This document shows positions 1-64,000 of a DNA stretch of 64,000 bases, piece by piece (the first letter of the stretch is position 1; each line of letters begins with the position of its first letter). The notes below the pieces were generated by a model that had not been told where the DNA came from, did not search any database, and worked only from the letters and a program-made list of their open reading frames with translations. A program made the position numbers and the translations under genes. This DNA comes from Chromera velia (lineage: Eukaryota > Sar > Chromeraceae), in contig JAHBMJ010002675.1 in NCBI GenBank assembly GCA_018398765.1, positions 1-64,000 on the forward strand. The letters are read 5' to 3'.

Positions 1-34
<34 letters not shown>

Positions 35-84
35 ACGCACACGCACACGCACACGCACAGGACGTACAGAGAGGGGAGTTTCAT

Positions 85-125
<41 letters not shown>

Positions 126-160
126 AAAAAAAAAAAAAGAAAGAAAGAAAGAAAAAAAAA

Positions 161-196
<36 letters not shown>

Positions 197-218
197 AAAA
201 AAAAAGAAAGAAAGAAAG
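1..218. repeat. (CA)n/(CGCA)n and (GAAA)n microsatellites
   Basis: Positions 1-58 are CA dinucleotides grading into CGCACA units. Positions 83-218 are GAAA tetranucleotides interrupted by A-runs. Open frames through this tract encode only Lys/Glu/Arg or Phe/Ser/Leu runs and are not genes. Confidence 0.9.
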
Positions 219-524
219 TAGGTAAACACACACTACGTTCCCTCCCTGTCTCGAGGGAATCAATCGGCTAAGTGTAGAAAGGCCAGTGATCACAACTGTG
301 GAACAGACGAATCGAACTAAAACAAGAAAGTCAGGAAAACAAAGGTAACGGTAGAGCTCCCAGCAAATCCCAAGAAAAAGAAGAGGACGCGAACAGACAG
401 ACAGACCTTCACGAGGACGGCAAGGAGGTCCTCAGCCTCATCTGCAGGAAATTAAGGAAAGGAAAGGAAAAGAAAAGAAGAACAGAATCGAAGTCGCGGG
501 GGTAATAATCGATTCGATTTGGGC

Positions 525-3500
525 TCAGCCACTGTTGAGCCCTGCAGATTTCTTTTGTTTTTTGTCTCCTCTCTCAATCGCTTCGCTCGCTCTTTCTAAA
601 TGATCTGTTGCCTTCCTGCTGCACGCGTATCATTTCTACGAAGACAGAGAACGCGATGACGCTGAAGCGACTTAAGGAAATGACGTCGACTGACTGACCG
701 AAGGAGTCTGTCTCGTGGAGGATTGCGAAGTCCTTGGCTATTCTCTGAACCGAGAAGGAACGCACCGAGGCCCAGGCAGAGACGATCTCCCTGAGTCCCT
801 CGTGGAGCGGTGCATGGGCGCGTTGGTCGGCACCTGCACAGCCATTAAAGGAAAAAGGGGGGGCCGGGTGAAAGCTTAAGAAAGAGATGAGGCGGTGTTG
901 ATTCAAGTGCATGATCGAACACGCCCGAGAAAGAAGGAAAAAGAGGCACGAGGGAGAAGTCCAGGTTTTGCAGTCGAATCCAATATGTCAGGTAGAGACT
1001 GCCAGTACAGTGTAGGCTTGACGGGCAACTGAGAAAACGCACACCCAGACTCATACGGAGACCCTCATAGACCCACACTCATCAAATCTCTGACGCACAG
1101 CAATTTTGAGAGAAGAACGGAACAAATTAAAGATGCGTGAAACGAGGAGAGAGTCAAAGCAGAGCTGTGTGTGGGTGTCGGACGCTGAGAGTGGAACGAC
1201 AAAAGAATCATGGAAGGAAGAAAGAAAGAAAGAAAGAGAGAGAGAAATCATTTTGGGAGGAGGCCTGCAGGAAGACGCCCCAAAGAAAGAAAGTGGATGA
1301 AAGATCGTTAGGAAGGACTGCATTGTCGGACTTATAAATGACCGTTGATCGAAAGAAATTGAAGAACAAATGGGAGTACATTCAGTTGATTTATAGAGGC
1401 AGGGAGGGAGACTGCGTGAGAGAGATTGTTTGAGTGAGTCAAAGTGGAGAGAGATTAAAAACGTGGTTCACTTATTCACTCAAGGACGGAAGAGAGCCAC
1501 GCAAGAAGAAGAGAAGGGAAGGGAAGACACTCGTACGTACTCCCTGTGAGGGCTTTTTGGAGTTTGATGACTTCCAGCCGTGCAGTGAGTGCCTCGATGA
1601 GGGCACATTTGAGTTCCTTCGTGCACAGATCTGCACCCTCCATAGGCCTCACTTTCTCCAGGGTGGTAGCGAGAACCCTCAGTTGGTCCTCTTGGTCCTG
1701 CGTGGACAGGACGTGCAGGAGCAAGGAAGGTGGATGGATGAGTGGATGGATGGAAAGGGTCTGTTTGAATATTTTGATAGAAGGGTTTCTTTTTCTTAGT
1801 CGGCTTTTGTGCCTCTCGGTATTCTTTTTGGAGTGAAAGTGATGCAGACTTGGGCAGACAAGTAACCTAAGTTCTTTTATGCCTGAGGGGATAGAGGTTT
1901 TGGGTGAAGAGAAATCGCATTCTTGTCTGTGACCTTCTCATCAGTGTCTGAGTGTCCATCCGATTCGTTTTCCCCCTTCTTCTTTTCCTCCAAGGACCTG
2001 GCTTGACACACTGACTGTTTGGCACATTGAGCGACATTATGGTTGACTGATTGACTGATTGGCTGACTGACAAACTGACAGACAGACAGACAGACAGACA
2101 GACTGACTGACTGACTGACTGACTGACTGACTGATTCACTGACTGATTCACTGACTGATTCACTGACTTACTGACTGACTGACTGACTGATTCACTGACT
2201 GACTCACTGACTGACTGACTGTCTGACTGATCCACTGACTGATTCACTGACTGACTCACTGACTGACTGAGTGTCTGACTGACTGACTCAATGACTGACT
2301 CACTGACTGACTCGCTGACAGACAGACAGACAGACAGACAGACTGACTGACTGACTGACTGACTGACTCACTCACTCACTCACTCACTCACTCACTTACT
2401 GGCTCACTCACTGACTGACTGACCGAAATCAGCCTCTGGTCTCTTTCGTATTTGAATCGGAATGATGCTGGGTCCTCCCCTGTGCCTCTGTCTTTTGAAA
2501 ATCTGCATATTCGATCATGAACTCAAATGAAGCGCCAGTTTCATCTGAATGATACCCACACTTAACTTTCATGCAAAGAGTTCTCGCCCCCTCATTGTAA
2601 CACCTCCAAGGAATTTGGTGGGCCCCTTGCAGAATATTGATTGTTCCATTCATGCATGCACTGTTGTGCAATGATTCTGTGGAAACCATGCAATGTACAA
2701 TCCTCACATGCACTCGCACGCTGCGGGTAGAACCAGGCAAAGAGAAGGCTCGAACTCCTGCTCCACTGTAGAAACCCTACAAAGGTATCGTAGAGACTTG
2801 TAGATATTCTGAGGTTCCGTCTAGCTTGAAGCAATTAATTGCACAGGAATAGCGGACAAGACGAGAGAGAGGGAGGACGCTGACCGACGGACCCAGCAGT
2901 CATGAAGGTGTCCGTCAATTGGCGCGTGCAGAGGACCCTCTGCAGTGTTTTTGTATCGGGAGGGAACAGCAAAGAGAAAAGAGAAAAAAAGAGAAATGCG
3001 GAATCAATCATTTGGAATTCAATTCTGAACTTTTGGGGGATTTTGGGCAAGAGAGAGGAGCAGAACCTCTCCTGCAAGAGGAAAGAATGAGAGCCTGAGA
3101 GAGACTATCAGCGAGAGAAAGACCTTGAGACAGAAAAGGAGCGTCCTTCCTTGGTCTTCCTTTCAGCGCTCCCCCGAATATGCCTCTGAAGCAACCGCTG
3201 CACTGCAAAGCCCTTGGCTCGTCTCCTCTTTCAAACCTTCGACCATCGATTTCATCTCATGTCATCTCATCTCTGTCTGTCCGTCCTTCCCTCCATCCAT
3301 CCGGCCTCGATCAACAATCGTCCCAGTAGCTCTCTCTCCGGGGGGCCTCCTCACTCAGTGAAAGAAGCTTAAACGAAAGAAAACAAGAAAGGAGGGAAAG
3401 GAGGAAGAAAGATAGACAGACAGAAAGAAAGAAAGAAATGAAAACAGAAGGGAAGATGTGGAAACACGCAGACAGACCGCAATCTTCTCCAGCCGGAGTC

Positions 3501-5510
3501 CACAGTTGTCCTTGAAGAGGTCGATCTGTTGCATCGATCATCACAATGAAAAGAAAAGATCATTCCACGGAGATACTTAAATCCTTTCAAATTCGGCATG
3601 CATGTGCAGACAGACAGACATTAGAACAACAAAAAAGCATGGATGGATGGATCCGAGACAAGTCCAATACATGCCGGGAAAGGGAGAAAGAAGGCTCAAA
3701 CGGAAGGAAGCGTTCATATGGACTTCAGCTGGTTCGCAGGCAGTGAGCACTTCGCGGGCCTGGAAAAAACAAATTGTGTGTTTAAAAAAAACAATCAACA
3801 GAACGGAGAAAACACGACGCTGAAAGGCCACTACTCTCTAGAAGAATACAACAAAGGATACATGTAGACAGAACGTTTGCGTTGAACCTGCAGCGCCCTT
3901 ACACTTCTTCTTCTTGGCGTTCCCCTTTCTTCTTCATCGCATCCTCTATTCTTCCTGGCTCACGCTCTGAAGTTCTAAAGTGCTTCTTGCCTGGCTTGGT
4001 TGCTTGCTTCATCTATTGGTGCTCACACCGGTCCTCTCATTTGTCTTGGTTTGTTGCTTGATCCAATGCACCCATCTGCTTCTCTGCCCTGACCAACCAT
4101 TCAAGAAACCCACCAACAAACAAACCCACCAGGAGTTTGGCGACGAGCGACTGGACTCCGTGGGGGTACAGAGCCTCTTGGAGTTTCTCGAAGGTCTCGC
4201 GGAGAACCTGCGGGGGGGGGGCAGTTCTTTTTGTCTTTCTTTTTCTCATTTGGTTTGTATTGTGAAGAGAAAACGAGCTTCAGGGCTCATTGCTCTCATT
4301 CTTTGACATCTTTCTTTTGTGTTTCCGGAGAGGAAAAAAAGGCGGAGATCATTCAGCAGACAGTCTTGTTTTTAGTGTACTCGCTCACAAGTGCAAATGC
4401 GAAGATCGTAAAGTAAACTTGACAAAGGATAATCAAAGACCTTGTGCAACGTCTTTTGTACAAAAGTTCTCGTTTGTTTTTAAAAAGAAAGAGAAAAAAA
4501 GACGTCTTTCACTTGAAAGAAGAAACAAAAAGACGAGCTCACCTCGAGATTGTAGGCGGCGCTGCATTAAGAGAACCACACAATGAATCAGGGGGGGGAG
4601 GACATTGAGCCGTGTCTATCCAGAAAGGGAGGCAAGGAAAATCTACATATGGAGGGAGAATTAAAGCAAACGAATAAATGTTTCGAAAGAAAGTCAACAT
4701 TGAAAGAATGATGTACAAACTTTTTGAAAAGCCTCTCGCCACAGCAGAATGAGCTGACCTTCCTCAAAGCAGCATCTCTGCTGGATGAAAAGAGAACAGC
4801 TGGATGAAATAAATGTATTCCCTATACTGACTATTGGAAGTGTTTCAGATCTGCCGCCTCGTCTCTCCTCAGTAGGGGTTGCTGTTGCTGTTCCTGTCGG
4901 GGATCCAGGGCCAGAGGTTCGACTGATTCCCTCACGAGGGACCCTTTCCCCCCCCTGCCCCCCGCCTCATACGGACCACCATGCCCTATGTCCTTCTTCA
5001 CCTGGCTCCAGAGCAGCTGGAGCTTTGTCACGAGAACTCTAAGGTTCTTCACACCCTGAATGAAATAGAAGGTACAAAAAACAATTTAGAAGACAAATGG
5101 GGAGACCAAAGGCAATCAAAATACTTGTTGCTTTGCCAACCAGCCTGAAGAGGAATACACATTCAATCAGGAAAAAGGTAGGACTGACTGACTGGCTGAC
5201 TGACTGACAGCAAAGATGGCACTGTTCTCCAGTTCCTCAGCTCCCATCCCAGCGTCCCCCCCTCCCTCTGCGACTCCTTGGGGAATCTGTGCACAATGTC
5301 ACAAGGACACGCACGAGATAAGATATGCAAAAAAAAGGGATACACACCATGAGAGTTGTCAGAGGGTACACATACAAATGCAAAGACTCGATGCAGACGG
5401 AGCGGCCGGCCGCCAGTCTTCATGATCGAAGTGTGGAGGCATAGAAAAACGGAAGAACGAGAGCAAACAGAAAAGAGACAAAGTCAAAGGGACACACACA
5501 CACCCCCACA

Positions 5511-5552
<42 letters not shown>

Positions 5553-7218
5553 CGTCAAAATGAAAAGAATCGAAATTCTGGAAAGCAACAAAAAAGCAGC
5601 ACCTACTTCCTCCCTCCCTCCCTCTCAGTGACTGGCTGACTGACCTGAGCGCTCCGGAGGATCTCCTCTTTCGTGTACACGGGAGCCCCGCATTTGCACA
5701 TCACGGGTTTGATGTTGTTCAGCCATTTCTCCCGAGCCTCCCTCTCCTTCTCCACCAAGTACTCCCGAAGCACCTCCGAGGCAACAAACAGAGACCCACA
5801 CTTACAGGGACCTGGCCTCACTGCCTGCATCAAGTTGCGGTCCCCCCTCTCTGCTGTCCCACTACCTCCCGGGTCCCCGTCTGTGAACGCAATCACTTCC
5901 CCCCCCTGCGGGCATACAGACAAGAGAAGTAAAAAGAGGAGGAAGGAACCAAGGTGAAAAATGACTCTACGTGGACGCAACCGCCTCAATAAAGATTTCT
6001 GAGGAAATTAGGTACAGAAACTGTAATAATACCCCCTCGCTAACGAGACCCAATTCCTAACACGGACCAAAGCACAGCCAGTATTGAATGTGAAAAACAC
6101 GATCAAGCTTCCAGCCAATGAGTTTTATTCTTTTTCGGCCTCGAGTCGTTTCTCCTGACTTCTCGCCATCAAACAAGACAGAGGACATATCTGATCACAT
6201 GCATGCGTTCCACACACTTACAGACTCACCCTGAGTTCCAGTCGCCTGACGAGCCCGTTGCTGTCTCTGTGAGACTCAGACAGATTCACGTGCTGCGGCT
6301 GGTTCACATATTCCAATTGTATCTTCTTCCCCCCCTTTCCCCCCGTCCCTCCTCCTCCTCCCTGCCCCTTCTGATCCAAGCTTCCTCTTGTTGAACTTAT
6401 CACAGACGCGCGCAGAGCCTCGGGCCCCACCCCCAAAATCCCATTCTGGTTGTTGCCCCACGCAAACACGCGGCCCTCATGTATCAGAGCGTAGCATCTC
6501 GGTCGAGGCACTCCCTGTGAGTCCTTGTCGATGACCACAAGGACTTGTGTCACGTGGCTTGTGGCTGTTCGGTCGAAGTCAATTTGCTGTGGAGAGTTAA
6601 TTTGGGTCCCTTCCTTTTTTCCCTACAGGAGGCGAAAAACAGAAGACATGAAACAGATGGGGGTGAAATGTGNNGGGGGGGGGGTCATGAAGCTAAGTGA
6701 CTCACAAAAATAAATCTGTCGAAGTCCCGATGCAAGTACGGGCAGGCATAGAAACAGCATCAAACAAATATAATGAAGAGAGCTCAACAGGCCACACCAA
6801 TTTTTGCGCAAGACGAAAGAGAGAGGGATGGCCGGAAGAAGCAGGGAAATTCCTTCCTTCAGAGAGAGAGAGAGAGAGAGAGGCGGAGCACACGAAGGGA
6901 ACCGGCCAAAAGAAACGCGAAAGGGGGGGGGGCTGGGGGGATGATAGTTCCGAGAAAAGGAAGAATGCATGCAGAGAGAGCTTCATGCACTGACCTTGCT
7001 GCCTGTTCCACACCCGCACTGTCCTAGAGAGTTGTTCCCCCAAGTGAAAACCTTTCCCTTTCGAGTGCGGCACACCACAAAGCTCATGTCCTTTCTGCCG
7101 TCAGGAGGACCGGGAGGAGACAGGTGAGCGTACCCGGAGAGTTGCACGATGGGGTCGGCGCTGCATCTTCGTTCATCGCACAGACACGCACACATACACG
7201 TGCACACATTTACACACA

Positions 7219-7266
<48 letters not shown>

Positions 7267-8123
7267 AAGAAAGAAAGAGAGGGAGACAGAGGGAGAGAGA
7301 GGGGAAGAGAGAGAAAGAGAGAGAGGGAGGGAGAGAGACAGCAAAAAGAGCGGCGAAAGAAACATGCAGTGACAGAGACATGAACAGGCAGGCATGCAGG
7401 CAGGCAGACAGAAACCCAACGAAAGAGAGGGAACTACAGAGTCAGACAGAAATGACTGACTGACTGACGCGTCCTCTGTTTGTTTGTCATTGATCATCAC
7501 TTGCACCTGTCTCCACTGGTGTCCCCCCCCCTCTCGATGAGTCATCGGTCCCCTTTCACCCTTCTCCCAGACTTCCCCGGCAGCTGCATGCATGAAAGGG
7601 TATCCACAGAGAGACCGGTATTTGTCGCTGTATCGACACCACGTTGCTCGTTCTTTTTCGAGAAAAGAGTACCCGTTTTCTTCAAGACAGGGCAAGAGTG
7701 CATTGAGCTCCCCAGCATGACCAAATTTATCTCCCTTCTCAAAACCGTCCTTATCCCACTTCAATTTCCTTCCTCACTCCTCTCTGTCGGTCGCTCTCCC
7801 TCGCTCCTTCTCGTACGCTTGCATCAATTTCTCTAGCTACCTGAGGAAAAGGGAGACGCTGTTGCTCAATTTGTGTTGTCTAAGTACATACGCATTTTGT
7901 GCATGTGTATCATGACCCTTGGTCACCGTGATTTGTGTTAATCATCTCCTCTCACTAGAACGACTGTACTCCGCCTGTAGGAAGTACAATTTCATGTGCA
8001 TTGACCACGGGATGCCTCCTTTGCTGACTTGTGAGCACAACCTGCCAGTCATCCCCCATCAGGACGTCGTGGACCCCCCCCCTCGCTTGACCTCCAGTGT
8101 CGAACGAGCACCACTCATACGAC
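525..8123 (-). CDS. RCC1-repeat protein, multi-exon (5' end unresolved)
   Basis: Exons read from splice motifs and phase agreement, 5' to 3': 8042-8123 (tentative), 7469-about 7770, 6995-7160, 6230-6586, 5645-5905, 5209-5286, 5002-5055, 4130-4207, 3478-3525, 1541-1697, 699-833 and 525-541, which carries the TGA. Two RCC1 blade signatures are visible, GKVFTWGNNSLGQCGCG (exon 6995-7160) and GRVFAWGNNQNGILGVG (exon 6230-6586). RCC1 repeats form beta-propellers used in GTPase exchange or as protein scaffolds; which applies here is unknown. Exon 5645-5905 has two CKCG motifs about 40 residues apart, possibly a metal site. The C-terminal exons encode a charged, probably helical region (LRVLATTLEKVRPMEG, LREIVSAWASVRSFS). 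All junctions from 7469 down agree in phase. The start codon was not found, and an in-frame TGA lies upstream of the readable part of exon 7469-7770. It is divergent from the p62 gene. Confidence 0.75.
2046..2430. repeat. (GACT)n/(GACA)n microsatellite in an RCC1-gene intron
   Basis: About 385 bases of GACT, GACA and CACT units lie between exons 1541-1697 and 3478-3525. On the coding strand the array reads GTCAGTCAG repeatedly, the same string as many donor sites in this window. Confidence 0.9.
5510..5549. repeat. (CA)n microsatellite
   Basis: A CA run inside an intron of the minus-strand RCC1 gene, reading (TG)n in the sense direction, between exons 5209-5286 and 5645-5905. Confidence 0.9.
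7212..7330. repeat. (CA)n(GA)n compound microsatellite
   Basis: In the sense direction of the minus-strand RCC1 gene this reads (TC)n then (TG)n. It sits directly upstream of the acceptor of exon 6995-7160 and may serve as its pyrimidine-rich tract. Confidence 0.9.
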
Positions 8124-9609
8124 CTGAAATCACGCAGCCAAGCCAAAAGGCAGCGCAATTAAGCATGCAGGAAAGCAGGTGAGCAGGCAGGCAATTCACT
8201 AAAGCATGCCGTCGCGTGCTGGTGAATTGCAGAATTCCAAGAGGTGGTTCTTCATTTTCTCTCAGTATCCATACGTTTCTTCGTATTGTCATGCATGCCT
8301 TTTCATATTTTTCAATTCTCCGCGATCCGTCCAATCCGCATATATACATTCACATGCCACGTCTGCCCTGGCGGCGCCAATGGCCCCTCACTCACTGGAT
8401 GCGCACAGACATGTATGGAGAATGTCCTCTCTGATATAAACGCATAGCACTATGAGAAAGAGAGGTGAGTTTGCGGCGGAGTTTACACGCAATTCTCCCT
8501 TGATATACTCCGTGCATGCATGCATGGAATGTCTTTTCTACTTGATTGATGAGGCAGCAGTCTTTCGCATGCGAAGCCTGCTCTACGCAATCTACCAGGG
8601 AAGGGAGAGAGTTTCGGAAGGACTGAAAAGCCTGATAGTGCGCGCAGACAGCTCTGTGATCTGTAGATGGGGGTATACTTAAGGCACTTAGCTAGAGGCA
8701 TGCAGACTGACTTCTGGTGTTTTTTCCCGATGAGAAACATTCTTCCGACGAAGTAACAATGCGACGAAGAAGCAGTAACGTTTTCCCTTCCTTGGCCCGG
8801 GTCGGAGGTCTCGAAGGGTGCAGGGCGTCACTTTGCAGACGTGCGTATAAGAGAACCACAGTCCACGTTTATATATATAGGGATATATCGCATAGAAAAT
8901 ATGGAAGCCGTTGGCGCTCAAATGAGCAGATGTGTGACGGAAGTGGTTCTATGCGGAAGCCAAAGATTTACATGAGGCGAGAGAAGAGACGCATGCACTG
9001 AGGTGTATCGTAGCTGTCCGTTCTGGAGCCGATCAGACTCGACCTCCATATGAAGTGACCGTGACAACGTACCGACGGTATACCGTCTCATTGAACCTGT
9101 ATATATACATGCCATATGTGTATCCTCGGTTTTCGCGCGCGAGCGCGTGCGCGTGCTCGCCAAATATAAGCTTTCGCGCGTTTTGTCATGCATGTTTTGC
9201 CTTATCGATCCTCTGATCTCGACAACATGCTCCGCCGATACTCTGCCGCAAAAATTGCAGCAAGTTTGCTCACTGAGACAGTCATTTTCAAAAGCCACAG
9301 ACTGCCATTTTTTTTACCAAGACTCTCTTTGACTCTGTATAGTGGCCTAGAGAGCCTTAGGGTCTTGAGGTCGCGAGATTAGGAGACGACGGTGGCGTAG
9401 ATCCTCTCCCTGTGGTGAGTAAGGTCAAACATACATGAAGGATCAGGAACGTATGAACGACCAAGAGAGTGAGGAAACAAGGGGTGATCAGTCTTTTATT
9501 TCGCTCGGGGAGGAGTCCGAGGAGGAGAAGAGGAGTAGATAAAGTGGAAGGGGACGTGGGAGGTTTCAGCTTTCTCGCAAATTTGTGCCTTCTGTTGTCT
9601 CTTGTCTTC
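8124..9609. promoter_or_regulatory. Divergent spacer between RCC1 and p62 genes
   Basis: No convincing coding exon is seen. The spacer holds TGCATGCATG words near 8515-8525, an alternating GC purine-pyrimidine tract at 9134-9165 and short TATATA tracts near 8875 and 9105. The divergent gene orientation makes a shared promoter plausible, but no element is proven. An open frame continues upstream of the chosen p62 ATG from about 9436 and could be 5' UTR or extra N-terminus. Confidence 0.4.
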
Positions 9610-11918
9610 ATGAGAACCGGAGGAGCTCAGTCTGCCGTTGTGGGCTACGACTGTCCTAATGTTCAACTGAACCCTCCCAAAAAGAATCAAGGCCGAAAAC
9701 GTCCCCAAGATTTCAAGGAACTGAAAGAATGTCGACTTATGTTGTCCTCTGAGAAGGGGGTTGCCCTTACCAAAGGCCACGAATTGGTGATCAACCCACC
9801 AATCACGCGTGACCGTCTTCTCAAAGTCCAAAAAGCGCTGATTCATGCCGATGCCGTCCTCAAAGTCACGTACAAGGATGTCAATACAGACGCAGAGCGC
9901 GAGTTTCTGGTGTTTTTTCCCAATCCCGAAACGATGCTTTCGGCCTATGAGGCCCTCGATCGCGTCACGAAAGGAGAGGATCCACGTCCACCTCCCCCTC
10001 CGCCGCCGCCGCCGCCGCCCGAGGATGAAGATTCTCCGGTTGTCAAAGAAGCAAAGGAACGCCTTCTTGTGGCCAGACCGGATTTGAAGAATCTCTTCAC
10101 CTCCCTTGTTCCATCCGTCGTCACCCAGAAAGAGTTTTGGAAGCCCTTCGCGTTGGAAGTGGCTGAGAGTCTGGCACAGGTCAAGGGAAGTTTTTTCCCC
10201 CTGCCCCCTCCCCAACAAATCCGCCGCAAGCCCGGCAGTGAGAAAGTCGATATACAGTTAGAGGAATCCCAGTTGGAGACTTTCATGAGCGAGGATCCCC
10301 GGATAAGGGAGATAAACAGGCAGCAGTGTCAACGGAGGAACGTGAAAAAGTCCGAATTTTGGGTCAATTTCCTACAGAGCCGATACTACAAGCAGATCAC
10401 AGGGAAACCGAAGGACGCCTCATGGTCCAAAAGTGATCCCGACTTTGAGGATCTCTGGCCACGTGTCACCCCTGACATCATTACCGAGCCCTATCTCACC
10501 CCTGACGTCGCTGCACAAAGCGGCAGCCCCCATGTCACCTCCTCGTTGCCCCCTTCGGGTCGAAACCGTCTGCTTGAAATAGAACAACACGTGAACCCAT
10601 TGGTCAATCTCATGGCAGAAGATCACCTCCGACGTCCAGGGTATGGGACAGGGGAGGGGCTTTCGGCCTTCGTTGGGGAGAATGCACCTTTGTCCATGGA
10701 GAGAATGTCAAAGAGTCCAGCGCAGTTTGTAGCAGAAGCAAAGGAGGCGTCGTCGTCCCTCCCTCCCGGGCTGGTCTCTTGTTGTCCTTTGAAGGCGGAT
10801 CACTTGATAGGGTGGGAGCATGCTCGGAAGGGGAGCAGCGCCCAGTTGTTGTTCCAGCGACTGAACATACACAGCGCTCGTCTCCTTGCAGGGATGCAGA
10901 GAGGGGAGGTGCCTTCCTTTTCTTCCTCTGCTTCTGCATCTCTTTGTCAGGAGAGGGGCGGAGAGAGGGAGAGAGTGGAGGCAGTGAAGGAGGCTGTGCG
11001 TATGGAAGACCTTGAGGGGGAGTCTGGGAGATGGGGAGGGGACAATGCGGATGCGAGGAGGAAGAAGAAGAGGGCAGCGCTCAAAAAAGCCGAACTTAAA
11101 CTGAAACCAGGCCAGTTGTTCACGTCTGCTCTGGACCCCGAGGTTCAACACGGAGCTGCTGCTTGTGAAAGTGTTTCTGATCCAGCTTTGTTCAACAATT
11201 TCGTGTCTTCTCTGGAAGAATGGGCCCCGACCTCTCTTCGAGAGCGGCCAAAACGTTCCCGCAATGCGTCTCTCGATCCGTATTTGCATCTTGACAAACG
11301 ATACAAAGAAGATAAGACGAAGGAGGAGGCGGCAGAGAGGGAGAGGGAGGCGAAGGCGGCATTGGGAACAGAGGAGACAGAACGCAGATTGATCCAGAGA
11401 ATTGGCGAGGTCAGTCAGTTTAGTGAGTCAAGTGAGTCTACGCCAGCCAGAATTAAGAGAAAGAGTAATTGTTGGTTTTGCCCTGTGCTTCACTGCAATT
11501 TGCGTGTCTTGAAGACTGCTTCGGAACTGGAAGAAATGAAGAGGTCCCTCGGCTCTGTCTTCATGTCTGCTCAACTGCCTTTTCTCTTCTTCTAGTCACG
11601 CGATGAGTGGAAAGTTCTGCATATGTATCATTTCGGTCGCTATTTGTACTTGTCTGTTCACCCATGCGTGTGTCTGTCCGCCCGCCCTTCCATTCGTTTC
11701 TCCGTTCCGTTTCCTGCAAGGATGGTTTGTTGGATGCACATGACCATCATCTGCTTTTTGTGCTTCTTGCGTTTTGCTGTGGCTGTTCCGGCTCATGCCT
11801 TTCCCGGTAGCGCTCGCCTTGGAAAGGGGTGGATGCTTGCGTGCATAAATCTGCCTCCATGCTTTAGTTTCGCTTCGGGGGTGCCTGACAGTGTCTGCCC
11901 TCAAGCACATTCGTGAAA

Positions 11919-11992
<74 letters not shown>

Positions 11993-12254
11993 ATCGTTTC
12001 AGTTTGAAAAGGAGCTGCGTGGTCTTTTGCGGTTTCTCTGGACTTCCACAGGGCAGGAAAGGGATAAGAGGGAGAAGCTAGTTGCAGAGCTGGAGAAGAA
12101 GCAGGCGGAGGTCAAAACGCTGAGGGAGATGCAATGGGGAACGTCCAAAGCTGTCGATTCCTTCATTGTCGTCGAAAAGTGGATTGAGAGGGTAAATTGG
12201 GCAACTAATTTGGCAATCAAAAAAGCCAACGCTGCCCTTAATAAGCAGGATTAG
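9610..12254 (+). CDS. GTF2H1: TFIIH core subunit p62/Tfb1 (GTF2H1 family)
   Basis: Two exons, 9610-11409 and 12003-12254, joined in phase 0 (donor GAG|GTCAGTCAG, acceptor CGTTTCAG), give about 683 residues; human p62 has 548. Residues about 38-125 fit the N-terminal PH-like domain, followed by a proline run (about 128-138). Two BSD-type blocks follow: VTQKEFWKPF near residue 170 and KKSEFWVNFLQSRYYKQ near 245. The segment LEIEQHVNPLVNLMAEDH and the C-terminal exon (ELRGLLRFLWTSTGQ, then a heptad-like helix) match the p62 layout. The protein is a structural subunit of TFIIH in RNA polymerase II initiation and nucleotide excision repair. The ATG at 9610 is the first before the conserved region; the frame is open further upstream. 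A Glu/Arg/Lys-rich insert lies around residues 450-500. Confidence 0.85.
11924..11990. repeat. (CT)n(GT)n repeat at the p62 3' splice site
   Basis: A compound CT then GT run lies immediately upstream of the acceptor of p62 exon 2, in sense orientation, where a polypyrimidine tract is expected. Confidence 0.9.
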
Positions 12255-13047
12255 CGGTGCATGACCTAGCATGGGGTGCCGGGATGGCTGGGGTGAACGT
12301 ATCGATGATACTATCGAACGCTTGATTCCAAACGCCAGTATGAAAAAATTTAAGTGGAGTCCCGGTTCAATTCTAAACTAAAGCCAGCTAAGTCAATCTG
12401 GCTTCATGCAATACGAAAAGCTGGGAAAGGCGAGAGCCAACAGAAACCTGGTTTGAATAATAACAATAATGTAATAATTAAAATGAGCATTGAAAACTGA
12501 TCAATTCAGACACATTGATATTGCAGAGACTAGTGCAGAGAATAAGATTTTAGAAACGTATTGAAAAACACGATTTTTACCATATATTTTTAATTATTTA
12601 AACTAGTATTTAAATTGTCCATGTCTTATATGATGTGTAGACTTAGGCCTATAGTGTGTGATTAGTGGTGCCTTAGAGCACTGTCGCCGTTTTGTCTTAT
12701 AAAGGTCGCCTCCGCAAACGGTAGGGGGGTGTACCTCATCGCTGAGGCTCAGACCACACCCTGTGGTTCGCCTGGTTTCCCAGGCCGCTAACAAACAACA
12801 ATCTATCTGCGCTTTGCATGCTTTGGTCTATAGGCTACTCAAAAGGGACTGCTCCAAAAATCGATCCAATGACACAGGATGAAAGGACACTTTGGCTTTA
12901 TGCACACCCTCTCTCCATTCTTCTCTCAGCGATTTCTCCTTCTCCCTCCCTCAGCTGTTTTCCTGCTTCCATTGCTTCCAGGATGGTCTTGTATTCTTCT
13001 TTTCTTCTTTTCGTTCCTCCCTTTCTTTTTGTGATCACTCCGTGTCT
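12255..13047. other. AT-rich spacer and probable LINE 3' tail
   Basis: 12260-12650 is AT-rich with no coding signal. 12650-13047 returns to normal composition and lies downstream of the minus-strand LINE open frames, so it may be the LINE 3' untranslated region. No gene is seen. Confidence 0.4.
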
Positions 13048-14365
13048 CTATGCCAACACTGTTTCATCTAATGAGCTTCCAGGTACGTACCTTTCTGGGC
13101 TTTCTTTGAACACTCTTCTTCTGAACGCCGCCCTCCCCAGAAACTTATCCATCGCACTATGCCCTTCGTTCATCAAGAATTTGAACAGAACCTCAGTGTG
13201 CAGTCTTCCTCTTTGTCTTTCTCTTTTCTTTCTGCAAACTTCTCTTGTTCTCTTTTCTCTTCCCTCATTCCAGTCTGCTCCTAATGTTCTATACATGTGC
13301 ATTCTTTCTCTATTATAAATGGGACACTCAGTCAGCATATAGATCTCATGCTCTAACACCTCTGTTTCCATCCATCCTTTGCAAAAAGGGCAGAGTCTCT
13401 CCTCCAACGGCACTCTCTGCTCTCCTCTTTCTGGCACTTTTCCCTTTGTTCCCGCTAACGTCCTGTCTCCTGCTCTGCAGGCTGCTCTCCTTCTGTGTTC
13501 TCCTCTTGGTGCTACCCTTCTATAACAAAAGGGCACCCGTCCCAGTTTTTCTTTCTCTATTTTCATTCTCTCTCTTGGTCTTTCTTCTGATACCTTTTCA
13601 AACAAAATGAGCTGCAATCTGTTTCCGTTTGCTTTTGTTCGGTGTATGTGTACCATATAGACTTTTCTTCCTTTTTCTCTCTCTCTTCTATCTCTCTCTC
13701 TCACTCCCCTCTCAATTCTCCACCTGAAGATTTTTTTCTTCCTCTCTTTTATTTCTTTATCTGTCTTGCTTACAATTCATCTTTTCATCCTATCTACTCT
13801 TTCATTCACTGCGTATGTCGCTATCTCTCTTGGCTGGCCTGCGAGCTTCTCTTTTGAAAAAGGATGAAGGCCTCTCTCTGTGAATAGTATCTGTATGGCT
13901 TTTCTTCAAGCGCAAAAAGAAGTGAAAAGGATGCAACTCTGTTCTTCTTCCCCTCTTCAGTTCATCCTCCACTCCTTCTCTCAAGCAATGAATGACAGCC
14001 TGCCTAATCGTCTCCTTCCTCTTTTCTTTTAGTGCCTTTCTTGCCCATCTGATCGTCCTCTCTGCGACTTCAATATCAATTGGAAACATCCCCCCCTCCA
14101 TCAATGTAGTGTCTACGCTTTCTGTCTTCCTTAGCCCCAAGACCCACCTCACAAAGCGTCTTTGTTTTTTGTCGAATTCTGCACAGGCCCTGTTTGTGCA
14201 TGGATATATCTCGCATCCATATATCCACACTGCACGCACCGTCTGATTAAACAAATAAAAACATGTTATACAGTATGTGAGACTAGGCTGTAGCATCCTT
14301 TTCGTGATTGTGAACGTTTTCTCATTCAAAAACGAAAAAAGGCTTGATCGTGAATGTTTTCGCAC
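13048..14365 (-). mobile_element. Non-LTR retrotransposon (LINE) remnant, 3' part
   Basis: Two adjacent minus-strand open frames, 13802-14365 and 13048-13704, look like the region downstream of reverse transcriptase in LINE ORF2. The first has WIYGCEIY and FDKKQRRFVRWVLGLRKT, typical of the post-RT segment. The second has a zinc-finger-like block, LCPFCKGW followed about 18 residues on by LTECPIYNRERM, as found near LINE C-termini. The RT and endonuclease domains are absent, so the copy is 5' truncated, and the two frames do not run on, so it is also broken internally. It lies in the p62-RING spacer. The clade cannot be set by eye. Confidence 0.6.
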
Positions 14366-16084
14366 TCAAAAATAAAAAAAAGCTAGATCTGACATAGAAG
14401 ATTTATCGTTCCCGTCACTTAACTAGTCGACTAGTCATTTAATTAAATGATAAGTTTAGATAAGTTGACAACCTAACTAGGTCAAAAAACTAGTCAATCA
14501 ATTAATCAATCAAACCTCTTGATAAACTCTAAGGCTACTATCACCTAGTAGCTAGTATAAGCCTTTGATAGTTTTTAATTGATGATATAGTGACATATTA
14601 TAGTCTAGGTCCGACTCTAGGATATAGTTTAGTACAGATCTAGGTACAGATCAATCTGCATGATCGTCTGAATCGAACTGCATTCTGAGAGATCGGAGCC
14701 TATATAGGAGAAGCCACATGCACGCAGAAACTATTTAGGAAATCATTTTATATTAATTGACGTCCAACCTTATACTCATCATTACTCAATCCCAAAACCA
14801 ATCAAATACCGTGACATGCATGCACTGCATGCCCGCGCCACATTGTGGCAGCAATGTGGCTTCCTTCATGCAACGTTCCCATTCCGACATGTTTCCCCGA
14901 CCCGGAAGAAGAACCGATTTATGGAGTCAAACACTGACGATGTTACATCGTACCAATGCGAAGGACGCTAGGAAGAACGCGACTTAATTCACACACCGCA
15001 CAAACTTCGAAGATTGTAGTTGAAAGAAACAAGACGCACTCACAGATGTGGGAGCAAGCAAGCAAGCAAGCCAATACAAGTACAACACCACAGGCATGCA
15101 CCCATGGCGGAATTAAGTCTTTCTGAGAACCCCTCCCTCCCTGCATGTTCGGCGAGAGGAGTGTCAGATCGATCATGATTCATGACAGAGGGAAGGTGCA
15201 TGCAGGACGAAACAGTCGAGAGGAACATCAGATTGATTTTTTTGCAAAGTTGCATGGGCAGCTGCACTGTAACGATGTCCCCTTGATCAGGAAAATATAA
15301 ATAGAAGTGCGTACGTATTGCATTAATTCCCTCATCTGACAGCTTTCTGCAGGCGCTTCCACCCGCTGCTGTGGCTGCTGCTGCTGCTGCTGCGGCTGCC
15401 CGCCCGAGCCACACCATCAATCATCGCCTAGCTCCCTCCCTGCTTAATTTAATGTGAAGTCACTCCACAGATGCATGCAGTAGTCGAGTTGGAAAAGCGG
15501 AAGGAAGGAAGACCGGTTGGCTGGCTACATGCATGCATGTCCTCGATCCTTTCTGAATTCTGTGAGCTCATATCTCGATCTGCATCCTGGCAGATAGATG
15601 TCTGTACGGAGCTCCCTCATGAGATCATGCGATGAGTTTCCTTCCTTTTCTCTCCTTTCCCTCCCACTTCTGGTGGCTGCATCCCTCTTTTTGCTTTGCG
15701 GAAAAGTTCGGGTTTCTCTACTTCCGGCGTGTGAACACAAAGGGAGAGCAGAAAGGAAGGAAGGAACGAAGGAAGGAAGAAAGAAAAGAAAAGAAAGAAG
15801 GCAGGAAGGAAGGAAGGCGGTCTAACGAGCCAAGGTGAGAGAGACGGTGAAGCAAGCGCGCCACTCAAGGCCTTCTATCAGAGGGAGATGGCTGGATACG
15901 TACAGAGAGGAAGGAACAATAACAAGCCCCTCACTTCCAAGCCAGGAGCAGAACGCCTGCTGGACTGAATTAATGCACTGAAAGGAAGGACACCCGGGAT
16001 GGATGAAAAGTAGGAGAGGGTTTTCCCTTCTTATTTCGGCTGTCTATTTGGTTCCTGGCCTTTTTCTCTTTTTCATTCGTTCAC
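14366..16084. other. Intergenic: AT-rich island, CTG-rich and purine tracts
   Basis: 14370-14760 is AT-rich and rich in CTAG and ACTAGT words. A roughly 45-base imperfect tandem duplication lies at about 14305-14385. 14815-14830 and 15525-15540 contain TGCATGC words; 15360-15395 is a CTG run; 15745-15820 is a GGAA/GAAA tract. No gene is supported. Confidence 0.5.
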
Positions 16085-19000
16085 TCAGAGTGTCCGTCCT
16101 TCTCCCGACTCTCTCTCATCCTCATTCAAGGTGGACGAAGCATCTGCGAAGGCTGAGGAAGAAGAAGAAGAGGCAGAGGCAGACGAAGAAGCGGACACAT
16201 TCAAGAGACCTGACGCGGTGGTGCGCGTGCCCCCCCCAGCTGTACCTCCGATGTATCTCAAACGTCGAGCGTCATGCAGGGGCGATCGCTCTCTTTCTCT
16301 TTCTCCACCATCCTGTTGTTCGTCTATCCCCTGATTCTTTTGCTTTTGCTCTTCGGGCCTTTCGTTAGACGCGGCACGGGGGGCCAACCCCGTGACAATG
16401 GCACTCTCAGGAAAAATTATGCCTTCTTCTCTTCGTTCTTTATTTCCTTCCTTCTCCTTCTCTCTGGAGTGACCTGATGGCGAAGAGACACCTCTTGCTG
16501 AGGAGGAGGAAGACTCATCGGCAGCGAGGGCTACCCCCCCCTCCCCTTCTTCCTGCCGTCTCTCTCCGGTTACCTCTGTATGTCGCTGTATCCATCCTTC
16601 TTCCATTTCCCTTTGTCTCTCTTCCTCTTCTTCTCTCACAACAACAATCCGCCTTTCTCTCCCACCTCTCCGCCGCCCTCTGAACAAAGTCAACAAACAA
16701 CGGCAACACCCCGGGTCTGCTGCTCTCTGCTCCCGTTCATCCTCCATCAATCCACCCTGGGGCAGAGCCCCCTCGTGCTCTCTTCCACCTTCCCTTGCCT
16801 GTTCTTGTCCCCCCTCTTGCTGCCCTTGTACAGCGCCTCTTTCTCCTTCAACACTCTCTCCGTCACCTCCACCACGACCACCCGTCGCGCCTTCCCCGTC
16901 TCTGTCTCTGTTCTCAATCACATCCACCACATCTGTTCGACACACGGGACATTGACGCGACTGTTGAAGCCAACGTGCAATGCAGGGTGCACAGAAAAAG
17001 TGACCGCCTTCACAGGGCATCACGAGAACAGAAGTATCGTCCTGAAAGGGCTCTATGCAGAAGATGCACTCGGGGGGGTAGTCACTGAAGCTGCGGGATT
17101 GCAGCACTCTGTCAGGCACTTCTCCTCCCCTCGGTGCTGCCCCTTCTCCTTCTCCGTGACCGCCCCCCTCCCCCCCTCCACCAGTCCGGCCGACCCCCTC
17201 ACCCTCATTCTGCCCCTGCGGCTCTGCTCCTCCCTCCTCCCCCCTTCGAGCTCCTGCTCGTGCTGCCAGCACGGCTGCACGCCGGGCCCTGTATCGATCT
17301 CTCAAATCCGCATACCGTATTCTCTCCAATCTCTCCACAATTCTCCTCCCACTTCGTCTCTTCTGGAGGCATCTCATACAAAGCATTCCGCCCAGAAGAA
17401 ACAAAAGCACGAGGGCAGTAACAATCAGGAACCCCACATACAGACGAAGCTGTAAATTCCACAGAAACGCAAACAAATGAAACAATTCCTCGTTACAGCT
17501 CTTGCTGCTCCGCTCAATCTCTGCACCCCACACCCATCCCACCAGCCACCCCCCGAAGCCAACTGCCTCCAACATCGGCACCAACGGACTCAGAGGTGCG
17601 TGGCCACGCGCCCTGAATTCCCACACGTTGAAGCACCGTACACCTGCAGGCAGACAGGCAGAGGTGATTCCGTTCGTGTCTGAAACAAGAAGCTTACTGA
17701 TCGATATCAGACGCGTAGAAACGCATGCACGCGCATGCTCACGCACAATCCTCACTCGAAAATATGTAAGACTGAATGGAGCAGAAAAATCGCAAAGCGA
17801 AGCAGTCAAAATGACTATGAAGCAAAAAGAAAGAGAGGCTATATGACTTATTTTTTTCTTTTTTCTTTGTTTGCAGACAGACAGACTACATGTTTCTTCT
17901 TGTCCCTTCTTTTCTTACAGACTATATGACAGACAGACAGATAGACAGACAGACACGCAAGGGGAAGCTCGAAGCAAAAGCCGAAGATGTCTCCTGGAAA
18001 TGGCGGGACTCACCAGCGCTGAGCAAATGGCGAAACATGAAGAGAACAACCCTGCACGCACGCACACACACGCCATTGAGCACGTACATTAATACATGAA
18101 TGAAGGCCATACATGCGTGAATTAAGACACACTCCGACGGAGAGAGAGCTCGGCTGACAGAAGGACTTGGTAAGGGTTGCGAGCAAAAACCGACTTCACT
18201 TCTCCCCCCCTTTCCCCCTTAATTCTTTCTGTAGGTTTGCCCGACCGAGCCACCAACCAACCAGATGGCAAGGGGCCGTTGGCAGCTCTCCTTGTAGACC
18301 TTCACGAAGTCCAGGGACACCACCACGCCAACAACCAGCACAATCAGGAGCTGCCATCCTGCCGTGGAATGCTGCACAACAGAGCAGAGCAGACAGAGAA
18401 AGGAAAAAGGCACAATGAGACCACAAGCAAAGTGTCTCTTGCTCTGAAGCCCTGACGCCCATCGAACAGAAAGTTTTTTGTCTTGCGCTGTCGTGCGGGA
18501 AAAGGAAGGTATCTAGGTAAAAGAAGCGTCCTACGGAGAAACAAGAGGATCAAACAGAGGGAACAGAAGAGGGGTAGAGAAGCAGGCGGATGGTTTTGCC
18601 GTGAAGAAGCACGAGAGGGAAAGAGATACCTGCGTGAGGCGGGCAGGAAGTGAGATTCTGCGTGCAGATCCCCAAAGCCTGCATGACTGACTGCGATTTC
18701 ACAAACGTACCTGGAAGGCATCCTCCACACACATCAGGCTGCACAATGTCGTTTCACAGATGCAGGAATGACAGAAAGATCAGAACGACAGAGGGAAATA
18801 TGAGACCGAAAGAGAGTCGCGCAGAAACACCAGCAGCATAGGGGCAGCTGGGCAAAAGCTGAAGAAAAGAGAGAGACGGGATCGAGCACTGAATCGACTC
18901 TTTCGGCAGGACATCGCAAGGGAAGCAGATTTGCACATACCAACCATTCGTACAGAGCTCCCCTCTGTTGTACGTCGACATGTTCTCCCTCTGCATTGAC

Positions 19001-19126
19001 TGCAGCGTTCTCTCCCTCTCCTTCTCCCCTCTCCACGTCGTGTGCAGACTGAAAGGACTCGTTTGGTCCCCTTTCCGTCTCCCGACGATCGCCCAGCAGG
19101 GGGTTGGCGTTGGGTTCTACTTGCAT
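16085..19126 (-). CDS. Membrane-anchored RING-H2 E3 ubiquitin ligase
   Basis: Four exons are inferred: 18945-19126 (ATG at 19126), 18711-18738, 18254-18371 and 16085-17643, about 628 residues. The first exon's donor is the least certain boundary. The N-terminus is acidic and hydrophilic. Hydrophobic segments occur at about residues 79-92 (LLIVLVVGVVVSL) and 174-195 (LYVGFLIVTALVLLFLLGG), with the motif ESCQRPLAIWL between them. The RING lies near 300-350: it starts ECIFCIEPF, continues with MPCEGGHFFCAPCIARWL and ends QCPVCRTDV, giving the full set of zinc ligands. The rest is low-complexity (Gly/Glu/Arg/Ser). This multi-span-plus-RING layout matches plant and protist membrane E3 ligases, which pass ubiquitin from an E2 to membrane substrates. 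Substrate and compartment are unknown. Confidence 0.75.
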
Positions 19127-19559
19127 TGGGGTGCCCTTCCTGGCTATCCAAGAAGCTGAAAGACTGCCCAATTAGATCCTAACCGGAACGGACCAATGAC
19201 AGAGGGGAGCTGGGTTGGAGTGGATGATCACTTGGTCTGTCTCGTTCTGTACGCGGCGATTAGACGGACACAAAGAAGCAGTGAAGATCAATGAGCTTTC
19301 CCTGATTGAAAATCGAAGATGGGGTTCCTAAATAGTCCAGACATCACAATTGGCCTCTTATGGTACATGGTGTGCCATACTGTCACTACATGGCCGGAGG
19401 TGGGTCAGGAAATCGATGGAAGATCCCCTCTGGATGTGTGACATTTTTTTCGCGACGAGACACTTCGTGATTTTGATCCGAATCCGATTTGATTTTCGTT
19501 CGCATCGCGGTGCGAGCCGCGGCCGCGGGCCATGCATCCAGGCCCGGCCAGCTGCGCGG

Positions 19560-19968
19560 GGTCCGCATGCAGCCGCGCCGGCCGTTGCACGCATATGTGT
19601 CAGCACGACAAACGACCAGACTTGTTCGCGACCTTGCCAAACGGGAACAAAATCACGGGGACTCGGTTTTGGGAGATGTGGCTCTGATCCACCCGATCCA
19701 GCATGCGACCCGCCTGCACAGAAATTCAAAGAAAGCAGGGGCCGTAGCAAAGGATGAGGAGGGGAAGAAATATACCTACTACGACGACGCCTGCAGAGCC
19801 GTAGATATTCGTTTTGTCCCTCTGGTTTTTGAGACCTATGAAAGGCCTAAAGGAGACGCGGTGAGATTTGTGAAAGAGATAGTGAGACAGGCAACAGAAC
19901 GGCTAGTAAAAAGGTTGGGGGAGATGAACGATGCGTCTGCATATCAGAAAATTGCACACAGATGGTGA
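19560..19968 (+). mobile_element. Retroelement ORF C-terminal fragment
   Basis: An open frame ending at 19968 carries DVALIHPIQHATRL, a Lys/Tyr-rich stretch and DIRFVPLVFETYERPKGDA. This pattern resembles the C-terminal, possibly restriction-endonuclease-like, segment of retroelement polyproteins in algae and protists. No reverse transcriptase precedes it, so it is an isolated fossil fragment. The strongly GC-rich, palindrome-prone stretch at 19500-19580 just upstream differs from its surroundings. Confidence 0.4.
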
Positions 19969-20341
19969 AAAACGTTGTTAGTGGCAGTTTAGAAAGCAGC
20001 AGCGTCAATAATCTTCGCATCTATTCAGGTAAGCCACGGCACACGCGGCACACAGGTCACCAAAATACTGCTTGGGAGAGAGTTTTCCACCTATGTAGAC
20101 CTTGCAGTACCTTGCAAAGAAGAAAGAGTAAAGGAGGGGGGAGAGCCAGCAGGGTGCTGGAAGGGGAAATAAAAGAAAAAAAAAGACCATTTTTATGGGT
20201 GAGGTATATAAAAGACAAAAAAGAGAAGAAGAGCCTTGTGACATCAGATTGAAGAAATATGAATAAGAGGTTGAAAGCCGTCAAGCGTGTAAGAGAGAAA
20301 AAATTGATGTGAAGAAAAAAGTTCAACAAAGAAAGTCCAAC

Positions 20342-21060
20342 ATATAAGACAATGAGGATGGTTGAGATGGACCGACGGAGAAGTATAGGAATCAAAAGCA
20401 AAGAGCTAGTCCTTAGCAGACAGACTAGAAACAGAAAGCCAAAGGATAATGCTGTGACCTGATGACCTGATGTCCAAAGTCTATACATATACACAGAAGT
20501 CTGTCAATCGAAAGGACTAACCTGAGTAGTACCATAAAGAGGCTCAATCGATCGAGGCAGAATGGAATCAATACGCAGAGTGAAAGTCGATCTCGACAGT
20601 CGATCGACTAATCGGCTCGCCATACATCGATGGGCCCTTTGAAAAATACACATCTACCACTTCTTCATTGAATCGCTCCTTTCCTATTTGTTGACGTACA
20701 AGTGTCATCTAGGCACTCATTTACAATGCATAAAGTCGATCGCCAACAACATATGCACAATAGTTGCACAACAGATCAAACGGTACACGTAGATGGATCG
20801 ATCAGTCCTCACGGCAACGTATGCACACGCGCGGACTGATGGTGTCGCATGCACGTCATGTCTTTAAATTGAACCTTCACGAGAATAATGTATGGACTCA
20901 CATGCACCGACCAGAGACCAGAACAAATCAGATGAGAATATGCACCGCGCATGCAAGGTGACAATGATTAGCAGCGCATAACTGTATAAGGGTCGGCCCT
21001 ATGCTTTTGTCTCCACATAATCTCACTGCTGCTCATGTAACCAGGACGTTCATTCTAACA
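20342..21060 (-). repeat. 3' LTR of the gag-only element
   Basis: This aligns without gaps to 22513-23231. A G-rich purine stretch on the minus strand just inside it (GGGGTGATC at about 21061-21070) could be the polypurine tract. Confidence 0.75.
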
Positions 21061-21599
21061 GATCACCCCCTTTGCGCTGACGCTCTAGGGATTCGATCAG
21101 TAGAAGCGCAAACGACAAGAACGAAAGCACGCGGGAAAAACGAATGAAAGCTCATTTACAAAGAGAAGAGACAAACGGAATGCAAGTCAGAAGAAACGTT
21201 ATAAAAGAGATAAAACGATCAATCTTCAAACGGATGGCCTGAAACTAAGTAAGAGCAAGCAGACCAGAAATTAGATAGAATCAGATTAGGCATGTCTAAT
21301 GACCGTGTGAACAATCTTGACCGGTGACCGATGACCAAAGATACAGAGACAGAAAGAGACCGAACAACCGTGCATACACTCAATTGCAAACTGAGTCTTA
21401 TGTGACCAAAGAACCAATGACCGAAAAGCGAGTCTCTCCTTTTATAGATGGGAGGAGAGTAACAACAGAAACAGACCAGAGAACAGACCGATCTTCAAAT
21501 CGGAGCCGCACCCACCCCCGATCTAGCAGATCCACTCCTTTGAGGTGCCGTAGTCGTCTGTGAAGGTAACCTTCTTTTCGTTCTTCACCTCGGCAGGGG

Positions 21600-22350
21600 G
21601 AGTAGAAGAAGAACCTGCGCGATGATCTTCGAGTGCGTCTACGCTTTTGGTGCTTCTACACATATGTGCAAAATGGCCACCCTTTCCACACGAGTTACAC
21701 TGCTTGCCTCATATAGGGTAGCGGTGTAAAGCCTGAGCTTCAAGACGGAATCCACAGTTGCGACACGTTCTCTCTCCTTGTTCAACTCTGTTAGCTGGGA
21801 ATTTGTTTAGCTTGGTGGTAGATTTCATGGAGAGGCTTGCCATGGAAGAGAAGTCAGAAGTGTTGCCGATGACGGCGGGGTTCTTGGTCTTACCTGAGAG
21901 AGCCTCCACTCGGAAGAGACTCTTCATCACATCCTGTAGGGCTGCCCAGGTGTCGCGGTCACCCATCAGGATGGCGACCTTCTCCTTCTTTTGGTCAGTG
22001 AGGGCATTTATCAGGTAGACGGACTTGTCGGAGTCCGACATGGTCTGGCCAGCGGGGAGGGTGGCCTTGTACGCTGCCACAGCAGCAAAGAAGCGGTCAA
22101 AGAAGATCTTTGAGTCCTCGTCGTGTCACTGTCGGATGTTGTGGATGACCCGCAAGGCGTCGACCCTCTGCTTCTTGATATCATCAAGGTACAAGGCTTC
22201 CAAGTCCGTGAGAATCTCATCGAGGGCCTTCTGGTTCGCCGTCCAGTCGGGGACGACCCGCTCAACTCGCTGCATGAACACAAGGTCAATGTTCTCCTCC
22301 CCCTTTGCTGCACCTGCAGTTATGTCGAACGCTGACTGCATGTACATTTT
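21600..22350 (-). pseudogene. Degenerate gag with CCHC zinc knuckle
   Basis: Minus-strand segments include LPAGQTMSDSDKSVYLINAL and DWTANQKALDEILTDLEALY, hydrophilic helical sequence of the kind found in LTR-element Gag, followed by a zinc knuckle. It is not intact as one frame. Confidence 0.6.
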
Positions 22351-22512
22351 CTTCAGGTTATCTTCTGTAGTAGTTGCTTAAAGAAAAAGGACTCAGTCTG
22401 CTCTGCGGAAGCTTCCTTTCCACTTCTTAAAGTGCACAACACCGAAGGCTTTGAAAAGGGGAACTGAAATGGAAGAGACAGTTGCCATCTTTCTAAGCAG
22501 TCTGACACACTG

Positions 22513-23231
22513 ATATAAGACAATGAGGATGGTCGAGATGGACCGACGGAGAAGTATAGGAATCAAAAGCAAAGAGCTAGTCCTTAGCAGACAGACTAGA
22601 AACAGAAAGCCAAAGGATGATGCTGTGACCTGATGACCTGATGTTCGAAGTCCATACATATACACAGAAGTCTGTCAATCGAAAGGACTAACCTGAGTAG
22701 TACCATAAAGAGGCTCAATCGATCGAGGCAGGATGGAATCAATACGCAGAGTGAAAGTCGATCTCGACAGTTAATCGACTAATCGGCTCGCCATACATCG
22801 ATAGGCCCTTTGAGAAATGTACATCTACCACTTTTTCATTGAATCGCTCCTTTTCTATTTGTTAACGTACAAGTGTCATCCAGGCACTCATTTACAATGC
22901 ATGAAGTCGATTGCCAACAACACATGCACAACAGTTGCACAACAGATCAAACGGTACACGTAGATGGATCGATCGGTCCTCACGGCGACGCGTGCACACG
23001 CGCGGACTGCTGGCGTCGCATGTACGCCACGTCTCTAAATTGAACCTTCACAAGAATAATGCATGGACTCATATGTACCGACCAGAGACCAGAACAAATC
23101 AGATGAGAATATGTACCACGTATGCAAGGTGACAATGATTGGCGGCGCACAACTGCATAAGGGTCGGCCCTATGCTTTTGTCTCCACATAATCTCACTGC
23201 TGCTCATGTAACCAGGACGTTCGTTCTAACA
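22513..23231 (-). repeat. 5' LTR of the gag-only element
   Basis: The partner of the repeat at 20342-21060, equal in length, with about 94 percent identity by direct base comparison. Confidence 0.75.
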
Positions 23232-23356
23232 TAACAAAAGAATGTTGAGGAGAAACAAATTTTTTTATTTGGACATGGGTATCACTGAAGAAGAAGCCGG
23301 GAAGGGGAAAGAAGACCTGGTCCACAGTGACTATGTTTATCATACTGTTTAAAGTA

Positions 23357-23640
23357 GCCGGGGGCCAGGGGGCGCCCCCGGGTCAACCCGGCTGCCCGTC
23401 AAGGGCCGCCCCCAGCTTGTTTTTGAAATTTTGTTGAGTGACCCGGGGGCATATACCACGGGTACCCGGGGGCCTGCCCGTCGACGACGTCGCGAAGGTC
23501 GGCCTGGGCCGGGGCGCGCGCGTGAGCGCGGCTCCATGCGTGCGCATGCATGACCCGCGGGTGCGGGGCCGATCAGGGCCCGCTGCACGCAGCGTTCTAT
23601 GCAGCGTGTACAGTGAAAGACCCCGGCATGCATGATCCAC
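23357..23640. other. GC-rich palindrome-prone block
   Basis: A block of very high GC with self-complementary runs such as GGGGGCGCCCCCGGG sits just outside the LTR element. Open frames on both strands reflect composition. It may be the terminus of another element; a shorter GC-rich stretch at 25128-25210 has a similar look. No function is assigned. Confidence 0.4.
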
Positions 23641-23879
23641 ATTACAAATTAAGGCCAGACAAAGATATGCAGACGTACAGATGAAAGAACTGTGTCACAG
23701 TATGTTGGTGCTTTTGTGTCAATCCACTAGGACAGGGCAAACAGACAGCAGGATCGTCTTTCTACAGTGTTGTCTCTTCGTTTTGTGCCGTTTAGGCGCT
23801 TCAGAAGCGACCGCATCGACCAGGATCATGCAGGATGTCAACATGTGCGAACTGAGATTTGGAAAGGTCAGTCACAACT

Positions 23880-24695
23880 GAGGTTATGGATGGATGGAGT
23901 GAGTGAGGGATGGATGGATGCATGTATAGAGTGATGGAGTGAAGAGGGATGGATGGGTGGATGGAGTGAGAGAGTGACTGAGGGATGGATGGATGGATGG
24001 ATGGATGGATGGATGGATGGAGTGATGGATGGATGGAGTAAGAGAGTGACTGAGGGATGGATGGATGGATGCCAAATTCGGATGCCATTGGATGGAGTGT
24101 CGGAGTGAGTGAGGGATGGATTGATGGATGGATGGATTGATGGATGGATGGATGGATACATTGATGGATGGAGTGAGTGAGGGATGGATGGATGGAGTGA
24201 TGGATGGAGTGATGGAGTGCATGAGTGAGGGATGGATTAATTGATGGAGTGAGTGAGGGATGGATTGATGGAGTGAGTGAGGGATGGATGGAGTGAGTGA
24301 TGGAGTGAGGAGGGATGGATGGAGTGATGGAGTGATGAGGGATAAATGGGTGGATGGAGTGAGGGAGTGACTGAGGGATGGATGGATGGATGGATGGATG
24401 GATGGATGGATGGATAAATTGATGGATGGAGTGAGTGAGGGATGGATGGATGGAGTGATGGATGGAGTGATGGAGTGCATGAGTGAGGGATGGATTAATT
24501 GATGGACTGAGTGAGGGATGGATTGATGGAATGAGTGAGGGATGGATGGATGGAGTGATGGAGTGAGGAGGGATGGATGGAGTGATGGAGTGATGAGGGA
24601 TGGATGGGTGGATGGAGTGAGGGAGTGACTGAGGGAATCCGATGGATGGATGGATGGATGGATGGATGGATGGATGGATGGATGGATGGATTGAT
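23880..24695. repeat. TGGA/TGGAG satellite with higher-order units
   Basis: About 815 bases of TGGA-based units interspersed with TGGAGTGA variants. A roughly 240-260 base block (about 24160-24400) recurs at about 24420-24640, a higher-order duplication. Minus-strand open frames of 337 and 350 codons encode only His-Pro-Ser-Ile repeats in two frames and are best explained by the absence of stops in the repeat. Confidence 0.85.
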
Positions 24696-25930
24696 GCCAC
24701 ATTGGATGGATCTCGTCTCCTTTTGTCTCTTCTTCTGCTTTCTTCTCTTTTCTTCCCACTAGCTTCTTTTCTTTTCTTTTCCAGGCAGGCGGCAGGCCCC
24801 AGCACAAGTTGCACCGGCAGGAGGGAGTGGTCTTTTCGGACAGCAGGCGGGCAGCAGACGCCAGCGCAAGCTGTACTAGCAGGAAGATGGTTCCGTCATA
24901 ACAATTGAAGTGGTGCATGTGTCGTTCGACAGTCATGATCTTCTCGTCTTGAAGAGAGTTCGATTCAATGCAGGACAGTGTTGTGTCAGGTCACTTTAAA
25001 ATCTTGGTTTCGTCACGTCTCACTTTCGCCCTTCCCCCCCCCCCCCCCCCNCCCCCCCCTCCCCATTTTACCACCCCATAACGAAAATCTTTTACTGCGC
25101 CGCCCCAAATGTGTGATGATATGTGGGCATATTTTAGAAAAGGGCGCACCCAGGGGCCACCCCAGGTTCACTTTTAGACCACCCGGGGGTCTAAGCTACT
25201 TATGCCCCCATCTGAAGTCTAGCCAAGCCCCTGCCTAGTTTTTTTCAACTTTAAACAGCATGATGCTCAACTATAGATAGACAGAGTTGACCACGCAAAC
25301 ACACGGAGAATGAAAGGCATTAATTTTTGTTTGCCATGAAAGGCATAAACTAGGATCGATGGCTTAGTCCAAGGGGGGGGCAAGGCCATCATTGCGCTGG
25401 CAGCAGAATGACCGCGTAACAGACGGACAGGATCTATGCCTAGGCAAGATGCATACTGGCCCGACACAGGACTAGAGAGACACTAAAGAATTATGTGTCA
25501 TCCGACGCGTGTATCGGTAGAACGTTGAGCGTATCATGAATACATGCACATGCACATACAAGTTATGATACGTACAACGTATACGTATACGTATATTTCA
25601 TATATGTTGAGGCCTGTAGACGTGTATACACGCACAGACATCATCAATCTGTGTTCAACAGCGAGAGCATAAACTTGCCTGAGACCCTGAAGTCAGTCAC
25701 CGTGCTGAAATCGCGTGAAGTGAGGCTTGACGAGAAGATACATCTACACAAAAACATAGAAATCTGCAGGCAAAGAAACGCTTTCAGAGACAGACCCAAT
25801 AGATACAGAGCGTCGTGCCGTCTATGCGTACCATGACAGTACGCAGCTGGTAGAGAAAACAACAAGAAGCTCCATCCAGAACCCTACGACAGGGAGCAGT
25901 GCATCCAGTGATCGAACGTCTTTTGTGCAG
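24696..25930. other. Intergenic sequence with poly-C/N gap
   Basis: 24784-24885 holds a diverged tandem duplication rich in GCAGGCGG. 25033-25060 is poly-C with one undetermined base. 25128-25210 is a GC-rich stretch. 25560-25600 has GTATACGTATACGT palindromes. No coding exon is supported; the promoter of the next gene should lie near 25650-25930. Confidence 0.4.
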
Positions 25931-28900
25931 ATGCCTTCCAGAAGCATGCGCTTGGTTTTGGGCCTTGTGCTCTTTTTCGGGGCCCCGGCCTCAGTGACGG
26001 GTTTCCGGTTTCCTCTGCAGGAAAGTCAGTCAATCAGTCGCATTGCACATACACCTTTGTGCCACTGAGCCGCTCTGCAAACAAACACAGTGAGGGTCTG
26101 GGAGGAGTTGCATGGGTGAATCGGTAAAAGGAAAGCCGTGTAGACACTCATTCACTCAGTGTGCCACTCAGGCAGTCAGTCAGTCAGTAAGTCAAGCAGG
26201 CAGCCACTCGGAGAGTGAGTCTATCAATCAGTCATGCCTATGCAATCACGCCAATGACCACAAGACCTCATGCACTTCCTTTCCTTTCCTGTCCCTTGCC
26301 TCCTCTCTTGGAGAGGCCCATCAATGCATATCACTATAGTCTGCGAAATCGACTACGGTTGTTTCCTCATTCAGAACGCATGCATACTATCAGACACCAA
26401 CATGAATATGTATGCATGTCCCAGTACTCATCTCTTCAGCTGTGGATGCTCCCGTGCCCTTCCCTCTGCCTTTTTTCTACTTCACTGCTGACCTGATCCT
26501 GTGCAGACCGTCTGGAAACTCGTCAGGTCAGTTTCTCATGGGAAGGGGGGGAAACGGTACGAGGGATTGCTGTGCGAATTCTTCAAGGGTTTGGCTGTTG
26601 CAGGGGGTTGGTGTGCGTAGGTTCTGTACTGTCATACCAGCAAGCACTAAAGGTCAACACGGATACCGAAGCAAGACGCCCCGTTTCTCTTGAATACACT
26701 CCTACCCGTCTGTCTCTCTCATTCGAAAGAGCTTGAGAGTATCCCTCTCAAACCACAGACACACACATGCATACGCACACACACACACACGCGCGCGCGC
26801 GCACGCACGCACACACGCTTGGATCCATGCAGGTTCTACAGCGCCTCTCAAAATCCGCCGACCCAGCATCTGAGGAGAACAGAAGGCGCATCGGCGACTA
26901 CGTTTCGTTTTTAGAGAAAATGAAAACAACAAGGAAGAGGTCCCTGGGCCCCACAGACACAGCAGATCCTAAAGGGGGCAAAGGGAATCCCCCAACAGAC
27001 GGAAGCGACACACAAGCAGAGGAGGAGGAAGAGGGAGATAACCTCTTCACGACTGATGATCCGATCGTACAGAAAGTCCACGCATGGTCAGTGGCTTTAC
27101 TTCATTTCTTCTCCTTTTTCTTCCTCCTGTTCTTCGTTGTCCTTGTCTCCTTTTTCTTCTTCTGCTTCTTCTTCCTCCTTGTGTTTCCTCTTCTCCTACT
27201 ATCGCTATCACTCCGCCTGCCCTGTGCAAGGCTTGCCGTGCTCTCATCCCCTGCGTGTCGGATGGCCCCATCCATTCATGACTTTTCTTTTCTGTTCGCA
27301 GTCTGAAGAGCGGAAAGACCCCCAAAGACGACGACGTCGCACAGACCCAAATTGACCAGGAGCTTCTCGAGCAGTCCGAATGTTTTGCCAACGAGTTGAG
27401 AGCCCCTCCGGAAGACGGCCAAGAATCTAGAGAACAAATGTGCGAGAGATTCTGGGCGATCCATGACCACTTTTGGATGGCCCGATTCGACGCCAAATTT
27501 CTTCTCGGGATCTCCTATTTCGATCCTGAGGAGTTAGCTCGGATGTGGAGGGAGCATCCGAACCACACGCAACACCAGTTCAAGGCAGGCGTCGATGGGA
27601 TTTTGCGGAATTTGAAGGCCGCAGGAGCAGCCTTGAAAGAAGAGGCGCACATCACAGAAGCGCTCCAAATCGAAATTGCAAAAGATACCGTCAAGGGTTT
27701 TGCATGGGCATTCTGTAGCACTGAAGATCCGGATGCGACGCCTGAACAAACAGAAGCCCTAGAGACTGAACTTGAATTGAAAGACATTTGCCCGAGCATC
27801 AGTGAGGACAATCTGAAGTCCTGGGTAGAAGACAAAGCGAAATTGTTCCAGGAGGGCTTTTATCCCCAGGAAGAGCCACAGGACGCAGACTCGAAGGGGT
27901 GCGGCAAGGGGGTGATCTGCAAGAGCATTCAAAACATGACCAAATGCATTGAACAGAAGCTGGCTGAAAAGGAGCCCTTGGAGGAGTGTCACATCACCCG
28001 CCTCAGTGCCGCCATTGCCGGGGCCCTTGCGGACACACCGAAAGATCTGGAGATCGCAGACCCTCATGGATGCCTTGCCATCGGCAGGGTAGCAAGCGGG
28101 ATCGTGGAAAAATAGTCAGTAGAGTAGAAGAGTGCAGCTTTGAGATCCGATCGACCAAGTGGGTGGTGACCCTTTTGAAACAGAGAGGGAGAACGGGGGG
28201 CGTCTCTCTCTGTCTATCTTTGTTCCCCGCGACTGCTTTGCCAAACTATCGTCTCTCCTTCCCAGATTTAATTTTTCTCCTCTCCTTCTCCCTGCCTCTG
28301 CAGCTTTGAGCGCAACATCGCCCTCGGGTCGGTCTGTCAGTTAGTGAGTGAGTGACTGAGTGAATGAGTGATGGAGTAAGCTGGGAGATTCAATCAGATC
28401 CGGTTTGTTTTTTCTCCGTCCTGTGAACCTAGCGGACCTTTGTGTCTTTCTGTGTCGTCCGCAATCAAGTGCATGAAGGGGGATCCGGGTTTACAAAAGC
28501 GCACGCAGATCGAAGTGTGTGTACGCACACTTTTATGTGTCTGTCTGTTGGTGTATATTTTCGTCGGGAAGGGGGACGTGTCATGGTAAAATGTTTCTAT
28601 TAGTTGTTGCAGGAAAGATGGTGACAGGAAAGAAAAAGGCCAGGGAACCAACCAAGGCGTGCCGCACCTTTATTTCCCTCCACTTTTTGCTCCTAATCTT
28701 CCCTCCTCTCTGTGTGCAGAACGATCAAGGGAGAGAGCAGACTGTAAGTCGGCGTCAGTGTCCAAAATGAAACGCAGAGATGCTGTCTCTCTTTCTCATT
28801 ATCTCTCCTCTCAAAAGTTTTGTTACCAGTCACCCAGACGCCTTCAACTGGGTCCCTCCAGTCCTTGGGAGTGAAGGAGGGAGGAATAAGAAAATGAGTG

Positions 28901-29139
28901 TGCGGTGCGCTTCTTTGTTTCAAGCTTGAATACGCATTTTTGAGCAACAGTTTCCTGGCCTGAATATTTTTGTATGTATATGTTTCTGTGCGTATCGCTG
29001 TGCATGCCTTCTTCTGTGTGGTTCTATTTGTCATGTGTAAATGCGTGTGTGTGCACATGTGTACATACATAAATACATAGAGACATACTTGTGTTTGTAT
29101 GCATGTGTGTGTGCGTGTGTGTGTGTGTGCGCGCGCGCG

Positions 29140-29183
<44 letters not shown>

Positions 29184-31666
29184 CTCGACAACGACATTCT
29201 CCCAACTCTCGCGTGAGTTGCCTTCCTCACCTTTGCTTGCTGTGCTCTCCGACTCTTTGCCGAAATCTGCTTGGTGGCACAATTGAATAAAGAAAGAAAG
29301 AAACAAAATCAGACGAGGCTGAGGAGGATGCATCGTTTTCATCCTCACTTTCTTCCTCGTTTTTGCCTTTTCACCTTCTCTCGCTTTTCTCTCCTTTTTC
29401 TCTTTCATCCACTCATTTGTCCATCCACACCGCCTCTGTCGCTTGCTGTCCTTCCCCCCCCCTTGCTTCCTCTCTTTTTTCTTCCTTTTGCATGGTTCAT
29501 CGTCTGTCGCTTTGCGTATGTTTGACTGATCTTTTGGCGCTCCTGTGTCTCCCTTCCTCGTATGCAGCGAAAAAGCGTCAGTGCTCGGACCCGCGAGGAT
29601 GGAAGGAAGGAAAGGGGGGAGGGAGAGAGATCATCATCTGACCTTTCTTAATTCTTGATTTTATAACGATTACAAAAGCAGGTAGACTGGAGATATGCAC
29701 GTTGACAGCCAGCCAGTAGAAGGAACGAAAAACGGAAAGCAAACTCTGTTCAAGACCGAAAAACGCAAAGGAAGCTCCATTCAAGTCGAAAGAAACACTC
29801 GGCCATGACTTCCCCCTGTCTCGTTTCTCTTTCGAAACGCGTGGAGTTCCCTGCATGGAGTTCTTTTTTTTTGGATTTGTCGTCGGCGGCTAAGCTGCGA
29901 AAAAGAGACTGAAAAAAAAGAAATCGTGGCTCCTTGTGTCGTTCATATGACGTTTTTAAACTTTGTTGCTCTCTCATTGATGCAAGGAACTTATCTCCTC
30001 TCTTTTCCCCCTGTGCATCTCTTCTGGGACCTCCTCTGATTCGATTGTTCAGAAGGAAGAAGTGAGTCGGGAGGTACGATCGAGGATTTGCGTGTGCATT
30101 CAAAGAAATTGAATGGTTAAGTCAGCACTTAATTTTGTGTTTCTCCCTCCTGTAATAACACAGCAACTCTCTCTCTTTCAGGCACCCGCCAAAAAGATTC
30201 TTTTCACTTTTTTTTGTTTGTGTCTCTTTGGGGGCGTTTTGTGCTTTTCAATAGCAGACTGAGGAAGGTCGGATTGAAGTGAGACCCAGCAGTAGCAATC
30301 CATTTTTTTGTAGTTTCGCACAACGTTTTTGCCTTACATTCGATAGAGTTGAGTGCCGTAGGACGCGTCCTCCTGTGACGAATCAATTTTTCTCAATGAC
30401 TCAATTTTTTGTATGGACGGACGCGTATTTGATCTTCCTTTTTTTACTTAATTCAATTAACCCCTGCCTTTTCTTCTTTACCCTCTCCTCCTTATTCTCT
30501 TCGATTTTGCCTTTTGCAGCGTCAACCGGTGAGTCTCCGATTCTGTTTCTTCTGCTTCCTTTCTCCTTTCTTCCCTGGATGACTTTGGGCCTCAAACAGA
30601 CTGCTTGATTGTTGCGTTCTCCTTCTTTCCTTCTGTCTCTCTCTCCCCTCCGGCCTCGTTCACCAAGAAGAAAAAGACGTCCATCAGCCGGCCTTGTGCG
30701 AAGAAAAATTTGCAGTGACGTCCATTTTCAGGGCAGCCACCAGAAAGAGAGTCTGGATATTTTGTGATCGGATCACTTCCTCCTCCCCCCCGCTGCGTTT
30801 TTCTCTTTTTTCTGTCATGCAGGCTGAAGGGAATGGCGTCAGTTGACCGAGTGTTGATCCTTTCTTCTACGTATAAGAAAAGAAGAAAAACATCAATTGA
30901 GTGTCTGTAAAACAGCAGGCGTGTCTGGACTTGTTTTTGGTTCTTTTGTATTGTCTTCAAATCTCGCTTTTGATGGTTCGCCCCCCATTTCTTCGATCTG
31001 AGGAAACGGCTTTTGAGAACAATGTCGATTCTGTGAATTCAGAAAACATGCGTTTCTTGTAGGTTGTGATGGTCAGGAGTCTGTCCTTCCTTGATTGAAT
31101 GTGATCGAAGGATTTTGAGATGAACGGGACGGTCAACTGTAATGAAAAAGAGACCACAAAATAAAGCGAAGAAGGACGGCTTACTCTGTCGTGGCAGCAA
31201 GATCGATCGAGAGATGCTGATCTGAGTTCATCTGTTGGTACGGTTGTTTCCTCCTCTCCTTTCATTCTCTGTCCCTCCCTCCCTCACTCTCTCCGGGATT
31301 GTGTTCGGTCCTGTACTCTCATGCAGGGTCTTTGGGTCAGTCTGGTGTCATGCAGGTGAAAGAAAGAAAGAAAGAAAGGCGCATGTTTGCGTGTAAAGAT
31401 TAGAAGGTGGTGATGGCTAAGGAGACGTATCAAACCGGCAGGCAGACTGAGTGCAAGCAAGTATGAGGAGGCCGCCCTGTTGAAGATAAAACTTTGAGTG
31501 TTTTCTCTTTGCAAATCAAACAGAAAAAAAAAGAAGCTCATCCAGGCCAGCGGATCGTTTGTTGAAGGCACAGGAAGGAAAAAAGGGGGGAGTGAGGGAA
31601 GACAGAAGGAATAGAAGTTGGCCAGTCGCGAGAGAGACGCACACACACATACACAGAGAAAGAGAG

Positions 31667-31705
<39 letters not shown>

Positions 31706-31970
31706 GAGAGAGCACATATTGTGTCTCTCTCACTGTTCATCTTGTGGACTCGCACATGTGTGCATGCAGAAAGCTCCAAGTCTACGCAGGCAGACCTCGG
31801 TCGGTCGGTTGGCTGAGAGGGGGACGACGACGGTTTTCCTTCCTCATTGCATGATGCGATGCAGTAGTCTGAAAAGTCTTGTCAGAGAGTTTGTGATTTT
31901 AATTAAAACAAAGAAGCAGCTCAGTGCTATCGTGTGAGTCCATTGAAGAAAAAGGAAAGAGCATCCACTG

Positions 31971-32035
<65 letters not shown>

Positions 32036-33275
32036 ATGGAACAAAACAAAGGAGGGAGAAACATGGACTCGGGATTGAGCGAGGAAGCAGGCGCATGCAT
32101 ACCATTCTCTGTTTGCAGAACGATGTTAAGCGTCCGTTTTTGTCTTTGAAGACTGTCGATTGCCCTCTGTATCGAAATTCTTCTCATGTTTGTGTGTCCT
32201 TTTTTCCATATACGGTCGTCTGACCGGCCTGCGACTCCATGGAATCTATGCGGAGCATTGCGTTGCAGAGTCACAACAGAAGCAAGTGATCCCTTTAGTT
32301 TTTCTTTGAGTTCTTGACTTTCTTTTTTCCACAGAAATTTCCTTCCTTCGTTTCTTTTGCTGCAGGGGAAACAGTTGGTGCTCAATGCAAGTGATGTCAG
32401 TCAGTCAATCAGTTTGTTTGTTTGTTTGTTTCTTTGCCAGTCGGTGGGAATTAAGAGAATTGGACATGTTTGGGTCAAATGAGTGGGGGCGGTGATGCTC
32501 GACTTTGAAGAAGCGAGCGGATCGTGAGGCAAACTTAGTCAGGTCACGGCAAGGCAACCACTCAATGCAAGAAAGACAAAGACAGCGAAAGAAAAAGTGG
32601 AGCGACAGCATCATAAGGCACCCTTAGAATGTGGAAAAATTTCTCTGCTTATTCCAGGCGTGTCAAATCGTCTGGCTGGGACTTCCTTCTATTTATCCGA
32701 ATACGTGTCAGCACAGCACCCAGGCTGGAAGCTGCTGTCGGCCCACACACAGTTCATGAAATCCAGCAAGGATCCTCAGATAGATGAATGTCTCTACCCA
32801 TTTCTGTCTCTGTCTCTTTCTCTGTCAGCCTGTTCGAGGCTTACGAGCAGTTCACAGTCACCCGAAATGAAGTTTTTTCTTTCGCCTTTTCCTTCCCGTT
32901 TCTTTTTATTTTCCCTCCTGTTGATAAATTTGCATGCAGGCTCGACCACATGTGAGTCGTTGCATGCTATTGTCTCTTCGTCTGTCTGTCGGTCTGTCCG
33001 TTTACACACAGACAACAGCATCTGTCTGTGCATCATCAGAGTAACAGCTCACTTGTCTCCCACGGAGATGCAAGCAAGTCTCTATCTGCACAGCTAGCTC
33101 CTCTTTCTGTATTGATTGCTCTTACCCTTTCACAAGCCTTCCGCCCTCTTACCGGATTGTCTTGCTGGTCAGAGAAGAAGATAAAGTCAGAGAGCTGGGA
33201 GGGATGTTGTATGGTGGGGGTCTGATTGCTCTCCGATGATTTTAGGTATGTCTGGATTCATATCTGGATCTTTGG

Positions 33276-33338
<63 letters not shown>

Positions 33339-36218
33339 CATCCTCCTTTCTCGGACTGTGTGGGTCTCTTCCTTTCCGTGCAGCCACCGGTAGGCAGACT
33401 CTCTCTGTCTGTTTCAGGAAATCAGCACTGCGCTGTTGCGACTTGAATTCGCCTTTGTGGAATTGCGAAGGTTCTAGTTTTGCGATCGAAGCTTTGTCTT
33501 CTTTCATACCTAGCAAGTTGTCCGTCTGATGGGTCTCTGTGTATGCGCTGTGGGTCTCCGTTGGTTCTTTTTCTAAAGTACTGAGATTCAATTTGAAGGC
33601 AGCAACGAGAAAGGGCAGAATGTCGAAAGACCAGAAAATCCAAACCATAAAGAGAAAACCGATGGAAAGATTGTGTACGTTTTCTTTACACGGCTCCTGG
33701 AGTTTTTTTTTAATAACCATGCAGTAAGCTGGAAAAATCGGTCGTCTGTTCCCTTGTTCCTCTCTTCTTTTGTGCTCTTCTGCAGATGTATGGCGTCAGT
33801 CAGTGCGTGCGTGGGTGTCTGTTGAGTGTCTCCCGTTTCTCGACAGCCTTTCGGAGAGACAAAAGCTCCGAAGAAAAACGTGTAGATGCTTCTCTCTTTG
33901 ACTCGTGTCCAAAAATTGAACTTTCCCTCTGAGAAGAAGGCAACACGGTGCTTCTGCTTCTTTCATGACACTTTTGCTGTTCTGTAATCTCGTGACGAAA
34001 AACAGATTCTGGTTCTTCGCACGCCCCCCCTCCTTTCCGGTGCATGCACTCTAGCTTGTGTTTCTTTCTCTCACGCCTTCTTCTTGTCTGCTGGTGTTTC
34101 TGTCTGTTAACACTCTGCCCTGCAGCCTCGGAGGGTCAGTGAAATCGAGGGAATCGAATGGAAAAAAGAGAAGAGAAGAGCAGATTGGATGCATCAACAG
34201 TCGTTCAGGAAGCTTTTGGACGAGTCAGACGACGTATAAATGACAGAGGGGAAGGGAAACGAAATTGAAGGAAGGAGAAAAGAGAGACCAAGAGGGGAAA
34301 AGAAATAGAAAGACATCCGCATTTTTCTTCCTTTTTCATGACCTAATGTGTTTGTGCGTTTGTGTGTCTTCCTGTTCAAATGCAGTCGTGAGGACTTTCA
34401 GTTTGAAGAGTCAGTCCCTCCCTCTTGCCTGCCTATGGAGTGCTGCCCCTAGCTTTCCTCTTCTTTTCACTTCTCATTTATTTTTTTCCTTTTTGGGTCC
34501 TTACTGGATCTTTTCGTTTCTCTCGGGAAGAGCGAAAGCTTGGTAAGAGTAGAGAAGAAAGGATGTATCAGAGAGGGAAAGGGAACCACGTTGGTACTGC
34601 AAACTTGTTTCAGAGGCTGGTCAGAATCCGTATTTAATTCACGCAACCGCGGCGTCTGCACGGACCGGCATGCAGGCCAACGACTGCTGAGCCTTTCAGA
34701 AGTGTCCTCTTTCGCCCAGATTCCCCCCATACACACGTATGCTCTCACGATGTCTACCTGATGAATTTAAATGGTCTTCTTCCTCTTTGTTTTGCTCTCT
34801 TTATGTGTGACCCGTTTGGCATGCAGGAACTGGAAACAGTCAGCCCAGTTTATCTCTTGTGTGATTCCTTCTGGCGTGTATCAGACTTATGATTTATCGA
34901 TCGTTTTTGTGAGCTCCTCCCAGATTGGCTGCAAGACTCATGCGGAAGCAGACAGAGTTTTGTGCTTTGTGTTTACGTGTTCCTTCTGTCTCTGAGCGGT
35001 CTCCTTCAATCTGCTTGCATGGGAGCGCGTTGAGCGTGCGTTACAAGAAGAAAAGAGACGGTTTATTCTGATCGATTTATTGGACGCGCGCCCACAATGC
35101 GACAAACACGAGAAGACAGGCATGCACGCAGGGTTTCTCTATGTCTCTTTATTCTCTGTATCTTCCTCCGTTTTTCCCACTATGCAACGCTCCTCGATCG
35201 ATTCAGCTGCGTCTTTCCAGGGTCAGGTGTTGTCGCTCTCTGTATCGGGTCGCTTTGTGTTGCTTTCCTTCTCTCGGCGATCCATGTTTCTTGTCAACAT
35301 ACGCATTTATTTGTCGATCACTTTCCGTTTCCCTTGTCATGCCCCCTCCTTTAATTTTCTTGTTTGCGGGAGTGTCAGACTTCCTATTGTGCCCCTACTT
35401 CCCTCCCTTTCCACAGACTAATGAGTGCGGCAGGAAAAAGAAATTCGATTTGAAGCCCGTGTATGCTATTTATTCAATGGATTTGGGATGCTCTAACTGA
35501 GCTCCCTCCCTCTTTCGGCTTGAAAATGTGTCTTCCTCCGCTTGCCTACAGGAATCAATGTCTTCCTGCCTCGATGGAAGAAAGGGACTTCCTTACGTCA
35601 GTCAATTTGTGTGTATCGATAGACGGAAGAAGAAGCGCAAATCCCTCGTGAGGACAGTTGAGAAGATGCAGATCAGAGCGAACCGTCGCGACCTTCTTTC
35701 TTTTTTGTTGTTTGAATCAATCGACGCTTCCCAGAAATTTTCACGGCTCGAACTCATTCCCCTTCTTTGCAATAAAAATGCCTCCTTCCTTGCATTTCAC
35801 ATCCTCCTGCATTTGTGTCTGTCCGCCCGTTATTCTTTCTGTTTGCAGAAGAAACGCAAAAAAACAACACGAACTTTTTTTGGCAGCCCAGCAGCAGTCA
35901 GTCGGAGGGAACAGTGTACGGAGGTGAGATCTTTCGTCCTGTCGTTTGTTCCCGGCAAAAGCAAAATGTTTCTGATCAAGTACTTCTTTCATCTTTTTTC
36001 TCCCTTTTTTGGATTCCCGTTTTTGTCCTAAGGGATTTCCTTGACCTGACTGGCATCTCAGTCGACGGAGAAAAAGGCCGTCCCCTTGACCCCAGTTTGT
36101 TGCTGATTCAAAACTTTTTGGCAAAAAAATAAATAAAACAATCCGGTTTCAGTACACGAGAAATCTGTCCTACTCTCCCCTTTCCTGAATCTCATTTGTC
36201 CTTTTACGAATCAACCTA

Positions 36219-36249
<31 letters not shown>

Positions 36250-37954
36250 TTCTGTCTTTCTTTCTGTCTGTCTGTCTGTGTGTCTCTCTGTCTGTCTGTC
36301 TGTCTGTATGTCTGTATGTCTGTCTGCCTGCCTGCCTGCCTGCCTGTCTGTCTGTCTGTCTGTCTGTCTGTCTGATGGATGTGCAGAGGCGACCCTGAGA
36401 AGATGCACGGACCGAAGATGATGCGCAATCAGTGAGTTGATTTCTTGCACGGACATCGTGGGACTTCCTTCTGTCGGAACCTGTTGCCCGGCTCTCGCAT
36501 TGTCCATGCGTCTTTGTGTTCAAGCGTTGGCTGCTAGTGTGGGCACGGTAGAAAACGAACTGAATGTGTGTCTGTTCTGTTTCTCAGATAGGTGACCCTT
36601 CTGTTAAAGTGCATCATTTTATTCTTTTAATTCTCTTCTTCGACCTCTGTGTGTGTGCAGGATGCTGAACGTAGCGTCAGTCAGACTGTACAGTTTTCTC
36701 TCCTGCATCTGTCTTTGTTTGGCGACTCCGACCTCCTTGTCCTCCTTCGCATACCTACCCCAGGTTTTCCTTTCCAGACCCCTCATGCTCTGATATGCTC
36801 TCCGTTTTTTTGGGTTGGTCTGTCTTTCCCCCTTGTTTAATTTCTTGAAGAGGAAATGAGGACAAAAAAAGACACAAGAGAAGGGGAGAAGATAAGAAAG
36901 GAGAGAGAGTGACGGGGAGGGGAGGGGGGTCCTCCAGATTGCCTTTGAGTCGTGTCATGCTATTCCTCCAAATTCTCTTTGAGTCATGCAGTCTTCTTTT
37001 CTTTCTCTCCTTTTCCTTTTTCTACCTTTCTGTGTTTCTGAATCTATTTGTTGTTTTGGAGTCTGTGATCTATCAATGAGATTTTTCAAAAGCGCTTTCC
37101 TGCATTCCTCTTTTTGTTGCCACTATCTTTTGTTCGCCCCTTCCTTTTGCAGACACAAACTGGAAGGCGAAATGTGAGTAGAAAGAAAAGGAAGGGGGGG
37201 GAGTGGGAAAAAAAGAGACGGAGTCAATCTAAGTTTTCACTGGCTAGCTGCTTGTTTTCTTCTCTTCGGGTCCTTTTGGATTTCAAACAGATAGAGAGTC
37301 CTGCAGATCCGTTTTTTTTTCTTTCCTTTGGCTCTTGCAAGGAAGTCACGTTGGTCAATCTGTCGAAAGGTTTCCTTCCCGCTTCAGTTCCCTTCAGTAC
37401 ACTTCATTTCCGTGCGAGATGCGAGAGGCCCTAGTGTTTGCACACTTCGATGCCGAATGACTGTGGGATGTGTGGGATTAAGTTTGTGGGCGCGCTTGCC
37501 GCGGTGCCCGATCATGTTAGCCGTTCCAAGAGGTTTTCTCATATATGTGCTGAACATGTTTTGCGATTTTGACTCTCTTCGATCCCTCTGTGATCTCTGT
37601 CGTGTCTCCCTCCCTGCAGTCTCTACCTGTCAGTCAGTCGGGAGGGAGGGAAGTCGGGAGGCCAGTGTTTTGCTTAGAAGGGGTTTGCAAAGTGTGCTCT
37701 TGGAAACGTACATTAGCATACACGCAAAGAGACAGAGGAATGAGAAAAACATGGAGGAATGAAGAGAGAGGGAGAGAGAGAGACGTCTAGACAGCAAGCA
37801 GAGGAAAAGGAGAGGGGCAAATCAAATCAAAAATGTGGAAGGACAGCAGAAAGAAATACTTTGTTTGAGAAGACCTTTGAGACTCTCCCCTTTCTCCTCT
37901 CAGTTGTTTCGTCCAATTCCTTTTTCTTTCTGATTCCCTTGCATCTTCGTTTCT

Positions 37955-38005
<51 letters not shown>

Positions 38006-40098
38006 CTCTCTCTCAACTTTGCCTTCCACTTCTTTCTGCATGGCGTCTAAGATTTACTTCACTTTGCTATGATTGCCGTCAGTCCCTCTCTTCCCCCCTC
38101 ATTTTTTTTCTTCGATCGATCATGCCTTTTCCCCTTGATTTGTCTGTTTGTTTGTTTGCTTGTTTGTTTTGCAGCTTGAAAGAGTAAGTAAGTGACAGCT
38201 TTGTCTCCTGAAGTCTTTCGTCTTTTCCCTTCCTGGTCACTGCGCGCACGAAGAAAACAGCAGAGAGATCTTCCCTGCAGGGTATTGCAGAACCCTCTTC
38301 CGCTTCTTATTCGTTTAATTCTCTCTTTCCCTTCAGCCAAGAAAGTGATCCCCTCCCACAAGCTGTCATGTATTTCCTCTTCTGTTCGCTGGACTGTCGT
38401 CTTGCTTCTCTCACAACTGGCACCACTCAGGCTGCCATGCAGTCCCTCAGTAAAGAATTAAGTGCACGAATGAGAGGAGGGGATGAATGTGGATTTTCGA
38501 CTAAGCACATGTCAGCCAGCCCATAGAAAGAAAGCCTCTCCATCCATTTCCATGCACACACCCCTCCCAGTTCCCCTCAAATGCAAATTCTTTGTGCCCC
38601 ACCCTTCTTTTTCTTTCTCTTGTTTCATATCGGTCACGCAGATATAGGGCCCTTCCGACCAAGAAAACGTAAGTCTCCTGACTGGAGCAGAGAGAGATGA
38701 GTGGTGTCACTCACATACACTCTCTTGAGTTGCTCATGGATGACCCGATTTTCAGAAAAAGGGGAAATATGAGCAAGAATGTAAGCAGGCAAAGAACCAG
38801 TCGGACGGTTTAAGAAGGGGAAGAAAGGAGTGGCGCGAAAGATGCATACCCACAGCTTTATAGACAAGAAAAGAGGCCGGTAACTGATGTGCCCCTGGCG
38901 GAGTTTTGTGAGATTCGTCTTGAGAAAAGGCTCTGCGAATCATCTGATGCTCTTCCTTCTCTGCCTCCCTCCTTTGCAGGCGGAACAAGTCGGTTTGGAG
39001 GTTGAATGCTGTCTGTGATGACAAGGGAGACTTAGTTTTCTTTCGTGACGGTCTCGTTCTATCGGGCCCTCCTTTCCTTCCTGGTTGACTCTCACCAGCT
39101 AGGTCTTAGCTTTTCTTACCTCCTTCAACCGTTCATTCGTTTTTCTGATTCTTTTTGGGAGCCACAGGACTTCACATCTTTTGTCTTGTTTTAGTGCATC
39201 TGTCCGGTTCTGTGAGTTTTCAGAAACAAAGAGCAGCATTGATGAGTAGAAAATGCTGAATTTTTGAACGGAATTCTCTCAGCGTCGCACTGAAGAGAGT
39301 CCAGTAGCCTTAAAATTTGCTTACAGGGTGTGATGAGAAGAGAGAGAGAGAGAAACGCAGACGAGCTATGCGATAATTTAACTCCTTTCGTTTCTGTTGT
39401 TTGGTGTTTGTGCCCCCGCTCCTGCAGAGGAAAATCTTGAAGACTTGTGATAATAGAGGAAAGAAGGGGGAAGTGACGGTGAGTGACCATGCACAGCTTC
39501 TTTATGAATTTTCCCCCGGGCCTTTGTTTCTTTTTCTCGTCGAGTCCTTCCTCGTCTTTGTCTTCTTTCCAAAGCTCTTTCGGAGTCCTCTCGAATTTTC
39601 CGTGTCATGTTCGAGTCTCTCTCTCCTTGGTTCTCTCCTCGCTGGCGTCTCTTTCATACATTCCCTGAACAAATGGGATGCATGCAGAACTCTCTTTTCG
39701 GGTCTCAGAAAAAGCACCTCAAGGTGAGCATGGGCACCCTTCTAGCGTCCTGCAAAGTAGAGCAGGAGTGCTCCTTGTCAATTGTCATCCTGCTACAAGC
39801 TGAAAGATTGCCTGTCTTCCTTCGCCTTCACACATCAGCAGGGGGAACGAAGAGGGGAAAGAGGGGGGGAAGAAATACACACAGGCATGATCGAAGAGCA
39901 TGTCGCAAAAGAGCAAGACCAGAGAGACGTCCAGCTCTTCCATGCACTTTCTCAAATTAGAAATGTTTTAGTCACACGTTCCAATGAATGCTTTTGTACC
40001 CCCTTATTGCTAAATTGATATCCTGTGTGTATTTGAAAAGAAGCTTTGGTCTGTGCATATTTGTTTGCAGAACTGAAAAGCCGACCTCTTCAGCTTGA
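25931..40098 (+). CDS. Secreted protein encoded by a micro-exon gene
   Basis: Exons: 25931-26024, 26507-26526, 26833-27086, 27302-28114, then 28304-28327, 28720-28743, 29183-29212, 29568-29576, 30258-30278, 30520-30528, 30823-30837, 31327-31335, 31770-31799, 32366-32395, 32658-32669, 32940-32951, 33384-33389, 33786-33794, 34126-34134, 34386-34409, 34827-34838, 35552-35596, 35849-35896, 36387-36431, 36661-36675, 37153-37173, 37620-37628, 38175-38183, 38642-38668, 38980-38988, 39688-39723 and 40071-40098 (TGA); about 585 residues. Exon 1 encodes a signal peptide (MRLVLGLVLFFGAPASVTG). Exon 4 is a cysteine-containing domain with no family I recognise. Exons from 28304 to 39723 are 6-48 nt, all multiples of three and all phase 2. 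Their reading is coherent and helical (PASMEERDFLT, RNAKKQHELFLAAQQQ, GDPEKMHGPKMMRNQ, YRALPTKK). Four exons (28304, 34386, 36387, 38642) are open only in phase 2 and not phase 0. Function is unknown. Individual 6-12 nt exons are the least certain. Confidence 0.65.
26767..26816. repeat. (CA)n(CG)n microsatellite
   Basis: A CA run with GCGC core lies just before exon 26833-27086. It is one of the few such repeats here in antisense orientation relative to its host gene. Confidence 0.85.
29100..29181. repeat. (GT)n microsatellite before micro-exon 29183
   Basis: A GT run with a short GCGC core ends directly at the acceptor TGCAG of micro-exon 29183-29212. Confidence 0.9.
31662..31711. repeat. 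(GA)n microsatellite
   Basis: A GA run in the intron preceding micro-exon 31770-31799. Confidence 0.9.
31975..32034. repeat. (CT)n(GT)n compound microsatellite
   Basis: CT then GT in sense orientation, about 85 bases before an acceptor-like TGCAG at 32118. The sequence after that acceptor is not included as an exon because it does not stay open in phase 2. Confidence 0.9.
33281..33334. repeat. (CT)n(GT)n compound microsatellite
   Basis: CT then GT in sense orientation about 50 bases upstream of the acceptor for the 6-nt exon 33384-33389. Confidence 0.9.
36221..36373. repeat. (CTGT)n microsatellite
   Basis: About 150 bases of CTGT/CTGC units end just before the acceptor of micro-exon 36387-36431, again pyrimidine-rich in the sense direction. 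Open frames in it are artefacts. Confidence 0.9.
37957..38015. repeat. (CT)n/(CTAT)n microsatellite
   Basis: A CT run with a short CTAT core in the intron between micro-exons 37620-37628 and 38175-38183. Confidence 0.9.
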
Positions 40099-40144
40099 AG
40101 CTGTACTAATCAAAAAAGCTTTTCAATTACAAATTGGGGGATAG

Positions 40145-40150
40145 AATAAA
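40145..40150 (+). promoter_or_regulatory. Candidate poly(A) signal AATAAA
   Basis: AATAAA lies about 47 bases after the stop of the micro-exon gene and just before composition turns AT-rich, a reasonable 3' end. A second AATAAA occurs near 40217. Confidence 0.4.
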
Positions 40151-40159
40151 AGTCGGCGT

Positions 40160-41908
40160 AAGTAAATTTGAAGCCTTCAACTGAGGCTCATGATGATAAT
40201 GATCATTTTTGAGTTCAAATAAAATCAATACAGTCTGAGACATATCGAACCACGGTGTGTCTGTTTTTTAACTTGTGGGTCACTCACCAATACGGTAGGA
40301 CCAATACCAACTTTTGAAAAGAATCTAATTTGAAATAGAGAAAAACTCTTTTAACTAACCATAAATAACTATATACTTACTTACTTACTTAATTGTGGTT
40401 AAGCCTAGGGTCTCCGAAATCAGAGATAAATGGCAACCTATGCATGGAGTTATAAACAAAAGGAGTAAGCCAACTATAAAAGTCCATGATACTATGTAAC
40501 AATTCACCTCAAGGTGCTATTGGTTCAGTCTTCAGTCTTAACTAGCTATCACTTAGCATAGCACTAGGTCTGGCACTTAGTATGGTGATAGTGATAGTTA
40601 AGGGTTTAATTGGTATCATAGCAGAGCACTTTCGCCGTTCCACAATAATGTTATTTCAAAATTATTTGTTGCGCGTAAACTAGCACTGCATAGCAGCTGT
40701 AGGTAGCTATAGGTAGCTATAGACTCGGCAGAGGTAGCTATAGGCTCAAGTAGCTACTTAAAAGCTTCAAATTCTAACTAATTTTAATAATTACAATTTA
40801 TTCTCCAGCATGTATATTACCTTGAAGTTCAACCGGTTTTTATACTATAACAGCTAGTATAGCAGTGAGGAGTACACTTATTAAATTTCTATAAATATAA
40901 AAATATTACTACAATATGAAAATTTTAACACAAAACTGGGGAAGAAATTAATGATACATTAATGCCACTAATATATTGAAGTTAATACTATATAAACATC
41001 TACACCAACATTAATTACTAAGCACATTAATTACTAAGCTAATATTAGAACTAGTTTAAGAGAGGGAAAAAATCTAAAGACCTAGAAAAAGAGTCTTTCA
41101 TCAAGCATGATCGGCTTAAAAATGTTTGGAAAGGGGAATGATCCCCCAAGGAATCTGAAATACCAGTATGACGGAACTCAAACTTTCATCATACTTCTCC
41201 GAGCCAGTTTTGAACGAAGTCGAACGAAATCGGTCTATTTTACCACTCCCTGTGTGGGAAATTGGGCATTTTGGCTGTAAAAAGGGTCAAGATAGAAAGA
41301 AAAGATCCACAGAAAACATCATGAAGGGTGTTTGGAGCCTGCCGCGCAGAATGGACTCTTGTCACGCATACAGAGTATCCGCACAGAAGTACCCGACTGC
41401 GAAAGATGGGGACAGACAGACAAGCACTTGCCTTGCACACTGTACAAGTGAGACACATGTTCATGCAGGACGTGGCGATTGACTATCATGAAGACAAACA
41501 GGCAGGCAGAGAGCGCAGGACGAAGCTCTTTCAATCGCAATCAATTCAGGCTCTGGTCATATAAAGCTGCTTCCTTCTTTGACTGCATTGCTGGTCATCA
41601 TTTACAGAGGAAAAAAGGTCTGTGAGTCAACACAGACGACAATAAAAGAGTTTCCGCTCGTCGATCGAACACACCGCCGGAGGGAAAGAGGTGCGCACAC
41701 CTCTTTGCCCTCCCAAGGTCTCTCTTCTCACTCATACACGCTCGTCTCGTCAAATATAGGAAGGAATGCTGCTCTTGCACGCACACCCAAGCATCTCACA
41801 ACACTGTGACAAACGACTCCCATTCCACACACTTACACATACTCCACAGGGCCTTCACTCAAGCTGACAGACGAAGCGCCAAGAAGGAAAGAAGGAAAGA
41901 GTAACTGC
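40160..41908. other. AT-rich island and spacer
   Basis: 40160-41130 is sharply AT-rich, with a TACT tract near 40375-40395 and short tandem TAGCTATAGG units at about 40690-40760. 41130-41908 has normal composition and no gene I can support. Confidence 0.5.
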
Positions 41909-43088
41909 TTAGTCGTGCTTGTGGTCGTGGCCGGAGGCGTAGCCCTTGCCGGAAGAGGCAGTGGCGGGGATGGTCTCAGTCATCACGCACTGCTTTCCGG
42001 TGTCGGTGAAGCCCTTAGGGCAGGACTGGGTGGTGGTGTAGGAGGTGGTGGTGCAGCCTCCGTTCTTTCCGGCAGTGGAACCGGGGGGGCAGTTGTAGAC
42101 GGCAGGGACGGAGTGAGTGGCCTCGCAGGTCTTTCCGGTGTCAACAGAGCCGGGGGGGCAGAAGTAAGTGGTGTGGGACTCCTGAATGTAGGTGGTATCA
42201 GCAGGGATCTGCTCGGTGACGGTCACAGGGACGTAGGTGAGGGCAGTCTCCTCGAGGTAGCAGCCTCCCTTCTTGCCAGAGCCAGAGCCGGCGCCGGGGG
42301 GGCATACAGACTCAGTGGTGACCTTCTCGGTTCTGGCAATCTCGGTCTTACTGGCGGTGATAAAGGTGGGGATAGCAGGGACAGAGGTGGTCATGGGGAC
42401 AGTGGAGGTGACAACCTTGGTGGTGGTCATGGGAGTGGGGGCGTAAGAGGTCTGAAAAGAGGTGATGCTGTTGGCAGCAACAATCTCGGTGTTGTAGCTA
42501 GTGGAGACGGAGTGAGAGGTCCCCATCATGGTGGAGGTGGCGTAAGTGAGGGAAGTCTCCTCGGCGGAAGAGAAGGCGGAGGCGCTGTCAGCGGGGACAA
42601 CAGAGTAAGTGGGGACCATGGGGACAGTCTCAGTGAAGGAGTCAGTCACCACACGGTACTTAGTCTTCATAGGGCAGGGCTGTCTACCGGCAGCGGGGGG
42701 AAGAGGGGTTCCTTTGCCCTTGGAGCCGTGGCCATGTCCATGGGAAGAGCCGTGCCCGTAGCCGGTTCCGGTGGCAACAGAGCCGTCAGGGCGGATGCAA
42801 TTGGCGTAGTTGACACGAGAGTTGGTGACAGTGACGGGGGAAGACTCGTGAGCAATGGAGTACTTCACGAGAGCAGGCACTGTCTCAGTGTAAGAGGAAG
42901 AGTCAACACCGGCGAAGGTCTCCTCGAGGACAATGTCGTCGTACACAGTGGACACCTCCTCAGTGGTGGCGGTCTCAGTCATAGTACGGGTCTCGTATCT
43001 GTAGAGCTTGGGGACAACCTCAGTGATGGTGGAGGGCTCGAAGGTGATGCTGGTGGTAGTGAAAGTCTCAGCAGGGACATCCTCCCAA
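41909..43088 (-). CDS. Oocyst-wall-protein-like cysteine-repeat protein (5' exon missing)
   Basis: One long exon ends at TAA (41909-41911); its upper end is set by the acceptor CTTGCTGCAG at 43089. It encodes about 392 residues. The C-terminal third has Cys repeats CPPGSVDTGKTC, CPPGSTAGKNGGC and CPKGFTDTGKQC, separated by Thr/Val/Pro segments such as HSVPAVYN. This spacing resembles the COWP family of apicomplexan oocyst walls. The rest is Thr/Ser-rich with recurring TETVP and TEQIP words, plus a Gly/His segment (HGSSHGHGHGSKGKG) and a His-rich tail. Family members are secreted and disulfide-crosslinked into resistant walls; here a cyst-wall role is inferred. A signal-peptide exon should lie at higher coordinates, but none was identified. 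Strong third-position bias leaves a 396-codon antisense frame open. Confidence 0.65.
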
Positions 43089-43721
43089 CTGCAGCAAGGC
43101 AATGAATGGGTAACACAACGGTGAATCGAGAAGAAACGAGCTGACAAGATTGCGTCACTTGAAAAAAATATTCCAGTCATTGAGAAGAGAAAGCAGCAGG
43201 CAGCAGCACACAAAACAGGAAGAGACCGGAAGAATGCACCGAAGTGACAGAGAAGCAGAGAAGCAGAGAAGCAAAAGAATACAGAGAGGTGAGGGTATTG
43301 AAATAGGCTAGACTCAACCACAGTCTAGACCTCAAAGACGTTAACATGTTAACATCTATTGTCTAGCTATAGGTTAGTATCATATAATTTGATAATGATC
43401 CTTTATTCTTTTTCATTAATTGACTAGCGAGTTAATAGCCTTTCTTATATACATAAATAAATATCAAACTATGTAAGTAATACAACTTTATTTATTTAAA
43501 TTTTTGTTTATTATAACTTTAGTTTTGTTGTATACTAAACTCTATCATATTTTTGATTTGATCTTTTGTAATGTCAAGAATTTTTTACTCACAATTTAGG
43601 TATAAGGCTGCAGATAAGGTCTAATAATTAAGTTTTCTAGTAAGTTTTATACTGTTTATGCAGTTGACTTTAAAAGGTACACTCTAATATAAATACTAGT
43701 CACTGAGTAGTATTCACTAAA

Positions 43722-43952
43722 CCTAGGCGCCGGCTAGAGGAAAAAAAAAAAGTAGACGATCTCGGGAGATTCTTTTTTTTTTTTTTTCTTTTTTACTTTT
43801 TGACCCTGAACAACACTTAATAACAGTTGTGCAACACACAAACAACACTTGTGCAACAGTTGAACAACAGTTGTTTGACTGAAAAAGAAGAAAAAAAAAA
43901 AGTAGACAATCTAGGGAGATCTTTTTTTTTTTTTTCTCTAGCCGGCGCCTAG
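43722..43952. mobile_element. MITE/foldback element with 17-bp TIRs and 7-bp TSD
   Basis: CTAGGCGCCGGCTAGAG at 43723-43739 is the exact inverted complement of CTCTAGCCGGCGCCTAG at 43936-43952. CACTAAA immediately precedes (43715-43721) and follows (43953-43959) the element, as a target-site duplication would. Inside, an A-run/AGTAGAC/T-run module occurs twice, near 43740-43790 and 43890-43935. It has no coding capacity, so it is probably a non-autonomous DNA transposon. Its superfamily is unknown. Confidence 0.7.
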
Positions 43953-44177
43953 CACTAAATTTTAGACTAAACTGTTCTAGAAACTGTTTAAATTGATTTT
44001 TTTTTGTATACTCGAACTGTTTTTGGCCAAGATATAAAACAAAAGATAATAAATCTACGAGTCTTAGTAGTCTAGTGATAAGTTGTAGATGTACGTCGCC
44101 TAAACAAAAAAAAAAGAAGCCTAGGGGAGCTAAACCGGTTAATAAACCCCCTGTTTTTTTTAAATAAGATACAAGTT

Positions 44178-44300
44178 TCACATTAAATTTAATTACATTC
44201 AAAATTCACTTCTAAATTCACTTAAATTCATTTAAATTCACTGCTTAAATTCATGTAACTTCATGTGAATTCACTTAAATTCATTTGTAAATTCACTCAT
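44178..44300. repeat. Degenerate AAATTCACTT tandem repeat
   Basis: Roughly ten imperfect copies of a 10-14 base word of the type TTAAATTCACTT. Confidence 0.6.
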
Positions 44301-44417
44301 TTTTGCAAGGATGAATCCAATTACGAATCACTGGCTAATTCATTGAATTAATGATAAATGAAATGTGACATTCTAAGGGGTTCTTCCAGCTTAGTAGTCT
44401 CTGTACTGACACTGCCG

Positions 44418-47094
44418 CTAGCCGCTGCATGCATGGAGTCTGACAGAGAGGAGAGCGATGAAGAGCCCACCCGTTCCGCTGTGAAGGGGGTCGAATCTGC
44501 ACGCACTGAAACGGCTCACTAATGAAGCACCTTCCATACTCTCTTCATCACCCGATCTTGGCTCTGTCGCCTCATTTGCTCTCGACACCGAAATTCCCTC
44601 CACAGATTCTTTGGACCCCTCTTCTCCCCTGTCCCCTGCAACAAACCCCGTCTCTCCCACCCCCTTGTCATCGGAGGCGCCCAGAATTTCAGAGGACACG
44701 CGCCCATCGGAGGAAGAAGGGACAAAACGCGGAGGGCAGGCTGGCACGCTCCACACGGATCCTCCGAAAGATTCAGACGTTGTCTCCGCTGTGTGATTAC
44801 GCGAAGATGAAACCTCCATGCTGGGAGATGTCACTCCGTGCGAACGGTCCCGCTTCTCTGCCGGTGGGGACTCAAAGCCTTCGAGGACAAAAGGGAGCCT
44901 CACAGGAAAAACCTTCGCAGAAAAATGACCTCTTTCCTTGCCAGCTCCCCCCTTGTGTGGTTGCGGCTGATCACGCACGCCAGGGTGACACTCTTTCCCT
45001 CGCTCGTCGAAACTGTGTCCTGTTGAAGAAGAGGACGAAGAGGAAGACGAAGAAGCAGAACCGGATTCACCTTGCAGTGTTTTGCTGAGAACATCACAGA
45101 CGACCTTTTCATTCTGTGCAGAGGCGAGAGAGCAAGTTGAGTAGACAAGCAACCCCCCCGGCTTGAGGAGAGAGAGACCTCTCGACAGGAGACCCCTCTG
45201 GAGAGTGCCTAGAGATTCGAGCCGATGGGGGTCCATCACTCGTCGGTCAAAACTCTGCATGCAGGCAGGAACACAGAAAGGAAAACACACAGGCAGGGAT
45301 CCTTTGTTTCGCTGTAATGCATTACTTCTCGAAGTTCAGAAAGGAGAGGCAGACTAGCTTGCCAGTCAACACACGACGCCCACGCAGTCTGAAGTCGATC
45401 TAACTACAAAATTTCATTGCCGTCTCCTCTAACGTGCAACAAAGACATGGGCAAAAACCCTGGACGACCTCGACTGACCTCCCATCCCCACCCCCCTTCC
45501 TCTCCGAATTTGTGGATATGCCTTACTGAGCCGTCGTGAGTGCACTCTGCCTGCAGGGGAAAACTCCAAACAAACAAGTGAGCGAGCGAACGAACAAACG
45601 AACGCGGGAACGTGATGACCCCGAGTGAGTGCCTCAGGCCGAAATGAAGGTGAGAAGGAATGGAACAGGTCAAGACATGTGAAGGAAAACAGGCAGGCAT
45701 CTATAGGAAGAGGAGACAAACCACACAACATACGACGTCAAAGAAGAGGCGTGATAACGGACGAAAACGAAAAGAAAAAAACAACGAACCGCGAGAAGAG
45801 AAGAAAAGAAAGACAGGCAGAATGGAAGAAAGAAAGAAAGGCAGGCAGGCAGGCAGGCAGGCAGAACGAAAGAAAGAAAGGATCGAACAAACAAACAAAC
45901 AAAAAACCAAAGAAACAAACAAACAGACAAAGCGAGAGGGAGAGAGAGAGCAGCTGACTGACGTCCACCAGAACCCGGTCGAAAAGAGGAGGCACAGGGT
46001 GACGGAGGTGAGGGGGCAATTTCAACAAATTCTTCTTTGGGTCAGCAGCAGCAGCAGAAGAAGAAGACCCTCCTGCCCCCTCTTCCTCTTCCCCCCCTTT
46101 GGACTCGTCGTTCGAAGGAGAAGAACAGATGCTGCTGGTTGTTGAAGGGCCGCCGTCTGGAGCTCTGGCTTCTCTTTTGGTTCCCGTCTCTGGTTCTGTA
46201 TCTGCTGTTGGTCTTTCTCTTTCTGTCTGGGTGGTGCTCTGCTGCTGCTGTTGTGACTCCGTTTTCCGTCTCCTCTTTCTCTCCCGGAACCCCCCCTTCT
46301 CTGTGGCTGCCTTCAGGACCTCAGTAGCTGCGGCAAGAGGGTCAAATTGGGTTCCGTCAGCCTGAAGGAAGAAAGGAAGGGAGGGAGAGAGTTGAACGTA
46401 GAGAAAGTTGAGACAGGAAGTGAAGTACACGATCGATCGAGTTGCATGGGGGTGCTTCAAACAAAGTGGGGGCGATAGAGGAGCGAGAAAGAGAAAGAAA
46501 GGGGGAAAAGAGAAGAAAAGAAGGCCGGAAGAAAAACAAAAAGAAGACAGGAAGCAAGGACAGAACGAAAATTAACCGCAAGGAGGAAAGGAAAGGAGGA
46601 AGAGGAAATGAGAAAAGGAAGGGAGTGAGAGGAGTGTAACTTTGAGTCTAAGAATCCATCCAGTCATCCATCGCGCTGCCGTGTCTCCTTCCACGCTGTT
46701 GAATTATTTTGTCCTCTCTTCGATTTTTGAAGTGTCCGTATCCCCAACATCGACCCTTTAATCTTCCGACACGGACAGACGTCCTCCCCCTCCCCCCCCC
46801 CCCCNCCCCCCCCCCCCCCCCCGCCACACACACACACACACAAGTAGAGCGGACGTACCTGAAAGAGCCTGACGTTGTTGCACCCCGCTCTTCTGACCAG
46901 AGTCCGGCAGGTGTTCAATCGGGGAGCAGAGACGTCCTGCAAGCAAATAGACGAACAGACAGACAGACAGACAGAGTGTAGGTGTGTTTTCTTTCCCTCC
47001 TTTTCTACATCTAGAGAACAGACAAACAGGAAAGAAGAGGCCCTGCAGGGATAAAAACAGGACACAGTCACTCAGACGAGACTGAAAAATAAAA

Positions 47095-47159
<65 letters not shown>

Positions 47160-47504
47160 CATCTTCGGAAACTTTCTTTTTTTCATGAGAAAGATGCAGA
47201 GCATGCAAATGGCGAGACGACACGAACACGCGCTGTGGCTGGGTGAACCGAAAAAGGGGGCGATGCAGCAGAAAAGCAAGAAGATCGCCTTTTTGTGAAG
47301 AAGTATGTCACGTGAAAAAGAAGAATGCCAAGAGAGTCTTAGGCTGCTTTCTCATAAAGTTTTGCTTTGCACAGGTACCGTCACCCCCCTTTGAGACTGG
47401 AAAGTAAGAAGAAATTTACAGACACTGACAGACAGACAGACAGATTATATGTTTCTTCTTCTCCCTTCCTTTTTTCACAGACAGACTATATCGTCTTTTC
47501 TTTC

Positions 47505-47539
<35 letters not shown>

Positions 47540-49096
47540 AACAGACGGACAGACAGACGGACAGACAGACAGACTGACAGACAGATCATATGTTTCTTCT
47601 CCCTTCTTTTCTTCACAGACAGGCAGACAAACAGACAGACAGACTGACAGACAAGCAGACTGCCTGACTGACCACACCGACAACCAGACCCCCATCCCCA
47701 ACGAGCTCTGAGAGGAGGCCTGCGTGCGTCAGTAACAAGTTTGCGAGGGAAAAAGACACGGAAATTACTTTACTCGTACTTGCAATTGGAGAGAAGGGGT
47801 GTAACGGGGCTCCTGAGAGAAACTTTGGGCGGCAGAGCGAAAGAAACGAAGAAAAGGAAAGCGAAAAAAATCGATTCAGGTCAAGATTAAGAAAAGAATG
47901 CGTCTCAGACAAAAGTAAAGAAACTGGCAGGCAGGCCATCACACTGAGTCTCTCCCTGAATCCCTCCCTCCCTCCCTCCCTCTCATCCACTCCAGCTCAG
48001 GACAATTAATGAATCAACATTATGGACAGATTCCCCCCCCCCTTTCTACTTTGCACTCCCATTTCCAACACAAGAGAGACCTTCTCGCACAAACACCAAG
48101 CGCTTCCCCTGAAGAGCCAAGGTGTCGGGGGGCGGTGAAGGACTTTGAGGGAAAACGGGGAGAGATTGGAGAACAGAACCCTATCCCTCCCTCCCGACCA
48201 ACCTACCTACCACGGTTGCCACTATGTTTCCCTTGTGCACAAAAAAAGACTAACACAGAAAACTTGACGGGAAAGCAGAGTAGACTCACTCACTCACTCA
48301 CAAAGTTTGGCACCGGGAGCGCAACAAAGGTCGAGAACAGAATGTCCTGCGTGCATGCAGGGCAGGCAGAAGGGCAGGCAGAAGGGCAGGAGAGGGTGTC
48401 GGATAGGGCGCAGGAGAAGAGACAAATAATTATACCTCATGGTGTCCTGGAGTTTCCTTCTTACTTCCCGGCTGAATGAGCGACAGATTGACCGACGACA
48501 TGATAGGGGGTCCACCTTTTCCGTCCTTCCTTCCTTCCTTGCTTCCTTCCTTCGATCGTTCGTCTTTGAGTACGTGTCTGTGTGCGTGTCTCTATCTCTG
48601 CCCCCCCTCCCCCACGAGATCTGCGGAGCTGGAAATCGACACTCAAACACAAGCAGGAGAAATGCGGAGCTGGAAATCGACACTCACACACAAGCAGAAG
48701 AAATGCGGAGCTGGAAATCGACACTCAAACACAAGCAGGAGATATGCGGGGTTGGAAATCGACACTCAAACACAAGCAGGAGACATGCCGAGCTGGAAAT
48801 CGACACTCAAACACAAGCAGGAGAAATGCCGAGCTGGAAATCGACACTCAAACGCAAGCAGGAGATATGCGGAGCTGGAAAGCGAAACTCAAACACAAGC
48901 AGGAGATATGCGGAGCTGGAAATCGACACTCAAACACAAGCAGGAGAAATGCCGAGCTGGAAATCAACACTCACACACAAGCAGAAGATATGCGGAGCTG
49001 GAAACGACACTCACACACAAGCAGGAGATATGCGGAGCTGCAAATCGACACTCACACACAAGCAGGAGATATGCGGAGCTGGAAATCGACACTCAN

Positions 49097-49161
<65 letters not shown>

Positions 49162-49697
49162 ATGTCCGTGTGTCGCTCCCTATCCCTGTCTGTGTCTCCT
49201 CTGCTCTGTCATCTATCTCAGTCTATCGGAGGCCCTCTGACCCCCCCACTCCCCCCCCACCTGGCTGCACCTGGAGGGCCGCCACTGCTGCCACCGAGGC
49301 AGCGTCGACCCCGGCCATCTCTCCGTTCTTCGAGGCTCTGCTGCTTCCTATCTGGACCTCTCCACTGAGGGAGTACACGCACAGAGAGGGGGGCAGCCAG
49401 GGAACTTCACATAAAGAGGTGCCTGCAAGGAACGGAAGCGAAGAAAGGAGAAAAAGAATTAAACCTGAAGGCAAGCGAGGGAAAAACAGATGAACAAAAA
49501 AGTCAGGACAGAAAAAGAGAGAACAGAAGAAGACAGGACAGGACAGAAAGATCCCTCCTCCTTTCGACCGACCAAGTTCTTCCTCCAGTTTTCGAACTGC
49601 AGCCTGCATATTCCCTCCAGACAGTTTTCTTCGATTCAAACGGACAAACCTGCACTCACTTACTCGACACACGAGCGCGCGCGCACACACACATACA

Positions 49698-49747
<50 letters not shown>

Positions 49748-50253
49748 AACTCACAAGCCCACTCACACACAAACATACACAAGCACGTAAAGAGAGAAGA
49801 AACGTGTTCGAACTTTTGCAGCATCGCGCTCCTGGTGCGCAGAGACTCTCTTCAGTCACAGAATAATTCAGTGACTTCAGTCTCAAAATGGAAGCCATCG
49901 GACTCAAGTGCGGATAAATTGAGGCTGCTGCTCAAATTCTGGAGTCCCTCCCTTTCATTCCAGCCAGATACAGGTACAGCACACGGATGTATAGGTAAAT
50001 AGCATGGCATGCACCGGAACACAACCCCGCGGCAGAGAAAGGGAAAGGGTCCCCTGGATAAAAACAAGAGTGCAGGGAAGGAGAATGAAGAAAGGGGGAA
50101 GCGCCAAAACTCCTTTTTGACAGGCGGCAAAAACCTCTCAAAAGGAGTTGCTAACTGACCGTCTCATGTCTCTGGTTGTTCTGAAGACTTCAGGGGCGAT
50201 TCCGTTCTCTTCCATGAAGCGCAGAAAGGAATCAGGAAAGGGGGGGAGGGAAG
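44418..50253 (-). CDS. NSUN-family RNA (cytosine-C5) methyltransferase
   Basis: Exons, 5' to 3': 50160-50253, 49876-49951, 49573-49603, 49261-49422, 48302-48346, 47673-47719, 46859-46936, 45963-46361, 45479-45550 and 44418-45254; every junction agrees in phase and the stop is at 44418. The first codon is not found. Conserved pieces in order: FLRFMEENGIAPEVF (N-terminus); VPWLPPSLCVYSL and GEMAGVDAAS (pre-motif region); HSVLDLCCAPGAKLC (SAM-binding motif I); LVVGVDVSAPRL (motif II); LFQADGTQF (motif III); FDRVLVDAECTHDGS (motif IV, catalytic-region Cys); LKPGGLLVYSTCSL then QNEKVV (motif VI Cys); and C-terminal CRFDPLHSGTGGLFIAL. Family members methylate cytosine in tRNA or rRNA. Exon 45963-46361 inserts about 110 low-complexity residues between motifs III and IV. 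The last exon has another insert after the catalytic Cys. The gene is divergent from the helicase gene. Confidence 0.88.
45833..45940. repeat. Purine-rich GAAA/GCAG/ACAA repeats
   Basis: Consecutive GAAA, GGCA and AACA tetranucleotide runs in the NSUN intron between exons 45479-45550 and 45963-46361. Confidence 0.85.
46791..46841. repeat. Poly-C with N gap and (CA)n
   Basis: A C-run with one undetermined base, followed by a CA run, in an NSUN intron. The run length is probably an assembly estimate. Confidence 0.85.
47099..47158. repeat. (CA)n(GA)n compound microsatellite
   Basis: In the NSUN sense direction this reads (CT)n then (GT)n, upstream of the acceptor for exon 46859-46936. Confidence 0.9.
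47424..47670. repeat. (GACA)n arrays with unique inserts
   Basis: Three blocks of GACA units, separated by two similar spacers containing ATATGTTTCTTCTCCCTTC and ATATCGTC-type sequence, lie next to the donor of exon 47673-47719. A like string also occurs at about 17870-17955, near the RING gene, suggesting a dispersed repeat. Confidence 0.8.
48615..49095. repeat. 40-bp minisatellite, about 12 copies
   Basis: Tandem 40-base units of the type ATGCGGAGCTGGAAATCGAC followed by ACTCAAACACAAGCAGGAGA lie in the NSUN intron between exons 48302-48346 and 49261-49422. Copies differ by a few substitutions, and one has a 3-base loss. Because 40 is not divisible by three and no stop occurs, all three plus frames stay open. 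A single N at 49096 joins it to a CT/GT run. Confidence 0.9.
49096..49160. repeat. (CT)n(GT)n compound microsatellite
   Basis: This follows the 40-bp minisatellite and is antisense relative to the NSUN gene. Confidence 0.9.
49679..49745. repeat. (CA)n microsatellite
   Basis: It reads (TG)n in the NSUN sense direction, about 75 bases upstream of the acceptor of exon 49573-49603. Confidence 0.9.
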
Positions 50254-51064
50254 CTGCAGGTAAGGCAGGCGAGGAATTTGGGGGAAAGATCGGGCTTTCT
50301 TTGTCACTCCAGGCACCTATTTTTCAAAAAGAGCAGCTCGGTGGCTGGTGCACGTACCGTCTCCCGTCTCCTTTTTCACTTCTTCGGATTTCGAAGCCAT
50401 CTGTCTCTGGCAGCTCTCAGTTGCTTCCTTCCAGTATATAGGGCACAGAAATGTAGCCACAGGACGTACTACAGGGGCAAGAAGACTGGAGTAGACGGAC
50501 GCGGTTTGAGTCTATATATAGATGAAAGCCAAAGCACAAAAATGTTAGTGTACACGTGTGTTGATCTGTGCTTTGCCAGCTCTGCTGCATGACTCTCTGG
50601 AGAACTGCAGATCCTCTGAGGGGGGCACTGGACTTTTGATCGATTTGGTCGGACCCTTGGCTGATCGAAATGATGGTGGCAACGGAACTTTCGATTGAAC
50701 TGTCAACCGCAAGACTTAAATTGGACGGTGTGTAGTACGTAACTATATCGATAGTATACTTGTATGGGATCGCGAGAGCGCGCACGCGCGCGAAATGCGT
50801 GCGCGCAAAAATTATTATTTTTTTAAATCCATGCATGCATGCATGCATGCATGTAAACGCCGTCTGAGAATTGGTATGCAGACCGAGTTTCAGAGTGGGT
50901 GAGTGAGAGAAAAGGGGAGTCATTGAGCTACATTGAGCCTTAGTCAGTGGGTGGATGAGTGGGCCATTGAGCTTTTTGTCAAGCAGCGAATGCGGTGCCT
51001 TTCGCGGTGAAGCTTGAGGGAGCCTTCATTTTTCGCCTTCAAGTCATTTTTCACATACAGTGCA
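50254..51064. promoter_or_regulatory. Divergent spacer between NSUN and helicase genes
   Basis: It contains an alternating GC purine-pyrimidine tract at about 50770-50805, an A/T run, then (CATG)n at 50831-50853, so TGCATGC occurs several times. Part of the NSUN 5' end (first codon) must also lie here. A shared promoter is inferred from orientation only. Confidence 0.4.
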
Positions 51065-51429
51065 ATGTCAGCATCATCCGAGCCCAGTCTGCAGGAAAGT
51101 TTCTTCGAGGAGATTAATTTGAAGGTCACGAGGGAGGTTGTGAAGGAGAGCATTGGGGAAGATGTGGTGCAACTCTTGGAGAGGGACTCCCGGCTGGACG
51201 TCGTGGACTGCCTTGTAGACGCGTTCCTTCAAATGAAGGGAAAGATGGAGGGCGACAAGGACAACAAGCTCAGGGAATATTGGCAGACAATTGATGACCT
51301 TGGTACGAGCAACTTCAAGCGAGACTTCATGGGGAATCTGTCCGAGCTTTGTGCGGAGCTTTCAGCGGAACTCAGGGAGCCCTACTTCTTCGAGAATGAG
51401 GAGAACAAAGCAGAGGCCCAGAATACCAA
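51065..51429 (+). CDS. First coding exon upstream of helicase, acidic helical protein
   Basis: The ATG at 51065 opens a 121-codon exon ending at a strong donor (ACCAA|GTAAGT). The product starts MSASSEPSLQESFFEEINLK and is acidic and helix-prone (EDVVQLLERDSRLDVVD). I recognise no domain. A likely following exon begins at 52233 and reads EGDDSPGFATPGGKAPKGSP, a proline/serine linker, but the phase of that junction does not fit cleanly. It may be the N-terminus of the downstream helicase gene or a separate short gene; the orientation and 1-kb spacing favour the former weakly. Confidence 0.5.
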
Positions 51430-51833
51430 GTAAGTCTCCGCGGGCTGAAGTACTTCCTCTCTCTGTGTCTCGGGTCACTGCTGGCTCTTTGCTGACAAAA
51501 TCAGTTTAACGTCTTTTCGTTCTCGTACTTTCTTCCCTGAAAAGCATCGCAAAGGGTTACATGAAATGGAAAAATGCATGGCCATCCCCTCGCCCTCCCT
51601 CCCTTTCTCCTTCCTTTCTTCACTGCATTCCTTGGACCACCTTCATGCGTGCGTGTATGCGCGTGATCAGCTGTCCGAGTGTGTTCGTGCGAGTGGGTGC
51701 ATTTGAGTGCATGCATTTGCGTGAGCGCTAGCGTTTGTGTTTGGTTGCGCCTTTACGACTGCGATTGCGTCTGCAATTATGTTTCCATCTGCGTTGCGAT
51801 TGCGTCTGCGTTTGGCTGTGGGTACTTGTGCAT

Positions 51834-51835
<2 letters not shown>

Positions 51836-51868
<33 letters not shown>

Positions 51869-51951
51869 TGTGAGTGTGTGCGCGCGCGTGTGAGTGTGTG
51901 TGAGTGTGTGTGAGTGTGCCTGGGCGGGTGCGTGTGTGCATGTGTGTGTGT

Positions 51952-51984
<33 letters not shown>

Positions 51985-52052
51985 CATGTGTGTGTGTGTG
52001 CGCGCGCGCGCGTGTGAGTGTGTGTGAGTGTGCGTGGGTGGGTGCGTGTGTG

Positions 52053-52088
<36 letters not shown>
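51836..52088. repeat. (GT)n-rich intronic repeat
   Basis: Two related blocks of GT units with GCGCGC cores and a GAGA tract, in the intron before the acceptor at 52232. Similar wording in the two halves suggests a local duplication. Confidence 0.9.
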
Positions 52089-52090
<2 letters not shown>

Positions 52091-52562
52091 GAATTGGCAG
52101 TCTTTGTCACTGTTGCTATTTCTGTGTGTGTTCCTGGTGGTCCATCTGCCCTGGCAAATTGTAGTCTACTGCATGTCATGCAATGCACTCACGCACTGAA
52201 TCTGTAGCTGAATCGCATCGCTCTATGTGCAGCTGAAGGAGACGACTCTCCAGGGTTTGCAACCCCTGGTGGGAAGGCTCCGAAGGGCTCCCCCGGAGCC
52301 TCACCGTCTGCGGCCTCTCCGACGCCACTTCGTCCCCCCAAGGTTAGTGATCGAGTGCCAATACGGGCACCTGAAGGTTTCTATGTCCCTGTGATGGTCT
52401 TGACCCTGTCCTCCCGTGCGTCGACCCCCTGTCTTTTTGCCATTCAATCCATGCAGCTGCAATCATGTTGCAACCCTTTTCCTTCCATCTTCTCCCATTA
52501 CGTGATTCCTCTTAAATTTCCCTTACGGTCCATGCAGCCAGGCAGCAGAGCCAGGGGGAGGG

Positions 52563-55500
52563 ATGTCCGAAAACGAAGCTCGTGTCTTTTGCGACTCGGT
52601 GGCGAAAGACTTAGCCGCCCTGGAGACCCTCCTGCAGGTTCTTTCCGGTCGGACCGGAGGTAGAGCCCTGGAGACCCTCCTGCAGGTTCTTTCCGGTCGG
52701 ACCGGAGGTAGAATGGCGGTGTCTGTCAGAGAAGAGCCTGTCCGTGAGATTGTGCACGGCAAAACCTGGTGGAGGCAGAAGACTCATGTCACATGGGTCC
52801 CTCGGTTGCCATGCTGTGCTTGTGTACGTCATACCTGAAGAAGAATATCCAGAGAGAGAATGAACAACCTGTATGCCTCCCTAGAGGATGAACGGCTCTT
52901 GTGGACTGACTGCTCTTTTCCATAGAGTGCATGTTCTATTAATAATCCTCCAAGAGTGTTCAACTTGGTGAATCGTAGTTTCGTCTGAGGCCAAAAGACG
53001 AGAAGAAAGCGAAGGCCAAGATTTAAGAGAGGACTCGAATCAGTCTCCAGAAGCAGACCCTTTGATAATACGCGCATATGCGCCCAGCATTCGAAACCCT
53101 TCAGAATCCAACTGTCCTTGCAAAGTGCTGCACTGACCTCGTCTATTTCTCCGGTCATTATTGACACTGACAGATCTCTCTTGCCTCTTCTTTTGGTTCC
53201 ATTCTTATTTACATCACAGGCTCCATGCATCCCCCATACCTCTTCCCTCCCCCCCCCCCCTTGCCCCCCCTTCTTGTCCTGCCGATCCATCTGCATGCAG
53301 GCCGAAAATGAATCGGCAGAGGTTGAGGCGAGAGCCTAAAAAAAGAATGAAGCGCGCCTGACAAGCAGGAGAATGGGAACTGCTCTTGCGCTCTCGAAGT
53401 TGACCGCGAAGGTGAACTGGTGAATTCCCATAATTTAGTTAGACAACGTCGTGTACTCCCGTCTCACAAGAAAATCTGCATGACCAAACAGAATCAATGG
53501 AATGCTTCTCGGAGAACACCCATGCAGACAGATAGAGAGCATTCATGTGAGACATAGAGAGAGACTCTTCTGCCAGACAATCAGTCAACGAGAAACCTGA
53601 AATCGGGCTAGTCAGTCATGACAGCTACTGAGTGAGTCCAGCGGTCGGTCAGTCAGTCAGCAAAGGGAGATAGACTGAGCAACGGAGGGAGAGATCGAGA
53701 CAGGAGTGGAAGAAGAAAACCAGCGACTCGGAGCGAGCACAGTTTACTCACCATTCCCACTTTTTTTGTTTCTGAAATGCCGACGCGCGTGCAGTTTGTT
53801 GAAGACCTCTCGACGCGTCTGCATCTTCGTGACGTCGTCGTTGAAATTCCGGATGTGAGAGGAGAGGGTCAGTGTGTAAGACTGTCAGAAAGTACAACCC
53901 AGTTCGCTTTTTTGATAGTGCAAAAGAAAATTGTCCGTTCTTCCTCGATTTTGTGACCGTGAATTTTGTCGCCTCCACTCTTCAGCCAGAGAAAAGTTCT
54001 GTGAGGGAGCGTTTTACTGCTTATGTCCAGACCTCTTTTTTCCTTTATTCTTCCTCTATCTTTTCATGCCTTGCTCATTCTCTTATGTTTTTACCTTTGA
54101 TGTCTTTTTCGAATTTGAAAGATTCTGTCTACCCTCCCTTCCTTTTCCTCATTCGCTTTACAGTTCCCCCCACATTCTCACTGACACTCATTTGCACACG
54201 TCATGATCACTCACTTGCAGACGAGATAATAGAGACCCGGTCCGACGGGGGGGTGGCGAAAAGCCAGGGGAAAGGAATTGAGGTGGAAGTGGCGGGGCAG
54301 ACGGAGGTCGAGGCGGGTGCGAGGGCGAGGGAGGCACTTCTTATGCGTTTCAAGGGAGGAAGGGGTGTCGATTTCGAGAAGCTTGCAAGGCAGGACAGGC
54401 AGAACTTGGAGGCAGAGGCCTTGGTGGAGCTGCTGTCCTCCACAGAGGTCGAAGGGGCAGCAGCCTGCGCTGCTGTCCTCTTTGTAGAACAGGCAGACGA
54501 AGACAGTGAGCTGGACGCTCGCAGAGTGTCCGCCGTGCCGCCTAGCTCTGTCCTTGGAACCGAGTGCAGATTCTGAAGTCGCCCAGGCTGTCGCCTCGTT
54601 CCTGTCTCCCACCAAAAAGCCAACGCCAGCACAGATGGCGGCGGTGGAGGCAATCTGCAACCACCGGCTTGTGTTGGTGCAGGGTCCGGGGGGAACAGGA
54701 AAGACGTTCACGGTGAGCGTCTCGGTCAGGGCTCTCCTCAAGACGAACCCTTAATTCGTCTCGCACGATCCTGGTGGGGGCATGCAAACTCCACTGGGGC
54801 AGCCGACAATCTGCTGGCGGCTTTGGAAAAGATGGGGATCGAGGCCGTGAGGGTGGGGAAGGGAAAGTCGCCTCAGCTTCTCGAGGAAAATATGCGAAGT
54901 CAGTCAGGGGCCCAGACTTCGTCTCGTCTGCTTCATTGGATATGCAAGGAATCATTTAATTGTTTCCTCTCCTCACTCCACAGGACGTTGGCGCAAGCAA
55001 ACGATTTTTTTCTTTACGGTTTATTTTGTTGTTTTGTTCTTTGGAGATTTCGAGAAACCACTCATTTTTCCTTTGTCCACGTTTTCAGTTTTCCGTTATA
55101 AATGAGTTCATTGGGCGCATTTTATTTGTAATTTGCATGTGCATCTCTGCAGAGTATTCCCCCTCAATGGCAAGTTCCTTCGCCAGGGCCATGACGCAAG
55201 GAAGGTACGAGGACGCGGACAAAGTCCGACGCGACTTCCAGAACAGCAGGGTCAGTCAGCTCACTGGATCGTTTTCGCCGGTTTTTGCTCATACGATAAC
55301 TTTCTATGAGAAACTTGGTTCCACTTCCCTCTAGCTCAGAAAGAGGAGTGAAAGATCAAGCTGGCATCTCAGGGGCTGGCATTGGTGAAAGAAATGCGCA
55401 TTTTTGGTGAAAGGATGAAATCCGCGAAGTGGGCAAGAATGTTTGCATGGGCACACGACATGAACGAAACATTCGGAAAAAGAGGAAGCAAAGTATTCGA

Positions 55501-58326
55501 AGAGAAACACACTGGCATCTCTTGGTGATGCTGTCGTCTCTCTAGCTTTCTGGATGTCTCGTCTCCGCCCCCTTTTTTTCCTTTCTTTGCTCCTTCTCTC
55601 CTTTGCCCACTCAGATTCCCTTGCTTCGCGTCAACAGGACGTGTCAGGACGTACACGCGCTTGTGTGCTGATGCATGAACAAGATCGATCCATGAAACGT
55701 TTCACTGTCTACCGATTGAAATTTTTTTATCCTCCTACGCGCTGTTCTTTTGCCTGCAGCACGTGAGACAGGCGCGCGTGGTTGTGACAACGCTCGTGGG
55801 GTCAGCAGTGAACTTTTATGCATGCCCGTTGTTTCCTTTTGAAATCGTTTACGACCCTGTTGCTTCAATTTTCATTCGTCTTGCGCTCTATGCCCACTGC
55901 ATTCGTCCAGCTGAAGAAAAAGAGGGAAAGAGAAAAAAGGAGGCTCCCATCAGTCTATGAGTCATGCAGTCCGCCGGTCAGTCATGAAGGGAGTCAGGAA
56001 GCTGACTAGGTGACGGGAGACGGAGACAATCACTTCATGGAGGAGTCGTGGAGGAAAGGGGGGGCACTCATTTATTCTTCGAATTCTTTAGTGAGGCTTT
56101 CTTCCTTGCTTCCTTGGTTCCTCCTTCCTCTTTTCCTCCCTTTCTCCCTCTTCTTATTTTTCCTTCTTTTTTTCTTTCTTCCTTCTTCCATCGTTCCCTG
56201 TTCCTTTCTTCCTCTTTCCGTCATTTGTTGATTCAGTGGGTCAGTAAGTCAGTCGTAAGTTATCTATTCATGTTGCGGTCAGGCAGTAACAGTTGAGCAG
56301 TCATGAGTTGAGGAAGAAGGCCGAGAGAGACGAAGAAGGCAGGTGCGAAAGCTTTTCTAGGGCTGAAGCGCATGACTGTCTAAATTTGAAATCATGGCAC
56401 AATGACCTTCTGCTCAAGTCTGTATCTCCGTCTGCTGCCTGTGTGTTGCAGTGCGGGAGGGGCTGCTCTGCTGGGAATGAAGTTTAACGCTGTGGTGCTG
56501 GATGAGGCGCCACAGTCGACCCGTAAGTTGAAATTCATGGAGCCGAAAGAAGGTCTCAGAAATGCTGCATGTGCATCTGGCTGTGTGGGAGAAAGGATAA
56601 GGGAGACCAGCTGCAGCGTTCCGCCGGACTAAACGAAAGCTCTTCTTTGAACAGACCGGCTGACCAGCTTGTGCATACAACGAGCAGCTATAGATCTTGG
56701 TAAACCGATGCAGGGTGTGCAGGGCAGCGAGAGAAAAAGACAGCAGACCTGCACTTTTAAGAGAAACTTCATTTTATAGAATCTCATCGTGTGCTTAGTC
56801 AATTTGTTTTGTCCTTTCCTTCATTGCTCCTTGCAGAGACCAAAAACCTCATCCCAATCGCCTCATCGAAGGCAGAAAAGGTGATCCTTGTGGGAGACCA
56901 TCAGCAGCTCCCTGCGACCATCAAGTCCACAGTGGCAAAGGCAGAGGGGTTCGAAGTCTCCCTATTTGAGCACCTGCTCAATAACAAGGTTGCGCGCCTC
57001 CACTTTCTCGACGTCCAGCGACGAATGCACTGGTCCATTGCCGTCAGTTGAAAGCTGGACCAGAGAAAGTCTCAGGCTGTGAAGAGTTGAGACCTTCCAT
57101 TATGTCTCCTTCTTTCTTTCTGTCAGTGACTGTCCCTGGCTGCTCTCCGTCTCCCTTTCTCTCTCCATTCCTATTTCTGACACTGCCTCGCTCTGATTTC
57201 CGCGGTGATTCTTGCCGTCAGGAACTGTTGGCCTCTGATGAATTGACTGAAATTTTGAAACTCCTTGGAGACGACCCCAGACCTCGGTGGTTCCAGTGGT
57301 TGCAGTCCGAATCTGTTTTTCGTTTTGAGTGCCCCTCGCGCCCTTCCCTAGAGAGTTGCATGGATTTTTCTTCGTTTAATTCTCTCCGTTCCCCCCACTC
57401 TTCTCCTGTTTTGCAACGCGTGCAGGAGTTTCCCTCAAGGGAATTTTACGGAGGTAAGCTGCAGAGCGCAGGTCGGCTTGACACCTCGCATGTATCTGCA
57501 GGTGACTGCATGACAGGCATGCAACGATGAAGCGCCATTTTCTTCGATTCTCTGACAACTGCAGTGTTCAAGCCTTCCGGGTCGCAAAATTTGTTGCATT
57601 TTGACTGTATGACAATTTGATTTTATCAAGCCTCGCTCGCACACGGCCCGGGTGTGGGCGTCCGAGCAGTGGACCTGTGTGTGAACTTTGCACGTTTGGA
57701 TGGTTCCTCTCTCTTCCTTATAACTGAGTAGGCCGGACGAGAACCACCTTCTCGCTTTTCGTATCCTTTTCAATTCTTCTTTGCAGGAGTGGGTGATGGA
57801 GAGAGACCTCCGATTGGAGGGCTACCGTGCTCCGTCTTCTTCCCCCCGATGCCCGGGTGTGCTCGTGTTCTGTTCATTAGGACAGAGAACGCACACGAGC
57901 AGGAAGTGGGGAATTCCTACAGAAACCTCCAGTCAGTCACTTCAATCAGCCAGCTCTCACTCCTCTTTGACTGGCTGGGTCCTTTGTAAATGGAAACCCG
58001 CATTCTAGCTCACAAATGTGATGATCTTTCCTCCCTCACTCCATCAGACAGAAGAACATCTGACCCTAGCTCCTGCAATCCCGCTTGGACGTTCAGAAGG
58101 GAAAGCCTGAAGTCAAAAGACCTTTCAGCCTCTCTTCTTTGAAATTGATCCGTCCGCCAGTCCTTTCTTCCTTTCATTTCTCAAGATCCCCCTTCCTTCC
58201 TTCTCTCATCTCTCCCTCTTTTCAGTATGCGTCGGTGCGGAGGCTGCCTGCGTCAAAACAATTCTCCTTCCCTCCCTCCCTCCCTCCCCCCGCACCCCCC
58301 CCCCNNNNNNNNNNNNNNNNNNNNNN

Positions 58327-58360
<34 letters not shown>

Positions 58361-58420
58361 TGTGCGTATGCGTGTGCGTATGTATTGTGTATGCATGTGT
58401 ATGCGTGTGTGTGTGTGTGT

Positions 58421-58461
<41 letters not shown>

Positions 58462-58526
58462 TGTGCGTATGCGTGTGCGTATGTATTGTGTATGCATGTG
58501 TATGCGAGTGCGTATGTGTGTGTGTA

Positions 58527-58575
<49 letters not shown>

Positions 58576-60815
58576 GTGTGTGTGTGTGTGTGTGTGTATG
58601 TAAGTAGCACCAATCCTGAAAACATTTCTGCGCGTTATTCTCATGGCGATAGAAAGGATTGTGAAGGATAAAAAGGAAGGTACGAGGCAGCGCAAGTTCG
58701 CGTGCATGTAGAATGTTTCAGGACGCTTCAGACTAAATGCATGCATGCGGGCGGAGTCCCATGCAGTGCATGTGAGGACTTGTCTTTTCCTCTTTCTCTC
58801 TCTAACGTGGTCTCTTTCCTTCATCTCCCTGTGCTCCCGGAGTTCCCCTCGGCCGTCCCGCGCGTCTCCGATTATGGCCGGAGAGTCGAAGCTGCATGAC
58901 TAGTATTCAGTACGTTAATTAAGCAGACGGCCAAAGAATCAATCCATAAAATGCCGTGCAGGGAGCTAGGCGTACGTGGTGAGGGACGACGTACTGCAGA
59001 GGCTGGGGAAAGCTCTGCCTGCTCTGCACTTCCACCATCGATTTGACCAGATGGTCCAGTGTTCGGAGATTGGCATCCTGACCCCCTACAAGCCGCAGGT
59101 CTTCCTCCTACGAGAGGTCAGCACGGTGTAGGAATTATTTGTTGTTTCTTTCATCGCTTACCTGTTTTTTTGCAAACTCTTCCTGGATTCAGAGATTCGC
59201 TCTCTTTTATCAAAAGAGGGCTCAGCACTTGTTCATATAGCTGTCAAAGTTTGTAGGAGAGAGAGACACAGGCAGACAGGGAGCGGGCGCACACACCAAC
59301 TGAAACAAAAATACATACACCGGTAGCCGAGAGAGAGAGAGAGGAGAGATGGTGAAGTGAGAACAAGAAATGCTTTCCCTCTGAGTGTGTCAGAGTGTGT
59401 ATGAGTGCGCTCTAGCTTGCGCGCACATGAAATGTTGTAGGCGGACTGAGCAGTCCATCTTGCTCTCTGCCTTCCTCTTCTTCTGTGGCTACGAGCATCT
59501 CAAGAAGCGTGTCTGTTTAGTCCACTTTCTTTGCATCAAAAGAGGCCGCTGTGTCTTTATGACTGCAAAAACATATTCTCGTCGATTACCGGCTTTTTGT
59601 CGTGCAGGAGGTTCGGAATCATTTCTCGTCCTGGCAGAACTACGTTCAGGTCGACTTTGTCGATAGCTTCCTTGAAGGTCGGTGCATGCGTCCTTTGAAT
59701 GAAGTCTGCTTCCATATTCTTTTGCCAACTGCGGATTGTGTGTTGCATTACATCTCCACAACTGCCTCTGCTCACTTTTGCTGGATCTGTGTATTAATGC
59801 TTTTGACGAATGCAGGGTCGCGAGAAAGACCTGATTGTTTTCTCGGCAGTTCGCTCTCGCTCGAACTTCCAGGTCAGTCGTTCATCTGTTTACTGGATTC
59901 GTGCATCCGCAACGAAGGAAAGATGTCGTAATTCAGAGAGTGAGCCTTTCGGACAGGCAGATGAGTAGAAGGACAGTGTTTGAATCAGTGCTGATCATCT
60001 TTTATGGGGTGTCGGCTTTCATAGAATCAGTCATTTAGTGAGTCAATTTTGCTCTGATGAACAGAATGTCCGTTTTTGATTCCATCAGTCACTCCGTCTC
60101 TCTCTTTGTCCGTTCTTCATTAAGCGACGAGATTCATGAGTCGAGTTCGATAATCACGCCAGTCATTTACTGAGTGAGCCAGCCTGAGTTCATCAGCTTT
60201 TCGGGGACTTGGAGAACGTCAGACAGTCGACTATTCGCCCATTCTTCTACGGTTTATCAGTCAGTCAGATGTCGGGCGAAAAGTAAATATACAAGTGAGT
60301 CCGTCAGTCATTATGACAGCCTGAATGCGTTGATGATTTTTCGTGTTCTCTTTCTCCCTTCATCTTTTCCCCTGCAGGTGGGCACGGACAGCCTTGGTTT
60401 TGTGAGGGACCCCAGGAGACTACACGTCATGCTCACAAGAGCCAGCCGGCAGCTGGTGGTGATTGGAAACCGCGACACTCTCATGTACGTGAGTTTGACA
60501 ACAAGAATTCATCCTTCGCACCTGTGTGCAAATCGGTATCCCATCTGCGCATGTTCATGCTGGAATCAGCTCAACAATTACTCCTTCACCATGTGAAGTG
60601 TACATGTGTGCGTCTCTCATGCAGCTGAATGATAAATGACACCATCATGATGTGCATGGCCTCTCAGTTGCATGCTGCTGACGGCTTGACTGTGCTGATC
60701 TTGCTCAGTGTCAATCATATGATCGAATTGAGTTCCTGCATGGCTCACACGTTACATGTTCTTTTGCTTGCAGGAGGCCCGATCCTGTCTAAAGAAGATG
60801 GATAGAGTGGGTTGA
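52563..60815 (+). CDS. Superfamily 1 RNA/DNA helicase, UPF1/Sen1/SMUBP2 type
   Basis: Exons recognised: 52563 onward ([21 protein letters not shown]), 53795-53867, 54221-54712, about 54787-54898, 55153-55250, 55760-55800, 56452-56522, 56837-57042, 57426-57453, 57787-57931, about 58970-59116, 59608-59677, 59816-59872, 60378-60488 and 60774-60815 (TGA). Helicase motifs in order: [15 protein letters not shown] (I, Walker A), [15 protein letters not shown] (Ia), [13 protein letters not shown] (II), [13 protein letters not shown] (III), [12 protein letters not shown] (IV), [27 protein letters not shown] (V) and [20 protein letters not shown] (VI). The order and wording fit the UPF1-like group, which unwinds RNA or RNA-DNA hybrids using ATP. 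At least two one-base frame changes between motifs I and Ia, and an awkward junction before GREKDL, are not explained by normal introns. They may be assembly errors or decay. Confidence 0.75.
52617..52712 (+). repeat. Exact 48-bp tandem duplication in helicase exon
   Basis: Positions 52617-52664 are repeated exactly at 52665-52712, encoding a 16-residue unit ([16 protein letters not shown]) twice in frame. Each copy contains CTGCAG|GTTC, which could serve as acceptor or donor. Confidence 0.9.
58305..58600. repeat. Assembly gap with (GT)n(GA)n repeat
   Basis: A 22-base N run is followed by GT units with two copies of a GTGCGTATGCGTGTGCG-type block and a GA tract, in a helicase intron. An exon joining 57931 to 58970 in phase may be hidden in or near this gap. 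Confidence 0.85.
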
Positions 60816-61389
60816 GAGACAGGGGGCGGTGGGGAACTTCAACGGCCTCACACAGGGCTTCTGCCGATAGTGCATGTTATCAAAAGCGAAAGGGGCGCCG
60901 GCCCGAGGGGGTTTTGTGGGAAGTTTGGGGGCATTGAAAAAGGGCTTGCGAAAGTATATGTGTGTGACAGTGCGCATAAGCGCCGGAAGAAAAAAGCGTT
61001 TGGACTTACTCTTTCCTTGCTTTGCCTTGACCGCGTGTGGGCGCGCGTGTGGGCGATGTCAACCGGAAGCCCACAAGACTTGCACTGCCCGACATCCGTT
61101 GCGGTGAGGCACATTGCCGAATTTTACTAGGACTGGTGCAAAAAGTAGTGTATCATTATTATGATATCGTTTTCTTGGAAGAGAGCCTGCGCGAGGCACA
61201 GAGGAAGTAGAACCTCAAGCCCTTCCTGCCATCAGACTGGAAGCCCTTCCTGCCATCGGGACTGGAAGGCATAAAGGTTTGTCAGTGCGTCCTAGTCTTT
61301 AAGAAATCCCCCCCCCCCCCCTGCATGTCTGCATGCGGCGGTTTGGAATGTCTTGACGCTGGGTTGTCCATAGTCCTGACAATGATTTG
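60816..61389. other. Downstream of helicase, nothing recognised
   Basis: Short open frames exist on both strands at 60848-61130 without recognisable sequence. 61208-61265 holds a short tandem duplication (CCCTTCCTGCCATC), and 61308-61321 is a C-run. Confidence 0.4.
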
Positions 61390-61960
61390 GGCTTAATTTA
61401 AGTCCAAGATTTAACCTCTCATATCATTATCAACGATCATCAATCACTTTAAGATTCACTTATCAATTGGTTTATATAGGCCATCATACAATACATGAGT
61501 CTAGGACAATGCTTTATTAATTATACTCATCTTACTAGTTTTATTATTAAAGGCATTTATCCCTCAGCTCAAAAAGTTTAACTAGCGCCCAGACTTTCAA
61601 CTTAGGATTTCAAATTCAAAAACTCACTAAAATCTCAGCTAATTTGAGCAAAAATACATAAAATTCCACAAAATCCGCCATAATGTCAGCAAAAATCTGT
61701 TTGGACTAGCTGTTTGGATTAAACATTTTAAAATTCAGTTCAGTGTAGCCAAAAAACCATAAAATCTACTAAAATCCCCCAAAATCTTAGTTTAAAATCT
61801 TATAAAATCCCAGTTTCTGTAAGGTGAGTTTGTTAGAACTTAACAACTCTGCAAAAAAAAATCTATGAAATCGCAAATAACCTAGTAAATAATACAAATT
61901 AATATTGATGAACATTTAAAAGAGATGTGCTATACTAGGTGTCACATAGCCTTATCAGTG
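61390..61960. other. AT-rich island with AAAATC-type degenerate repeats
   Basis: AT-rich DNA containing many imperfect AAAATCC/AAAATCT words between 61620 and 61810. No coding signal. Confidence 0.5.
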
Positions 61961-64000
61961 CATGATCTCAGCAGTGACTATTTCCCTGATTAAGCCCTTG
62001 GTCCGGCCACCCCCACAAGATGACAGACAAACAATTGATAGATGGCAATAAACAGTGACGAGGTGAGTCCTAAACCATGTAGTAACACCTGATAACGGCC
62101 CATCGTAGTATTTGATTGAGTGAGGGAAAGACTGCTTCGCATGTCCATGCAGAACAGTCAAAAGGGTAGAGTCTAAGCCCACAGAGGGAGAAGAGAGGGG
62201 ACAGGCATAGGGCAAGGCACAGAGTCACTCCATGCTGCGCACTAAATCTTTCAAAGTGATCTCAATTGACTTCTTCAAGTCGGAGTTTTTCTATGGCTTA
62301 GACTGTATCTGAAAAAACAAAACACTCATTACCAGGGGAATCAAAGATCGCAGAGACAAGATGCGTAAGGGTAGAAAACCAGACGAACAAGCGAACAGAT
62401 AAACAAGACTACAGAACAGACGTCGGGAGAAACTGCCAATTCCATTAGCCAAGAACGGCAATTGGACGCACACAAGAGCTATACAATGATAGGAAAGGAG
62501 AAAACGACTGGATACTAAGCATACAGGCAAGCTGTATATCCATTTTGCTGAGCATGAGAATCACAAAGGTCCATTTTTCTGAGCATGCGAATAAAGGAGG
62601 TTGATTCAAACGGCAGTCTAAAACGGTAGTGCTTTCACTCCTCCCTTTGATCTTCCGTCGAGGACTCAGCGTTCTACACATACAAGGAATTGTAGAATTA
62701 TTGTTCACCGCTCATGCCCTAGCTCATGCCATTAGGCTTGCACCCCCATCTGCTCTTGAAAGCACTGCTTGCCATGAAATGCTGCGACTCTTTACTGAAA
62801 CAAACAATGCACTGAGAATCTGTTAACAAACCCAAAACCACCGACTACAAACCCTTCCCCCGTAAGCTTTTGCAAGCATAATCAGAGTTAGGCACTTCCA
62901 GAGGCAAACTAGCTCACTTCGACTCTTTCTCTTATGATCATGCGAGCGTTTTTTCCACCTCTTTGTTGCGCTTGTGGGAGCTTTTACAACTTCATATCCC
63001 TGTCTTGCTGCTTGTATGAGCACTGGTCACCCTGATTGCTCTTGAGAGCATCATCACCATGCAATAGAATTGCTGCAAAGGGCCATCGAAGGTCTAACAC
63101 ACACCATGCACCCAGCTTGATCCACTCCGCCCACCTTCGTCACATGAAATTGAGGGAGCCTTCCTACATGCATCCTGCATGCAGGGGGGAAAGACATGAT
63201 CATGCAGGCCTGAAAATCAACCTAAGGGACTGCGACTGAGCAAAAAGAGCAGAAAAAGTGGACATGCAGAAAGAAACCAAAAGATTGAAAGGTGCCAAAG
63301 CGAAAAAAATGTACCAAGAGACATACTTCCTCAAGTGGAAGCTAGAGCTAGTGCTGCAAAGACACAATGAATGCGGGTAACCTAAAATTTTATGTGCACG
63401 GATTTGGCAGAGTCACTGTGGGCGGTAAGACAAGCATGCCGATTTCCACATGGATGTGTGTGTGTATGTATATGGAAGCATCAATTTTGCTTTCAAACTC
63501 ATGTGAGGGTGCTCTGGTCTCCAACGGCCACCAATTGCCTTCTCACTCTTATGAGTATCACGTTGAGCCTCCTGAGGTCTGAGAGAATTTAAATCCCACA
63601 CTCTTCTCGATCTTAACCTGCATAAAATAATGTGAAGGAGGGAAGGAGAAAAGCAGAATCATCCATTGATTCGGGCTCTCTTCTCAACTCAGGACTCTCT
63701 GACGAAATACCTGACAGACTGAAGAGGCGCCTGTCTGAGATGCTGGTAAATCTAGAGTTGAGCGGTTCTCACTTTAATGAAAAAAGTGATCGATTGATGG
63801 ACCGACTCATACTAAACCTGACTGATGGACCCATGCAGCCGAATCAGATGAACGAACGGCGGACGATATAGACAGACTGACCCAAATTAATAGCCAACTG
63901 CCAGACGCTGCCAGACTAGAAATCAGACCAATCTGACGTACCAAAAAACGTAAAAATACCTGTTCACCCGCCCATCTGAATGACTTTTTGAACGACTTTC
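61961..64000. other. Unassigned region, possible undetected exons
   Basis: Composition is normal. The most protein-like open stretches on the plus strand are 62700-62826 (HALAHAIRLAPPSALESTA) and 63632-63871 (LSDEIPDRLKRRLSEMLVNL, then DRLMDRLILNLTDG). The latter is hydrophilic and helix-prone and ends at TAG in 63869-63871. I recognise no family and cannot tell whether these are gene exons or mobile-element remnants. Confidence 0.25.

Follow-up and report, generated by a model that had tools for sequence, protein, structure and literature searches.

A predicted Chromera velia gene whose tail is divided among 24 symmetric phase-2 micro-exons

Between positions 25931 and 40098 of the window (the whole 64,000-nucleotide stretch of Chromera velia DNA analysed here), a gene with an ordinary beginning appears to break into very short exons. 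Is this array a real coding structure, and what kind of gene carries it? To our knowledge, known runs of symmetric micro-exons all lie in animal parasites and plant-manipulating insects. An arms race is the usual explanation for them. The reading we favour, with a probability of about 0.72, is one protein gene on the + strand, composed of a leader, an acidic linker, a domain encoded by exon 4 and a tail of 24 micro-exons. The order proposed by the sequence-only reading, in which three ordinary-phase exons precede an 813-nt exon and then a run of phase-2 micro-exons, is seen on the + strand. The first four exons are as follows.

25931..26024, + strand, exon 1: ATG and hydrophobic leader (MPSRSMRLVLGLVLFFGAPASVTG, then F...); hydropathy, donor GTCAGT
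26507..26526, + strand, exon 2: 20 nt, asymmetric (phase 1 to 0), in-frame join; frame reading
26833..27086, + strand, exon 3: 254 nt, acidic linker; frame reading
27302..28114, + strand, exon 4: 813 nt, phase 2 to 2, domain with Cys, probably helix-rich; frame reading, paralogue on contig C507

The predicted protein has ~558 residues (575 with two last weak exons) and its hydropathy maximum, 2.75, falls at residues 8–18. Judged from its sequence, the N-terminal leader is a possible secretion signal; in an alga with a complex plastid, a hydrophobic leader could also serve plastid import. Thirteen cysteines are irregularly spaced along the protein. A single-sequence fold model of exon 4 (pLDDT 42) did not have the quality that a fold search needs. 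The gene product matched no Pfam family, NCBIfam and PDB sequence matches were all weak and were set aside, and the 7994 and 206 candidates scored, taken from a database that includes C. velia records, contain no protein homologue at E≤1. There is no Rfam match at gathering scores within the 64-kb window.

We compared the array with background using a frame-blind scan of 28115–40100, in which a CT-rich tract with a YAG acceptor and a GTVRGT donor had to be mutual nearest and enclose 6–60 nt. The 11,986 bases of the + strand yield 23 units, of which 21 have lengths divisible by three (3n), and the - strand yields none. The rest of the window (49,850 bases per strand) holds 10 units on the + strand (8 of them 3n) and 20 on the - strand (10 of them 3n), and 20 random contig starts, read on both strands for 400 kb of strand, hold 94 units, 29 of which are 3n. 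Binomial P for the 3n excess is 2.4e-9 and Poisson P for the unit density is 6e-14. Nineteen scan units are kept in the final set of 24, with 39428–39478 held apart (3n, in-frame TGA); 28341–28347 (7 nt), 33514–33549 (36 nt, 3n, stop in frame) and 39195–39211 (17 nt) were discarded. A trained scan added five micro-exons from outside its training set, starting at 29183, 31770, 32940, 34827 and 36387, all 3n and open. Its pairs of 61–74 nt at 31865 (69), 32335 (61, 65 or 69), 33725 (70 or 74) and 38443 (68) have weak acceptors and were discarded.

An independent splice model was trained on 20 exons from two other loci and exons 2–3 of the target gene, leaving the target micro-exons out. Its unit counts at four cut-offs, from loosest to strictest (the second being termed medium), are:

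A≥4, D≥5: target 33 (23 3n); 400 kb background 307 (88 3n); target - strand 2
A≥6, D≥6: target 21 (21 3n); 400 kb background 43 (15 3n); target - strand 0
A≥8, D≥6: target 19 (19 3n); 400 kb background 23 (6 3n); target - strand 0
A≥8, D≥7: target 17 (16 3n); 400 kb background 12 (2 3n); target - strand 0

The medium cut-off recovers 20 of the 24 accepted micro-exons together with 39428, and misses 30053, 34126, 34827 and 38642. At the strictest setting the single non-3n unit is micro-exon 1 taken with its further donor. The symmetric micro-exon array is real and far above chance. Its members are listed here, where 'scan' denotes the frame-blind motif scan, 'trained scan' a match outside its training set and 'model' the independent splice model.

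28304..28327, + strand, micro-exon 1, 24 nt, first base C; scan and model
28720..28743, + strand, micro-exon 2, 24 nt; scan and model
29183..29212, + strand, micro-exon 3, 30 nt; trained scan and model
29568..29576, + strand, micro-exon 4, 9 nt; scan and model
30053..30061, + strand, micro-exon 5, 9 nt, acceptor TTCAG; scan, missed by model
30520..30528, + strand, micro-exon 6, 9 nt; scan and model
30823..30837, + strand, micro-exon 7, 15 nt; scan and model
31327..31335, + strand, micro-exon 8, 9 nt; scan and model
31770..31799, + strand, micro-exon 9, 30 nt; trained scan and model
32366..32395, + strand, micro-exon 10, 30 nt; scan and model
32940..32951, + strand, micro-exon 11, 12 nt; trained scan and model
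33786..33794, + strand, micro-exon 12, 9 nt; scan and model
34126..34134, + strand, micro-exon 13, 9 nt; scan, model only at loosest cut-off
34386..34409, + strand, micro-exon 14, 24 nt; scan, model only at medium cut-off (loosest pairs inner acceptor 34402)
34827..34838, + strand, micro-exon 15, 12 nt, donor GTCAGC; trained scan, model only at loosest cut-off
35552..35596, + strand, micro-exon 16, 45 nt; scan and model
35849..35896, + strand, micro-exon 17, 48 nt; scan and model
36387..36431, + strand, micro-exon 18, 45 nt; trained scan and model
36661..36675, + strand, micro-exon 19, 15 nt; scan and model
37153..37173, + strand, micro-exon 20, 21 nt; scan and model
37620..37628, + strand, micro-exon 21, 9 nt; scan and model
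38175..38183, + strand, micro-exon 22, 9 nt; scan and model
38642..38668, + strand, micro-exon 23, 27 nt; scan, model only at loosest cut-off
38980..38988, + strand, micro-exon 24, 9 nt, donor GTCGGT; scan and model

The gene thus contains a run of 24 exons shorter than 50 nt, each 3n and in one phase. The sequence-only reading had put the run at about 27 exons of 6–48 nt; the symmetric phase-2 run stands, but 24 exons are supported and the shortest has 9 nt. Its proposal of 3n lengths and a shared phase holds throughout, all 24 being 3n and open in phase 2. They encode a tail of ~160 residues from exons of 9–48 nt (mean 20), separated by introns of 189–834 nt, and account for 483 of 1677 nt of coding sequence (29%). 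Donors are GTVAGT in 20 of the 24 and acceptors TGCAG in 21; variant donors are GTCAGC after 34838 and GTCGGT after 28327, 31799 and 38988. Micro-exon 1 has a stronger donor 8 nt downstream (higher trained-scan score) that would make it 32 nt long, and 7 of the 24 have a second GTVRGT 5–11 nt past the used donor, the resulting length not being 3n.

Several measures support a coding signal in the phase-2 frame of the tail. This frame has no stop across the 24 micro-exons, against 5 and 6 in the other two. GC by codon position is 0.56/0.34/0.60 in the micro-exons and 0.59/0.39/0.61 in exon 4, and no shuffle out of 5000 reaches the GC2 dip. The codon log-odds are 0.184 per codon, a value reached by none of 2000 shuffles and by no set among 1000 assembled from open pieces of intron. 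Mean helix propensity is highest in the phase-2 frame (0 of 2000 shuffles).

At the 3' end, three candidate exons bear on where the gene stops.

39428..39478, + strand, 51-nt exon, strong splice sites, phase 2 reads A GGA AAA TCT TGA; scan, trained scan, independent model
39688..39723, + strand, possible alternative 3' exon, 36 nt, phase 2 open, weak splice sites; absent from both scans and the independent model
40071..40098, + strand, possible alternative terminal exon with TGA 40096–40098, the end first proposed

If the 51-nt exon is used, TGA at 39438–39440 ends the protein at 558 residues. The proposed end at 40098 can be reached by an open path through the weak exon at 39688, but is uncertain because the stronger 51-nt exon holds an in-frame TGA. 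AT skew is negative over 28–40 kb and positive in 40–42 kb, weak evidence that fits a unit on the + strand stopping at about 40 kb.

The junction between exon 4 and the array has a peculiar form.

28113..28120, + strand, in-frame TAG (28113–28115) overlapping donor GTCAGT (28115–28120); sequence

Exon 4 ends TA/GTCAGT, and the unspliced protein ends at residue 393. Micro-exon 1 starts with C, so the spliced codon is TA/C, Tyr. Joining exon 4 to later exons creates TAA or TAG in 18 of 26 joins. Because the donor and the in-frame TAG overlap, the protein stops at 393 whenever intron 4 is retained or one of these 18 joins is made, and this single junction may act as an on/off switch for the tail. 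Among later exons, none of 300 skipping joins creates a stop and 260 keep the junction residue; the absence of stops is partly expected because only exons ending TA or TG are at risk. Since lengths are 3n and each junction comes after codon position 2, skipping one micro-exon costs just 3–16 residues; the frame is preserved and, in most cases, so is the residue at the junction. The idea that any subset may be skipped survives as to frame, but most joins from exon 4 would create a stop. We infer that the main mRNA in vivo includes most of the micro-exons. The short introns, with mostly GTVAGT donors and TGCAG acceptors, suggest recognition of splice sites by the spliceosome in pairs over the intron, in which case a 9-nt exon would need no exon definition.

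Which known genes does this resemble? Schistosome micro-exon genes (MEGs), in the accessible text of PMC10526429 and PMC5825161, have a leader and micro-exons of 6–81 nt, mostly 3n, with longer introns between them; short symmetric exons form ~80% of their coding sequence, according to the portion of PMC5825161 available. The MEG likeness drawn by the sequence-only reading extends to the leader and the long symmetric phase-2 run but not to coding share, as most coding sequence here lies outside the micro-exons (29% against ~80%). Splice variants are reported for MEGs, whereas the target is known here from its DNA. The closest architectural match is with aphid bicycle genes, through their phase-2 micro-exons: in Hormaphis cornu these have a secretion signal and many small internal exons, nearly all phase 2 (accessible text of PMC9168663), and their products are helical (likewise, PMC13041983). 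The target array has that same run of small internal phase-2 exons, exons 2 and 3 being exceptions. Bicycle genes, however, belong to insects and form large families that encode salivary effectors; paired CYC motifs occur in most of these, and saposin-like folds are predicted for all. The target has one paralogue found and its tail hangs on an 813-nt exon. No match to bicycle genes or MEG families at E≤1 appeared among the candidates scored.

In a literature scope with most subscription journals and all supplements outside it, we found no work on micro-exons in Chromera or in dinoflagellates, nothing on C. velia intron or exon lengths beyond a paper on a Plasmodium rhoptry protein and, by titles and the openings of abstracts, no chromerid work on symmetric microexons in protists. 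The main text of the chromerid genome paper (PMC4501334), in its accessible part, has no word beginning with 'exon'. For alveolates, the microexon literature includes a Tetrahymena transcriptome.

A variant generator of the MEG type, in which many different combinations of skipped micro-exons would yield a family of secreted tails, is possible but unlikely. The 24 of 24 3n lengths in one phase, the stop-free skipping joins and the differing donors (GTCAGC, GTCGGT) are in its favour. They are set against the 18 stop-creating joins from exon 4, the low coding share of the micro-exons, the partly expected absence of stops and the recurrence of the same design in a coiled-coil gene on contig C346. 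In the reading we favour, the uniform phase more probably stems from the addition of symmetric exons, from selection for mis-splicing that spares the frame, or from both, than from a dedicated variant generator.

Runs of short 3n exons exist elsewhere in the genome: arrays lie at two unrelated loci, C346 and C865. At C346, 12 phase-2 short exons and a large exon form one continuous coiled coil; the C865 array is in phase 0, not phase 2. Both resemble the target in splice-site style, 3n lengths and one phase per array, and their proteins are unrelated to its product. Pfam matches to the two arrays were all weak and were rejected. The micro-exon design is not tied to the target's kind of protein. 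Because unrelated loci carry such arrays, it may be a gene-architecture habit of the alga, not a schistosome-type system.

Genome-wide, the pattern TGCAG-N(L)-GTCAGT gave the following matches/control.

L=9: 338/81
L=10: 276/172
L=11: 446/263
L=12: 343/111
L=13: 376/131
L=14: 293/108
L=15: 471/205

The ratio peaks at L=9 and 12, but L=15 falls below 13 and 14 and GTCAGTCAGT donors duplicate a match 4 nt downstream; hence we claim no genome-wide 3n bias. A strict acceptor pattern gave 73 matches against 61 in the control, and 29 of 69 were 3n after merging overlaps. Among the matches listed, same-strand clusters of 9- or 12-nt matches on C104, C622, C811, C881 and C124 count only as leads; there are further clusters at 15 (C176, C287) and at non-3n lengths (e.g. 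C212 at 11, C789 at 13, C367 and C495 at 14). The motif GTCAGT is frequent across the genome, and GTCA/GTGA and CT repeats are abundant.

The single paralogue found in the genome, on contig C507, matches exon 4 and runs past the equivalent of residue 393, starting YF, as the spliced target also does. An anchored extension beyond this residue has a score reached by 19 of 4000 shuffles and, without YF, by 1288 of 4000, its support coming mostly from two residues. Whole-tail homology, which looked good by eye, was rejected (its score was reached in 296 of 500 shuffles and in 240 of 500, and the reversed tail scored higher), so only the first tail residues are claimed as shared. The paralogue's C-terminal region lies inside a single open frame of 1269 codons, flanks included, and no micro-exon array occurs in the 20 kb read there. 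The tail could once have been a single exon, as at C507, later split by introner-like, phase-biased intron insertion, and the tail introns are alike in size; yet the array's direct repeats are just simple-sequence or short pyrimidine-rich matches, no common motif is seen by eye at exon ends, the whole tail lacks significant similarity to the paralogue, and one phase 25 times is not expected from random insertion. We regard this history as doubtful.

Still less probable are two units, namely a 393-residue secreted-type gene ending at TAG 28113–28115 and a separate micro-exon gene downstream. The in-frame TAG and the commonness of GTCAGT would suit them, but exon 4 ends in the phase of the array, the array opens with an acceptor, the 189 bases between exon 4 and micro-exon 1 contain no ATG (a start deeper in the array being possible) and the paralogue has YF and further sequence beyond the corresponding position. 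As counterpoints to a single gene, exon 4 is readable as ending in a plain TAG, 39428–39478 breaks the all-open rule, seven of the 24 micro-exons have the frame-breaking second donor, four of the 24 escape the independent model at its medium cut-off, and the paralogue support is mostly two residues. The repeat-rich background and its 94 units might be cited in favour of non-coding, pyrimidine-rich DNA that holds AG...GT decoys by chance, but this reading is scarcely credible given the roughly eight-fold density, 21 of 23 3n lengths, empty opposite strand, 21 of 21 3n units at the model's medium cut-off and codon signal in the tail.

Beyond the single-gene reading itself, we suggest only tentatively that this alga, free-living, photosynthetic and related to apicomplexans such as the malaria parasites, has evolved a set of symmetric micro-exon genes on its own, adding one more origin of the MEG/bicycle design beyond animals and parasitism. 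The target would then be a secretory-pathway protein whose helical tail is switched at the stop/donor overlap and varied in blocks of residues by phase-2 skipping. Gene finders may miss such tails, as no database protein at E≤1 matched the target gene among the candidates scored. The same design in unrelated chromerid genes would suggest a host-free, genome-level cause, candidates being short introns with strong sites, tolerance of mis-splicing and growth by symmetric exons. A culturable alga would offer a system for testing a genome-level origin of the micro-exon design.

The sequence-only reading placed about 27 symmetric phase-2 micro-exons behind the 813-nt exon 4 (27302-28114) of the gene at 25931..40098 on the + strand. 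The array stands but its count falls to 24 accepted exons (28304..38988), which total 483 nt with a mean of 20 nt. A scan for acceptor-donor units of 6–60 nt, blind to reading frame, yielded 23 units on the + strand of 28115-40100, 21 of them with lengths divisible by three (3n), and none on the − strand. The same scan of 20 random contig starts on both strands (400 kb of strand) returned 94 units, 29 of which were 3n (P = 2.4e-9 for 3n lengths and P = 6e-14 for unit density in 28115-40100). An independent splice-site model was trained on 20 short exons from two other loci together with target exons 2 and 3, excluding all target micro-exons to avoid circularity; the 20 exons were themselves chosen as 3n, but length does not enter the model, which scores sites only. 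With the medium cut-off, the target contained 21 units, all 3n, with none on the other strand, and the background contained 43 (15 3n). The remaining cut-offs gave 3n lengths in 23/33, 19/19 and 16/17 target units. The nearest donor was always chosen for the accepted exons. Seven of the 24 have a second donor-like site 5–11 nt further on, which would break the frame if used, and several introns start GTCAGTCAGT (32396-32405, 33795-33804 and 37629-37638), two donors 4 nt apart, the second of which would shift the frame.

The array reads as coding sequence. As had been proposed, the phase-2 frame is free of stops across all 24 exons, against five and six in the other two frames. At each of the three codon positions, the GC content of the joined tail is similar to that of exon 4. 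A codon log-odds score, with 1,653 codons from exons 3 and 4 and the paralogue on contig C507 as its training set, is positive for the tail only in the phase-2 frame among six; 0 of 2,000 shuffles and 0 of 1,000 length-matched sets of open intron fragments reached it. Mean helix propensity peaks in this frame too.

Exon 4 ends TA|GTCAGT, within an in-frame TAG that splicing to micro-exon 1 (28304..28327) converts to TAC (Tyr). Several observations count for this join: the terminal phase of exon 4 is that of the array, the 189 bases separating the two exons hold no ATG, and the C507 paralogue continues beyond the equivalent of the exon 4 end with YF, matching the spliced reading here. This paralogue, the only one found in the genome, has 25–30% identity over two stretches and, judged by eye, a hydrophobic leader. 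The anchored score of its extension was matched by 19 of 4,000 shuffles, rising to 1,288 of 4,000 without the residues YF, so that the paralogue's support is mostly these two residues. Counting against the join, no similarity of the whole tail to the paralogue was found. Since retention of intron 4 gives TAG, and a TAA or TAG stop arises in 18 of the 26 possible joins from exon 4, the tail hinges on one junction. The claim that any subset of exons can be skipped holds for the frame but is limited by these stops at exon 4; among the later exons, none of 300 skipping joins creates a stop and 260 leave the junction residue unchanged (285 of 325 with the 25 normal joins included), because phase 2 exposes the wobble base only.

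The gene end at 40098 is retained only as an alternative. A 51-nt unit with strong sites at 39428-39478 reads A GGA AAA TCT TGA in phase 2 and is the sole phase-2-closed unit among the 21 at the medium cut-off. We favour this as the stop-bearing exon, giving a protein of 558 residues. The less favoured ending skips it, uses a weak 36-nt exon and stops at 40098 (575 residues).

Other features of the window are as follows.

16085-17914, − strand: open frame of 609 codons with, by eye, a RING-finger-like motif (CIFCIEPF...CPVC)
24001-24700: long GGAT-type tandem repeat directly upstream of the target gene
41909-43324, − strand: repeat-rich CPPG/Cys protein
48302-48346, − strand: 45-nt unit with good splice sites, reading HSVLDLCCAPGAKL

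The ten best of 14 matches to the CPPG/Cys protein, which do not include its own copy, are Chromera velia proteins of 39–47% identity, two of which carry the name PBCV-1 P7 disulphide-bonded domain; a Besnoitia oocyst wall protein matches at E 2.9e-8. The 45-nt unit resembles an NSUN-type RNA methyltransferase SAM motif, and short 3n exons may also be present in ordinary conserved genes of this genome.

No homologue was found at E<=1 for the whole protein (7,994 candidates scored, about 316–1,006 residues) or for part of exon 4 (206 candidates, about 100–316 residues), the target gene matched no Pfam family, and fold prediction for exon 4 on its own yielded nothing usable. Our proposal is therefore confined to a gene-level mechanism. 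Strong sites across short introns would allow spliceosomal joining of exons down to 9 nt, the symmetry of the micro-exons would make a missed exon frame-safe, and the exon 4 junction could switch off the whole tail.

The suggested likeness to schistosome micro-exon genes extends to symmetric micro-exons and a putative leader, but those genes are about 80% micro-exonic according to PMC5825161. Nearest in plan are the aphid bicycle genes, which, according to PMC9168663, share with the target a phase of 2 in nearly all internal exons. Two protein searches (E<=1) found no sequence relation to either group, and the literature searched yielded no published account of micro-exon arrays in chromerids.

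Runs of 3n exons, for which a genome search had been proposed, were found on two further contigs, C346 and C865, whose arrays were checked by sequence, but no further array appeared in 220 kb drawn from 20 random contig starts and two C507 stretches, 22 places in all.

C346, 1246 to about 8353 of stretch L036: second phase-2 micro-exon array
C865, 651 of stretch L037 to 3291 of stretch L040: phase-0 micro-exon array
C346, among the units excluded: 156-188, 220-226, 9498-9503
C865, among the units excluded: 7983-8007, 12595-12611, 16930-16989

Weak or non-3n units were excluded from both arrays, which form a selected sample because they were found through recurring units of one length there. 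The C346 array comprises twelve phase-2 short exons of 12–69 nt that continue into a large exon without a change of phase (stops per frame 1/0/5). Together they read as one unbroken coiled coil, a long one with which the product starts. The thirteen units of the C865 array (9–57 nt) are open in phase 0 (stops per frame 0/3/2), and the lengths of the first eight alternate (24/12/24/12/21/12/21/12 nt), which suggests an 11–12-residue unit. The micro-exon array design thus recurs in unrelated genes of this genome and in two phases, so its meaning in the target gene should not be read from secretion alone.
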